A DNA stretch of 64,000 nucleotides from Eutreptiella sp. 'Long Island Sound 2002' (lineage: Eukaryota > Euglenozoa > Euglenophyceae > Eutreptiales > Eutreptiaceae), in contig OZ038402.1 in NCBI GenBank assembly GCA_964036045.1, positions 3,565,395-3,629,394 on the forward strand. The letters run 5' to 3'. Both the position numbers and the translations under genes were made by a program. The notes beneath the pieces are model-generated. The model saw nothing but the letters and a program-made list of their open reading frames with translations. It ran no database searches and was not told where the DNA came from. This document shows positions 1 through 64,000 of the stretch, piece by piece. Positions within the stretch are counted from its first letter, which is position 1; each line of letters opens with the position of its first letter.

Positions 1-10
1 TTCTTAGTAC

Positions 11-49
11 TGCGAATTCGGGGCGAATTCGCGCTGCGAATTCGCAGGC
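11..49. repeat. GAATTCG cluster, left copy
   Basis: Three spaced occurrences of GCGAATTCG within about 40 bp. The wording matches the larger cluster at 1029-1126. Confidence 0.5.
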
Positions 50-1028
50 GACGGCAAAATGATCACGCGTGCGCCGTCTTTTCTCCAGATGAAAAACTAA
101 CTTTGAACTGTGCAATGCAATAATTTTTTTGACTTGACAAAATGAAAACTATGATGACTCCGCTTCGATTTAGCCGTTCGTTTTCTTGTGCGGTGCCCGG
201 GTACCCGTTTTCGAAAACAAAATTTACTTTTGAGTTTTGAACACACCGCTGTGTCCGCCTAGCTCCACCGAACACGGCGGTACCCTCCATCCTCCCCAGA
301 AGTTCACCAGTTTGAAGAAAACCCCGTCCCGAACTTTTGAGTTTCGACTTTTTTTTTCTAATTTTTGACAGTCAAAACGTGTTGCCCCTTGGCAACCACG
401 CACTGTCGGGCGTGTGTGGAAGGAGAAGCAGCCGAGAGCAGCCCGACGTAGCCGCAGTGAGGCCCTGGGCACCCACAACGATGTGCACGGAGCTAACGAC
501 GTGCACCGAACTGCACCCAGCCAGCGCACCTGCTCCAACCTCCCTATAAGCTATGTACGTAGCCCCGTGTAGCCCTTGCGTATCCTTGACAGCGGTACCC
601 TCCTTACCTTTCCCGGTGCCGTGTATGCTCTCTCTTAGATTACTTCAAGTCCAACGATTCAATTCAAGAGTGCAATGAATGAAGGCCCAACAAGGGCAAC
701 AAGTGGTTCACATGTGATGGTTTGTGTGTGGATTGGTGATCTTGCATGCTTCGTTCCTGCTTCTTTTCCAAAAGGCATTTGAAAGAAGCAAGGAACTTTG
801 GAATTCTTGGTTTTGATTTGCTTTATTTCTGTCAAATCGTCAAATCGTTTCAGCATGGTAAATGCAAGCAACAACAAACAACAAAAATTGCAAGGTTACG
901 GAAGCTTTTGGGAAATCTTTTATGCGATATGGTACCGGGTAGTGGCATACCCATATGTAAACAGGTGAAGTGCAACCTAGAAGGTAAATTGTAGGTGCCT
1001 ATGGATTCAATCAAGCGAATCAGGGAGG

Positions 1029-1126
1029 ATTCGAATTTGAAGTTGCGAATTCGAATTCGGAGTGGTCCACAAATTCGTGCGAATTCGGGGCGAATTCGAA
1101 TTCGAGCGAATTCGTGCGAATTCGAA
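1029..1126. repeat. GAATTCG cluster, right copy
   Basis: Degenerate tandem array of GAATTCG and GCGAATTCG words over about 100 bp, including the spacer GTGCGAATTCG. It reads as a small satellite-like or slippage-derived array. The function is unknown. Confidence 0.55.
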
Positions 1127-1198
1127 CCTGCATCCCTAATGTCTTGGACCGATCGCTTTCCGCGATGCCAAACGCCCAACAGAGACGAAAAATTTTCG

Positions 1199-1210
1199 CC
1201 TCTGCTACCA
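1199..1210 (-). other. Isolated primer-binding-site-like 12-mer
   Basis: On the minus strand this reads TGGTAGCAGAGG directly after TTTCA, the same arrangement as the LTR end and PBS of element C (63510-63521). It would match the 3' end of an initiator-Met tRNA ending CTCTGCTACCA. No gag homology follows, so it is either a relic of a further minus-strand element whose 5' LTR ended at 1211, or chance. Confidence 0.35.
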
Positions 1211-1556
1211 TGAAACCAGACCGGGTGGTCAGGAGCAGAGGTCGCAGTGGCATGGGCAGCAACATTGCTTGGCACCGAAGACATAACGATAATGTTGACT
1301 GAATAGTATCCTGCAAACAGATATGGTACACATAGCCAATGAAATACCTGATATGCACATATGAGAAATCCACCCTATCATCCACTAATTGATATATCTA
1401 CTAAACATCCCAGATTGCCCTATCTATGCCACATCCTATGTTCCTAACAAGGAAATGGAATATGATATACCCTATCCCACATATATCCCATATATAGGGC
1501 CAAATAATGCTCCCTTAGGGGTAAAATGCCAGCGTAGGGTTGTGACCTGCTTCAAG

Positions 1557-2026
1557 TCTCCATAGTGCCATCTCAGAAGATGTGCACTCTTTGTTTTGGG
1601 TCCCATATGTGCTGAGGTGGCAGGGCATGTGGCAATGAGGTCACTGCCATGTCACATGGGATCTTCCTACTTAGCTAGGCTGACCGGGAATTGAACCCAG
1701 GACCTCTCAAAAAGAGGTGCCCAGCCCCCTAGGGTGCATACCACTAGGATAGCTAAGCATTCATGGAAAAACATAGATAAATTCATAGGCTCTGCCCTGG
1801 ATATGTCAGTTCTCAGTCAACTCAGGAAAAGATGATTTGCCTCAAATTGAAAGGGGATTAAGGGGTCCACTCCATATCCTGATTGGGTGTTTGGTTCCAT
1901 AGGTCAAAATGTGTTATCACCACTTTTGGTGGGGCCAATACTAAGATAGAAATGCCTGGATGCTCAGTGCATCCCTAATACAACTAGAGTATGCCTCAAA
2001 GCATTGGAAAAGCACTTTTTCTTACT
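1557..2026 (-). repeat. Element A 3' LTR, truncated
   Basis: This aligns without gaps to 43087-43556 (470 bp, about six mismatches). It starts, in minus-strand sense, with AGTAAGAAAAAGTGC directly after a run of six G, as in B. The last 314 bp of the 5' LTR (42773-43086) have no counterpart here, so the end is deleted or replaced, and no target duplication can be read. Confidence 0.75.
1675..1757 (-). other. tRNA-like module inside A LTR (3' copy)
   Basis: In minus-strand sense there is an A-box-like CCTAGTGGTATGC, a 5-bp anticodon-arm-like stem ACCTC/GAGGT enclosing a 7-nt loop TTTTTGA (anticodon position TTT), and a T arm with GGTTCAATTCCC (B box). The acceptor stem does not pair well. It is probably a tRNA-derived (SINE-type) or pol III promoter-like module carried in the LTR, not a functional tRNA gene. 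A second copy is at 43205-43287. Confidence 0.5.
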
Positions 2027-2032
2027 CCCCCC
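2027..2032 (-). other. Element A polypurine tract
   Basis: Six G on the minus strand, preceded by CAA and followed immediately by the LTR start AGTAAG. The same GGGGGG-AGTAAG junction is at 36321-36332 for B. It would prime plus-strand synthesis. Confidence 0.75.
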
Positions 2033-3079
2033 TTGTGCTGTGGTGGCCACCACTGTCGCATTTTTAGGAAAAAGGGATTTTTTCTTGGCCTTTCCTTGGT
2101 TTCCACATCTACTTGAAAATACCTATAGTTTCCCTCACACAGAAAAATGGGCGCTCACCATGGCTGGCGCTCTTTTGCTGCTCTGTTTGTAACATTTCCT
2201 ACAGAAGACTCAGCGCTCATGGCGCTGCCGGGGCTCCTGTGGCTTGGTTGGGTTAGTTTGGGAGCATGCCAAAACATGTGCATGTGCATCCCTCCCTCCA
2301 AGACGCAGCGCGACACAAACCCAACGCAAGACACAATATACACACTCGCATGGGTTCTCGTAAACCTGCTGGCGAGCTGTGACCTGTCTTAGGGCGAAGG
2401 GAGTCGTAAAAAAATTAAATTGCCCCTTGGTGGGGTCTTGGGTTCTGCTCAGTCTCTCCAGGCTGCTGCGTTTCGGCCCGAACACGGCCTACTCAGCGAG
2501 GCTGCGCGTGGGTATCTGCAGAGGCAGGAATGGGAGAATTATGGACGAATCCACGCAAAAGCGAAGCGACGACACCAAAATCCGTCAAATGACGGCCTAG
2601 AATTTTTCTAAGACAACACACCTGAGCAGAATCCAATTGTGCATCAGAAGCACATTTTTATAGAAATTATAGTCATCTCTAGATTTTTTAAATCAAGAAA
2701 TTCCTACGCATAAAAAGGCGGCGCGCAGGAGCGGCTCCTAGCGAAGCGCCGGAAAATGCAGAAATAATGGCATTATAAACGTATGTCTCACGTAGTCTTG
2801 AAAATGACGAGACACACTTTAATCAATCAACAGACAGATTCCACCCACACTAATAGAAGTATCAAAAATCGAAGAATTCGAAAATCAACGAAAAGACTTC
2901 AATGAATCAGGTATAAACTACACGTATGCTCATCTCGTATGCCGCATACACATTGCTCGTCTCGTGTCTCCGTGAACGAGTCTTGTAGCTGCGCTAACAA
3001 ACCATAGAGGGCTAGATTAGAAAGATTGCAGATGATTAGAGGTGAGATTAGGGAAAAAACAGATGGCCTTCGGCCAGGG

Positions 3080-3146
3080 AGTGGTTGTCACGGGGGGCTA
3101 CCGGTCCTGTCCTGCGGTGCAATGCGGGGCAACTGTGACAACTGCT
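3080..3146 (-). other. Stem-loop in A 3' region
   Basis: The ends AGTGGTTGTCAC and GTGACAACTGCT pair over 10 of 12 positions. The same two arms occur in B but are separated there by its internal inversion (arms near 16117-16143 and 16840-16865). Confidence 0.45.
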
Positions 3147-3443
3147 CTTACAGCACCAACCTCCCTTTTTGTTCCACTGATTAGAACATACACACCGATG
3201 CATAGCGACGATTTCGCTTGCGCTTCGTTTTCCGCCCCACCTTGCTTCACTCTCGAGCGGTAGGTAAGGTGAGTAAGCCCAGGTGGGGCCAACCCGGGTG
3301 GAGTTCGTGATTGAGGTTCAGATGGGCAGGTTTGCCCAAGCCACTCGTGCATGCTCGCGCATTCACACACGCATTAAAGGGTAGGCCACACGAAGTGCGC
3401 ACGGTAAACCTTGTTTAGGCTACCCAGGGGCTCTTCGGTACGT

Positions 3444-3472
3444 TCTTTAAGAGAACCTGAGGAGTCCCTTAA
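3444..3472 (-). other. Hairpin in A 3' region
   Basis: Arms around the loop word CTCCTCAG pair with G-T wobbles. The B counterpart at 34993-35022 is a perfect 10-bp stem (CTTTAAGAGA/TCTCTTAAAG). Confidence 0.45.
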
Positions 3473-3508
3473 CGCTTGCTTGCTTGACAGGGGAGCTGAT
3501 CTTTCAGC

Positions 3509-3590
3509 GTGTTTGCGGACAGTGTATTATAGGTCACACTGAGAACCGTATAATACGGGGAGTGTGGCTTGGTTCCTCCGCCGCAAACAC
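3509..3590 (-). ncRNA. Conserved 82-nt RNA structure, A copy
   Basis: In element sense an outer 10-bp stem (GTGTTTGCGG with CCGCAAACAC) encloses a GTATTATAC hairpin and a second possible pairing GTATTATA with TATAATAC. The B copy (34877-34958) has the same length. The outer closing pair changes G-C to A-T, and the pair flanking GTATTATAC changes C-G to G-C. Such paired changes support an RNA structure; its role (packaging, dimerisation, export or replication) is unknown. Confidence 0.55.
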
Positions 3591-3667
3591 CCCTTCATTT
3601 GCCTTTGCTTTACAGGTGGGCAGGTAGGGTGATTGGTGCAGCAGCATACCATTTTTTTCATGCCCTG

Positions 3668-4090
3668 CTAAACAAGGGCGCAGATCACACAAACAAGTAA
3701 CTCCGCCTCTGCCTGTGGCAGAGCAGGGAGTCCGACTTCATCGACATCTGCGCCGTGCACGCAAAAAGAGCACCTCTTCCCTCCAAGCCCTAGCAGGGGA
3801 AACGCGTTGTGGCGTCCCCTGTTAGGCCTCAGTTTCTTAACAGCGCTGTGTTCTCTTGTCTTCTTCACAGGAGGGTCGCTAGGACCCACGACATGTTCTT
3901 CAACAACACCCAGTAGAGTGTGCGTGTAGGAGTGGTAGTCCTGAGTGGGAGCTTGAGCCAGTTGCAGCAGTGCTCGCCCACCGGGATGGTGCCACTGTAG
4001 GGTGTGTAGGACCTGTAGTGCGTGTGTCACTGTCCCACCCGTTTCTTGCAATTTTAGCAGGGTTGGTGGGCTGTGGCAGTGGTTAGGTCA
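3668..4090 (-). other. Possible small ORF in A 3' region
   Basis: An open frame of up to about 140 codons without a convincing ATG. Its second half matches a frame in B (34535-34753) without indels over about 180 nt: PPVKKTREHSA, PNRGRHNAF, LLGLG and a Cys pair (CSFCVH in A, CSRCVH in B). Identity is high at the nucleotide level and not concentrated at third positions, so conservation may be of RNA instead of protein. Function unknown. Confidence 0.3.
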
Positions 4091-4410
4091 GTGTTTTGGC
4101 CACTTAGCAAAACGGCGTTTTCATGCCTTCATAGCTTTTGGCCACCCCTCCCTGTAGTAGACAGATAGGTAGGGAAAACAATACGTGGATTAGTACGCTG
4201 GGTATTCCCCAAAGGTTTTGCGCCAGCACAGAAATTGGGCGCTTAGGGGCGGGGAGACCCGGGGCGTACCCCGTGGCATCAATAAGCCAACCCTCCAGGT
4301 TTAGCAAGCGTGCAGACTTGGGTATAATTAGGACACCACTTCTGCGGCTTGCTCTCAGGACCTTAGGAATAGCACACTCACACATACACTTTGGCAGGTA
4401 AGGGTAAGGT

Positions 4411-6205
4411 TCAGTCCTTAGCTTTAGTCTTGGAGGCAAGCGTCTCAGCGAGCCTCAGCAACTGGCCAAGGTTGTTCTGGGATAAGTAGTCAACCAGAAC
4501 TGAGTATAGGCGTCCCTCAGGTAGAACAAACGCAGAGAAGGGCTCCCAGGTGGCCTCTTCGACTCCAAACCCTTCCCAGAGGGTGAGGAAGCGCCAACCC
4601 TGGCGATAGCGGTGGCGTAGGACAGACTTCACCAGGTAGAAGCCCTCCTTAGCCATCTCCTCGGCGTTCATGTCGGGGAGGTCACCTTCAACTTCCATAG
4701 GGCTGGCAGCCCCTTGTAGGTCCAGAGCGGCGATTTCCTCGTCATTCAGCTCCCACTCCTCCCCACAGAGGTCTTCAGGATCATAGTAGCGCTTCAGGTG
4801 TTGAGCAGCGCACACCAGGGTCCCCCCTAGACGGGGAGAACATCGCACGGTGATACGGTGTCCATCCACTGAGAGAATCTTGTACGGCCCGAAGTATGGG
4901 TCATCGCTGGTAGAGCGTGGCCAGGCGGGTAGTCGACTGTGGTGCACCAGCACCCAGTCCCCCTCTTGGTAGGTGGCCGGTACTCGGTGCTTGTTCTTCT
5001 TGTTCCACTGACGCTCCCTCACTCTCTGGAGCATTGCCTTGGCCTTGTCCACCTTCGCTTGTTGCTCTTGGACCCATTCACCCACAGAAGAATGGGTGTC
5101 CTCTGGATAGGGGGCATGTAGGAACCATGCCGGGCGCCCTAGGAATAGCTCATGGGGCGAGTAGCCAGTAGCTGAACTCTCTTGGGAGTTCATCATCAAG
5201 GATATGACGGGGAGTAGTCTCACCCAGTCTCTGGTGCGTTCAGTTTTGCACCATATCCGTACGTTCTCCTTCAGGACACGGATCTGTCGCTCACATAGGG
5301 GGTTGCTCGTGTGCGAGTAGGGAATCCCCGTAGACACCTGGACATTGAGGGATCTCAGGACCCTCTTGTACCAACCGGTATCTGAGCGTACTCGTACGTC
5401 CTCATCGGAGTTGATCTCCTTGGGCGCCCCATAGACACAAAACCACTCCTCCAATAGTATCTTGATAGTCTCCTCCCCGGTAATGTGCTTGGTACATGGG
5501 AACACCCTGGTAAACCTGGTCAACCCACAGGTTACCACGAGGGCGAAGTCATAGCCCCCGAACTTCGGCATCTCCGTGTAGTCCACGTATAGAACACTGT
5601 TAGCACAGTGAGGGATGGGCAGGGTCGAGTAGAGACCTCTGTCCCTGATATCCCCCGGTTTACAGGACCTGCACGGGCACTTGTCCACGATAGGCTGGAG
5701 GGTTTTCCGCAGTTGGTCGTCAGTCCACGTAGTGTGGAACCACAGCTTGAACAGCCTCAGGGTACGGTCAGCACCCACATGACCGCTGGACTCATTGGTC
5801 CACTTCAGCAGCGCTGGGACTCGGTCACTAGGCACCACGATGCGGTCCTCGTGCCAGAGGTAGCTCTTGTCCCTCTTCCACTGGTCTTGGTTGACCAGGA
5901 GGGGTTCAAGGCGTTTCTCCAGGCGCTTGTAGATATCCCCAAACTCCTTCAGGTACTCTGATTGTTGGAGTCCATCCAGGGGGCGTATCATCGTCATGTT
6001 GAGGTCCAAGTGGACGTCCATACGGCTGAACGCCTCCTTAGCCAGCGCTTCAGACCGGGCACCAATCAGGGCGTCGAAGTTGTTGCGGCTGATGTAGTCG
6101 GCACACTCGTTCTTCACTCCCTGGATATGGTGTACCGTCAGCCGTAGTTGACTGAGGTAGGTCCACCAGCGCCGTAGCTTGGCCTTCTCAGGTGGGGGGC
6201 CCTTC
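4411..6205 (-). pseudogene. pol: Element A pol, 3' part: integrase and chromodomain
   Basis: A continuous open frame from the B insertion point to the pol stop (about 597 codons). It starts with the end of the RNase H/connection region (GPPPEKAK, then ADYISRNNF). A zinc-binding-type H...CPCRSC segment follows, then the integrase core with Asp in DYTE, Asp in INSDEDVR and Glu in NPLCER, an SH3-like tail (VLVHHSRLPAWPR, DPYFGPYKI), and near the end a chromodomain (WRFLTLWEGF, ATWEP). The integrase core has SDED where most gypsy elements have SDRGPQF; B shares this. The half itself is intact but cut off from the rest of pol by B. Confidence 0.9.
6202..6205. repeat. Target-site duplication of B, left copy
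   Basis: CTTC directly before the B 5' LTR. The right copy is at 37036-37039. Removing one copy restores the A pol frame. Confidence 0.85.
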
Positions 6206-6914
6206 AGTAAGAAAAAGTCACTGCCATGTCTTTCTTGGAGGGCTTGATCCAGGCTAAGCCCCCCTTAAAACCCTTTGTTGATGCTAAGACAAACTTAAGT
6301 GTTTTTATCTCTCTTTTGTTGCCTAAAGTACACTTTCTCAAAGTAACTAGGGTTGTGACCCTAGCCCCCCCATGAAGTTCACCCCTACCACTCAACTGAG
6401 CGGAGGTACCTTCCTTCATGGAGGACATACCAAAATAAAACAGGCATTTCATGCTTGTTGGCCTTGGAGGTTAAGCCTAAGTGGTCTCCCACCCCAAGAC
6501 CCCTATACTCAATTGTTTCTACCACTTATTGTGGTCCTACTTTGTAACTGTATCTGAATTCAGTTGCTTGGCCAAGTCATTTTCTGTGTGGTCCTGACAT
6601 CTATGCCCCTCAGTCCTAACAAGCACCATTTCACCCAAACGAGTGCACATGAAGTGGCTAATGCAACCTCTGAGGCTAGAGTCTGACCAATTTTCATATA
6701 AAATCTTTTGTATTATCCATTTGTGATTGAATCTATGTGTATAAACCTGCTTTGTCTATCTGCAGCCCTTCTGTGTTACACTGGATTCCAAAACCAATCA
6801 TTGATTCGATCCACATCCTCTTATTGCTCTACTTGCTGCTTTGGTTTGGGTTTTCAACTACAAAACCTGCAGGACATCATCAAAATATCTAGGGCATAAA
6901 GCAAGGACATCTTT
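6206..6914 (+). repeat. Element B 5' LTR
   Basis: Direct repeat of 36327-37035. It begins AGTAAGAAAAAGTCAC and ends GACATCTTT, so it lacks the usual TG...CA ends. Limits are set by the flanking CTTC duplication, the PPT and the PBS. Confidence 0.9.
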
Positions 6915-6915
6915 C

Positions 6916-6927
6916 CGGTAGCAGAGA
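6916..6927 (+). other. Element B primer-binding site
   Basis: CGGTAGCAGAGA one base after the LTR. It differs slightly from the TGGTAGCAGAGG of element C; the primer is probably initiator-Met tRNA. Confidence 0.65.
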
Positions 6928-7414
6928 CAGTCCCTTGTGACCTTTTGAACCGACCCTGAGAAGAAGTGCAGAACAAAAGCTCAACAACAAGTTCATCATG
7001 TCCACGCCAAGCGTCAGGACCTGGCCCATCCGAACTGTCCAAGTACAAATGGGCAGCATGGCCCACCCAATGAGTGAACCACCTCACCGAGCTCCACATT
7101 ATCTCAGTGGCGCATCTGGGTCCCAAGGAGATCCAGAACGCAGAAGGGCGGAAGAGAATAAAGGCCTTACCACCGAGGCCTTAGCAGCACACGGTGGAGA
7201 CAGCTACAGTCACCTCTACAGACGTGTAGCTGCCTCAATATCAAGATCAAATTGTCCAGCTTCATCCTCAACTGCCATTGAAGGACCTGAGGAGTATGAG
7301 GAGCTGAAGCAGAAGATGGATGAGTACATCCTACATCAGGAGTACTACAAATCCATCCGTGGGGAAGATGGAGAGAAGCCACTGGCTGTACATGGATCCA
7401 TACCACGTACAGAC

Positions 7415-7419
7415 CTAGG
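7415..7419. repeat. Target-site duplication of E, left copy
   Basis: CTAGG; the right copy is at 10170-10174. Confidence 0.9.
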
Positions 7420-7649
7420 TGTAACGTACCACGACTTGACGTTAACCCTGAGATCCCAAATCCCTCAGGCGGCACCATGCAGAACAACTCCGTAATCACA
7501 GCTGATTTAACAAACAGGACATTTGGTGCCTAAAACAAGCGATAATGTTTTATAATAAAACATGCGCTATTTACAACACAGTGCGATCTCGATTTATCTA
7601 CAATGCGCATGCGCGACCTGCGATGCGGGCAGTGCACTGGTCTGCTGCA
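7420..7649 (-). repeat. Element E LTR, left copy
   Basis: 230 bp, identical to 9940-10169. In minus sense it contains a TATA-like TATTATAAAAC and the palindrome-bearing word GGTCGCGCATGCGCA (7604-7618). Confidence 0.9.
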
Positions 7650-9504
7650 CGCCCACCCAAGACAGTCCAAGGGGACCAGGGGCTGGCTGACACACACAAA
7701 CAGTGGCAGCCAGTGCACTGCGTACCAAAAACAGAGCAATAATGTACACAAAAAAAAATAGACACTCAGAAAAAAAATACCAAGCACACAAAAATTTCTA
7801 GAACACCCCGGTGCCCAACGATGGACCCCCACCTGGTGTCAGGGGCTCTTTGTGTGTTTAGTATACAAACAAAATAGCCATTTGCATCCTGTGGCGTCAA
7901 CCTTAAAAGGAGTCTTGCCAGGCCCCTCTGCCCATCCCCCAATGGTGGCCACCCATTGGTTAGGTGGGGCAGCGTTCCTATTTACCTGCTGACCCCATAC
8001 AGGAAAAAAAAATTAGCAACTACTCACTGCCCATTGCCACTTTTCCTGCACCAAAAAGAAAACCCCTGCTCAGAAGGTTGGTTGTATAAAAAAAAAACAA
8101 CAACACAACACAAACAGACATAGCAGCATATTGACAATAAAACTGCATGTGGACTGACCCACAGGGTACAAACCCTTACGCTAATGAACAAAGCTGCTGG
8201 TCCTCCAAGGGACTTAAGCCCCATATATCAGACTTATCTTAAAATTGTGCGCCAACTTAACTTCTGAGCATCTCGAAGGGGCATGGTGCTTGGCCGGGTC
8301 TTGAGGGGGGGATTGGCCTGCCTTGATGGCTTGAGGCCCCCCAATCAGTTCCTGAAACACAGGAACTAAGAGGAAAAAGGATACAATAACACGTCCATAT
8401 ATGCATCAGCGCGACGTCGTGTGAACAGCAAAACTGCGAAGTAACACCCAAATCACATCGGCCAGTGCAAAGCAAACTGCACAGTGTCAGTCCTGTAACA
8501 TGCTGCATGCAAAGCAGTGCGAGGCAACAGCAAAATGCAAAGTAGACTTCCTGAGCACTGCTCCCAGGGCACACAGGATGCCAGCAGAACGAAACACAGC
8601 AGAAAACAGCACCACCCACGTGCCGCGCACACTACACAAGACATGTACCTGCACAGGTTGACTTCGGAGCGGGGCCTTCCTGCTCCACGCTCACCCGTCG
8701 TCACTGCGCTTGGCGTCCTTGCTCCTTGAAACACAAGGCAAGGGGAACGTGGCAGACAGGCGAAAAGTTAAGACATCACCAAATCAAAATCTGACTGTCG
8801 AACCAACGAACAGCAGGGGAGGGGAGGCAACAACCGACACAAAGCCTAAATTCAGACAAGTCCGAAACCTGCTCCCTTAGATTTAGTGCTGAAAAACTGA
8901 AGCAAGGGTGCATGTTTGTGCAAGGCTCTGAGCACAAAAACAGTGGCCTTCAAGGGCAAAAAGCCCTTGGCATCAGACCCAGTTTTTCCATCTGACTCAT
9001 TTGAGTTAGTTTTCGCTCCATGTTATAAAGAACTGACGAAAGCCTGGAAAACAAGAGGAGCGGAGGTATCCAGTTCCAGGATGAGCCCACAAATGCCTGC
9101 GGTAGCGAATATAACACGTGGTGAAGCTGAGCTGAGCATGGCGCTAGGTTATGGCTTGGAATGCTGCCACACCCGTGGCTTTCAGAACAAGCGCGCACCA
9201 ACACACGCACCACACACAACCTTGAGCAGCTCGCTTCTCAGCGCCTGCCAAACGCTCTTTTTGTTATCGCGCCCCGTCACTGAGCGGTCCTGGTCGCTTC
9301 TGCGACGCGGCACGTCTGCGCCGTGCGCCATTTCTTGCCGCCACGAACACGGCGCTGCGACGAATCCAGCGCCAACGGTGCTATACTCGGTGGCACGGTG
9401 TCCTTGTCAACAGAAACGGAGGCCGTGTCGAACATAGCCAAAGCCTCCTCCAAGATGACGTCGAGGCTGATCGTAAGATGATGTTGAGGCTCAGCAGAGG
9501 AGGC
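7650..9504. other. Element E internal region without a supported gene
   Basis: About 1.85 kb of non-coding internal sequence. Short frames on both strands have Cys-rich or low-complexity translations and no recognisable domain. Confidence 0.5.
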
Positions 9505-9882
9505 TCAAATACCTTCATGCTCCTTGAGACTGGCCTCCAACGGCGACACACTGCTTGAAGACCCGTTCACCGCCACCAGTTTGTCCTCCAGCACAGTGTC
9601 AGGCATGAACGAAGGAACACAAAATTCACGGCAAGGGGGCACAAACCCCACAGCCCTAGGCTCACCTTCAAGGCACCGAAGCACATTTTGCGGCTGCCAC
9701 ACGCGCAGTTTGCGTGCATAGTCCTGACACTCCATGTCCCACTGCGCCGCACGACGAAGAACCTCACGGAGCGCCTCCTCGCGTCGTTCGGGCACTGACG
9801 AACTGCACAGCCGGCGCACACTGGAGCTGTCCAAGGTCCTGATCTCGTCAACCGACTTGATCTTACAGCGGCGGCGCGGCAT
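9505..9882 (-). CDS. Small ORF of element E (about 125 aa)
   Basis: ATG at 9882; the same frame also opens at a TTG at 9900. It lies 57 bp inside the right LTR, the position of a gag start if E runs on the minus strand. The product begins MPRRRCKIKSVDEIRTL and contains a charged helical stretch (PERREEALREVLRRAAQWD). I recognise no family. F has a coiled-coil ORF of similar size in the same place, suggesting a common plan for these small elements, although the sequences are not evidently alike. Confidence 0.4.
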   Translation of the reverse strand: MPRRRCKIKSVDEIRTLDSSSVRRLCSSSVPERREEALREVLRRAAQWDMECQDYARKLRVWQPQNVLRCLEGEPRAVGFVPPCREFCVPSFMPDTVLEDKLVAVNGSSSSVSPLEASLKEHEGI

Positions 9883-9939
9883 TTCCGTCCCGTGTCTCAA
9901 TGCAGCCTAACGAAATCGTTCTGGTCAAGTTTGTTAAAT

Positions 9940-10169
9940 TGTAACGTACCACGACTTGACGTTAACCCTGAGATCCCAAATCCCTCAGGCGGCACCATGC
10001 AGAACAACTCCGTAATCACAGCTGATTTAACAAACAGGACATTTGGTGCCTAAAACAAGCGATAATGTTTTATAATAAAACATGCGCTATTTACAACACA
10101 GTGCGATCTCGATTTATCTACAATGCGCATGCGCGACCTGCGATGCGGGCAGTGCACTGGTCTGCTGCA
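9940..10169 (-). repeat. Element E LTR, right copy
   Basis: Identical to 7420-7649. It is the 5' LTR if E is read on the minus strand. The shared 15-mer is at 10124-10138. Confidence 0.9.
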
Positions 10170-11942
10170 CTAGGGTCCTACGCGCACTCGGGTCCTCCGT
10201 CCACTGCATCCCTGCCAAGACGAACAAGACCTGAGTATCCAAGACCATGTTATCCAACCCCAAGGGCTCCCGAAGTGGGCCCAACACGAGTCGAAGAACA
10301 ACATCATCCAAGGCCATCCTACGGAGCCCTGGATCACACGGCCGAGCTGTTGGCCAAACTCCTGTCTGGATCAGAAGATCCAGATGTGACGGCCCTATCA
10401 GAGGCCATTAAGGCAAAGCTGGGTATTGCAGAACCCTTACCCAAGCCTGAGTTGCCCTCTCTCTCTCCAGGGCTGAGTACCCTGGCCGAAGATCTCAAGA
10501 GATCAAGGGTCTCTAGGCTGTTGCCTAAGGTCACCTGCCCCAGCCCCTTTCACCCCCGTGCCAGGACAGTGCCTATGGCTGATCTACAGGACGTGCCTGT
10601 CACAGAGAGTGAGAGAAGAGGGCTGTCAGCCCTGGCCCCTCTTGCCGGCGTGTCGCCTTCAAGCCTAACTCCGGGGGGTGGAAAGACGGGCAGACCAATT
10701 GCCGAGGCGAACATCCAGCTGGAACTGACGGAGTTCGACCCCAAAAATCTGCCTGAATGGGCAGAAGAATTTGCAGAGTTCCTTTTGTTGACTGGCCAAT
10801 CCCATGTGGATGTGGCCACCAAATGTTCACTGCTAAAACGCTCATGCAAAAAGAAGTTTTTGCAAAAACAGGTTAAACAGATTGTGAAAACCTGTTCTAC
10901 CTGGGCAGAGGTACTCCTGAGGTTGGAGAAAACATTCCCAGTCTATGAGACTGACCTCAGCGTACGCACACAGATCGAGGAGCTACCTATGCTCACTGAG
11001 TTTCCATCCGCTGCGCGAATTTCTGAGTATGTGTGCGACTTGGAGTACTTATTTTCGAGGATGAACGTGGGCTCCTACGGAGCCACTGAGCCCCACCTGT
11101 GGCTCATGAGTAAGATCCCCCAGCGTACGTGGGATGATTGCCGCTCCACCTCTGAGAGGAAGAGCAGGACCCACTCGTACGATGCACTGATGGATCTCTT
11201 AATTGAGCTAGCTCTTCAGAGAGAGAATGACTCCCACATGGAGAAATTCCTCAAGAAGCATTTGGGACGAGGTGGTACCCCTACCCCCGAACGTGGCGAA
11301 GGGAAGGGGCATAGAAATCCCACTAACACCAACCAGGGAGGTGGTAAAGGGAGGGGCAACCTACGTGCCATGAACGAGGTTCAACCTGATGCAGGCACAC
11401 CCCCCCTGTTTTACTGCCGACCTGTCAATGACAAGGGGGGACCTTGTCATGCCTCTGACTGCGATCTCCGCAGTGGCTGTATGCTGCAGATGAAACGTCA
11501 GCAGCACACCAAAGATGGGAAACAGGTGACCCATCAGGACCACTTCAGGTGTACCATCACCTGTGGTTACTGTGGCAAACGTCGTCACTACGAGGACGAA
11601 TGCCACATCAAGAAACGCGAGAGTGACAAACTCAAGCGTCAGGAGGCAGAGCGCCAGAAGACCCAGACGCCCGGCAGAAATCCCCCGACTGGGGATAAAG
11701 GTAAAGGAGGTGGCAAGGGGGGTGGCAAAACTGGACCCCCTAACCCCCAGAGGCGCTCATCAGCGCCCGTTGCTACACCCACTCCTGCTGCTACACCCGC
11801 TCCTGCCGCAGGTGTCCCCCAGAAGCGCCCCCAAGGGGATTACGCTACCCCTGAGGGGAATAATTCTAAGAAGAGGCGCTTGGCCTGGATGGCCAAGTCC
11901 CTCATGGCTGCAGGGGTGGATGTGAAATTCCCTGATGAGGAA

Positions 11943-11945
11943 TAG
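11943..11945 (+). promoter_or_regulatory. In-frame gag/pol stop of B (TAG GGG), probable readthrough site
   Basis: Gag ends DEE-TAG and the same frame continues GGG GGC GGC into the protease (LVFWILVKIGDQ). There is no frame change and no new ATG nearby. The UAG-G context is the type used by gammaretroviruses. Confidence 0.7.
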
Positions 11946-14900
11946 GGGGGCGGCTCCGAAGAGGAGGACTTGGTTTTCTGGATCCTCGTGAAAATCGGGG
12001 ATCAGGTTTTTCGAGCGGTGCTTGATACCGGTGCAACACTTTCCATAGTGGCCCGGCGCCTGCTTAAAACATTCAGGAAAACTAAGACCGTGGCCATAAG
12101 AGTAGGGGATGGGCGTACCATCCATTCCTTGGGGGGGGTCGATGTGACCATATGTCTGGGCGACGAAACCGTGACCCAACACTGCAGAGTCGTAGACACT
12201 GACGCCTTTGACATCGTCATTGGCACCGACTTTCTAAGAAGAAACCCGCAGGTAAAAATGCTGTCCCTACAGCGTCCTTACTCTTTGCACTGCGACTTTG
12301 GCAGTGGGCTATTCTCCGTTCCTTTGGAGCTGTCAGGACGAAAAGAGTCTGGGCTGCGCTACGCAGCCAAGACGAACTATCGTACTGAAAACTACCAACT
12401 GGCCCGTCATGTTCTTGAAAATGGACTGGCGGCCCTTCAGGTAAACCTGGATGAGATCCAGGTGGAATTGTTTGCGAGCCAACAACAGCACATCATGCAG
12501 TTGTACTGCTCGAAACAAATGAACAATGCTTTCCGTTTCTTCTGGAAAGCAATGGGCCTAGCGTATGCTAACCCTCCCTTCTCCCCGCTCGCGAAGGTTC
12601 TAACCAAGATCGCTTATGAGGGAGGAAGGGTTGTTATGTGCACCCCTGACTGGGGTTGCTCTGGTGAACATGCTTACTGGCGCCGTATGCTAGACCGAAT
12701 GACCGTGGGAAGAGTGCAACTCCCCGACGGCCCCATCTATGTGCCTGAGGACTCAGACACAGCTATGCAGGCCCCTGAGTGGGCCAGTTTCCTGCCCATC
12801 ATCGATGGATCTCTCAATCCTGTACCCCTGTGTGACCTGGACCAGGTGCTACTAAAAGAGGTCATGGCCGAAAATCGTGGCCTGACCCTTTATGATCTCA
12901 AAAATCGATCTCCTGAGCACCTATCTGCCACACTTACAGGGTGTGAGTCTCCTGATGACTATCTGGAACCTGCAGCTGTAAAAGAGGATGCTGACGACCA
13001 ACTGTCTGAGATCGCCAGCACTATTCCCTCTGTTGATCCCAGCTGTGTTGACCTAAAACATAGTGCTTTCCTGGCCCAGCTGTTGCTAGAGCAGGTAGAT
13101 CTAGAGTCAACCTCTGAACCCGCTTCCTCTGTTAGGAAACCAGTGCTACACATACAGCCTGTGCACACAGGTGAAACCGTGGCCTGGAGTGCTGATGCTC
13201 TGGCACGGCTTGCTGCTAATAACATGCCATTGTCTGAGCATGACACTCAAGAACTCCGACGGCTGTTGTACCTGAAGGCCGAAGGTATTGAGCGCCAAGA
13301 GCGGCTGCAATACCTCAGACAGACCTGGAAATACTCCATCTGGTCTGAGGAGAACGATGAGTCCTATACGCTGCCTGATCCTGAGATACCTCTAGTGTAT
13401 TCTCCACACTATGGGCAGCAATGTCCCCCTGAGTGGGACGATGGTACTGTACCTGCCGAAACTGCTGATCGGCATAAAAAGAAAGAACATGGAAAAAGCA
13501 ACCTCCATGCTGAGGAGGATTTCCTTCAGAAACTCGAGAGTCTTAACCTTGACCCCCGCCTGAAGAAACTGCTTATAACCTATGAGGAGGTGTTCGGCGC
13601 CTTGCCGCCTCCGCTTTCTTGTAAAAAACTGGTCCAGATGGACCTGAAATTGAACCCAGAATTTGAAAAGACGCGAGTGAGGCGTCGTCCCTATCCCGCT
13701 CCACAGTAACAGGTCGAAGAAATCGAGTGCCAGATCCAAGAATGCATTGATGCTGGCCTCGTTGAAGAGTATAAACACGGGGACTATCCCCATCACTGCA
13801 GTCCCTGTTTCCTTGTTGCTAAACCAGGGTCGACTGCCCTACGTCTTGTTGTAGACTATGGTGAGGTCAACAAGAAAACCCAGAACCACTCAGGGAGTAT
13901 TCCTAACATGGAAAACACCCTGGAGCGTATTGCCAAATGCAGGTATAAGACCAAAATGGACAAACGCTCCGGTTTCTGGCGGGTTGACCTAACCGCCGCA
14001 GCTCAGGAGCTGCTGGCCTTTATAACCCCTAAGGGTCGTGTCTTCAAGTGGAAGGTTATGCCTTTCGGGGTGGCAAATGCCCCAGCGCTCTTCCAGGAGC
14101 TTATGAACAAAATTTTGTACATATTGAGGCGCAGGCCTCTAGTACAAGAGTTGATTTCTCGGGGTGCAGAAATGGAGGCTCACATCGACGACGTGAGTTT
14201 GGGTACTAATACCAAAGAGGACCACGTCCTTCTCCTCCGTGAATTTTTCACTGTCTGTCAAGAAAACCATCTCTGAATCAAACTTGAAAAATGTGAGTTT
14301 ATGAAAGAGGAGATGGAGTATTTGGGTTTCGACGTGGGGTATGGCTGGTGGAAACCAGCCGCGTCTAAGATGCAGCCCCTACAGGACATGCAGATTCGCG
14401 ATGACCCTAAGAAGGGTCTACACGATGTGAGGAGTTTTGTGGGCGCCTGTAATTTCTATCGGCGTCACATCCACAATTTTACTTACTCCTCTGCACCCCT
14501 CACTGACCTGATCAAGAAAACTACTCCCTGGAGGTGGACCTCCAGAGAGGAAGAGTGTTTCCAGGAGTTGAAGAAGAAGATTGCCTCCTCCAACTGCCTG
14601 GGAGTGCCCCGCCCTGAGGGCGAGATAGTCCTGATCACTGATGCCAGTGATGTAGGGGGGAGAGGTACGATCTATCAATGGCAGGAGTTTAACCCCGCTG
14701 AACTAACCCACTGCCATTATCGTACTACTGGACTGAACCGTGATGGTTCGTTGAAACATGACTATCCTACCAGTGAGTGGCGACTGGTGCCACTGGGACA
14801 CTGGAATTGGAAATGGAACCAAGCGCGTTCCAACTACAGCACCTATGACCAGGAACTCCTGGCCGGTATGTTGGTGCTATCGTCACAATCCCGACTCCTG

Positions 14901-16115
14901 GGATCTAACCCTATTGTCCCGCTGTGTGACCAGGAGCCTGTGAAGTCTTTTCAGAAGGGCCCACCACCAGAAAAAGCAAAGCTAAAACGGTGGTGGACTT
15001 ACCTGAGCCAGTTCAGGCTGACAGTGCATCATATCCCCGGGATTAAGAATGAACTGTCTGACTATATATCGCGCAACAACTTCGATGCGCTTATTGGTGA
15101 GAGCTCTGAGGCGCTCGCCAAAGAGGCTTTCCAGCGTATGGATGTCCAGCTTGACCTGTCCATGCGCACTGCTGGAATCCTGGAGGGTTGGAGTCTAACC
15201 GACTATCAGTCAGAGTATGAAGAAATTCTCCAAACCCTCAGCACTGGTCTCGAACCCCGTGTCATTGACGGGCACCAGTGGTATAAAAACAATCAGTACC
15301 TCTTCTACGAGGACCGAATTGTGGTGCCTGAGGCACGACTGGATGGGTGCCTACAGTGGTCCCATCTCAGTTCTGGTCACACTGGCGCTAATCGCTCAGT
15401 GGACTTCTTCCGTGAGTGTTTCTACTCTAGTCTAACCCTGACTGAACTGAGGTCGCGTATGCAGACCATTGTGGATGCTTGTGGCTGTCATGCCAGCAAG
15501 CAGAGCGACAGTAGGGATAGGGGCCTGATCTCCAGCTTACCCATACCCTATTGTGCTAACTCTCTTCTCTACGTGGATTACATCCACGGCCTACCAGGCT
15601 TTGGCGGCTATGATAGTTGCCTCGTGGTCACCTGTGGTCTATTGCGCTTCACCCGTGTGTTCCCTTGCAATAAGAAAATCACAGGTGAGCAGACTGTAAA
15701 AATGTTGGTCGAACAATGGTTCGAACCCTATGGAGCACCTAAGCAGGTGCACTCTGATGAAGATGTACGCATCCGCAGTGACACTGGGTGGTACAAACGA
15801 GTGCTAAATGCCCTCAATGTGGAGGTAACCACAGGTGTGCCCTATACTCACACGTCTGGTGGAGCAAAACTTAAGAATCCTGATGAAACAGGAGCGCACC
15901 AAGGACTGGGTACGCCTAGTGCCCTGGGCAGTGCTGTCCATGAACTCACAGCGGAGCTCTTCTACGGGTTTCACCCCCCACGAACTGTTCCATGGAGGAC
16001 GACCTGCTTGGTTCTTCAAAACCCCCTTTCCTGAGGACTTCAAGAGCCCTGTGGGAGATTGGCTGGAACACAAGCAGTCTCTGGCTAACCAGGCTGGTAC
16101 TAACCTGAGGCACAT
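11946..16115 (+). pseudogene. pol: Element B pol: protease, MTase-like domain, RT, RNase H, integrase core
   Basis: Order: aspartic protease with VLDTGATLS (about 12024-12050); MTase-like domain (12450-12809) with VELFAS, YANPPFS and VVMCTPDWG; a variable acidic linker; RT (from about 13570) with MPFGVANAPALF and HIDD instead of YXDD (about 14184); RNase H (VLITDASDVGG); integrase with DYIHG, HSDEDVRIRSD. Lesions: TAA at 13707-13709, TGA at 14274-14276 where A has Arg, and a short deletion near 15860 that shifts frame in the motif THTS-NPL-VE. The C-terminal integrase tail and chromodomain are inverted at 16116-16821. Confidence 0.88.
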
Positions 16116-16821
16116 TCGTGACGGGGCAACTGTGACAACTGCTCTTACACCCATACACAGGCACGTCTGCAGAAGAGTGCTCACTGCACCTGTCAGTAGA
16201 CTGACACAGGGAGATTAGTTGCGCTTCTTACGCTGGGACATAGTCTCAGCACGGGTTAGGAGCTGCCCCTCGTTGTTCTCAACGAGGTAAGTGCGAAAGA
16301 TGGGGTTGATACTCCCATCTGGTTGTATGAAGGCTGACATAGGTTCCCAGGTCGCCTCAGACAATGCATAGCCATCCCACAGGGTAAGGAATTTCCAGCC
16401 CTGTTTATACTCGTGGCGAGCAATACCTGCAACCACGTAGTAACCATCGACTGCCATCTCATCGGCAGTCATCTCTTCGAGTTCGTCTGCCTCCTCTGGA
16501 CTGGCAGCGTTCTCTAGGTCTATACGTTCAATCTCACTGTCGCTGAGGCGCCACTCATCCCAAGACAAGTCGTCAGGGGAGTGATAGTGCCTTAACTGCT
16601 TAGGTGCACACAGCAGTTCACCACCTAGACGGGGACTGCACCTGACATGGATCCTGGATCCATCTATCCTGATGATACGATAGGGTCCAAAGTAAGGGTC
16701 CTGCAGGCAGTTACGTGGCCAGGAGGGTAGGCGTGAATGGTGTACCAAAACAAGGTCACCAACCTTGAAGCTGGCAGGTCGCCGTAGGCGGTTCCGTCGG
16801 CTCTGTTCACGGATTGCATCG
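16116..16821 (-). pseudogene. Inverted end of B pol: integrase tail, chromodomain, 3' UTR start
   Basis: On the minus strand from 16821 it reads AIREQSRRNRL, the SH3-like tail (VLVHHSRLPSWPR, DPYFGPYRI), then a chromodomain (WKFLTLWDGY, ATWEPMSAF) and a stop at 16215-16217. Next comes 3' UTR ending GTAAGAGCAGTTGTCACAG. Re-inverting the block joins NLRHIRD to AIREQ and also rebuilds the A-like 3' UTR order at the other end. Breakpoints sit at short inverted words (GATGCAAT near the pol side; GCATTGCACC at the matching place in A), so inversion through an inverted repeat is likely. Confidence 0.85.
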
Positions 16822-17629
16822 CAGGACAGGACCGTTAGCCCCCCGTGACAACCACTCCCTGGCCGAAGGCCATTGGTTTCTCACAGACTGCTGCTTACTG
16901 AGCACTGCACTGACCCTGTCTGTGAGCTGCAGACCCATGCCTATGGTTTCCAGCGTGGACCAGGTGGCCGCTTATCATGATTGCAGCCACCCAGCAAGTG
17001 TGTGCCTTGTTGACCATGTGTTGCATGGGTACTGCCCTAATGTAATGACCTTGGAGAGCCAACGAAGAACGGTGGCTTACTACACCAGGGGGGAATGACA
17101 AGCAAGGTGTTATGAGGCAAGGTGTGTCTTCCCTCCTTGGGGACAAGCGAGCCCACAGTTAGGACCCCTGACTGGTCCAGACCCATGGGGTTCTACCCTT
17201 CCTTACAGGGTTTACCATACCCCTAAGTGTGCTACGTATGTCTGTATGTGTCTCACTTCTCTCCCCAGCGTGGCTCCCGGAGACCGGGCTTCGCTGACGT
17301 CGGACCGAAGGTCCTAATCAGGTACTATTACCACTCCTATGGCGCCCAATTTCTGTGCTGGCGCCTATCCTTGGGGTAAGACGGCAAAAGCCCTACCTAC
17401 TAAGAGGGGAGGGGTGGCCAAGTGTGCTAAGGGCATACAAAACGCCCCTTTTTGCTACAGGCCAAAAGGTAACGCACTCCCCTGCCCACGAGGAAAAGCA
17501 CGCGGGACAGGAGACACCACTACACTACACTCACTAACGCCAGCACCGGCCTTCGAAGGCAGGGTGAGCACTCATCACTTGCACTCACCTCCTGCCAGCC
17601 CTGCTGACCCTAACCCCTACACACGCTAC
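16822..17629 (+). other. Element B 3' region, left of D
   Basis: Collinear with A downstream of pol: GCAGGACAGGACCG to GGCCGAAGGCCAT matches A at 3064-3117, and GCGCCCAATTTCTGTGCTGGCGC at 17341 onward matches A near 4207-4230. Between them about 450 bp has no counterpart I could recognise. No coding region supported. Confidence 0.65.
17626..17629. repeat. Target-site duplication of D, left copy
   Basis: CTAC; the right copy is at 34535-34538. The intact homologous site in A reads CACTCTACTGGGTG. Confidence 0.85.
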
Positions 17630-20381
17630 TGAAGCGGTACCCAGAACCCCATGGCTAGGTTACGGCATACAACCGGTCTCCGGTCCACTAACCCCATGTA
17701 CGGAAGGGAAGACGGCCGTTGACGCTCCATTCCGTGCCGTAAAGCCCCGCATCGGCAACCGATGCACCGCCAGCGGAGATTTGTGTATCAGAATATCAGG
17801 AATCAACAGGGTTTTATTTTCATATTGTTTCCGTCAAGTTTTACGCTTCCGTTCTGATATTCACTGTTTTGACTGTTGGCGGTTGGATCGCGACTTTACT
17901 GTAACCGCCAGTTTAACTGTTTATAATGGAAATTTTAACGCAATCCGTCACGAAGGCTCCAAAGCCTTCAGGAACTGCATGGACGCTTCCGCAATTTTCA
18001 CATCTTACACTCGCAACCTTAATCCGAATTTTTCAGGATGTCGAAATCCGATTTTCGACTTCGACATCCCCGCACTTGATTTGACCTCTTTCGAGTGGAC
18101 CTACGTGCTTCCCTATGCACGAATCAACTTTCCTTTTATCCTGCCCTCCATTTGTCTCAAAGATATGGGAAAAACAAAGTTGATTCGTGAGGCCACTTGT
18201 GAAGGTCATATCTCGTGTTGCTTGCGAGGAATAACGATAAGGAAACGTGGGATGTATTCACAATACTCCCGACGTAATTTAGGAAGCATTATATGCCTTG
18301 CGTCTCCACACGTGCGCGCTAGCGTAATGGATCATGGTCAAGAGGTTAGAGTATGCGTTGTAACTCTTTGGCCATGATATTGCGTGCGTTAAGATAACTT
18401 TCGAGTGTAGCGCGCGAGTGTTGGTGTTGCATAGGAACTCTTCTTGAGTTCCTATGAGCGATAGACACAAAGTTATGCCCTTGGAGGGGCATGACATATC
18501 GTGGGGGGAGCTACCTTTTTGGGCAATATGGAGTATGTGCCTTGGGTTGTGTTGCGTGCCCATTTGGCGGGTCCATTGCTCCAAGCTAAACCCGCCAATG
18601 GACCTCATATTGTGCAAGCCCCTTCTTAATACTCCCTACGATCAATTACAAGCGTAACCTTCGTGAAGGGAAGCTTGTGTGGTGATCCCGAAGCGATGCG
18701 TTGGGAGCAAGGTGTGTATTTTGCAATTTTCCATATTTTCATGTGCCCACTTGGGAGGCGGCGCTCGTAACCTTTCAAAGCGCCCCAAGTGGAGCACATA
18801 TGTGGAATCGAAGGTCATTAGTGTCAAGTCATTGTGTTTAGAAGGATTAGTTGATTGCACGATCCAAGCCGAAGATATTATAATATAATTGTGCACCTTT
18901 CAATGCACTTTTGTGTGTCTTTGTGCCAATTTTGCCATTTTTGGCCCGTCATGATGTCAAGTGGCGACCGTGTATCTCAACGTTGCGTTCAATTGACATC
19001 ATGACCCAAGTATGTTATGAGGGTACATACTTCGGTGCCCAACATATCTTGGACCCGGCGAATAACTCCTCTTAGGCTTGGCATACCGTGGCCGCCATGT
19101 TGGCGATTTGGGACTATCCCAAACCATGGGCTCACTTGGCGACCCTGCCATTCCCAATACCGGAGGAGTTGGGCGATGCCCAAAAGATATGTTGGACACG
19201 TATGACTTGATACCAATCCTATGGCACACTCCGGTCCGAGTCGGGCATGTGCCTCATTTGCCCCAACCATGAGTGTGCGCATTTTTGGCCATTTTGAGCA
19301 ATTTTCCACTTTTGTTGCCCGCCGTGCACCATGTTCTAACCTTCGTGCACGCCGGACGCTTGGACCAATGGACCATATATGACATGGGTGATATGGGCAT
19401 TGGTCCCCATGGTTCACACACCACGTGGGCGAAGCGGAGCAACCTTCGTTAAGGCGCTAGCCCAAAGTGACCCAGTTTTGGGACCCCAATTTCCCCCTTC
19501 CGTGTGGTCAATTGGCGGCCCCATTTCTCTAAGCCCATGGGGACCCCGGACCTAAATTCAAGTTGTACACTCAGATAGAAGTCCTAGGTCCTGCCTCCTA
19601 CCCTGTGAGCCATTGGCCTTACCTTGGCCGGGCGAGCCACGCGTGGGAATGACCCCAATTTTGGTGATTTTGGCATCATGACCCCTCTTGACTCATCCGT
19701 GTTGCCCTGATGCCGGGACCTCAGAGGGAACCAGGTTGGGTGAGGGCTCCAGGGAGTTCGTACTCGAAGGGCATAGGGTCAGTTGCCTCGTCCCTACCTC
19801 TGGCGGGTCCGGACGAGAGGTCAATTTTGCGGATTTTTGAGTTGATATCAGTTTGGGCTGAAACAGCCCATTTTCAGCTACCAACTCCTGGGTGATAATG
19901 GCGGGGCCATATCTCTCGCTCAGAGGGGAGTTGGGACTTGCCGTTAAGGGAGCATAGGGAACCACTGTCGGTTGGCCTTGGAGCTCCTTGGTTCCGAGGA
20001 ACTCGCCTGTGGCTAGGCGGGACACCTCTCCTATTGGCAGGGTTTCAGGGTCCGGACTGAGCAGGGCATGGGTTGTGTTTGAGCCCCGCCCCCACCAGCC
20101 ACTGAGAGGGTCGGACCTGGGATTGGGATATGAGTTGGGACTGAGTGTCTATTGTCCCATGATGCCCTTACCCCAGTCCAGTCTTAACCCCATGTGTACA
20201 TATCCTGATGTGTTGTTGTACATACTTTTGTTCCCTCTTTGCAGAGTGGCAAGGATTCTGAAACGCTTTGTCACATGACATGAGCGTATTGATGCCCTTG
20301 TGAGCGTAGTGCTTTGCCTGCCTGCTCACCTGTGCGTGTCACCGCAGCGTCCCGTGGCCGGCCCCCCACGGGAACGCGTCA
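17630..20381 (+). repeat. Element D 5' LTR (2,752 bp)
   Basis: Begins TGAAGCGGTACCC and ends GGGAACGCGTCA; TG...CA ends. It aligns to 31567-34534 with roughly 35 substitutions plus one 216-bp gap: sequence at 33398-33614 of the 3' LTR is missing here at an AGCC/AGCC microhomology near 19463. Confidence 0.92.
18431..18455. other. Perfect hairpin in D LTR
   Basis: ATAGGAACTC and GAGTTCCTAT form a 10-bp stem with a 5-nt loop TTCTT. It is preserved in the 3' LTR at 32368-32392. Confidence 0.5.
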
Positions 20382-20779
20382 AAAGCGTTTCACCGCCGCG
20401 GGGTTACCCAACCCTCGCGTGCCACTCGGGGCCACCAACCCCGAGCAGCGCGGCGCAGCTCGCAGCTCGCAGCGCCACTCAGCGACAGCGCCGAGTTCGT
20501 CACGGAGCCCGCAGCGCCGTCCAGAGCATCGCCCTGACCGCGCAGCAACCGTGAAAGAGGTGCACAGACCAGGACTCCTGCATCAGCCCCATCGGCCGAC
20601 CCGGAGTCCCATCGGCCGACCAGCAAGGCCGCGTCAACCACCTCCACAACCACCGGCTGACCAGCACCAGCCGCACTTCCAATCCAGTGCTGCAGCACCC
20701 ACCTCAACAACCACAACCAGTTCGTTGAGTTGAACGAGTGCATACCAAGGACCTCAAGATCAACTACGCCCCCGCTGCC
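20382..20779 (+). other. Element D leader
   Basis: About 400 bp between the LTR and the probable gag ATG. GC- and Pro/Arg-codon-rich, no clear PBS at its start (AAAGCGTTTCACC). Confidence 0.5.
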
Positions 20780-23700
20780 ATGGTGAATTGGCAGGAAGCG
20801 GGCAGGACGTGGCCGCGGCCCCACCCCCATGCAGCACGCCTGCTGCTTCGGTTGGTTTGGGACCAGCACTACCGCCACAGCCACCCCCAGTGCGAAGGCG
20901 GCATGCCCAGGAGCTTCGAGCTCCGCACGGACATCGCCCCCGACCGCCTGCAGGCCGTGGAGGACTGGCTGCGGGCGGAAGGCCAGAGTACCGCCACCAG
21001 CAGAGGCGCTGGAGGACGTGGACCCGGCCGGACAGGCCCGGCGAAGGGCTGCGCCCCGACGGGATTGAGGAGGAAGAGGACCCCAACGCCTACCCGTCGG
21101 GCGCCTCGATCAACGTCTCCCTGTGGGACGTGATCGAGAAGAACTTCCCGGAACCGGGGAGCGAGCGCAGGCTGCAGGGCAGCAGCAGCGCGTCTCCGGG
21201 GAAGGAGAAGCGGTCCGCCGGGGACAGGAAGCGGGACCGAAGGTGGCGGGAGTACCAGGAGTCCCTGGCCGCCGAAGCCGCCCAAGGCGCCAAGGGCGGA
21301 ACCCCAGCCCCCAGTCCCCAGCGGGCCAATGGTGGTCAACACCCCGGCTCCACCACCCTCGGCGACTACATCCGAGTCGCCAGGCAGACCAAGGCCAAGC
21401 CCCGTCCGCTGCTCCTGAAGCCCCAGCAGGCCTCAGCAGGCCCCAGCAGCGACGTGGAGTCGGCCCACCGCGGGAGGATGCCGGCCGACCAGGCCAGCTC
21501 CAGCAGCAGCGCCGCTCCCGCCCAAAGGGATGTGGCGCGCGCCTGTGAGCGCATCTGTAGGGTGCCCTGCAACCTTCGGGTTGCCCGGCAACGGGCCACG
21601 CAGCGGAACGCTGCCGTGGAGGGCGCCGTCCGCATCGCCCATGAGGAGGCCACCGAGTGGGGCAGAGGCATGGACTACCACGCCTCTAAAGTGGCAGCCA
21701 TCGCGGCCGGTCTCACGGCTGCGGCCGCCCATGAGGCAGTGGCTGCCCGGATCAGGGCAACCGACGAGGAAGCCCGCCGGACGCAGGAGGCCATTGCCTG
21801 CAAGGAGGCCGAGGTGAAGGCGCTGGAAGAGGCGCTTGCCCAAGAGAGGGCAAAGAAGGAGGCGGAGGAAAGGGCCCACGTCGAAGCAACGGCTAAGGCC
21901 CAGGAGGACGCCGCCAAGAAGGAAGCCATCGAGGCCGCGCGACGGAAGGTCGCTGAGGAGAAGGCCAAGACGGAGGCGGAGCTGGCAGCGTTGGAAGCGC
22001 AGAAGGCGCGGCTGCAGCAGGCCCGGGAAGCCGAGGCGGCTCGTGCTCGGGAGGAAGCCGAAGCGCGAGCTGCCGCAGCCACCGCCGCCGCAATGGAGGA
22101 GGCGGAGGCCAAACTCCACCGCGAGACTCCCCCGGGAGGATCACGAGTGGAGACCCTTCGAAGGCTTTTCGAAGGGGACGCCTCCTCCAGGATGACGCTG
22201 GATGAGGCGGACACGGGCAGCAGTGGGAGCAGTGGCACCACCGCCCATCGACGGAGGAAGGGCAAGGGGAAGACCCCCGAGAGGCCGCGGAGGCCAGCGG
22301 GTGGACACCCCCACGACAGTGACCCCTTCTTCACCGCCAGTGACGGGGATGAACGAGGCCGCCGACATCGCCAAGTGGTGGCTTGGACGGGCGGAGGCGG
22401 CGGAGACGTCCCCATGGAACCGGAAGGTGAGGATGAGCATCTCCCTCCTCCCTACCGGAGCTCGGAGTCTTCCGTGACCGAGACGCCCAGGTGGGGCGAC
22501 ATGGACGAGGATGACGACATGGAATTCGGCATCACGAAGAGGCGCCCATCCTCGGACCCACCGAGGCAACCCGGCGGAGACCCACCGGGACCCCCTGGCG
22601 GAGGACCATCAGGACCCCCTGGAGGACGCCCACCAAGTGGACCCCCTGGAGGCGGACCACCGGGCGGGGGAGGACCCCCTGGACCGGGCGGACCCGGCGG
22701 AGGCCCTCCTGGAGGACCCCCTGGGGACCCCGACGACCCACCAGGGAACGGCGACCCGGATACCACCTGGCGGTCAATTGTCTACCTCCACAGGAGAGTC
22801 CAGTTGCTCGAGCTGGAGGTAGACACGGGCAAGGGCGAGATGGCTCGCATCTCCAGGGTCGCCGCGCGCGCGCAGAAGGAGCTGGACATCGCCAGGGCCG
22901 AGGCCAAGTCGCTGACCAACGTCGTCAGCGGCCTGCAGGAGAGGCTGGACGCGCTGGAAGCCCGTGGGAGCGTCGGCAGCGACCACCCACCCCTGGAGTC
23001 TGGCTCGTCGGACGACGGCTGGGGACCCGGACCAGGTCCAGGCAGACCCCACGCCCCCGGCGGAGCCCCCAGGAGTCGCCCCAGCGCCAGTGCCCCCTCT
23101 CTCACCGCCCCCTCTCACCACAGCGCGGGCCGCCGCAACGAGCGCGTGCCGCCCGGCAGTGGCAGTGAGGAATGGCGTGATGAGTGGCTCAGCGCGGAGT
23201 ACCGCAACCGCCGTGCTCCACCGCGGACGCCTGTACGCCCCCGACGCCCGGCACCAGCCCCGGTGCCAATCCCAATGGCTGGAGGACGTTATGGTGGACT
23301 CAGGGACGAGGTCCCCAGAGGAGACGTGGAGTGGGATGTCGGTGAAGGTGAGGACCTGGATCTGGACCTGGAGGAGTTCGACATCAGCCCGCCGCGTGGT
23401 GTACGACGAGAGGGTACTGAACTCAGCCGCCGGCGCCGTGATGAGGATGCGTACATGGAAGCAGTACGGCGTGAACATTTTGGTTCAGCGTACGTGGAGG
23501 AACCGCGGCGTAGCCACAGGGGTTCCATGGAGGAGATGGACATGGCGGCCGTGGGGGTCCGTGGGCGAGGCCGATGGGAACCTCGGTCGACCTCGCGGCC
23601 GGCGTTCATGGTCTCTAAGGCCGCGGACGCCGCCGTGTGGGAAGACTTGAAGGACATCAAGCCCCCCATGTACGATGGCAACCCCCTCAACCTCGACCGC

Positions 23701-25092
23701 TTCTTGGAGAAGCTGGACGATTTGGGGCTGACCGTCACTGAAGACCTGCCTCCCGCGGATGCGGAGAGATACGTCTTCAAACGGTTCAGGTACCGCCTGC
23801 CGGAAGTGCTCGGCGAGCTATACTTCGTGGCGACCAAGGAGGGGAGAATCAAGACCCTCAGGGAAGCCAAGAAGTGGCTCAACGAGCAGGAGCGGGTGGA
23901 CGCTCCGCAGGTGGCTGCCAAGCGCTGGAAGTCCATCAAGCTTGAGCACGATGGACGGGAGATCCGCCTACGAGATTGGCGGGACTTCCGAGGGAAATAC
24001 ACCCTCTTCCGCCGCAACGTGGAGGATTGGAACGAGGGTGACGAGCAGGCTCGCCTGCTCTCCATGCTGCCGGAAGCATGGATCAAGAGGGTCACCAAGG
24101 AGGAATCCAAGAGGGCCAAGTCCAACCACACGGTCAAGATGATGCTCCCCAAGGAGTATCATACGAACGTGGTGGCTTGGGCGAAGAAGAACGTGGCCCG
24201 GGATGTCAAACGGCACTCCCTGCGGAACGCTCTTCTCATCACCGTCTCGGGCGATCGCGAGAAGACCGCGATGTGGCGCCTTGACGATTGTGGGTTGAGC
24301 GGCCAGACCATCCGTCTGCAGCCCATCCCGGCGCGGATGAGCTGCGACGAGATCCTGGAGTGGGTTGGCGAGGAAGTACTCAAGGAGTACCGAAACCTCC
24401 ACCACACCCGCGGGTTGAGGCCCGGCGACCGCGACGTCAACTACGTTGGCGAGGGACCTGGCGGGGAAGCCGCCATGGACCCAGCGGGAGCCGGCGGCGA
24501 TGAGACCCTCGTCGACGATGACGACGACGATGAGCCCGCCGAAGTGGCCGTTTGTGCCTTTGTGGCCAAGAACCTGAGCGCGGGGAGCAAGCCGGGAAAC
24601 TGGAAGCCCCTGCAGCAGGGTTGGAGGAAGCAGGAGAAGAGGGACCCTCGCCGCATTGGCGACCCTCCGCTGTCCTTTGGGGAGTTCATACGAGCTCACC
24701 CTCAGGGCTGTTTCGTGTGTTATGGGAGGAAGCGAGGCTTCAACCATGACCACCGAACATGCCCTGTCCACAAGGCCGACACGGAGGCTTACAAGAAGGC
24801 GCACGGGTCGAAGAAGCGTGCGCCCGCGGGTATCCGGGAAGCCAAGATGGAGGTGGACAAGGACGAGCTGGCCAAGCTGATGTCGTCGGTGGGGACCGAA
24901 TTGGCCAAGGAGATCCAGGAGATCAAGCGGAACTGGGTCCCCAGATCGGACAACAAGAACAAGGAGAACAACCAGAATGACCAGAACAAGGACAAGGACA
25001 AGAACAAGGGTAAGAAAGGGGGAAGGAAGAAGGGCATCAACGAGGTTGATGCGGAGGAGAACACCCCTTCCTCCACAACCGACGCCCCCTAG
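20780..25092 (+). pseudogene. gag: Element D gag, unusually long (about 1,430 aa)
   Basis: The likely start is ATG 20780 (MVNWQEAG). Coding-like peptide moves through all three frames between about 20980 and 21065 (LQAVEDWLRAEGQ, then EALEDVDPAGQ, then GIEEEEDPNAY), so two frameshifts damage the N terminus. The rest is one frame to TAG at 25090. Parts in order: Ala/Glu/Lys-rich coiled coil (about 21660-22120), Pro-Gly-rich repeats (about 22575-22750), a second helical segment (22800-22960), a Ser/Pro/Arg-rich linker, a retrotransposon-gag domain (about 23620-24200), and a Cys-His motif CFVCYGRKRGFNHDHRTC (CX2CX8HX4C; wider than the usual CX2CX4HX4C). A Lys/Asn-rich tail closes it. Confidence 0.85.
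25090..25092 (+). promoter_or_regulatory. In-frame gag/pol stop of D (TAG CGG), probable readthrough site
   Basis: Gag ends TTDAP-TAG. The same frame continues CGG AGC CCC with no stop for 196 codons into the protease. CGG after the stop is a context that favours readthrough in other systems. Confidence 0.65.
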
Positions 25093-28000
25093 CGGAGCCC
25101 CTGCAGCCAAGGGCCCCAGCTAGGGCGGTCGCAGGATGGTGACGTGGGAAGCGCCGAACGATCCCAGTCGGGAGTCGATAAGCACAAGGGGACTGCCGCG
25201 GGCGGAAGGCCCGGTCCGGCGCCCAGTCGCGGAGGCGGGGTGAGGGCAAGTGAAGGCACGAACCCTTGCACCCGTCCGTCCTTCGCGACCAAGAATGTGT
25301 TTGATGTACTACAGGATCTATCCGAGAGTATCGGAGGATCACCCGGACCGCAGCTGGATGCTGCAGATGGGCAGCCTGAGCCCATTGTCCACGACCTGCA
25401 CCAGTCGCTTGTTGAGCTTCTGGAACGGCCGGAGATCCTGAGTTTGCACGCCGTGCGCCGTGTCGGTCGCGAGCGGCAGTTGCATCTTAAGGTCCCTGCC
25501 TTATGCGGGGAAGTGGAAAAGGTTTTTGACGTGTTGGTCGACACGGGAGCTCAGGTCAGCTTGCTCAAGGCTGGCCTACTTCCACCAGAGTGTCTGACCG
25601 ACAGTCGGAAACCTGTCAGGCTGAAGGTGGCGAACGGCCAGTACATGGTGGGAGGCACGAAGGAAGCGGCCATCGGGCTGTAGTTCGTGAACCATCGTGA
25701 GCTGAGCCGCCCAGACCTCGGCAAGGAAATCCTCCTGCACGGTCGCTTCTACGAGGCCGAGATGGAATGGGACATGATCGTCGGGTACGACTTCATGATG
25801 GAGACGGACTCCGGCGTTCTCCCGGCCCAGGCCTCCATGACCCTGTACCAGGACGACCAACTCTCGTGGCTTTCGTCACCTGAGCTCCATGTGGAATGCC
25901 AATGGATCCACCCCGAACGCAATCAGCTCGAAGTGGCCGCGCTGGACACTGAGCCAACTGGTCCCGCAAACCAGGAGTACGGCGTAAGGCCGGAAGTGGC
26001 CAGCCGAGTTGTCGCGGACTTGGGAGCTTCGGATCTGGCACTGGATGCGTTCTCTTCAGGAACCTCCGCCCATCTTCGGGTATGTGAGAAGTACTGGAGC
26101 GCACAGGACTCCGCGTGGAAGAAGCACTGGGGTCCGCATCAGGGATTGATGTGGATCCATTGCCCCCGTTGGGACATTCCAAGAGCGATAGCGAAGATTC
26201 GGAAGGACCGCTCCAACGCAGTGCTGGTTGTTCCTATGGGATGCACCGAGGAGGAAAGTACCCGACATTGGGTAGCCTCATTGACCAACATGACCTTAAA
26301 CAAGGTCGTCCTACCGGCTGGAGAGAGTGTCTATCAGGACGCTAAGGGACAGCCCATGCCACCCCAGAGATGGCCAACAGAATTCCACTATGTGGATGGG
26401 GGCCTTGATCAGGCCGACACCACGGACTTCGTGTGTGTCAACCGCATCGTAGCGGAGCCTTGGAGGCAATGCTTTGCGGTTCCCCCTGTTGACATCGAAG
26501 AATCGGAATCGGAAGAACCCCTCACTGAAGAGGAGTGGGATCTGGTTCAGGGGTATATGGATCAGCCCTTTCACGACTGGGGAACCCAGCGTGAGGGCAA
26601 AGGCCAGGACAAAGCCTGGTGGGAAGTGGACTCGATCGTCTCTGGTTCCTATGACGGGAACACCTTCGTGCAGAGGGTGGTGGACCACCTATCCAGCCAG
26701 GACGAGCCAATCGGGGGTAACCCACCCACCTACGGCGATCTATTCCGAGGCAAGACCAGAGATGGCCCTTTGGGCCACCTGGGAAGACCACCTGAGCCGA
26801 AAGCGAGCGGAGTAGCTACCCCTCAAGTAAGCTCCGTGGTTCAAGTGCCTGGAAAGGCCAAGGCGGAGTCCGATGACTGCCCCAAGATCCAGGCATTGAG
26901 GGCCAGGCTGAAGCAGAAGTATGGTGATACCTTCTTCAGCGGTAAGCCTGTGTTTCCCCCACCGGTGCGTGGACCGTATGGCGAGGCCAAGATACGACTG
27001 AAGCAGGACCCCCGTGTGTATCGGCACCGGGAGTTTGCCCTGAGGGGCGAGAGGAAAGAGGCCATGGAGAAGATCCTCCGTGACTTCATCCAGAGAGGCT
27101 GGCTCGAGCCGTGCCACTCCGAATGGGCCTCTCCGTGCTTCGTCGTCCCCAAGAAGGTTGCCGGTGAGTGGCGGCTCGTGGTCGACTACCGCGGCCTGAA
27201 CGCCCAAACGCAGCACGACAGCTATACGCTGCCCCTCATTGAGGACATGCTGCAAAAGCAACACCGGCGGAGGATCTTCACGGTGATTGACCTGAAACAT
27301 GGTTATCATCAGATGCCTCTCGCCGAAGAGTCCCGTGCCTGCACAGCCATGAGCACCCCACTTGGACCTCTCCAGTGGAAGGTGATGCCCATGGGCGTTA
27401 CCAACGGCAATGCGGCTTTTCAGCGGATGCTGGAGAACCTGCTTGAGCCGGTGCGCGACTGTGCGGACCCCTTCGTGGACGACGTGATCATCGCGTCCGG
27501 GGACCCCAGTATGAGCTACGAGGAGCTCCTGGAGGCACACGAGAGGGACGTCACTCGAGTGCTGGACCTTCTGGTTCGGCACAAACTCACGGGCAGCAGT
27601 GACAAGGCCACCATTGCGGTAAGCGAGGTGGTCTTCGCTGGCCACGTAGTCGGGAACGGGCAGCGAAAGCCCATACCTGGCAAGGTGGCTGCCGTTGAGC
27701 ACTGGGAAAAGCCCAAGACGGTCTCTGAGCTACGGGCGTATCTGGGGTTCTGCAACTACTACTCGGGGTATATCAAAATGTATGCCGAGTATGCAGCCCC
27801 CATGACGACCATGCTCAAGGGCAACCGAGAGGATACCAAGAAGGGGTCCAAGAAGGCTCTGGTCTGGACACCTGAGTCCGACCGTGCCTTTGAGGGGATG
27901 AAGCAGGCGCTGCTATCCGCAGTGGGTCTGCACCTCGTGGATCCCGACCGAGGGTTCGTCCTGCGCACCGACGCTTCCGACTACGCCATTGGCGCTGTGT

Positions 28001-30075
28001 TGGAGCAAGTGCTTGACGACGGGAGGCACGTGCCCGTGGCCTTCTGGAGCCGAGTCCTGGCGGAAGGACAGAGACGGACGTGGACGCCCCGTGAAAAGGA
28101 GGCGTATGCCATCGTCATGGCTCTCAGGAAATGGGCTGGGTACATAGCCCTCCATCCCGTCACCGTCTGCACCGACCATCAGAGTCTGCAGTCGTGGCAC
28201 AGGGAGCACGTGGACACCCCCTCAGGTCCCGCCTCCCGACGGGCAAGATGGCATGAGACCTTGGCCAAGTTCGACCTTACGGTTGTTTATATTCCTGGAA
28301 AGGATAACACCGTGGCGGACTGTCTCAGTAGGTGGGCCTATCCCGCCAGCAAGGGCATGCAGGATATCTCTGCCCATGGCGATGAGGCTGAGACCGCTGA
28401 AGCCAAGAGAATCATCGAAATGGAGCGCCTGATGGAGGAGGAGGGTGCTAAATGCTTCGTCGTCATGGCTGCAGATGCCCCCCTCGCGTCGAGGGTGAGC
28501 AGAGCGGTCAGAGTCCTCGCCCCTGATGGAGCTGAGTCCGACAAGCACCTCTTCCCGGAGTCTTGCCTCCAGGACGACTGGACCGACGACTACGCCAAGT
28601 CTGAGGCCTTTGCGGCCGAGTATAGGGCTGTGACCGACCCTGACGACGGGCAGAAGTGACCAAAGGGGCTGACTGAGGAAGATGGCAAGCTCTACCGGAA
28701 TGGTAAGCTGCTAGTACCAGAGTCCCGGGTGCTCGAGCTGTGTGAAGCTTGCCACCACCACATGCTGCACCCAGGGGTCAAGAAGCAAGCTCTTGACATG
28801 CAGCGTCGGTTCGAGATCGACCATATCGTTCTCTACACCGCCATCAAGAGGGTCAGGAAGGGTTGCTCCGTCTGTCAGGCCTGCAATCCCGATAACCGGA
28901 ACGTCAAGGGGGATCCCCAATGGACCCCGGTTCCTGACCAGCCCATGGAGAGTGTGGCCATGGACGTCTTCTCCATGCCCGAAGTGCACATTGGCAAGGA
29001 GACCTTTGACTGTGTGGTTCTCTGTGTGGACCGCCACAGCGGCTACGTTGTAGCCGTTCCGGCACGCAAAAAGGGGTTGCTTGCCAAGGAAGTGGCAGTC
29101 ATGATGATTCGTCATTGGCTGACCGTCTTTGACATCCCCCGCACCATTTGCAGTGACCGAGGGCCCCAGTTTACTGGTGGCTGGTTCAAGGCTATGTGTT
29201 CCCTCATGGGAATACGTCATGCCAAGAGCGTCGCCTATCTCAGCCGGTCTAACGGCCGTGCTGAAGTGGCTGGACGGCAGCTGTTCGAGAAGCTGCGCAA
29301 GATCCACATCACCAATCCACGTCGGAATTGGTTTGAGGAGATGTGGCCTGCTCTGAAGGCCCATCATGACACCCCCACTCCGGGCGGTTTGTCCCCTCAC
29401 CAGATTCTTTTCGGCAGGGACCCCCTGGGTAGGGGACTTCCCTTGTCTGGTGATGGCATGGCTATGGATGCCAAGGAGTTCTTCGCGCGGCAAGAGCAAA
29501 CGGCGCGGGACATCCGCCAGCAGCTTGAGAAGGAGCATGCTGAGCGTCAGAAGTCCGCCCCGAGCTCGACAGCGCAGAAGTTCAGGGTGGGAGACCCGGT
29601 GTGGGTGATCAGACCCCGCCCTATGGGCACCCACCGCACCAAGACCTGGTTCACACCCGGCGAGGTGGTCCGCAGGATTGGTGAGGACACCTACCGCATC
29701 AAGGTGGGTCACGGACAGTTCCGGGAGCGCCACGAGAGTCAACTCCGTGTGCGGGAACCCGACCTCCGTGGCCAACATGTGTCCCTGAGCTATGCCGCAC
29801 ATGAGGCCGACTCGGACGACGACTACGCTGAGCAGGACGACTATACAGTCGAGAAGATCCTTGCTCAGCGTCCGAAGGCCTCGGCACCCGGAGGTCTGGA
29901 GTTCAAGGTTCGTTGGCGAGGCTATGGGCCGTCCCACGACACCTGGGAACCCGTCTCCTCGTTCGTGCCGCGGGTCAATACTCCCTTCATGGAGTACATC
30001 CGCAAGCACAAGACCAAGATCAACGTTTCGGACTTGGCAGCACTCACCCGGGCGATTGCAGCCAGGGGTGCCTGA
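25093..30075 (+). pseudogene. pol: Element D pol: protease, MTase-like domain, RT, RNase H, integrase, chromodomain
   Basis: One frame of about 1,660 codons with two nonsense codons: TAG at 25681-25683 and TGA at 28657-28659. Protease LVDTGAQVSLL (about 25530-25565). MTase-like domain 25987-26406, with LDAFSSGTS, IHCPRWD (motif IV degenerate) and VLVVPM. RT: VVDYRGLN, HGYHQMPL, MPMGVTNGNAAFQ and FVDD (about 27472). RNase H: LRTDASDYAIG to IPGKDNTVADCLSRW. Integrase: H...H...CSVCQAC zinc motif, Asp in MDVFS, Asp in CSDRGPQF, Glu in NGRAEV. SH3-like tail GDPVWVI. Chromodomain YTVEKIL, FKVRWRGYG, DTWEP near 29850-29960. Ends TGA. Confidence 0.92.
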
Positions 30076-31555
30076 TCAGCGCCCTGAGCTCTCCCCTGAT
30101 GCGTCTTGAGCGCTTGTGAGGCCGACGAATCGTCCCTCACTTGCTTGCTCTCTTCCATCTTTCGGTGACAGAGTGGCCATATACCCCCCCCTGCTGCATC
30201 CAGAGGAGGATGGCCCCTCTCTTCTTCTACTCGTCACTCCCCCCCCTGCTGAATCCTTGGGAAACCAGGTAGGGCGACTGACCTTCATTTTCTGAGCTCT
30301 TGGGGCCTTGAAGCCCATACGACGTTGCGCAACGGATGCCGCTGTCATCGGCATTGCGAATTTTTGGTGTGTGGTCTGGTCCCATGGCATTTGCGGGATC
30401 CAGACCAGTCGACGTGTGTCTCGAGACTATATATGCCTGAACTCAGGCGTTATCCTGTCCACCCTCCTGCATTGCCTTATCCTGACCGTGGCGTGGTTTG
30501 GCGCTCTGTCCAGAGCGTGTTTACACGCCTATTTACCCAGATTATTGCTTGTTTTTCTGCCCTCCAGGATATGTGCATCTGTATGTTAAGTGTCATCAGC
30601 CCATCGCTGAGGGATGGACTGTTTTTCACCACAAATCGGGATACAGAGGCGCCTTGAGTCGCCGTGTACATGATCTTACAGCCTGGTCCAGCCTGGACCG
30701 GTACTTGATTACAGATTCTACTGTTTGAGTGCTCGTGATACCGTGTTGCCCTATTCGCTGTGATGTGTGGAGATCCTGATGGCGCCAGGCGGGAAGCCCA
30801 GTTGCCTGACTACACTCCCAGCGGTCCGCCACTGTCAGTCCCAGTGTGAGCCTACCGATTCGCAGACGCACTTGCATTCGGATGGCGGCCTCCGGTGCTC
30901 CTGACCTCGGTCAGTCTGCCTGGGAAACTGGTGGTTTGAGGAGTCGACGCCTCCGCCCACACTGCATGAGGACTCCCTCATGTATGGCCTTCGTGGTAGT
31001 AGGGCGAGGGAAAAGACGGCCTTGATGCCCGATCCCTTCAGGAGGAGTTCCCTTAAGATCTGGGGTTCTTAAGGAGTTCGACTATGGCACTCTGGACTCG
31101 CGTCGTATGGATATGGACATGGTGCGCCCGAGGAAGGACCCGTGGGGACTCTCCCCAGTCGGCGGGCCTTCGGAAGCTGGGGGTAGCCTGATGGATCTTT
31201 GTGGTCGCTCTCGACCTGTGGGACCACCTCGGTCGTCGTGTGTCGCCTATGTTGGCCGTGTATGCCACTGCCACTGTGGTGGTGACCGTAGCAGCCGGCA
31301 CCCGGTGCGCCTGGTATGGGTTAACGGGTCCTTTGGATGCCGAACAATCGCCGCCAGGACCCGGGACTTGATACTTGATAATGTACCTCTTATTACTAAC
31401 ACCTACAGCATCATACCTGTTTTACTATGCGTTGGAATGGACAGCCTAACCCAGAATCAGCCTGAAGTGAGGTATGACACCCCCCCTTCAGGGGATGGTC
31501 CTGGGTACCCGCTGCCATGCTTGGGTGTTATCGAGCCCCCCCCAGGGTTTGCTCT
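30076..31555 (+). other. Element D 3' non-coding region
   Basis: About 1.5 kb between pol and PPT. No domain-bearing frame on either strand and no match to the A/B 3' region. A few pyrimidine runs (e.g. CCCCCCC at 30185 and 30240). Confidence 0.6.
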
Positions 31556-31566
31556 AAGGAGGGGGG
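31556..31566 (+). other. Element D polypurine tract
   Basis: AAGGAGGGGGG immediately before the 3' LTR start TGAAGCGG. Confidence 0.85.
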
Positions 31567-34534
31567 TGAAGCGGTACCCAGAACCCCATGGCTAGGTTAC
31601 GGCATACAACCGGTCTCCGGTCCACTAACCCCATGTACGGAAGGGAAGACGGCCGTTGACGCTCCATTCCGTGCCGTAGGGCCCCGCATCGGCAACCGAT
31701 GCACCGCCAGCGGAGATTTGTGTATCAGAATATCAGGAATCAACAGGGTTTTATTTTCATATTGTTTCCGTCAAGTTTTACGCTTCCGTTCTGATATTCA
31801 CTGTTTTGACTGCTGGCGGTTGGATCGCGACTTTACCGTAACCGCCAGTTTAACTGTTTATAATGGAAATTTTAACGCAATCCGTCACGAAGGCTCCAAA
31901 GCCTTCAGGAACTGCATGGACGCTTCCGCAATTTTCACATCTTACACTCGCAACCTTAATGCGAATTTTTCAGGATGTCGAAATCGGATTTTCGACTACG
32001 ACATCCCCGCACTTGATTTGACCTCTTTCGAGTGGACCTACGTGCTTCCCTATGCACGAATCAACTTTCCTTTTATCTTGCCCTCCATTTGTCTCAAAGA
32101 TATGGGCAAAACAAAGTTGATTCGTGAGGCCACTTGTGAAGGTCATATCTCGTGTTGCTTGCGAGGAATAACGATAAGGAAACGTGGGATGTATTCACAA
32201 TACTCCCGACGTAATTTAGGAAGCATTATATGCCTTGCGTCTCCACACGTGCGCGCTAGCGTAAATGATCATGGTCAAGAGGGTAGAGTATGCGTTGTAA
32301 CTCTTTGGCCATGATATTGCGTGCGTTAAGATAACTTTCGATTGTAGCGCGCGAGTGTTGGTGTTGCATAGGAACTCTTCTTGAGTTCCTATGAGCGATA
32401 GACACAAAGTTATGCCCTTGGAGGGGCATGACATATCGTGGGGGGAGCTACCTTTTTGGGCAATATGGAGTATGTGCCTTGGGTTGTGTTGCGTGCCCAT
32501 TTGGCGGGTCCATTGCTCCAAGCTAAACCCGCCAATGGACCTCATATTGTGCAAGCCCCTTCTCCATACTCCCTACGATCAATTACAAGCCTAACCTTCG
32601 TGAAGGGAAGCTTGTGTGGTGATCCCGAAGCGATGCGTTGGGAGCAAGGTGTGTATTTTGCAATTTTCCATATTTTCATGTGCCCACTTGGGAGGCGGCG
32701 CTCGTAACCTTTCAAAGCGCCCCAAGTGGAGCACATATGTGGAATCGAAGGTCATTAGTGTCAAGTCATTGTGTTTAGAAGGATTAGTTGATTGCACGAT
32801 CCAAGCCGAAGATATTATAATATAATTGTGCACCTTTCAATGCACTTTTGTGTGTCTTTGTGCCAATTTTGCCATTTTTGGCCCGTCATGATGTCAAGTG
32901 GCGACCGTGTATCTCAACGTTGCGTTCAATTGACATCATGACCCAAGTATGTTATGAGGGTACATACTTCGGTGCCCAACATATCTTGGACCCGGCGAAT
33001 AACTCCTCTTAGGCTTGGCATACCGTGGCCGCCATGTTGGCGATTTGGGACTATCCCAAATCATGGGCTCACTTGGCGACCCTGCCATCCCCAATACCGG
33101 AGGATTTGGGCGACGCCCAAAAGATATGTTGGACACATATGACTTGATACCAATCCTATGGCACACTCCGGTCCGAGTCGGGCATGTGCCTCATTTGCCC
33201 CAACCATGAGTGTGCGCATTTTTGGCCATTTTGAGCAATTTTCCACTTTTGTTGCCCGCCGTGCACCATGTTCTAACCTTCGTGCACGCCGGACGCTTGG
33301 ACCAATGGACCATATATGACATGGGTGATATGGGCATTGGTCCCCATGGTTCACACACCACGTGGGCGAAGCGGAGCAACCTTCGTTAAGGCGCTAGCCG
33401 GAAGTGAGTGTGGGCAATTTTGCCATTTTGGCATTTGTGGACCCAATTGGGATCGTCACCACGCCAAGTGGCATGGAGATCTTTGAGAGCCAAGGGCATG
33501 GGAGTCTTTGTTGGACTCCCGGTGGATCGCGTATGGAATGGCGGATCCGATCTCCAAGCTGGCGTGGAGATATACTATTGGGAGCACACCAAATTTTGGC
33601 TCATTTCAAGCAGCCAAAATGACCCAATTTTGGGACCCCAATTTCCCCCTTCCGTGTGGTCAATTGGCGGCCCTATTTCTCTAAGCCCATGGGGAGCCCG
33701 GACCTAAATCCAAGTTGTACACTCAGATATAAGTCCTAGGTCCTGCCTCCTACCCTGTGAGCCATTGGCCTTACCTTGGCCGGGCGGGCCACGCGTGGGA
33801 ATGACGCCAATTTTGGTGATTTTGGCATCATGACCCCACTTGACCCATCCGTGTTGCCCTGATGCCGGGACCTCAGAGGGAACCAGGTTGGGTGAGGGCT
33901 CCAGGGAGTTCGTACTTGAAGGGCATAGGGTCAGTTGCCTCGTCCCTACCTCTGGCGGGTCCGGACGAGAGGTCAATTCTGGGGATTTTTGAGTTGATAT
34001 CAGTTTGGGCTGAAACAGCCCATTTTCAGCTACCAACTCCTGGGTGATAATGGCGGGGCCATATCTCTGGCTCAGAGGGGAGTTGGGACCTGCCGTTAAG
34101 GGAGCATGGGGAACCACTGTCGGTTGGCCTTGGAGCCCCTTGGTTCCGAGGAACTCGCCTGTGGCTAGGCGGGACACCTCTCCTATTGGCAGGGTTTCAG
34201 GGTCCGGACTGAGCAGGGCATGGGTTGTGTTTGAGCCCCCGCCCCCACCAGCCACTGAGAGGGTCGGACCTGGGATTGGGATATGAGTTGGGACTGAGTG
34301 TCTATTGTCCCATGATGCCCTTACCCCAGTCCAGTCTTAACCCCATGTGTACATATCCTGATGTGTTGTTGTACATACTTTTGTTCCCTCTTTGCAGAGT
34401 GGCAAGGATTCTGAAACGCTTTGTCACATGACACGAGCGTATTGATGCCCTTGTGAGCGTAGTGCTTTGCCTGCCTGCTCACCTGTGCGTGTCACCGCAG
34501 CGTCCCGTGGCCGGCCCCCCACGGGAACGCGTCA
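31567..34534 (+). repeat. Element D 3' LTR (2,968 bp)
   Basis: Full-length LTR, including the 216 bp missing from the 5' LTR. A weak polypyrimidine-AG (TTCCCTCTTTGCAG) at about 34384-34397 occurs in both copies. Confidence 0.92.
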
Positions 34535-34753
34535 CTACTGGGTGCTGCTGTCGAAGTTCAATCAGGCCCTAATGGCCCTCCTGTGAAGAAGACAAGAGAA
34601 CACAGCGCTCCTAAGCAGCTGTGGCCTAACAGGGGACGCCACAACGCGTTTCTCCTGCTAGGGCTTGGAGAGAAGGGGTGCTCTCGTTGCGTGCACTGCG
34701 CAGATGTCGTTGAGGTCGAACTGCCCTCGCCAGTACTGGCTGAGGCACAGTGA
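34535..34753 (+). other. Possible small ORF in B 3' region
   Basis: An open frame of about 73 codons continuing across the D insertion point from an in-frame TAA just upstream in the B sequence. It matches the A frame at 3668-3925 (PPVKKTREHSA, PNRGRHNAF, CSRCVHCADV). No ATG start. See the A entry for the doubt over coding versus RNA conservation. Confidence 0.3.
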
Positions 34754-34876
34754 TTTGATTTGTGATCAGCGCCCCTGTTTTGCTGGGGCAGAAAAATGGT
34801 AGCCGCCGAAGGCAGCTGCTGCGTGCACCAATCACCCTTAACCTCTCCCACCTGTACAACAGAGGCAAATGAAGGG

Positions 34877-34958
34877 GTGTTTGCGACGGAGGAACCAAGC
34901 CACACTCCAGGTATTATACCCTTCTCAGTGTGACCTATAATACACTGTTCGCAAACAC
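34877..34958 (+). ncRNA. Conserved 82-nt RNA structure, B copy
   Basis: GTGTTTGCGA pairs with TCGCAAACAC, enclosing the GGTATTATACC hairpin and the alternative GTATTATA/TATAATAC pairing. Same length and spacing as A 3509-3590, with paired substitutions at two helix positions. Confidence 0.55.
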
Positions 34959-34992
34959 GCTGACGGATCAGCTCCCCTGTCAAGCAAACAAG

Positions 34993-35022
34993 CTTTAAGA
35001 GACTCCTCAGGTTCTCTTAAAG
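34993..35022 (+). other. Perfect hairpin in B 3' region
   Basis: CTTTAAGAGA and TCTCTTAAAG (10 bp) around CTCCTCAGGT. Conserved, with wobbles, in A at 3444-3472. Confidence 0.5.
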
Positions 35023-36024
35023 AATGTACCGAGGAGCCTCTGGGTAACCTAAACAAGGTTTACCGTGCGCAATACGCGTGGCCTACCCTTTAATGCATCA
35101 TGTGCACGCAGGGAAGGGAGGCTGAACCACTGACTCAACCAGGAGGTGAGCTCCTCCTGGGCTAACCTACCTTACTCACCATGCATCGTGTGAATGCCGA
35201 ATTGAAAGGAACACAAAACAAGCCTAAGCGTTTTAAGCAACCCTACTTTAACGCCACGGCCGCACACGAACAAACGCTTTCTTTACTTACCTGTGAAGAA
35301 GGAAACAAGGGTGAATTAGGGATACAGGTGAAGCGTCACAGCGTGTGGATGCCTCGATTAGGCACATGCATCGCGAGCACAGCGCATATTCTAACCCTAC
35401 GTGCGCGCTGCGCGCTCCATTCGCATCACATACCTTTCATTCCTGTTTTTACCTGTGCAGAGCACGAGAGAAGAACACCCGACCCCCCAACGAGCACAGC
35501 GTGGACAACCCTAACGTTTTGACGAAACAAACAACACGAACGCAATGCGTGAGTGTGAGGTGACACTGACATACCTGAGAGATGGGTTGTGGACCGCTCT
35601 GTGGTGTGGGCTGAATTTGAATACTTGAGTCTGAAGTTTATAAAAATTTTGATGCAACTGTGCGAAAATTTCCTTGAAAACTTTGAAAACTACGGCCCAT
35701 ACCTTCTTTTCCAAAAGCCGTTTACGCTTGCGCAACCCTTTTCTTGGAGTCCGCTTCCTTTGCGCTTGTCTGCGACTTTGAGTTATGTGTCAAAATGACG
35801 ATTTCCCGCGTGGTTTCGTCGATTTTTAACGATTTCACTTGCTAAATCGCAACCCCTTCCGCTAAACCGCAGGAATCACTCCCTGCTGGTTCCATTTTCT
35901 ATTTATTCCAGCTCCTGGGGGTTTGTGTCCTCCATTGGGAGTATTGCTCCGCCCTGGCCCTTGGTCAGGACGTATACTAAAACTCTGTTTATACGGCGAT
36001 AGCCGTCCGCATTAGAGCGTTCCA

Positions 36025-36092
36025 CTGTACCCTAGTGGGCAAGCACATTGGCTCTAGGCAGGGAGTCCTGGGTTCAATTCCCACTACCCCCA
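36025..36092 (+). other. tRNA-like segment in B 3' region
   Basis: A-box-like CCCTAGTGGGCAAGC and, 37 nt later, a T arm with GGGTTCAATTCCC (B box). The anticodon arm is poor. Probably a tRNA-derived SINE head, not a gene. The B-box wording matches the module in the A LTR. Confidence 0.4.
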
Positions 36093-36320
36093 AACGTTTT
36101 CCAAAAGTTTTTGTCGCACGCCGGCGACTTTTGAGGAATGCCCCATCTAAGGGACATCATTCACGGTACATTACACTGTTTTTCAAGGGTACCTACAGTG
36201 TGATAGGCTTCTATGAAGTGATGAGGATGTTTTTGTTAAGTTTAATGCATTTTTTGAGGTAATTTTGGGAATATTTGAGCCTTTTTCCTTGGTCCTACTA
36301 GCTTAGCTAACTAGTACTCA

Positions 36321-36326
36321 GGGGGG
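36321..36326 (+). other. Element B polypurine tract
   Basis: GGGGGG directly before the 3' LTR start AGTAAG. Confidence 0.75.
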
Positions 36327-37035
36327 AGTAAGAAAAAGTCACTGCCATGTCTTTCTTGGAGGGCTTGATCCAGGCTAAGCCCCCCTTAAAACCCTTTGTT
36401 GATGCTAAGCCAAACTTAAGTGTTTTTATCTCTCTTTTGTTGCCTAAAGTACACTTTCTCAAAGTAACTAGGGTTGTGACCCTAGCCCCCCCATGAAGTT
36501 CACCCCTACAAATAAACTGAGCGGAGGTACCTTCCTTCATGGAGGACATACCAAAATAAAACAGGCATTTCATGCTTGTTGGCCTTGGAGGTTAAGCCTA
36601 AGTGGTCTCCCACCCCAAGACCCCTATACTCAATTGTTTCTACCACTTATTGTGGTCCCACTTTGTAACTGTTTCTGAATTCAGTTGCTTGGCCAAGTCA
36701 TTTTCTGTGTGGTCCTGACATCTATGCCCCTCAGTCCTAACCAGCACCATTTCACCCAAAAGAGTGCACATGAAGTGCCTAATGCAACCTCTGAGGCTAG
36801 AGTCTGACCAATTTTCATATAAAATCTTTTGTATTATCCATTTGTGATTGAATCTATGTGTATAAACCTGCTTTGTCTATCTGCAGCCCTTCTGTGTTAC
36901 ACTGGATTCCAAAACCAATCATTGATTCGATCCACATCCTCTTATTGCTCTACTTGCTGCTTTGGTTTGGGTTTTCAACTACAAAACCTGCAGGACATCA
37001 TCAAAATATCTAGGGCATAAAGCAAGGACATCTTT
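36327..37035 (+). repeat. Element B 3' LTR
   Basis: 709 bp, about nine mismatches from 6206-6914, no indels seen. Followed by the CTTC duplication and A pol. Confidence 0.9.
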
Positions 37036-37039
37036 CTTC
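37036..37039. repeat. Target-site duplication of B, right copy
   Basis: CTTC; partner of 6202-6205. Confidence 0.85.
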
Positions 37040-40000
37040 TGGAAACTGCGGACCGGTTCTTGGTCGCACAGCCAGACCACAGGGTTACTCCCCAATAGTC
37101 GTGCTTGTGAGGATAGCACCAGCATACCCGCGAGCAATTCCTGCTCATAGGTGGTGTAGTTCCCCCTGGCCTGGTTCCACTTCCAGTTCCACTGGCCCAG
37201 AGGTACTAGGACCCACTTGTCGTCAGGGTAGCTGTGCTTGAGGGTTCCATCTCGGTTGAGACCTTCCGTCCCCCATTGGGAAATGGCCGAGTCGAACTCC
37301 TCCTTCTCTAGTTCTTGCCATTGGAACAAAGTTCCACCACCTCCTACATTGCTGGCGTCGGTCACCAGGATAATCTCCCCTTGTGCCCTAGGCACGCCCA
37401 AGCACTTAGCGTTGGCTACCTTGTCTTTGAGCTCGTCAAACGCTTGTTGCTCTTGTGGGCCCCAGCGCCAAGTAGTACTCTTCTTGATCAAGTCCGTCAG
37501 AACGGCGCTGGTGTAGGTGAAGTTTTTGATGTGGCGGCGATAGAAGTTGCACGCCCCAATGAAACTGCGTACATCATGAAGTCCTTTCTTGGGGTCTTCG
37601 TGTCGTACCTTGGCATCCATCAGGGGTTTGGCCTTAGAGGCCGCTGGGGTCCACCACCCCTAGCCAACGTCAAACCCCAGGTACTGCATGGTCTCCTGCA
37701 TGAACTCACACTTCTCCAGCTTGAGTCGTGTGTGGTTCTCCTGGCAGACCGCAAAGAACTCACCCAAGAGGATTAGGTGATCCTCCTGGGTATTGGTCCC
37801 GAGGCATACATCGTCGATGTGAGCCTCCATCTGGGCACCACGGGATATGAGCTCCTGCACCTTAGGTCTCCTTCGTAGGATGGACAAGATCTTGTTCATC
37901 AGCACTTGGAATAGAGCGGGGGCGTTAGCCACGCCAAACGGCATGACCTTCCACTTGAACACCCTCCCCTGAGGGGTGATGAAGGCTAGTAGTTCCTGTG
38001 CGTTGGGCGTCAGGTCCACTTGCCAGAATCCGCTCCTCTTGTCACAGGAGGCTATCTTCTCCAGGGTAGACTCCATATTGGGAATGGACCCTGAGTGGTT
38101 CAGCGTTTTCTTGTTCAGCTCTCCGTAGTCCACTACCAGCCGTTTGGCTGTAGACCCAGGTTTAGCCACCAGGAAACAGGGACTGCAGTGTAGGGGGTAG
38201 TCCCCGTCCTTGTACTCCAGGACTAGGCCAGCGTCGATACATTCTTGTATCTGTCGCTCAATCTCGTCGGCCTGCTCTTTAGGAGCTGGATAGGGTCTCC
38301 TCCGGATCTTGTGACCCACGAACTCGGGTTTCAGCTTGAGGTCCATCTGTACCAGCTTGTCACATGAGGCTGGAGGGGGTAGTTCTCCGAACACCTCCAG
38401 GTAGGTCCTTATAAGCTTCTGTACCCGCGGGTCCAATACCTTGATCCTGTCCTCCATGTCCTCGTCAGAGTGTAAGTTGCTTGCCCCCTGAGTAATAGAC
38501 GTCGGGAGGTGGTCCTCCACCGACTCTTCGCCCATGGTAGTGTCCTTCAGCCCTTGGTAGGCATATAGAAGGTCTTGTTCAACCATCTCCGGTGGACGAT
38601 GGCGACATAGGCACGCTCGAGGGGGTTCACATACACATTCCTCCGAGAGGTCGTCCTCCTCTGGGGTCCTCACATGGGCGCCCCACACGCTCTTCATAAG
38701 CTTAAGATCTACCTCCCTTTGCCAGGTGGTGATCTTCTGTTCGAGGTCCTCCTTCAATTGAAAGAGATCTCCCATACGTCCTTGCTTCAGTGGCCATGAG
38801 CTGCGGGTAGGCTTCGCGTAGCATAGCTTTTTCGCCACCAACTTCCTCTTGGAATCCACATACTCTCTTAGCCTGGATCGAGGGTCCAGCTCTTCATCCA
38901 CGGGTTCTTCCACCCTCATGGAGAGTAGGGGTTTTAGTGGGGCGACGTACTCGGCGTTCTCCACTTCCTCCACACAGGTCTGCACGAAGAAGGCGTCGTG
39001 CTCAGTTTCGTCATCTGAGTGGATAGAGCTAGGTAGCTCAGATAGTCCACACTCAGAGACTCCATCAGGAACAGGTACATGGCAGGGAGAGTTGGGGGCG
39101 TTGGTGTCAGTCACGACGTACTCATCTCCTCCGGGTGTAGTCTCAATAGCATCTTGAGGTCGTAGGCGATCCTTCAAGTCACCCAAGGCGAGTCCGTCGC
39201 TTTCTCGTTGTATAGCCTGGACCAGAGTCGGGTCCAGATCCTCCCAGGGGATGGAGGTAAGACCTCCATCCACCACGCTCAGCATACTCCCCCATCCGGG
39301 TTTCCCAATGGGCGTCTTACGACCCAGAGGCACGTAGATGGCCTCATCAGGTAACCGAACAGAGCTGATAGTCAGTCTGTCCAGGAGGTACCGCCAGTAT
39401 TCGTTGCCTCCATGGGCTCCCCAATCGGGGGAACACAGGACTATACAGGAACGTTCCAAGGCCACCTTGGTCAGCACCTTCCCCTGTTCACTGAACCTGG
39501 GGTTCCCGTAGGCCATCCCGAAAGAGGGCAAGTAAAATTTGTAGCTGCAGTTCTTCCCCTTGCTGCAGTAAAGGTCCAGTACATGCTGCTTGTCGCTGGC
39601 GAACAACTCCACACTCAGGTCTTCTCGAGAGTAACCCAACTCCTTCAGACCTTGGTCTAGGACTTCCCCCAATAGTTGATAGTCCTCAGTTTTGGAGGCC
39701 GCCATCATGTTCGAGGGCTCCTCCTTCGATAGCCTCAGGTAACTCGAGGTATGTTCCGACTGCTCCAGTGGCACAGACTCTCTGCCACTGCCGTGATCCA
39801 CGTAGAGGAGGTAGGGCGCTTGCAGCGTCAGGGATTGTATCTGGGAGTGCTGTACGAAGAAGTCAGTCCCCAGTACAAAGTCGAAGGCCTCAGTGTCCAT
39901 CACTTCGAACCGATGGGCGATGGTCCGGGAGCCCATAGGTACCTCCACTTCACAGTCCCCGCAGCTGTGCACCACATGTCCATCCCCCATGCGTATAGCA

Positions 40001-40158
40001 GCGGTGGTCATGGTGTTCTTCAGGCTCCCACAAGGTAAAATTTTCTTGGCCACTATAGATATGGTGGCGCCAGTGTCCAATACCCCCAGGTATTCGCGTC
40101 CCTCTAGTCGGATACGTACCCAAAACACCAGGTCTTGGGTGCCACCAGAGTGTCCCCG
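37040..40158 (-). pseudogene. pol: Element A pol, 5' part: protease, MTase-like domain, RT, RNase H
   Basis: In frame after the gag TGA. Protease LGVLDTGATISIV (about 40050-40090). MTase-like domain 39274-39618, with VELFAS, YGNPRFS (second Pro of the motif replaced by Arg) and IVLCSPDWG. Acidic linker. RT with MPFGVANAPALF and HIDD in place of YXDD (about 37812-37823). Nonsense TAG at 37660-37662 where B has Tyr (DVGYGWW). RNase H VTDASNVGGGG, ending SFQ at the B insertion. Joined with 4411-6201, pol would be about 1,637 codons with this one stop. Confidence 0.9.
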
Positions 40159-40161
40159 TCA
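40159..40161 (-). promoter_or_regulatory. In-frame gag/pol stop of A (TGA CGG), probable readthrough site
   Basis: Gag ends CPAEF-TGA and the frame continues CGG GGA CAC into the protease (LVFWVRIRLEG). UGA-CGG is a known leaky context in plant-virus and cellular readthrough. Confidence 0.7.
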
Positions 40162-42670
40162 GAACTCCGCGGGACAAGTCACCTCGAACCCCTTGTTCCG
40201 CAGTTTGCGGGCCATCCTCATGAAACGGCTCCTCTTCTTAGCGCTGCCGTCATCACCACCTTCATGCTCACGCTTGGCTCCTTGTTCTTGCTGGGCCTGC
40301 GTTTGTGAGCGTGTGGTAGGACCAGACTGCCCTCCAGAGGGCTCGGAGTTCCCCCCTGGATTAGGGTTGGGGTTGCCTCCGTTCTTGTCCTTGTTCTTGT
40401 TGTCGGGCTGGCGGTTAGCGCCTCCTCCTCGTCCACCTTGACCCTTGTCTTGCCCTTGACCACGTCCTTTCGACTTGCCCTTGCCGGAGTCGTTGCCTTT
40501 GCCTTTGCCTCCACCTTTGCTTGAGCCTTTGCCAGGATCTTCACCCTTAAGCTTCACCGATAGGCGTTGCTTATGGTAGCACTCATCCTCGTAGTGCTTC
40601 CGCTTCCCGCAGAATGCACACGTGATGGTGCACCTGTAATGATCCGGCAGCTTCGCTTTGGCGCCGGTGTTCTTCTCCTGCTGCTTCCCCTGGACTACGA
40701 AGCAGTCTCGCTGCTCGCAGTCAGGGGCGTGCTGCAGGTGGCCCTGCTCGTCCCTGGCATCACACCAGAATAGCTCCTTAACGTTCTCCATGATACGGGC
40801 GTGGGCGTGTTTGGGGGTAGTCCCCTGCCCAGGTCGGGACCCTTGGTACCCTTTCCCATGGCCTCCAGAACCTCCACCACCAGGACGGTAGTTGTTCAAG
40901 TGCTGGTCGCTCTCCTTCTCCAGCGCCAGCTCCAGGAGTAGCACGCATAGATCCTCGTAGCGGAGGGGTCCAGCCTTGCGCTCCGCCGTCGAACGGCACT
41001 CGTCCCACAGCTCTCGAGGGAGCTTGGCCACCAACCAGAACAGCAGGTCGTCGCTGCTGTAGGAACCGGGCGTCAGTCGTCCAGCCCAGTGATCCAGGTC
41101 AGCCAACAGCTCAGAGACCCTGCCAGGTTTGGGGTTGTTGGGCAGCACGGGCAGGTTCTGGATCTCAGCCCTGATGGAGAGGTCGGTTTCGTAGGTCGGG
41201 TACTGCCTCTCCAGGGCAACCAACACATCGGCAAAGGTGGCGGAGTTAGTCACGATCTGCCTGACCTGCTTCTCCAGGTACTTGGTGTTGCAGCACTGCA
41301 GGAGCAGATCGCACTTGACTCGCCCACTAGCGTGGGTTTGGCCGGTCAATCGGAGAAACCGGCCAAATTCTCAGCGAACTCGCTGAGGTCCTTGCCTGTG
41401 AACTCAGGCAGGTTCACCACGATCTTGGAGGTGGCAATAGCCTTCGCCTCCTGAGACCTGCGTCCCTCAGGGCGTCGGGTCGTCTTCTTCTTCTTCTTCT
41501 TCTTCTCCCCCTTTGGGTCCTCGGGGTCCTCCGGGTCATCGTCTTCCGAGGGCGAAGTAGAAGTCATCGACGGCGGCTCATCATCGGACGGGTCTCCGCC
41601 TAGATCACTAGAGCCATAAGGCTCCACGTCCACCATTGCCCTTAAGGCTGTCAGCCCCAGCCGGTCCAGCTCGGCCCTCGTAGAGTTCGTCACGTGGCTG
41701 TAGGGCGGCTGGGCCGTTCTCGGTACGAAAGGACTTCTCGGTATAGCTGCAGGAGTCGGCATCGGTCGGCTCCTCAGGCTCCCCAGGGTGTTTGTCAACC
41801 CTGCCGCCAGGTGGTTGGCCTGTACTCGGTGGGGTGACATTCCCACCGTGGTAGGTGACGCTTGGGGCGGTATCATCAGGGGCTCCAGTTTCTCTCGGAT
41901 CTCTTGAGTGAGGTCGCCCACAATTTTTGAACTGGCTCCTCGGAGCACCTCGTTGATCTCTGACCGCGTCAGGGACCTGTTGGAGGATCTCCCCGATCCT
42001 CTACTCCTGCCTCCAAGAGACTCAGGTCCTCTCCTCAACCCACTCAAGGTTGCATACCCAGGTGCATACCCAGGAACATCCACATAGGTTCCAGTAGCGG
42101 GTAATGGAGGGGATATTCAGCCGCATACCATCGCGGCGCAGAGCTGGAAGCCACCGGCTCACTGGCAGTAGTTGCCTCAGGGAGCGCAGTGGTAGGTGGG
42201 CCCATACCATAGGCGGGGTAGGGAGGCATGCCAGTAAAGCCTGTGCCCTCTGCCATAGGCGGGTTGGTTATGGGAGTGGATGTTGCAGCGGCTGGGTCTG
42301 GAATTGGGAGTGTGGTGGTTATAGGAGAGGGTGATGCGTGGAGGCCAGAAGCGCTTGGTGCGCCTTCGAAGGTAGGGTCATTCGTCAGGTCTTGCCCTTG
42401 TTCCCCTCCTTCGTCTGCTTCGTCTCCAGCATCCTTCTCGCTCTCTCTCTTCCTCTTCACAGGCTGAGTGACCACCTCCTCGACTGAGAGGGCCCTGAAG
42501 GCCGTCTGGAGTCCATCCAACGAGTCCTCAGCCACTTCCACTGGCCCATGTAAGGGCTCCGAAGGTACAGCGCCGCTAGGTCCAGGTCCAGGTTCACCAG
42601 GTGCTGGCCTTGCCGGTGCCTCAGGCGCTGGCGCTGTCTTCACGTCCGCGTCCTCCTTCCTTGTGTCCAT
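40159..42670 (-). pseudogene. gag: Element A gag, two frameshifts
   Basis: ATG at 42670 (MDTRKEDADVK). Acidic/Pro-rich N terminus. First frameshift between about 42050 and 42083 (LGMHLGMQP to DVPGYAPGYA). Second near 41349, where one extra T turns AGFLRLTGQ into a stop. The capsid-like region follows (QTHASGRVKCDLLLQ, RELWDECRSTAERK), then a CCHC knuckle CAFCGKRKHYEDEC (about 40567-40608) and a long Lys/Gly-rich tail. Collinear with B gag. Confidence 0.88.
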
Positions 42671-42759
42671 CTTCGTTCGCCCTTCTGCTTATATGTGTCT
42701 GTACTCGGCGCACTGGATGTACGGCGCGGGGTTGCTGCCGGTGCGCAGAGACAGACTGC

Positions 42760-42772
42760 CTCTTGCTACCAG
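42760..42772 (-). other. Element A primer-binding site
   Basis: Minus-strand TGGTAGCAAGAGG within two bases of the LTR end; one extra A relative to the C site. Position matches the PBS of B. Confidence 0.6.
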
Positions 42773-43556
42773 AAAAGTTTATAGTGGTTTCAACACGGTG
42801 TTTTTGTCTCTCCTGCTGCTTGCTGCTGGTGTAGGGTTTCCTGCTGCTTGTTTTTGGAGATGAAAAGCTTTTGTTTGCTGAAATACAGTAAATCCAGGAT
42901 AGCCCAAGCCAGAGGTGTGCAAGGAGAAGAGAATCAGGATCAAAGCATGAAGGGCTGCAGTGTAAACAGTGAAAGATGAAAGGATATTCACAGAAACTGC
43001 AACTCAGGTCAAATCGGAATGCATATTCACAAAGATAGCTGAAATGTTTTGGAAAAGAGTTGGAAAACTGCCCCATGGTCACTCTATCTCCATAGTGCCA
43101 TCTCAGGAGATGTGCACTCTTTGTTTTGGGTCCCATATGTGCTGAGGTGGCAGGGCATGTGGCAATGAGGTCACTGCCATGTCACATGGGATCTTCCTAC
43201 TTAGCTAGGCTGACCGGGAATTGAACCAAGGACCTCTCAAAAAGAGGTGCCCAGCTCCCTAGGGTGCATACCACTGGGATAGCTAAGCATTCATGGAAAA
43301 ACATAGATAAATTCATAGGCTCTGCCCTGGATATGTCAGTTCTCAGTCAACTCAGGAAAAGATGATTTGCCTCACATTGAAAGGGGATTAAGGGGTCCAC
43401 TCCATATCCTGATTGGGTGTTTGGTTCCATAGGTCAAAATGTGTTATCACCACTTTTGGTGGGGCCAATACTAAGATAGAAATGCCTGGATGCTCAGTGC
43501 ATCCCTAATACAACTAGAGTATGCCTCAAAGCATTGGAAACGCACTTTTTCTTACT
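42773..43556 (-). repeat. Element A 5' LTR
   Basis: 784 bp, beginning AGTAAGAAAAAGTGCG and ending ACTTTT just before the PBS. The first 470 bp match 1557-2026. Contains the tRNA-like module. Confidence 0.8.
43205..43287 (-). other. tRNA-like module inside A LTR (5' copy)
   Basis: Same module as 1675-1757 with three differences in this stretch; anticodon-arm and T-arm pairings are kept. Confidence 0.5.
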
Positions 43557-44418
43557 TTTGTTTTCAAAACAACGAATTATTTCCCACTATTTATCTTAAA
43601 ATAGTCAATTGGTGCAATTATAGTTCACCAAAATAATGAGTTTTGTAAAATTATTAGTTTTCGCATGACTGATAATAAAATGCATTGACAGAATCCGAGG
43701 CAGAATAACGAGGTTGTGCTAACATTTGGATTGATCGAAGTTGTTTTTGCTCCATCAATTCAACTGCCCGGAGAAAAATTTAAACGGATTCGATGTTTCA
43801 TTATTTTTTAAAAACAAATGATGTTTGTTCCGGTGGCCACAAGCTACACAAAATATACAAAATATGTGGTTACTAAAATGGTTATTTTTTTTTTCAGACA
43901 CTGTCCAGTACCTTCAACAAAGGTTTGGCATTGTGCTTGGTGGTTACTAAAATGGTTATCAGCTGAAAATGATATCATTAATTCTCTTTCTTGAAAATTG
44001 ATTGTAGAAAATTTTACATAAACATAAACATCATGAAAGCCAACACAAATTGCAAAAAGTACCCCCTTTTTTTTACAATATTGTTCGCACAAAAATGAAT
44101 TCACTAATCCACACCATGCCTGCTAAAAAAAAATCTGTGCATCACCACACCAAAAAAAACAAAAAACAAAGAACAAAAACACAACACACCTGCCAAGGGT
44201 AAAAATGACATAAGCATTGGTACATGCGCACCCTGTAGTTTTCTTTCGCCACCCTGCCTGACATGCACTGCACTGCTGCACTCACAGTCAATTCTTCGGA
44301 CAGCCATGTACTGCTCACCATGCAACGCACAGCTTGGAGACACTACTAAGAGCCAGAAAACATCACTGTCAACAAATGAGAAAGAGCGGCCATAACCTCC
44401 ATAGAACACATCTCAATC
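43557..44418. other. AT-rich spacer right of element A
   Basis: No supported gene. A 20-bp direct repeat GTGGTTACTAAAATGGTTAT occurs at about 43866 and 43941 (75 bp apart). The left end directly flanks the A 5' LTR. Confidence 0.5.
44415..44418. repeat. Target-site duplication of F, left copy
   Basis: AATC; the right copy is at 47820-47823. Confidence 0.65.
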
Positions 44419-44724
44419 TGTAATAGGACACGGTGTAAAGATCGCTAACGCGATGGGTCGCGCATGCGCAGCGAGTACGCGCAGATGCGTAACAGGGAGC
44501 ACAGCGATATGAAATAGACAACCAGAAATAATCTAGGTATTTTGCAGTGCATATGTGAATTTTACTATTATACAGAGAACGGGATGACATTACGTTTTGG
44601 GACAGTCTTCTGTTGTGTTCGCTGAGGGATACTAAAAGGATGCAAGGAGTTCAACAATTTGAGTGATTTTGAAAAAGCATTGCAGGATATCGCAAATCAA
44701 TAACAGAGGATCAGTACCATTACA
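44419..44724 (+). repeat. Element F 5' LTR
   Basis: Starts TGTAATAGGACA, ends ACCATTACA. Contains GGTCGCGCATGCGCA at 44456-44470, shared with the E LTR. Confidence 0.85.
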
Positions 44725-44769
44725 ATCCCGTTCTCGAAAAATTCAAAAATCGCCGTGGAGAATTTTGGT

Positions 44770-45246
44770 ATGTCTGTCCCGCAAGGGGCGCTGTCGTCAA
44801 GGAGGCCGTCATCCAATGTGGACAACGGCTTGTGTGAGAGCGATCTACCCAGTTCAGCGTCCATGGCATCGTGTAAGGGCTTGACGGACGCCAAGGAGAT
44901 GATCAGCCGATTACTTGAGGCGGCGCGCGCCCAGCACCCTGAAGAGCTGCGTACAGAGCGAAGGCGCGCTAACAAGGCCTGCAAGGCTCTTCATCGCAAA
45001 AAAAGGATTCCTACCGCGCATATGCAGCAGCGTCAAGAGGATGACCGAGTACGCTTCAAAGCCGCTGAAACGAAGGTCGCTGAGCAGAGCGCGCGGATCA
45101 TTTTGTTGGAACGACGTTTGGCGGCCAGGGATGATGAGAACGCCGTCTTGCGGAATCTCGTGAAAACTTTGTTGACGCTGGTAAAAGACACTGGCGCCAA
45201 GGAGAGCGCCACAATGCGGCGTCAGGGTGACACTGAACAAGGGTGA
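44770..45246 (+). CDS. Coiled-coil ORF of element F (158 aa)
   Basis: The ATG at 44770 lies 46 bp after the LTR; the frame also opens at GTG 44755. Ser-rich N terminus (MSVPQGALSSRRPSS), then a long charged helical region with heptad-like spacing (EELRTERRRANKACKAL, ARIILLERRLAARDDENAV, LRNLVKTLLTLVK). Gag-like position and oligomerising character suggest a reduced gag or a captured protein, but no family is recognised. Strong 5' splice-site words GTAAGT follow the stop at about 45260 and 45286. Confidence 0.5.
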   Translation: MSVPQGALSSRRPSSNVDNGLCESDLPSSASMASCKGLTDAKEMISRLLEAARAQHPEELRTERRRANKACKALHRKKRIPTAHMQQRQEDDRVRFKAAETKVAEQSARIILLERRLAARDDENAVLRNLVKTLLTLVKDTGAKESATMRRQGDTEQG

Positions 45247-45429
45247 AGAGTGCAGTGCGTAAGTTGAAGCAACCAGAGAAGTAATGTAAGTACATTTACG
45301 AGTGCGTTGTATATATTTTTTCTTGTTGTGAACGCATTGCGCTTCGAATTTCAACGCGCTGCGCCTCGCTTCGTAACTTAGTATTTTAGAACTGCAGCTC
45401 TGCGTTTTGTCTGCTGCCCTGCCTTGCAG

Positions 45430-45472
45430 GTGGACGCAAAGAGCAGCAGCAAAGACGCGACACATGAGTATG
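45430..45472 (+). other. Putative exon in F
   Basis: Preceded by a pyrimidine-rich CTGCCCTGCCTTGCAG, followed by GTGAGC. 43 nt, reads VDAKSSSKDATHEY. Confidence 0.3.
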
Positions 45473-45677
45473 GTGAGCAACGACAAACACATTTTCGGTG
45501 TGTTGTTTGTTGCACGCCTGCTTGGTGTTTGTTTTTGGTGAGGATTTTTTGTCTCTTTTCTTTGTCTTTCTTTTCTTTTTTTTAACTATTTTTGGACTGG
45601 TTGTCTACCTGCCTCCTTTGGGCAAAGACACGACCCTTATTTGATTTTTAATTTCCACTTTGTATTTCAATTTTTAG

Positions 45678-45694
45678 GGGTGCAACCTTCCATG
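45678..45694 (+). other. Putative 17-nt micro-exon in F
   Basis: Between TTTCAATTTTTAG and GTGAGT. Joined to the preceding exon it continues the frame (EY-GVQPSM). Confidence 0.25.
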
Positions 45695-46551
45695 GTGAGT
45701 TGGTAGATGTTTCTGGGTTTCTATTTCTACATTTCCGTATGGGTGCTATTTTTGTGTTTCCTGCCTTCGGCGGGTGCTGCCCATCTTTGGCGACGATTAG
45801 AGGTACGGTAAACCACCTGCTGTCTAAGGAGCGTGAGGCTCCAAACCCCCAAGCCCTAGGGTGTGCGCGTGATGCGCTTAGAGGTGTGTGAGGCACCCCG
45901 CCCGCGCCGCGTGATGCGGCGATTTTTTTGTGTGGCGTGCGAAGCGCCCAGTCCTTGGGGTTGCGCGATGCTTCCCCCGGACACCCCTCCCTGTGAACGG
46001 TTAGTTTTTCTAGGTTGATTTTTCTCTTCGGAGTGGTGCGTATGTTTCGCCCCGCTCCCTGGCCGTGGTGCGAGATGCACAGGGCCTGGTCTGAGGTATA
46101 TAGTTACTGTGGGTCAGTGAGCAGGGAATGTATGCCCGCTTTTGTATTATATCTTTTGTGACCCTGTGTGTGTTCATGTCAGTTGTGTCATGAGTTGTGA
46201 GTTTTCTTTGTTGTTTGTGTTTCAGTATACTTTTACTTCTTGCTTTAATTCTTTTACATTTCAAAATATTTTGTCTGTGTTGGTCTTTCGCTTTTTCTTG
46301 CAAGTATGTGTGTGCATTTGTGCGTGCGCCAGGTGTGGCAAAGCGTTGGCGTAGGTTTGCGCAGTCCCGCTTGATTCATTTTTGTTATAGATTTTACAAA
46401 TACAGTTACGCGTTTGACAACAGGATACAATGATAAAAATATTTCACGCTGCGTTTCCGTAGGCTTTCGTTTATGTTTTTATACATCGTGCGCATTGGCA
46501 TAGTTGTCGTTTGCGTGTGTGTATTTTACAACCTCTGTGTGTGCTCTGCAG

Positions 46552-46606
46552 GCTGTTCAGGAATCAGAGGTGGGAGTCAGGACTTTCAGTATGGAATTTT
46601 CATCAG
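46552..46606 (+). other. Putative exon in F
   Basis: Between TGTGTGCTCTGCAG and GTATGA. Reads AVQESEVGVRTFSMEFSS, phase-compatible with its neighbours. Confidence 0.3.
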
Positions 46607-46683
46607 GTATGACTAACGATCTGACACGTCGTTTTTTTTTATATGACATGTGTGTTTTCTTTCTATTCTTTTGCTTTGCACAG

Positions 46684-46724
46684 GTGCAAAGAAGTTCAAA
46701 ACAACGAGCGACACAGAACGCGGG
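46684..46724 (+). other. Putative exon in F
   Basis: Between TTTGCTTTGCACAG and GTAGAG. Continues the frame as GAKKFKTTSDTERG. A last exon from 46875 (after CTTGCTCTGCAG) would add TTAPMQTENK and a TGA at 46905. Confidence 0.3.
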
Positions 46725-47496
46725 GTAGAGCACTTCAAGTGTGTTTCTGCTGCTCTGCAGTGTTCGGTCGTTTGTGCGCGAGCGGTTGCTTTGCATCGCT
46801 TTTCTTCGCTTTCGGTTCGCTTTCGCTTCGCTTTTTTCTTCTCTCCTTGTTTCTTTGCCTTGCTTGCTCTGCAGACTACAGCGCCAATGCAGACAGAAAA
46901 CAAGTGAACACAGAAGTCAAAAGTCCGGTTAATCAGGTTAATGTGCTTTAGTACTTTACTTCAGGTTTGAAAAACTTCTGAGAAGTTTTAACATGAGAAA
47001 AAAATTTTATGTGGTGCTGTTACTGTCTGCAGGGTTGCAGGTGCAGGGATACAAATTTTTATTTGTAAATTATTCTAACCTTTTCAGGCAGGTAGAAAAT
47101 TGTTACAGATTTTCTGACAGCCCCCCCCCCCCCGCCTCCTCTACACAAGGTCTAGTGCAGTGCGATGCCTGCTTAGCCATTGCTGCAGGCAGTTAGCTGT
47201 TTGTAGGCAGGTTAGTATTGTAGGGTTGCTGTGCAACTTAGGCCACCCACATTTCTACCCCCACACCCACTCTAACCAGCATGTAGGGCTGCAGTGCACT
47301 CTTGCACTGCAGCACACCACAGTAAATTTTTGTTTGGGGTGTGTGTTTGATTTTTTTTTGTTTGACACCCTGCTCTGGGCTGTCTACAGCAGCTCGGCCC
47401 ACCCCCCCACCCACACTAGTGTAAAGATCTGAGTGTCTATTTTCCTTAGTCAGCCATTTGCTGAGGTAAACCCCAGCCAAAAGCTTTGGAAGGGAG

Positions 47497-47819
47497 TGTA
47501 ATAGGACATGGTGTAAAGATCGCTAACGCGATGGGTCGCGCATGCGCAGCGAGTACGTGCAGCTGCGTAACAGGGAGCACAGCGATATGAAATAGACAAC
47601 CAGAAATAATCTAGGTATTTTGCAGTGCATTTGTGAATTACAACTATTATTATTACAATTACAACTACAGGGAGCAGGATAACATTACGTTTTGGGACAG
47701 TCTTCTGTTGTGTTTGCTGAGGGATACTAAGAGGATGCATGGACTTCAACAATTTGAGTGATTTTGAAAAAGCATTGCAGGATATCGCAAATCAATAACA
47801 GAGGATCAGTACCATTACA
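47497..47819 (+). repeat. Element F 3' LTR
   Basis: Matches the 5' LTR with a handful of substitutions and a short ACAACTATTATTATTACAAT-type expansion near 47640. Preceded by the purine tract GGAAGGGAG (47488-47496). Confidence 0.85.
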
Positions 47820-47821
47820 AA

Positions 47822-48795
47822 TCCTGGTATGCATGTCAGCTTCAATAGATGACACAAAAGAATGACAGAAATGTTATGAGAGCAGTGGGGATACCCAAGA
47901 GGAGGGAGAGAGGACATATGAACCTTCAGCCGCAAAAAATGGCCCCTTAGCACCAGCAGTTGGCGGCCAATGGTACGATGGCATCCCCAAAGAGCCAGGC
48001 ACCATGGGCCCGCATGAGCCAGTGCTCCTCCCCGAGCCAGTGCTCCTCCCCCTGCCGTCACTGTGTGCCGGTGAGCACCATGTGGGACCCCAGGGGGGGC
48101 GGGGTGTGGGGGGTGTGGGGGTGCAAACAGAGTGAGGATTCTGACATCATCAAATGGGGAGTCACATTTTCGGAGCTTCAACAGCGTGCTGTGTGGAAAT
48201 GGTGGTTGGATAGTCTCGCCAACGAAGCTGCTGCCTGATTGCAGAAATGGCCAAAAAAAAAAGGAGAACCATGCTGAGGGAGTGTTTGGCAATGAAATGA
48301 TAATCACGGGTGGTAGATACAATGGCGTCAGTAAAAGCGGCGTCTGACCAGGGTTTTGTCGTTGCAGAAAAACCGCAACGGCAAAAGTCCACAATGTCCG
48401 GTGGCAACATCCCTATCTGCACTATCCTGGTTTGCATGTCAGCTTCAATAGATGACACAAAAGAATGACACAAATGTCATGCGAGCAGTGGGGATACCCA
48501 AGATGAGGGAGACAGGACATATGAACTTTCAGCCGCCAAAAATGGCCACTTAGCACCAGCAGTTAGCGGCCAATGGCATGAGGGCATCCCCAAAGAGCCA
48601 GGCACCATGGGCCCGCATGAGCCAGTTCTCCTCCCGCTGCCGTCACTGTGTGCCGGTGAGCACCATGTGGGTCTCCAGGGGGGGCGGGGTGTGGGGGGGG
48701 GGGGGGGCGCAAACAGAGTGAGGATTCTGAGATCATCAAATGGGGAGTCACATTTTCGGAGCTTCAACAGCGTGCTGTGTGGAAATGGGGGTTGG
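47822..48795. repeat. Two-copy tandem repeat, period about 603 bp
   Basis: 47822-48209 and 48425-48795 are about 90% identical (TCCTGGTWTGCATGTCAGC onward). F is inserted at the edge of the first copy. A G-run in the second copy (48694-48708) is a likely slippage or assembly weak point. No coding evidence. Confidence 0.75.
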
Positions 48796-48838
48796 TGCAA
48801 TGGGTTTTTCCTTGACAGGTACACAGAGTTTACTTTTT

Positions 48839-49397
48839 GACAGATTTTCTTGGATTGTCTTTTGGATTTTTGACGGGATGTTCTGTGACAGGCCGCGCCA
48901 GGATAGAAGCGCGCGCCAGATCCCGCGCCAGATAGTCGCTGACGACAGAAGAAAGATAAAGAGAGAAGTAAACAATAGATGTGTGTGTTGAGTGTACAAA
49001 TAATTTTTCGGCATGCATAAATGTAGATTTATTATATTTTAAGATTTTGTGTCGCATGCCAGCATGTTTCTCCTGCAGGCATGCAAATGGAACACTGTTG
49101 TGGTCTATGACTTACGAAGATGCAGAATGAACTATCATGAATAAAGGTCATAGACCTGCCCTTTTGTGCTCGCAGGGACACCCAGGGAAACGTGGACAAG
49201 GAGACTGGAAAAATTTTGCAGCGAGATTTTGAAGAGCAAAAATCACGTGATAGGATAAAGAGACAAGAACGAGTCCACTTACATTTCATTTGCTTCCGAG
49301 AGTGGGCGACCAAGGCGTCCCACTGACGCGAGCGTGAAAGGGATACACGGTGAACCAGGCATAGCCGAGGCCGAAAGGTACGGAGGAGAAGACGGTG
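48839..49397. other. No feature seen
   Basis: About 560 bp without a recognisable gene or repeat on either strand. Confidence 0.4.
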
Positions 49398-50057
49398 ATG
49401 AGCATCCAGCGACAACGTGAATCGGTGGCGGAGGCAACAATACACCAACTACGGCAACTACGAGCGCCGGACAGTTTGTTGAACGCTGCCACGGAGTGTA
49501 CATGGGTTACGAATGATGAGAACGGAGTACAGCGTCAGTTTGATCTCGTGACGGAACGCTAGAGCTGGAAGATCAATGGTGTTTGGAGGTATGAGCAACC
49601 ACAACAGGCGGCCGCAGTGCCCTTTACGGAACAAGAACTGCGAGTCTTATTGATCATGCGTGAAGTTCACCTGAGAGCGCCGCACTGGGATTCACGGACA
49701 ATGACAAAGGACCAGATCGTGCAAGTTTTGCAGCTCAAAACGGCGCGGAAATGGGATCCAAAGGAGGCGCCGGACGCCACGGTATACAGGGTTTGCGCAG
49801 AGCACGGACCAGAACAAGAGTACAAAACGATGCCATGGACACACGGGCTGGTTGGCAAGGAAGTCATTGAAGCCAAACCTGTTGGATATCAAGGACGTGG
49901 GGATCCAGTATGGGAATATTATGGATTTGATCCGGAAACGCCGGGAGGAGAACCAGAAGGCGGGGAAGAGCTGCGAACAACGCACCGTGGGATCAGGAGA
50001 ACAAGAAAGGCAAAGGAGGAGCGCGTGTCACGGCGTGACATAGGTCAGGAGTTCTGA
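49398..50057 (+). pseudogene. Unrecognised protein-like ORF with one in-frame TAG
   Basis: From ATG 49398 the frame runs MSIQRQRESVAEATIHQL and on to TAG at 49560-49562, then continues without a stop to TGA at 50055-50057 (SWKINGVWRYEQP, FTEQELRVLLIMREVHL, GDPVWEYYGFDPETP, basic C terminus). Composition is protein-like on both sides of the TAG. I do not recognise a family. It could be one gene with a nonsense mutation, a readthrough pair, or the second part alone from a non-ATG or spliced start. Confidence 0.35.
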
Positions 50058-51070
50058 AATGGTACTGGAATTCAGCTTAGTGCACCTCTCCACCCCATCG
50101 CGCACCATTGTTTTTTTACTATTGATTTTTGAGTGATTCTTTTTACCATTTGAGTGTATTGGCACACGACGTGCTCCGGTGAGTCGTCAGGAAAATGTTC
50201 CGGCGCCACTGGGGAACCTGATCCTGGCTGGCGAGTGGTCAGGAGCTTGCTCTGGTGCCGCCGGCAATACCTTTTGTGGGTTGGTCCTGCACACTCCTCC
50301 CCTACACTGGACAGGCCCCCGCCAGCCTGGGGCGCACAGGTTTTGGGGCAAGGGGCGAGCCGAGAGTGTTCAGGGTGGGAACGAGCGCCAACCCCACAGG
50401 GACGCTCGGTGCACTTAAAGTCCTCGAACGACAGCCCTGATGGCTGTCCGGGATGGCATGTATGCGGTGGGGCCACATCGGGTGAGAGGCGGTAGAATTC
50501 CCGCCACGGCTGCCACCGTCAGATGGGAAGGCCATCCTCACACAGAGCATGGTGCAGGCACATGGACCCAGGGAAGCACAAAAAACCACACCCACAACAA
50601 CCGTCAGTGCAGGAGCTGGCTGCAGGACTGGAGGGGGATCCCGCTGCAGGCCGGCCGTCTGGGGCACACACCATTTTTTTTACACTGAGCAAGATCCACA
50701 TGTACAACCTGGTGTGTGGTCAGGAGCTTGCTCCGGCGCCACTGGGCAGCGAACAGGAGGAGACAGGCCACCAACCCACCACGCCCACACCCTGTTTTAG
50801 ACTACGAGTTTTCATAGCCTTTTGGGCTCATAATTTTCCTTGTCTCCAAGACTGCCAATGCCGCTGATTCTTTTGTGCCTTCGCAAAATCTGTAGTATCT
50901 CACGTACAACTGAACTCGATTCCTCCACGACGTTTTTTGCTCTCCGACTGTGCCAAAACTTTTATCAAAATCAAAGTACACCCAGTTGCCTCCTTGGTCC
51001 TCCTCCCTCAACAGTGCATGCATGAACACAACTCCTTCACTCTGGTGTCTTTCTCCTTGTTGTCCGTGGT
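50058..51070. other. Unclassified region with short dispersed repeat
   Basis: No supported gene. A word GTCAGGAGCTTGCTCYGG occurs at 50238-50255 and 50719-50735, with a looser copy at 50186. GGCGCCACTGGG follows two of the three. Confidence 0.4.
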
Positions 51071-51392
51071 TCCTTGGTTGGCTGAGCGATTGTGGGCGGC
51101 GTTGATCGCGGCCCATGGGGGACTTTGCCACCCCCGCACGGAAACATACACCTAGAGTACAAAGGAGTATTTACACCGTGAGTGCGCTGACCAAATCCTA
51201 TAAATTAGATAATAAATAAGTTCCACACAACAATCTTAGAAAACTTGATTTTCCTACAAAATCTCTTCTCTCACTGTTCTGTCTTCTCTCACTCTGATCG
51301 TTACTGTTAGCTGCGCTGATGGTCGCTCGTGCCAGCCCTCTCTTGTCAAGGCCAAGGGCCACACAAGAGGCACATGGCCCCGACCTATTACA
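51071..51392 (-). repeat. Possible solo or partial LTR, minus strand
   Basis: In minus sense a purine tract GTGAAGGGAG precedes TGTAATAGG, the same junction as the F 3' LTR (GGAAGGGAG-TGTAATAGG). 322 bp later the sequence reads CGGACA, a plausible LTR end. Beyond the first nine bases it is not similar to the F LTR, and no partner LTR is in the window. Confidence 0.35.
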
Positions 51393-51469
51393 CTCCCTTC
51401 ACTATCCCAGCACCACGACTCCGCAAGACGGAGTGGGGCGCCTGGATAAGACCTAACAGCGCGTCTCGC

Positions 51470-51532
51470 GCTCTCCCTTCACAGGGCAATGCTCTCCCTT
51501 CACAGAGCAGCGCTCTCCCTTCACAGAGTAGC
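51470..51532. repeat. Three 21-bp tandem repeats
   Basis: GCTCTCCCTTCACAGRGYAR-type units at 51470, 51491 and 51512. Their minus-strand core GTGAAGGGAG equals the purine tract at 51393-51402. Confidence 0.75.
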
Positions 51533-51957
51533 ACTACTCCGCTGACAAATACAGATCCCCCGGCAAAAAGGAGGAACAAACACGGAGGCGTGCTTCGCAC
51601 TCCGTTCACCCTTACAGTTTAATAATATAAACAATTCATATCAGTTCCAAAAGAAATTTCACAGCTGCTAAGCATGCAGGCGCGCCAAGAAACGCCTACA
51701 GACAAACAAAGGCTTATTGAGCCATCTCCTTGCTCTCCTCTGAGAGTTACGCGCGCTCCTTGCCCACACCAAGCGCTGCGCGCGCTTCTTGTTCGCCACT
51801 GAGCGCTGCCCGCGCTCCTTGCTCTCCAACGGACTGCTTGCACTTGTCCAACTCCACTGAGCGCTGCGTGCGCTCCTTGATCCTCGATCACGCCTTCAAC
51901 GCGTTCAATCGCTGAATGCGCTCACTGATCTGCGTGCACGTACCTTTGTTGAACAGT

Positions 51958-52215
51958 TCAGCCGTTGTTCGCCTTCACTGCACAAACTCCTCTGTGAGTT
52001 TTGCGCGGTCCTTCTTTTTGGCGTGGCGGCTTGCCTTGACTGATCAGCTCCTTCAGCTTTTGTAACTCGGCCGCTGCGGCATCTCGTTCACTTCGTAGCC
52101 GCGCCACGGTCTTTTCTAGCTCCTGTACTGCTTGCCGCTTGTCATCGCGCTCGCCACGGAGTCTTTGCGCTTCGTGTGACTCCTCGTCTCGCTCCGAGCG
52201 AAGCCTTGCAGCTCC
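51958..52215 (-). pseudogene. Coiled-coil ORF remnant, minus strand
   Basis: An open frame of about 85 codons without ATG, ending TGA at 51958. It is rich in Arg/Glu with heptad character (EAQRLRGERDDKRQAV, ELEKTVARLRSERDAAA, LQKLKELIS). Similar charged helix appears in pieces at 51740-51860. It resembles in style, not evidently in sequence, the F ORF, and lies about 70 bp downstream of the putative LTR 52287-52614. Confidence 0.4.
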
Positions 52216-52286
52216 TTAGCAGCGGCAATCTTCACACGCTGAGCATGGCATGCTCCTTGGTCACTACAGAAACGGACTGGCCAGCT

Positions 52287-52614
52287 TGTAATAACACCGT
52301 TGTGTTTATGTCCATCTTTCCCCGCTTTGTAACCAAGAACCACACCTTATGCTGAAATCCGGACGTGCACAGGAACTGCAGAAGACCTTGATATTGTCAA
52401 TCCTTGATAACAGTATCACTACATGATAAGCTGGCAGTTCCTGTGCACAAACAATAATAAAATATTGACGAAATAATAAAATCCATACACATTTCATTAT
52501 TCAAACATTTCAACATGCGATGTGCGCGCGATGCGTGATCTGTAATCTGATCTCGCGATGTTCAGCGCATGCACGCCAGCACTGCCAGTGGCAATCCCAT
52601 TACACACCCCCCCC
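52287..52614 (-). repeat. Possible LTR of a small minus-strand element
   Basis: TGTAATGGG...GTTATTACA, 328 bp, close to the F LTR in length and end sequence. Followed at the expected distance by the coiled-coil remnant. No second copy in the window, so it is a solo LTR or an unrelated stretch. Confidence 0.35.
52365..52448. other. 84-nt near-perfect hairpin
   Basis: Arms GTGCACAGGAACTGC (52365-52379) and GCAGTTCCTGTGCAC (52434-52448) are perfect complements. Inner arms TGATATTGT and ACAGTATCA also pair, with one G-T. It could be a foldback element or a small-RNA precursor. Confidence 0.55.
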
Positions 52615-53269
52615 CCACAGCGTCGAGGTAAATGCACTGTTTCGTATTTCTTGCATATCGTTTGTTTCCCCTCGCCTTTCTTCAGGATTTTGCACTGTCC
52701 TGCGGAAATTGAACCCCCCCTACGTTTCTTTACTACACCTACCACGCAGGGATCACAAGGAATGACTGAAGGGAATGCACGGCATGCGGCAGCAGACAAC
52801 ACCGGGGTGCGAACGCGCCTGTGTACCACACGCCAATGGTATGCTACACAATGCCAGTGGAGAAACCATAGGAGAAGGCCAACCCCCCCTCCCCCTGCGG
52901 ATGTGAGGTGCCTGTTGTTGTTGCGATAGTTTGTAATGTACCCTTGTGTGTTCTGTTGCAGATCTCCAGCAAGCCCTAAGGGGCCCAAGGGGGCAACAAG
53001 CCAGCAAGGCACACCAAACCCCCAAGAGCCGAAGATGAGGAGTGAAGTCCAGCTCAGCACCAACGCAAGAGACCAAGAGCAGAAGTAATATAATTGAAGA
53101 GCCCGCCACGTGTACATACTAAGTGGGTTGGCGTGACACTGTAGAGTGCAGATTGACAAAACAAATCATGCTGCTTGGTTGGACTTGTGTCTGGTTGCAC
53201 AGGGGCAGAGGACAGGCTCCAGACCCCCCCCTATGACAATAAAGACAGCCCGGGTGCGGACACTGCAGG
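52615..53269. other. Spacer left of element C
   Basis: No supported gene. A C-run at 52617-52626 and a good 3' splice-site word TGTGTGTTCTGTTGCAG ending at 52961. The last five bases GCAGG should be the C target duplication if the other copy lies just past the window. Confidence 0.4.
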
Positions 53270-53802
53270 TGAAAGTGCTGCCCTAGGTCGTGGATGGTGC
53301 CGGAGGGCTCAGGGCTGGCAAGACCAGGGGGGCAGGCACGCGAGGAGTCGACCCGAACGCTGCTGTTGGGGGCAGAACCGGATATACGGGCACCAACGGA
53401 GGCAAGGGCGGCGACAACGGAGGCAAGATCCATGCTGATTGTTATCCGGCAAAAAATCCCAGTCTATGAAGAAAATTGATGCGGATATTCCTAAGTACAT
53501 CTGAGTGTCCATATCTATCAGAAAAGATTTATAAAAATCCGATTGTGAAAAAATATTTGGCCCATTTGGCTCACCGGGCGCGTCAGCGGCAATTGGCGAT
53601 TCCGGGTAAATGATCGGAACGCGGCGGATTTACGATGAATGGACCGCGGAATCAGATCCGGCACATCAGAAATATATAGGTCTGATCCTGAGACTGAGCT
53701 GCGGGGCGGCGATTCCGCCAAAGCAGAGAAAATGGCCAAAATGTAGCCAATCTGGGGCAGATCTGCGAAAATCTGAGCACATGGGGGTTAGCCGCACTTA
53801 CA
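53270..53802 (-). repeat. Element C 3' LTR (533 bp)
   Basis: TGTAAGTGCGGC...GCACTTTCA in minus sense. Includes a copy of the gag start (MDLASVVAAL at 53433), which runs out of the LTR into flanking DNA. Confidence 0.9.
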
Positions 53803-53816
53803 CTCCCCCTCCAAAA
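53803..53816 (-). other. Element C polypurine tract
   Basis: Minus-strand TTTTGGAGGGGGAG directly before the LTR start TGTAAG. Confidence 0.8.
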
Positions 53817-55434
53817 ACACACTGGGGTGTGTCTCTACGTCAAAGAAGAACGTAGTGCGGCTAAGTCCCAGAAAAAAATAGAAATGTAGCCTCGATGGGG
53901 CGAAATCTGCTTGATCTGACCTGATTTGGGCTGAATTGGCACTGAATCAGGATGGATGAACCTGAAATGAGACAGAATGAGGAGTGACGAACAGTCCTCC
54001 GGGCAGTAAAACATTAGGTTAAGGGCTAAAAAGCATGTAAACGTATCGAGAATCGATACCAAACCATGCCCTGGTTGAGAATGAGGTAGATTATTGGTGG
54101 ATTGAGTGGGAGAATCAAGAAATGGAGTGACATCTCGGCGCTCTGGCACAGTTTAGCTGTCGCGGGCACGCTACGGTGTCCTCCACGTACTTCACATCGT
54201 GTTACTCCCGCTTTTCTCGTTCTGAAAAGTGCTGCATGTGCCTCAGATTTGGCGCATCTGGTGGATGATCACAAGATTCAGCAAGATTGAGAATCAATTT
54301 GAGCAGAGATGAAGGAGATGAAACAATCACAGAGAGGGAAAACAAATACAAATGTAGTCTGCAGGCCCTAAGTGAACAGAAAAACATCAGCGTCAACGAA
54401 GTTAGGCAAAGCCGTAAACAGATCTTCGAGGAATGAGAGGAGATGACAAGGAAATCAACCTAAACTGTCCTAAAATGAGCAAATTCCCTAAGATGAAGGT
54501 GAAATGAAGCGGAATGTCTAGAACTGAAACTACTAACACCTTCGTTTAGACTAGAGTTAATATATATTGTCGTTTATTCAGCTGAATTGTGCTTTCCGGC
54601 ACGTTGGTTCGCGAGCATTCAACAGATTCCATGAAAATGTGGATCATGTGATGATGCATCATGATGGGACATGATGGCCCTGGATCCTTGGCACGTAACG
54701 CGCCGAAGGTTCGCTGAAGTCGCTTTACTGACAGTATATAACTGAGAGACACCGAATAGTCCTTTATTTACAGTGGCGGCGGTGTCAATCGACTTGGACA
54801 AGGCCCATCTTTCGATTGAGTCCCACAAGACACTTGGATTCACCATTTTCGACAGTTTCAGGTCGGATTGAGCTCACATTGGCGTGTGCCAAAAATACAC
54901 CGAAGCTTACGGACCTCAGAGGTTGCTGTTAGAAGTCCCTAGAGCTCCTATATGAAGGTTGTCTGAACAATTGACGTCGGGGTTTTGCGCAACAGTGGCA
55001 GAATGATGGACAAACCTGAGGAATTCAAGGTAAATTCAAGGAATCTGGATCTGAATCTGGACTTTGGCTTCAGCATCACGGCAAATGAAGGTAAGATCTG
55101 AGTTCTACTACAGGGGGTGCCTGTAGGGGTGAATGTCGCTGGCCAGCGTTTTTACTATGTACATTTGCTTCCATCTGCACGAGTAGCCAAATTCCAAAGA
55201 TGCACAGACCAACAGAGACAAGATTACCCCGGATCTGCCTGAATTAAGCCTGAGTTTGGTTTTTTCTGGACACGGCAGCACACTCCGTGGCTTTCGGCAG
55301 CGTATCTACGCCTTGTCTGCCGAACGGAGACCAAAGAAAAGTTGTTTGACGTCAAATTATCAAACATTCGCAGTTCTCCACATCATGTCGTAATCAGGAA
55401 GAATGAACAGTGGATTGAGCAGAATGTGGTTTTT
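53817..55434 (-). other. Element C 3' non-coding region
   Basis: 1.6 kb between pol and PPT without a supported gene or similarity to the A/B 3' region. Confidence 0.6.
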
Positions 55435-58400
55435 TCAAGTCGTCAGAACACTCACATTGGAATAAGTGGTCGACGGCCAAGCACGAATACATGTGACCAC
55501 CAACCTGTCTGATGGGGCCCTCGTACGGCTTGGGCGCTGTAAATCAGCGGCCGAACTCGAAGCTTGGTCCTCATTTGGCTCCTGGGCTGGCCTGACCGCA
55601 GGAGGGGAGATCGACGGATCAGCCCTGGAAGGTGGCTGCTGAGGGCCGTAAAAGGCTGGATCTCGATTCACCACAGGTCTTTTTCCGTCGCTCTCCACCT
55701 GTCTGTCAGGTTTCGACAGACAGTCTGTCAGGAGTACGCCAATTTCGGGGTGCTTCTTGAGGAAGTCGATGAACCCCTTGGTGTACCCATGGACAAAAGA
55801 ATGGGCTGGTTCCCAGTTGTTGTGACTGGAATCAAAGCCCCTCCACTCACATAGAAATTCCCATTCGCCCTTTTCGTCACGTCTTGCCTCTAAAACCCTC
55901 TTGAGTTCGTACTTCCCCCCTTCGATGACCCGATCGGACAAAAATTTTGAAGTCCAAAAAAGGGGTTTAACCCGATCCTTGGGGGAGGGGATCTCTCTGT
56001 TGAGGCGATCGCCCGAAACTTCAATTTCCCTGCTGACATCCACACGAATCCTCCACCTGTTCTCACCTAGACGCGCTGTAACAGCGAATGGCCCCTCCCA
56101 CAAGGGAAGAAGCTTATCATCTCCGTCCAGGGTGGTTTCGGATTTTCGAAGCCAAACTCGATCATCGACTTCAAAATTGTGGGGGTTTTTTCGGCCTTGA
56201 TTCTGGACCCAAAGCCAGTCAGCTTGATGCTTATCGATTAATTTCGAGACAGTTTTTTCTGCTTGTTGGATTTCGTCCGAAAACAACGAAGCATCTTTAC
56301 AAGGGCGAGGATTATTCAACGGCATGTTCCACCAACACTTCTTTCGTCCAAAGACAATTTCATTTGGAGAAAGGCCATGGTACAATGGCGTGTTGTGGTA
56401 ACGGCGAAGCAATGCGAAAAGAACTTCAAGCCAATGGAAGTCTTTCTCACTGGCGAGCTCCTTGCGAAGCATATTTTATAATAGAGCGGCAGGCTCTTTC
56501 GCCAGGCAGCGCTCGATGTCAGTGGATTTCACATCTCAGGTGGTGGATTCCAAGGCGAGCACATAATTCCTTCCACCATTCGGAGGTGTACTCTTTGCCT
56601 GAGTCCGTAACCACCTCGGATGGGACGTCCCAACCTCCCATCCAGGTCTGCGCGCACCATTCGGCGGCAGCCTTGCCAGTCATTGACTCGACGTTGCAAG
56701 GCAACACCTGAATGTAGCCAGAATGACGGCATTGTATAAGGAGCACTCCATTGACCTTTTTGTTGGTCCAATGGCACTCTTCGTCGTCGAGTTCACCAAG
56801 ATGGAAAAAATCACTGGTGACTCTGTTAAAGAGGCGCTCCGGAATAGGGTGTGGCCTCAGATGGCCGTGCTTCTTCGCGCTGGGGGGCGTCGAGACAGCA
56901 CATTGGGCACATCCGGCGGCTACTTTCATACAATGAGTATATAGCCTTGAGCCGAACAACCTATGTTTAATCATCGACCATAATCTACGGCCATGTGCGT
57001 GGGGGGACTCCCATTTGTGCCACCAGTTTAACACTCGGGGGGCCAGGGCGTCTGGTACGCACAATTTACCCTCCATCCACAGCTTCCCCCCATCCAACGA
57101 ATATTCAGAATAAATTCCATCCTTGTGAGCATCTTTGGATTTGAGATTCTCAAAGACCTCTTTAAACATGGAATCATGCAGATAATCGTTCGTCCAGTCA
57201 CGGATGATAAGGGAATCTTTCGGCAGGGGTGGAGTTTTGGACGGATCTCGACGCTTAATGCCCTGAATCAACCGAAATCCACTTACAGGTCGGGTATACT
57301 CGAACCGTTTCACACTCCCTGAGGAGGGATCGGTGACTTTCTTCACGACTTTCAGTGATTTGGTGATAATCTCATGGGCATGCGCCGGATCTGAGAAAGC
57401 CGTGATATCATGACACGGTAATGCGTGCTGTTTAACAGAGCATTGCATGCATTCGCGTCGAATGAGCTTTTTTTCTTCTTGATCCCACTCGATTACGACG
57501 TGGCGGTCCTGCTCCGTACCATGGATGTTGGTACTTTGCAGCCCCTCTGAAGCGGGGTAAGCCCATCGGCTCAGAGCATCCGCTACCGTGTTGTGTTTTC
57601 CAGGCAAATACGACACATGGAGGTCAAACAGACTGAGAAATTCATGCCATCTGGCCCGTCGACCAGCTGGGCTTGCGATAGTATCAATGTGTTCGGTGGC
57701 CCAATACTCCAGAGATCGATGATCCGTCAGGACCTCGACTCGATTGGTGCCAACCCACGATTGGTACTTCTTCAGCGCGCAGATTATGGCATAAGTCTCT
57801 TGCTCACGCGGTGACCATTGCATCTGGCGTGGAGCTAGCTTCCGAGACCAAAATGCAAGAGGGTAATGATCACCTGTGGCTTCATCAACCTGTTCAAGGA
57901 CAGCTCCGATCGCGTACCGAGAAGCGTTGGTTCTTATGTAGAAGGGTCGGTCGAATTTCGGCACATGCAACGTGGCGACTTCGCAGAGGGCCGCCTTCAA
58001 GTGATGGAAGGCCTCCTCGCACTCGTCAGTCCACTTGACACGAACCTTTGAACCTGCCTTGCCCGCATCTCTCCCTACCTTCAATAGTTCAGTGAGGGGG
58101 GCAGCAAATTTGGCATAATTCGGCACAAAAGTGTGGTAAAAATTGCAACAACCCAGGAATCCTCTCAATTCCGTGATCGTCTCAGGGCGCTTCCACTTCT
58201 GAATAGCGACGAGCTTCCCTGGACTGGGTCATCGGGTGCCATTCTCAAGGAGAGAACCACAAAATTCGACTGATTTTAAAAATAGTTTTCCCTTCTTTGG
58301 CCCACAAATCAGCTGATTGGCATCAAGAATGTCCAAAACCTGGTTCAGCTGCTTTTCATGTAGGGCCACCAGCTCGGCTTCGGTCAGTCCCTCCCCCTCT

Positions 58401-60652
58401 GTCGCGATGATTATGTCATCTATGTACACACTCACGAAGGCACGAAGCTCAGGATGAGCTGTAAAAAGCACATCCTCCATCATTCTTTGAAAAAACGAAG
58501 GGGCGTTCTTCAGGCCCATGGGCATGACCGTCCACTGGACTGGGCCACATGGCGTGCACATACAGGTGAGAGGTCGGCTGTCCTTCCTCAACGGCATTTG
58601 GTGAAAGCCGTGACGGAGATCCAGCACAGAAAACAAACGACCTCTTGCCCTCTTGGCGATTTCCTCCTCAATGAGGGGCAGGGGGTGTGAATCCGCCTTG
58701 GTTTCGGCGTTGAGGTTGAGAAAATCAACAACCATTCGCCGACCATCAATAGTGTTCTGGTCTGCAGTCGGCGGCTTCGGGACTGTGAAGGGTGCACAGC
58801 ACCACTCGCTGGTCATACAACCCTCAAGCCAACCAAATTCCCTGAGATTTCTCTCGATTATGTTTCTGAGTATCTCATGTTTCTGTCCATGGTTCTCATA
58901 AGGACGCTGTTTCTTCGCCTTGTACCCTTCACGAAGCTCGATGAAGGCTTCACCGAACTGCCCACGGACAGGGGGGTTTTTGATCAACTTCCCCGAAAGG
59001 GTTGTGTCCTTCCGTTCCTCAAAAATCTTGTCTCTTTTCTTGGAACACAACTCAGTGTCCACCTGATCGCCAGGAATTACTGTCGAAAACACTTTGGCGA
59101 TTTCTTCGGCCTTGGCAGGAAGAATCTTCTTACGGATGTCCCTAAAAAGGTCCGTATCAACTGCCTCTTGAAGATAGGTAGGTCGAGTGTCGACATTCCA
59201 GAGATTCTCTTCGTGATCCAGCTCCTCGAAAGGATCTATGAAAGCTTCCACACGGGGTTTTTCATAAAAAACTCTGAATTTGCGGCGCGAAGAAAATTTT
59301 TTTGACGTCCGTGCGCCGTAGATTCTTTTGGATGTAGATCGTATTGGGGAAGAGGGAGACGAGGCGGATCCATTTGACGTTGGATCACCTTGGGCATCTG
59401 ACGGACAAAAATCAGAAAAAATGGATTCATCATCAGTACCACGCTCAACCTCAGATTCAGACCCAACACAGGAATCAGTACTAGAATCAGCAGAATCAGA
59501 GTCAGAAAGCTTTCCATCCACCAGGAATGCAAGCGAACTCCAGGGCCGCTGTGGCGGGGGACCTGTGTCGTCCCTGGCATACAGCTTAATCTTCCTGGGA
59601 AGTTCGATGTAATCTACACAAATGTCTTGCAATTCCTGAAACCAAGGCTTGTCGTCCCACAAGGGCACAACTAAAATCGCCTGGGTTTTATCTTGCTTGA
59701 TTTTGTGGATGACCTGCTGGATTAAGTGAAACGGAGGATTAATCCATAACTTCTTGTCCCATTTATGGGTCCAAGCGTCGCGAAAGTGCTTGTCAAAGCG
59801 CTTGTTCTCGCGGTTAGCAAAGGCATCACACTGTGGCCAAAAGGAATGGTGTTCATAAAAATATTCACAAATTGTATCGCGCCATTTGTCGACAACTCTG
59901 TAGGATGAAGAGTGCCAGCGCGAAGGGCGTCGTGGCTGGGAGTCCCTACGAAGACATTCTAACTCTCGGGAGTAATCGGCACTCCCATTCACCTCTGCAA
60001 TGGTGACATCTTCGCCAAACTTTGGTGTAACCTTTTGCTTCCAAAATTCTTCTGCACTTTTAAACCCTGCGTGCAAAAAACGAAATTCAGGACGCTCCAA
60101 GGGACCTGACTCCAGCAAAAAACAACGCGGATGACCTACGGGCGCCACCCTGTTCTTTCGAAGCCAAGGATGGCCCAAGTAAAGGTCATACTTTATGTCG
60201 GCACGATAGAAGTAGTCATCCTTAAGGATAACTTCCTCCACATTGCCATCTTCCCAAAGGTCTTGAGCGACCAAATGAGTTGATATATAACAACCGCGTT
60301 GCCCACCTGCGAGAGAATGTCCAGAAACTCCCTCGAGGGTAACAGGATGAGGCGAATCAAACACGCAGTCGTCAGGTAAAAAGGAATTGGATTGGAGATT
60401 TACCTCCGATCCATTGTCACACAAACAAGTGGCGAGGTGGAAATTGCCCTTGCAATCAGAGACCCACAGCTCTGTGACAAACTGACGGGCCCTGTGCTTG
60501 GACTCCACACCAACCTCGTCCACTACAACAGAAGGATCCGCTGCCGGATCCAGGGGAGAGGAGACAAGCGACCCTACATCAAGTAGTGGTCGAGAAGGAA
60601 TCTGGGGATCATGCCTGAAATCGCCTGGGGAGGGGCGATTTTCGTGGCTCCC
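55435..60652 (-). pseudogene. pol: Element C pol: protease-like, MTase-like domain, RT, RNase H, integrase, chromodomain
   Basis: Same frame as gag after its TAG. Protease-like region with CDNGSEVNLQS (Asp-Asn-Gly-Ser, not DTGA). MTase-like domain 59510-59899 with CDAFANREN, WINPPFH and ILVVPLWDDKPWF. RT with HGFHQMPL, MPMGLKNAPSFFQ, YIDD (about 58412-58423). RNase H begins RTNAS, so the first catalytic Asp is Asn. Integrase: KVAAGCAQC zinc pair, DFFHLG, TDSGKEY, PGERA. Chromodomain WEFLCEWRGF, NNWEP. Lesions: TGA at 58229-58231, TGA at 56519-56521, and one extra base near 56475 that shifts frame. Confidence 0.92.
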
Positions 60653-60655
60653 CTA
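60653..60655 (-). promoter_or_regulatory. In-frame gag/pol stop of C (TAG GGG), probable readthrough site
   Basis: Gag ends GGQNA-TAG. The same frame continues GGG AGC CAC and stays open into the protease region. Confidence 0.7.
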
Positions 60656-63600
60656 GGCGTTCTGACCTCCAGTGGCTGCGTTAACATTATGGACACACCC
60701 TGATTCGTCGACCCACTCATCTTGGAGCGGATCATCTGCTGGATTCAAGGCATTTAATTCATAATCTCGGTCCGCATCGGACACCTGATCTGCACCTGAG
60801 ACCTGATCCACACGATGGTTGCCCTTTCCACGTCCACGGCCACGGCCGCCGGATGATGGACCTCCACCCTCGCCACGCCCTCTGCCCTTACCAGAGGAAG
60901 GGGTTCCCGAGGGATTTCCCTTACCTTTACCCTGGAATCCTAGAGCATTTCCCTTGTTTGCACCGGATTGAGGGGTTTGGCCTGGATTTCGATTTCCGCC
61001 TCCGGCGTTGCTATTGAGATTTTTCTGGCCGTTCGGCTGCCCACCGGAGCCGGATGGAGTCCGATTTCCTGTGCCTTGGGACCCGCCAGGGCCTCCAGGA
61101 TTTTTGTGTTCACCGGAGGGGGTCGGATTCCCTTTTCCAGCCTTCCCACCGTGCACCTGTCTGTCATTCCTGTCTGAATTCTGCGAATTACTGATATTTT
61201 CACCAATCACCTTGTGATCGTAAGGAGACCATCGGTGATTATCAGTAGAATGCGACTTAGCTCGGTTCGTAGAACCTAAAAGAAGGCAGATGCTACAGTG
61301 CTGCTGAACATTCCGGGTGTCATTCACCTTTTTGTTGCCCTTTTGGGCCCCATTTTGGGTGTTTTGCTGGGTATTCTTGTTTCCCCCAAGACCCTCATGG
61401 AAATTCTGGTTGGCGGCGTCGGCGAGCCGCTCAACCTCCTCCCAGAGTTCCTTCGGGGTGTACGAAAACACCCAGTTTTTAGCCTTCAGGCGATGGCCAT
61501 GGAAGCTGACTCCCCTGTTGAGGACTTGGACACACAAGTCCCGATCCTCGTGCTCATGAAACTTTATTTTCCACGTCTCTTCGGTGAATTTCACCTTAGA
61601 AAAGGACGTGGGGGAGCACTTTTGAAGTGCCTCCCTGACGGAAAACTTGTTGGCAGAGGCATCGAAGCTTTCCACCTCCGCCCACCAGGTCTTGACCTTT
61701 TCTTCGGACTGTTTGTTCCGAAGGGTGGCGGCAGTTTCTGAGGGGATCTTGTCAAAAATCAGCCTTTTCAGCTCGGCACTAGAAAATTTTTCGCCTGAAT
61801 GTTCAGCTTCTTCCACTAAATTCCAGAAGCGCTGTTTTTTGTCTTGCACTTCGTGCAAAATTAATCGCGAGAATGAAGGAAAATTCTTCAACATTTGGTT
61901 GTAGTGGTCCTCTGGCAGCCGGGATCCACGTACCTCCAACTGTTCCCACAGCTCATCAAAGGTAAGGGGGGAACTTGTATCCTCGCGATCACTCCAAGTC
62001 CTGAGCCAAGTGTTGGCCGGCGGTCCCTCAAGGCAATCCAAGAGGGCCATCAGGAACTGATCATCTTGGAGTTTTTGAGTCTTAACCCACAGTTTAAATT
62101 CCCGTTGGAACTGAGGCCAACGTCGGGGGTTCCCATTATACTTCGGTTGCTTGGCAACCTGACGAAGTCGCAAGGAAGTAGGGTTAAGAAGCGAATCCAG
62201 CCCAACACCGGCCGTAATGGCAGACACCTTGGCGGCATCATTCGCCACACCAGCTCCGGCGAGGGTCTGGGCGAGCAACAGCTGGGCTAAGGTATTGGAA
62301 TCAGCAGCAGGAGGGGCAGTACGGGAGGCAGTTCGCTTGGCATTCTGAGCCTCAGTCCTAGCCTTCGCCGTCCTACTCTCAGAACGAGAGATTTTAACCC
62401 TTTCCTTTAGCTTGGTCCTGCTGATCCTTGCATCGGTGGTCCTGGAGTCCACCGAAAGAGCAATTGAAAAAATTTCTGTCGCCTCCTCCGATGGCTCTGT
62501 TGCTTGTCGCACCGATGAGGCGCCCTCAGACCGCATGTGCGTCTTGAAAAGATTTTTTATTCCCAGCGTTTGAATGATGAGGTGCATTTGATCTTTGAGC
62601 TGTTGGAGCTCAGCATCTCGCTGGAATCTGCAGGAGCAGTCGGCAGGACAGTACATGCCGTGTCCTGAAGGGCCTGAGCAGGCTGTCGGACCGCTGATCT
62701 CGGTGGTCTGCAGCCAGGAGTCCACTTGGGGAGCTCCTTCAGCCCTGATTTCCAGGCTTGCCTGCCTGGCCGCCTCTAAAATTCCCTCCTCAACCGCGGC
62801 GGCTAGATCGTCGCGGATGGAAACAGGGGGATGAGGGGCGGAGGGCCCGGGAACAGGTGCCCGGACCTTCTCCTTCGGGAAGGGGCTTGCCTCCCAGATC
62901 TGCAAAAAAATGGCAAAAGAGTCATCTTCTTGAGAACGCCACCACATCCTGGTATTAATTTCGTTCTGAAGGAGGAAAAAATATTCCGTTAAAAAATCAG
63001 AGGCGATTCTTTCTTGTTCGATCAGCTTAGACGAGGCTAAGTAACAAAGGGCCTCAAGGGCCTCAAGGTTACGGGTCACCTCTGGGGACAATTGGTCGCC
63101 CCAGTGTGCCCAAGAGGCTGGTCGATTATAGCTAGGTACCTCACCTGGACCGCCCATCTCAATGTCGTTCAGATCGGCGTCCATGGTCTCAAATGTTGGA
63201 CATCCGTAAGGAATGTTGGTACCTGCCAGCTCCGTAAGCTCCACCGGAGCATTGCCATCGTCGTAGGCCGGCGGATTCCAGCTGCTCGATGGCCAGTTTC
63301 GACTGGGATTATGGTAATCTGGGTCCCCACAGCTGGTGATGTGCGCCCTTCTTGGGCAGCTTGGACTTGCGCAAGGCATTCCTCTCAAGGCCTCGTTCGC
63401 ACAGCACCATGGTATCGTAATCGTTACTTCTCCAGAAGCGGCGGGGTCTACGGGGCCGTACTGGGGAGCGAGCTGTGGATGGGATGCCACTGAAGCAGCA
63501 TTCAGGTAGCCTCTGCTACCATGAAAGTGCTGCCCTAGGTCGTGGATGGTGCCGGAGGGCTCAGGGCCGGCAAGACCAGGGGGGCAGGCACGCGAGGAGT

Positions 63601-63685
63601 CGACCCGAAAGCTGCTGTTGGGGGCAGAACCGGATACACGGGCACCAACGGAGGCAAGGGCGGCGACAACGGAGGCAAGATCCAT
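60653..63685 (-). CDS. gag: Element C gag (1,010 aa), starts inside the LTR
   Basis: ATG at 63685 lies within the 5' LTR. The frame crosses the LTR end and the PBS, whose bases are read as HGSRG. N-terminal part Ala/Ser-rich, then a Cys-rich stretch (CCANEALRGMPCASPSC). A gag-domain-like helical region spans about residues 505-690 (YNGNPRRWPQFQREFKLWV, FDELWEQLEVRGSRLPEDH). A Cys-His patch HCSICLLLGSTNRAKSH replaces a standard CCHC knuckle, followed by a very Gly/Asn/Arg-rich tail suited to RNA binding. No break seen. It is the only full-length structural gene in the window and ends at a TAG that pol follows in frame. Confidence 0.85.
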   Translation of the reverse strand: MDLASVVAALASVGARVSGSAPNSSFRVDSSRACPPGLAGPEPSGTIHDLGQHFHGSRGYLNAASVASHPQLAPQYGPVDPAASGEVTITIPWCCANEALRGMPCASPSCPRRAHITSCGDPDYHNPSRNWPSSSWNPPAYDDGNAPVELTELAGTNIPYGCPTFETMDADLNDIEMGGPGEVPSYNRPASWAHWGDQLSPEVTRNLEALEALCYLASSKLIEQERIASDFLTEYFFLLQNEINTRMWWRSQEDDSFAIFLQIWEASPFPKEKVRAPVPGPSAPHPPVSIRDDLAAAVEEGILEAARQASLEIRAEGAPQVDSWLQTTEISGPTACSGPSGHGMYCPADCSCRFQRDAELQQLKDQMHLIIQTLGIKNLFKTHMRSEGASSVRQATEPSEEATEIFSIALSVDSRTTDARISRTKLKERVKISRSESRTAKARTEAQNAKRTASRTAPPAADSNTLAQLLLAQTLAGAGVANDAAKVSAITAGVGLDSLLNPTSLRLRQVAKQPKYNGNPRRWPQFQREFKLWVKTQKLQDDQFLMALLDCLEGPPANTWLRTWSDREDTSSPLTFDELWEQLEVRGSRLPEDHYNQMLKNFPSFSRLILHEVQDKKQRFWNLVEEAEHSGEKFSSAELKRLIFDKIPSETAATLRNKQSEEKVKTWWAEVESFDASANKFSVREALQKCSPTSFSKVKFTEETWKIKFHEHEDRDLCVQVLNRGVSFHGHRLKAKNWVFSYTPKELWEEVERLADAANQNFHEGLGGNKNTQQNTQNGAQKGNKKVNDTRNVQQHCSICLLLGSTNRAKSHSTDNHRWSPYDHKVIGENISNSQNSDRNDRQVHGGKAGKGNPTPSGEHKNPGGPGGSQGTGNRTPSGSGGQPNGQKNLNSNAGGGNRNPGQTPQSGANKGNALGFQGKGKGNPSGTPSSGKGRGRGEGGGPSSGGRGRGRGKGNHRVDQVSGADQVSDADRDYELNALNPADDPLQDEWVDESGCVHNVNAATGGQNA
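63510..63521 (-). other. Element C primer-binding site
   Basis: Minus-strand TGGTAGCAGAGG immediately after LTR end CTTTCA. A perfect 12-mer for an initiator-Met tRNA ending CCTCTGCTACCA. Confidence 0.8.
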
Positions 63686-64000
63686 GCTGATTGTTATCCG
63701 GCAAAAAATCCCAGTCTATGAAGAAAATTGATGCGGATATTCCTAAGTACATCTGAGTGTCCATATCTATCAGAAAAGATTTATAAAAATCCGATTGTGA
63801 AAAAATATTTGGCCCATTTGGCTCACCGGGCGCGTCAGCGGCAATTGGCGATTCCGGGTAAATGATCGGAACGCGGCGGATTTACGATGAATGGACCGCG
63901 GAATCAGATCCGGCACATCAGAAATATATAGGTCTGATCCTGAGACTGAGCTGCGGGGCGGCGATTCCGCCAAAGCAGAGAAAATGGCCAAAATGTAGCC
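63522..64000 (-). repeat. Element C 5' LTR, cut by window end
   Basis: 479 bp identical to 53270-53748 except three substitutions; about 54 bp should lie beyond the window. Confidence 0.9.

Follow-up and report, generated by a model that had tools for sequence, protein, structure and literature searches.

Dam-type methyltransferase (MT) domains are known in DIRS retrotransposons, where, according to the accessible text of two studies (PMC3266345, PMC3783388), the domain is located after RNase H; its function is stated as unknown in the available part of PMC3266345. Dam-like enzymes are structurally unrelated to cytosine DNA methyltransferases, as described in the accessible text of PMC5890265. 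The available sections of a paper on brown-alga transposable elements report a ParB–methyltransferase protein in a Sola DNA transposon and mention comparable proteins from green and red algae (PMC12477816), and in a term search the words gypsy and DIRS were absent from the main text of a 2025 survey of eukaryotic 6mA (PMC12695648). We found no literature on an adenine methyltransferase in the Pol of a Ty3/gypsy element; the search covered accessible text, with bioRxiv and most subscription papers outside its scope, and is weak evidence of absence. To the question of why retroelements bear DNA methyltransferases, the gypsy elements described here add a second, differently placed occurrence beside DIRS.

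The window analyzed here is the whole 64,000-nucleotide stretch of contig OZ038402.1 of Eutreptiella sp. 'Long Island Sound 2002'. A sequence-only reading had proposed that four gypsy families in it (A, B, C, and D) share one Dam-like segment between the aspartic protease and the reverse transcriptase (RT). The peptide words on which it relied (VELFAS, YANPPFS, WINPPFH, the CPRW-bearing IHCPRWD, etc.) are present in the translations where it had placed them, and the common segment is confirmed, although its extents had been given too short; the fuller, approximate ones are listed in Table 1. The A and B segments are 47% identical over 151 aa (E 6e-55), homology is also seen between C and D (E 1e-10) and between B and C (E 4e-9), and the C-terminal stretch LP..Y....P..W....DG.L is common to all four in the alignment. 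An HMM built from five rows of families E, F, and G only (described below), without any window sequence, was run on the 503 window ORFs and placed C (8.9e-44), D (3.6e-18), B (9.4e-12), and A (6e-4) at ranks 1–4; the ORF ranked after them had E 3.5, and 20 shuffled sets, searched as one, gave E 2.4 at best. With an HMM of eight phage Dam proteins, C (2.8e-7), B (3.3e-6), and D (1.4e-5) occupied ranks 1–3, followed by an ORF at 0.084, while the A ORF was absent from the best eight matches; the best E over 20 shuffled sets was 2.8. The ranking across the window and the shuffled controls rule out chance similarity of the four segments.

Table 1. Domains and terminal repeats of the four families in the window (MT extents approximate).
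Family	Feature	Position	Strand	Remarks
B	Aspartic protease PF13975	11988..12242	+	aa 15-99 of frame 11946-13709, Pfam
B	Dam-type MT domain	12381..12845	+	motif I-like VELFAS, motif IV NPPF
D	Upstream long direct repeat	17630..20381	+	pairs with 31567-34534; two pieces, 98.8% and 97.9% identical
D	Dam-type MT domain	25942..26406	+	motif IV CPRW
D	Reverse transcriptase PF00078	27145..27648	+	Pfam
D	RNase H PF17919/PF17917	27865..28272	+	Pfam
D	DDE integrase core PF00665	28939..29223	+	31.4 bits, cut-off 32.6
D	Chromodomain PF00385	29842..29952	+	over cut-off
D	Downstream long direct repeat	31567..34534	+	pairs with 17630-20381
A	Reverse transcriptase PF00078	37669..38061	-	Pfam
A	Dam-type MT domain	39211..39684	-	motif IV NPRF; without direct Pfam match
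A	Aspartic protease PF13975	39856..40116	-	E 5.8e-4, below family cut-off
C	3' terminal repeat	53270..53748	-	extent is the matchable part within the window
C	DDE integrase core PF00665	56528..56731	-	28.0 bits, cut-off 32.6
C	RNase H PF17919/PF17917	57629..58033	-	Pfam
C	Reverse transcriptase PF00078	58256..58750	-	Pfam
C	Dam-type MT domain	59460..59950	-	CDAFANRENKRF, motif IV NPPF
C	5' terminal repeat	63522..64000	-	reaches window edge; 99.4% vs 53270-53748

The placement between protease and RT holds for A, where both flanking domains are found by Pfam, and for B, where the protease lies in the window and protease plus RT lie in the near-identical database protein P0012; in the window frame of B, an in-frame stop (13707-13709) separates MT and RT. 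The C and D segments are upstream of RT, but no protease was found in their frames by Pfam at E <= 1. Read along the DNA, both D and C have the order RT–RNase H–DDE integrase, with in-frame stops interrupting it in the window copies, and both elements have terminal direct repeats; for families E, F, and G, described below, the order was followed as far as RT and RNase H. Gene order and Pfam matches point to Ty3/gypsy elements.

The window copy of B is broken (11946-16034): its protease–MT frame ends at 13709, and a long frame resumes at 14277. Some other B copies have frames of at least 1600 aa; the window frames of C and D are also interrupted by stops between Pol domains. The terminal repeats of D are about 2.8–3.0 kb long and 98–99% identical, and this element contains a G+C-rich frame of 1452 aa (20734-25092) with Ala/Glu/Arg-rich and Pro/Gly-rich stretches. 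Two A-type stretches, 1557-6915 and 36327-43556, have in common pieces of 710 and 470 bases, each 98.7% identical, which would reflect either another copy of the element or rearrangement around the inserted B and D. Identical direct repeats of 231 bases (7420-7650 and 9940-10170) lie directly upstream of the B gag frame, and 44419-48795 contains several short direct repeats near one another, of about 390 and 320 bases and 89–91% identical.

The Pfam Dam family PF05869 matches the whole frames of B (E 0.0079), D (0.017), and C (0.002) and the isolated segments (9.3e-4, 1.1e-3, and 8.2e-5, respectively), all under the curated cut-off of 28.1 bits (the segments score 19.3 bits for B, 19.2 for D, and 22.8 for C). 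Among the 24,736 Pfam models scanned, Dam is the sole family at E < 0.01 for these three segments. The A segment had no direct PF05869 match in the Pfam scan, P0012 had no Dam match at E <= 0.01, and the protein P0135 had no Pfam match at that threshold.

We also searched PF05869 in the window's own genome (2.28 Gb, 2205 contigs of up to 201 Mb), scoring 150 of 3,813 candidates. At least 93 matches were obtained at E <= 1e-3, all 93 over the cut-off; among 14 control genomes, only E. coli was positive. Of these 93 places, 28 were inspected, namely the top 8 and another 20 picked by hand; by tblastn and sequence, all 28 belong to three further families, E (19 places), F (8), and G (1). In five of five frames from these families Dam exceeds the cut-off (42.2 bits in L003, 39.2 in L055, 36.4 in L041, 36.3 in L042, and 29.4 in L048), with RVT_1 downstream in the same frame. 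Family C matches E at E 4e-22, and the A–D segments are linked to PF05869 through their homology to E, F, and G, which exceed the cut-off. Families B, A, and D each have at least 150 near-identical places; first-look candidates (29,554 for B, 24,402 for A, and 31,080 for D) should not be read as copy numbers, and the families may share some of them.

Phage sequences and profile comparisons show the same affiliation. Family E matches a phage Dam at E 7e-12 (28% identity, 123 aa), and this phage protein in turn matches C (1e-6) and D (0.001), its match to B (0.41) being no support when taken alone. Searched by tblastn against phages, B yielded three records, none with a methyltransferase annotation, and a scan of viral contigs with an E-type alignment matched 24 stretches, none of them a relative. 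Profile–profile comparison, performed with small alignments throughout, links C/E/F/G strongly to the eight phage Dams (probability 98.9%, P 2e-17, 126 columns) and, more weakly, A/B to phage Dam (70%, P 4e-5, 110 columns), with 92% between A/B and C/E/F/G. In PHROGs (E <= 0.1), phrog_111 'DNA methyltransferase' is the top family for E, F, and G (4e-11, 1e-12, and 1e-9) and the only one for C (0.0013) and, weakly, for B (0.063), while A and D have no match. In the fold comparison, the entries listed for the predicted structure of B are methyltransferases, and the predicted fold is that of a SAM methyltransferase of Rossmann type, belonging to the adenine-N6 kind. The Dam-type (PF05869) identity proposed in the sequence-only reading is thus borne out by Pfam, PHROGs, phage tblastn, profile–profile comparison, and predicted folds, and can be regarded as good as settled; that the segment is a working enzyme appears likely.

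Motif IV of the nine-row alignment reads NPPF in B, C, F, and G, NAPF in E, NPRF in A, and CPRW in D; hence, the pattern [DNS]PP[YFW] fits B, C, F, and G, and does not fit E, A, or D. NPRF is present in 12/12 copies of A and CPRW in 10/10 copies of D, fetched in each case out of at least 150 listed, and, since every copy examined has them, these versions belong to the amplifying source elements. The motif is kept in B and C and altered in A and D, as in the sequence-only reading, but decay of the window copies is ruled out as the source of NPRF and CPRW. In 120 database proteins of B, the motif columns contain N in 115, P in 118, P in 117, and F in 107; with a fixed-flank pattern, 80 of the 120 show NPPF, 19 show other letters, and 21 lack the pattern. 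NPPF is seen in five of ten C proteins (two with other letters, three without the pattern) and in six of the seven F loci with the pattern (eight in total), the remaining one having NPPC. Among the 18 E loci with the flanking pattern (of 19), 14 have NAPF, two DAPF, one NTPF, and one NASF; INAPFS is also the wording of a metagenome protein that shares 49% identity with E. Each motif IV variant characterizes a family, and individual copies show some decay. None of the nine aligned rows has GxG in its motif I region. In N6-adenine methyltransferases, the N or D of motif IV and the next P hold the target amino group. Family D, whose CPRW lacks this N, is therefore the strongest candidate for lost catalysis; the NPRF and NAPF versions are harder to judge.

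Comparison of A with B gives 61/136 identical aligned residues in the protease and 66/140, without gaps, in the MT region; the linker after MT has 49/180 identical with 57 gaps. The E copies L003 and L049 have dN/dS 0.148 (dS 0.586, dN 0.087, 166 codons), which shows purifying selection on the MT domain in this pair; the other ten E pairs give 0.27 to 1.57, with too little divergence to tell much (seven loci with stops or gaps were left out of the set). The MT and RT trees have the splits A+B, C+G, and E+F in common, and this supports an old acquisition. The position of D has weak support (69 in the RT tree; 58 and 79 in the MT tree without and with phages, respectively). With support 47, the phage Dams branch inside the MT tree, which is unrooted, so that a single acquisition is not demonstrated by it.

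Our overall reading is that of a Dam-type adenine-N6 domain, gained ancestrally in Pol and methylating the element's own cDNA in the NPPF and NAPF families. We assign it a probability of about 0.5, down from 0.6, because the MT tree does not show a single acquisition. Homology, predicted fold, position, common MT/RT splits, and family-wide motif versions are its computed basis; that the domain was gained once and binds the cofactor is inferred, as are the substrate of methylation, its timing, and its benefit. An ancestor of several Ty3/gypsy lineages would have gained the PF05869 domain upstream of RT, and the domain would since then have been inherited together with Pol. In the NPPF families (B, C, F, and G) and probably in the NAPF family (E), it would be active inside the virus-like particle, where its substrate would be adenines of the new cDNA; the cDNA might then enter the nucleus pre-marked and be shielded or taken for host DNA. 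Catalysis has probably been reduced or abolished in A and D, where Pol would keep the domain to bind nucleic acids or for a structural role.

Whatever the function, the domain could have been gained by recombination with a DIRS retrotransposon, rather than straight from a phage or bacterium. This is a serious possibility, if somewhat short of an even chance: in the available parts of the sources, the DIRS MT is detected by the same PF05869 profile (PMC3783388) and the DIRS RT and RNase H are close to those of Ty3/gypsy (PMC3266345), while the position differs, being after RNase H in DIRS and before RT here. The domain might also be non-enzymatic in all families, with the methyltransferase fold serving as a nucleic-acid-binding, dimerising, or spacing module of Pol, as would agree with the invariant NPRF and CPRW of the abundant families A and D and with the GxG-less motif I region; we consider this rather unlikely, given the NPPF retained in B, C, F, and G, the NAPF shared by E and its metagenome relative, and the purifying selection in one E pair. 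Still less probable is an RNA substrate, with m6A placed on the genomic or messenger RNA of the element, in the particle or prior to packaging, and altering stability, packaging, or sensing: fold likeness does not reveal the substrate, but the nearest relatives found by sequence are phage DNA adenine methyltransferases and PF05869, which is also found in DIRS. An RNase H-like, tether, or dUTPase-like domain with no methyltransferase can be practically dismissed, as it has no support in the Pfam, PHROGs, or fold comparisons, which, with Dam alone at E < 0.01 for B, C, and D, E, F, and G over the Dam cut-off, only methyltransferases listed for B, and the profile match of C/E/F/G to phage Dam, rule it out.

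Returning to cDNA methylation, we tentatively envisage a long-lived Ty3/gypsy group with its own adenine-DNA methyltransferase in Pol, marking cDNA before integration, in which sister families would each have altered the motif differently (NAPF, NPRF, and CPRW), so that active and lapsed writers coexist in one genome; we hold this picture with less confidence than the overall reading. The abundant families, together with the natural motif IV variants, offer a comparative test: is 6mA found on cDNA and new insertions of the NPPF families, and not on those of the CPRW and NPRF families?

Among known systems, DIRS1-like elements are similar in having a retroelement Pol with a Dam-type MT found by the same Pfam profile, and differ, as far as the accessible text of PMC3266345 and PMC3783388 describes them, in the order RT–RNase H–MT, a tyrosine recombinase, and the lack of an aspartic protease and a DDE integrase. 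Here, MT is upstream of RT in A, C, D, E, F, and G and not downstream of RNase H; C and D carry the DDE integrase (rve) and terminal direct repeats, D also a chromodomain, and the phage-integrase family PF00589 was found in none of 14 proteins (seven searched at E <= 1 and seven at E <= 0.01). KnitGypsy-Dnmt3 of Klebsormidium nitens is another gypsy element whose Pol frame includes a DNA methyltransferase, under purifying selection, according to the available text of PMC5890265; its enzyme, however, is a cytosine Dnmt3 and represents a separate acquisition. An orchid Ty3/gypsy element with an AlkB m6A demethylase also combines gypsy with an adenine-methylation-related domain, but this is an RNA m6A eraser, encoded in an additional ORF and unrelated to the domain described here (PMC9289625, accessible part). 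Phage Dams of PF05869, e.g., of Webervirus, have a co-linear core (D.xA..N, the W region, NPP[YF]S, and WF); they are free-standing, with NPPY in all eight aligned, whereas the gypsy copies are part of Pol and have NPPF, NAPF, NPRF, or CPRW.
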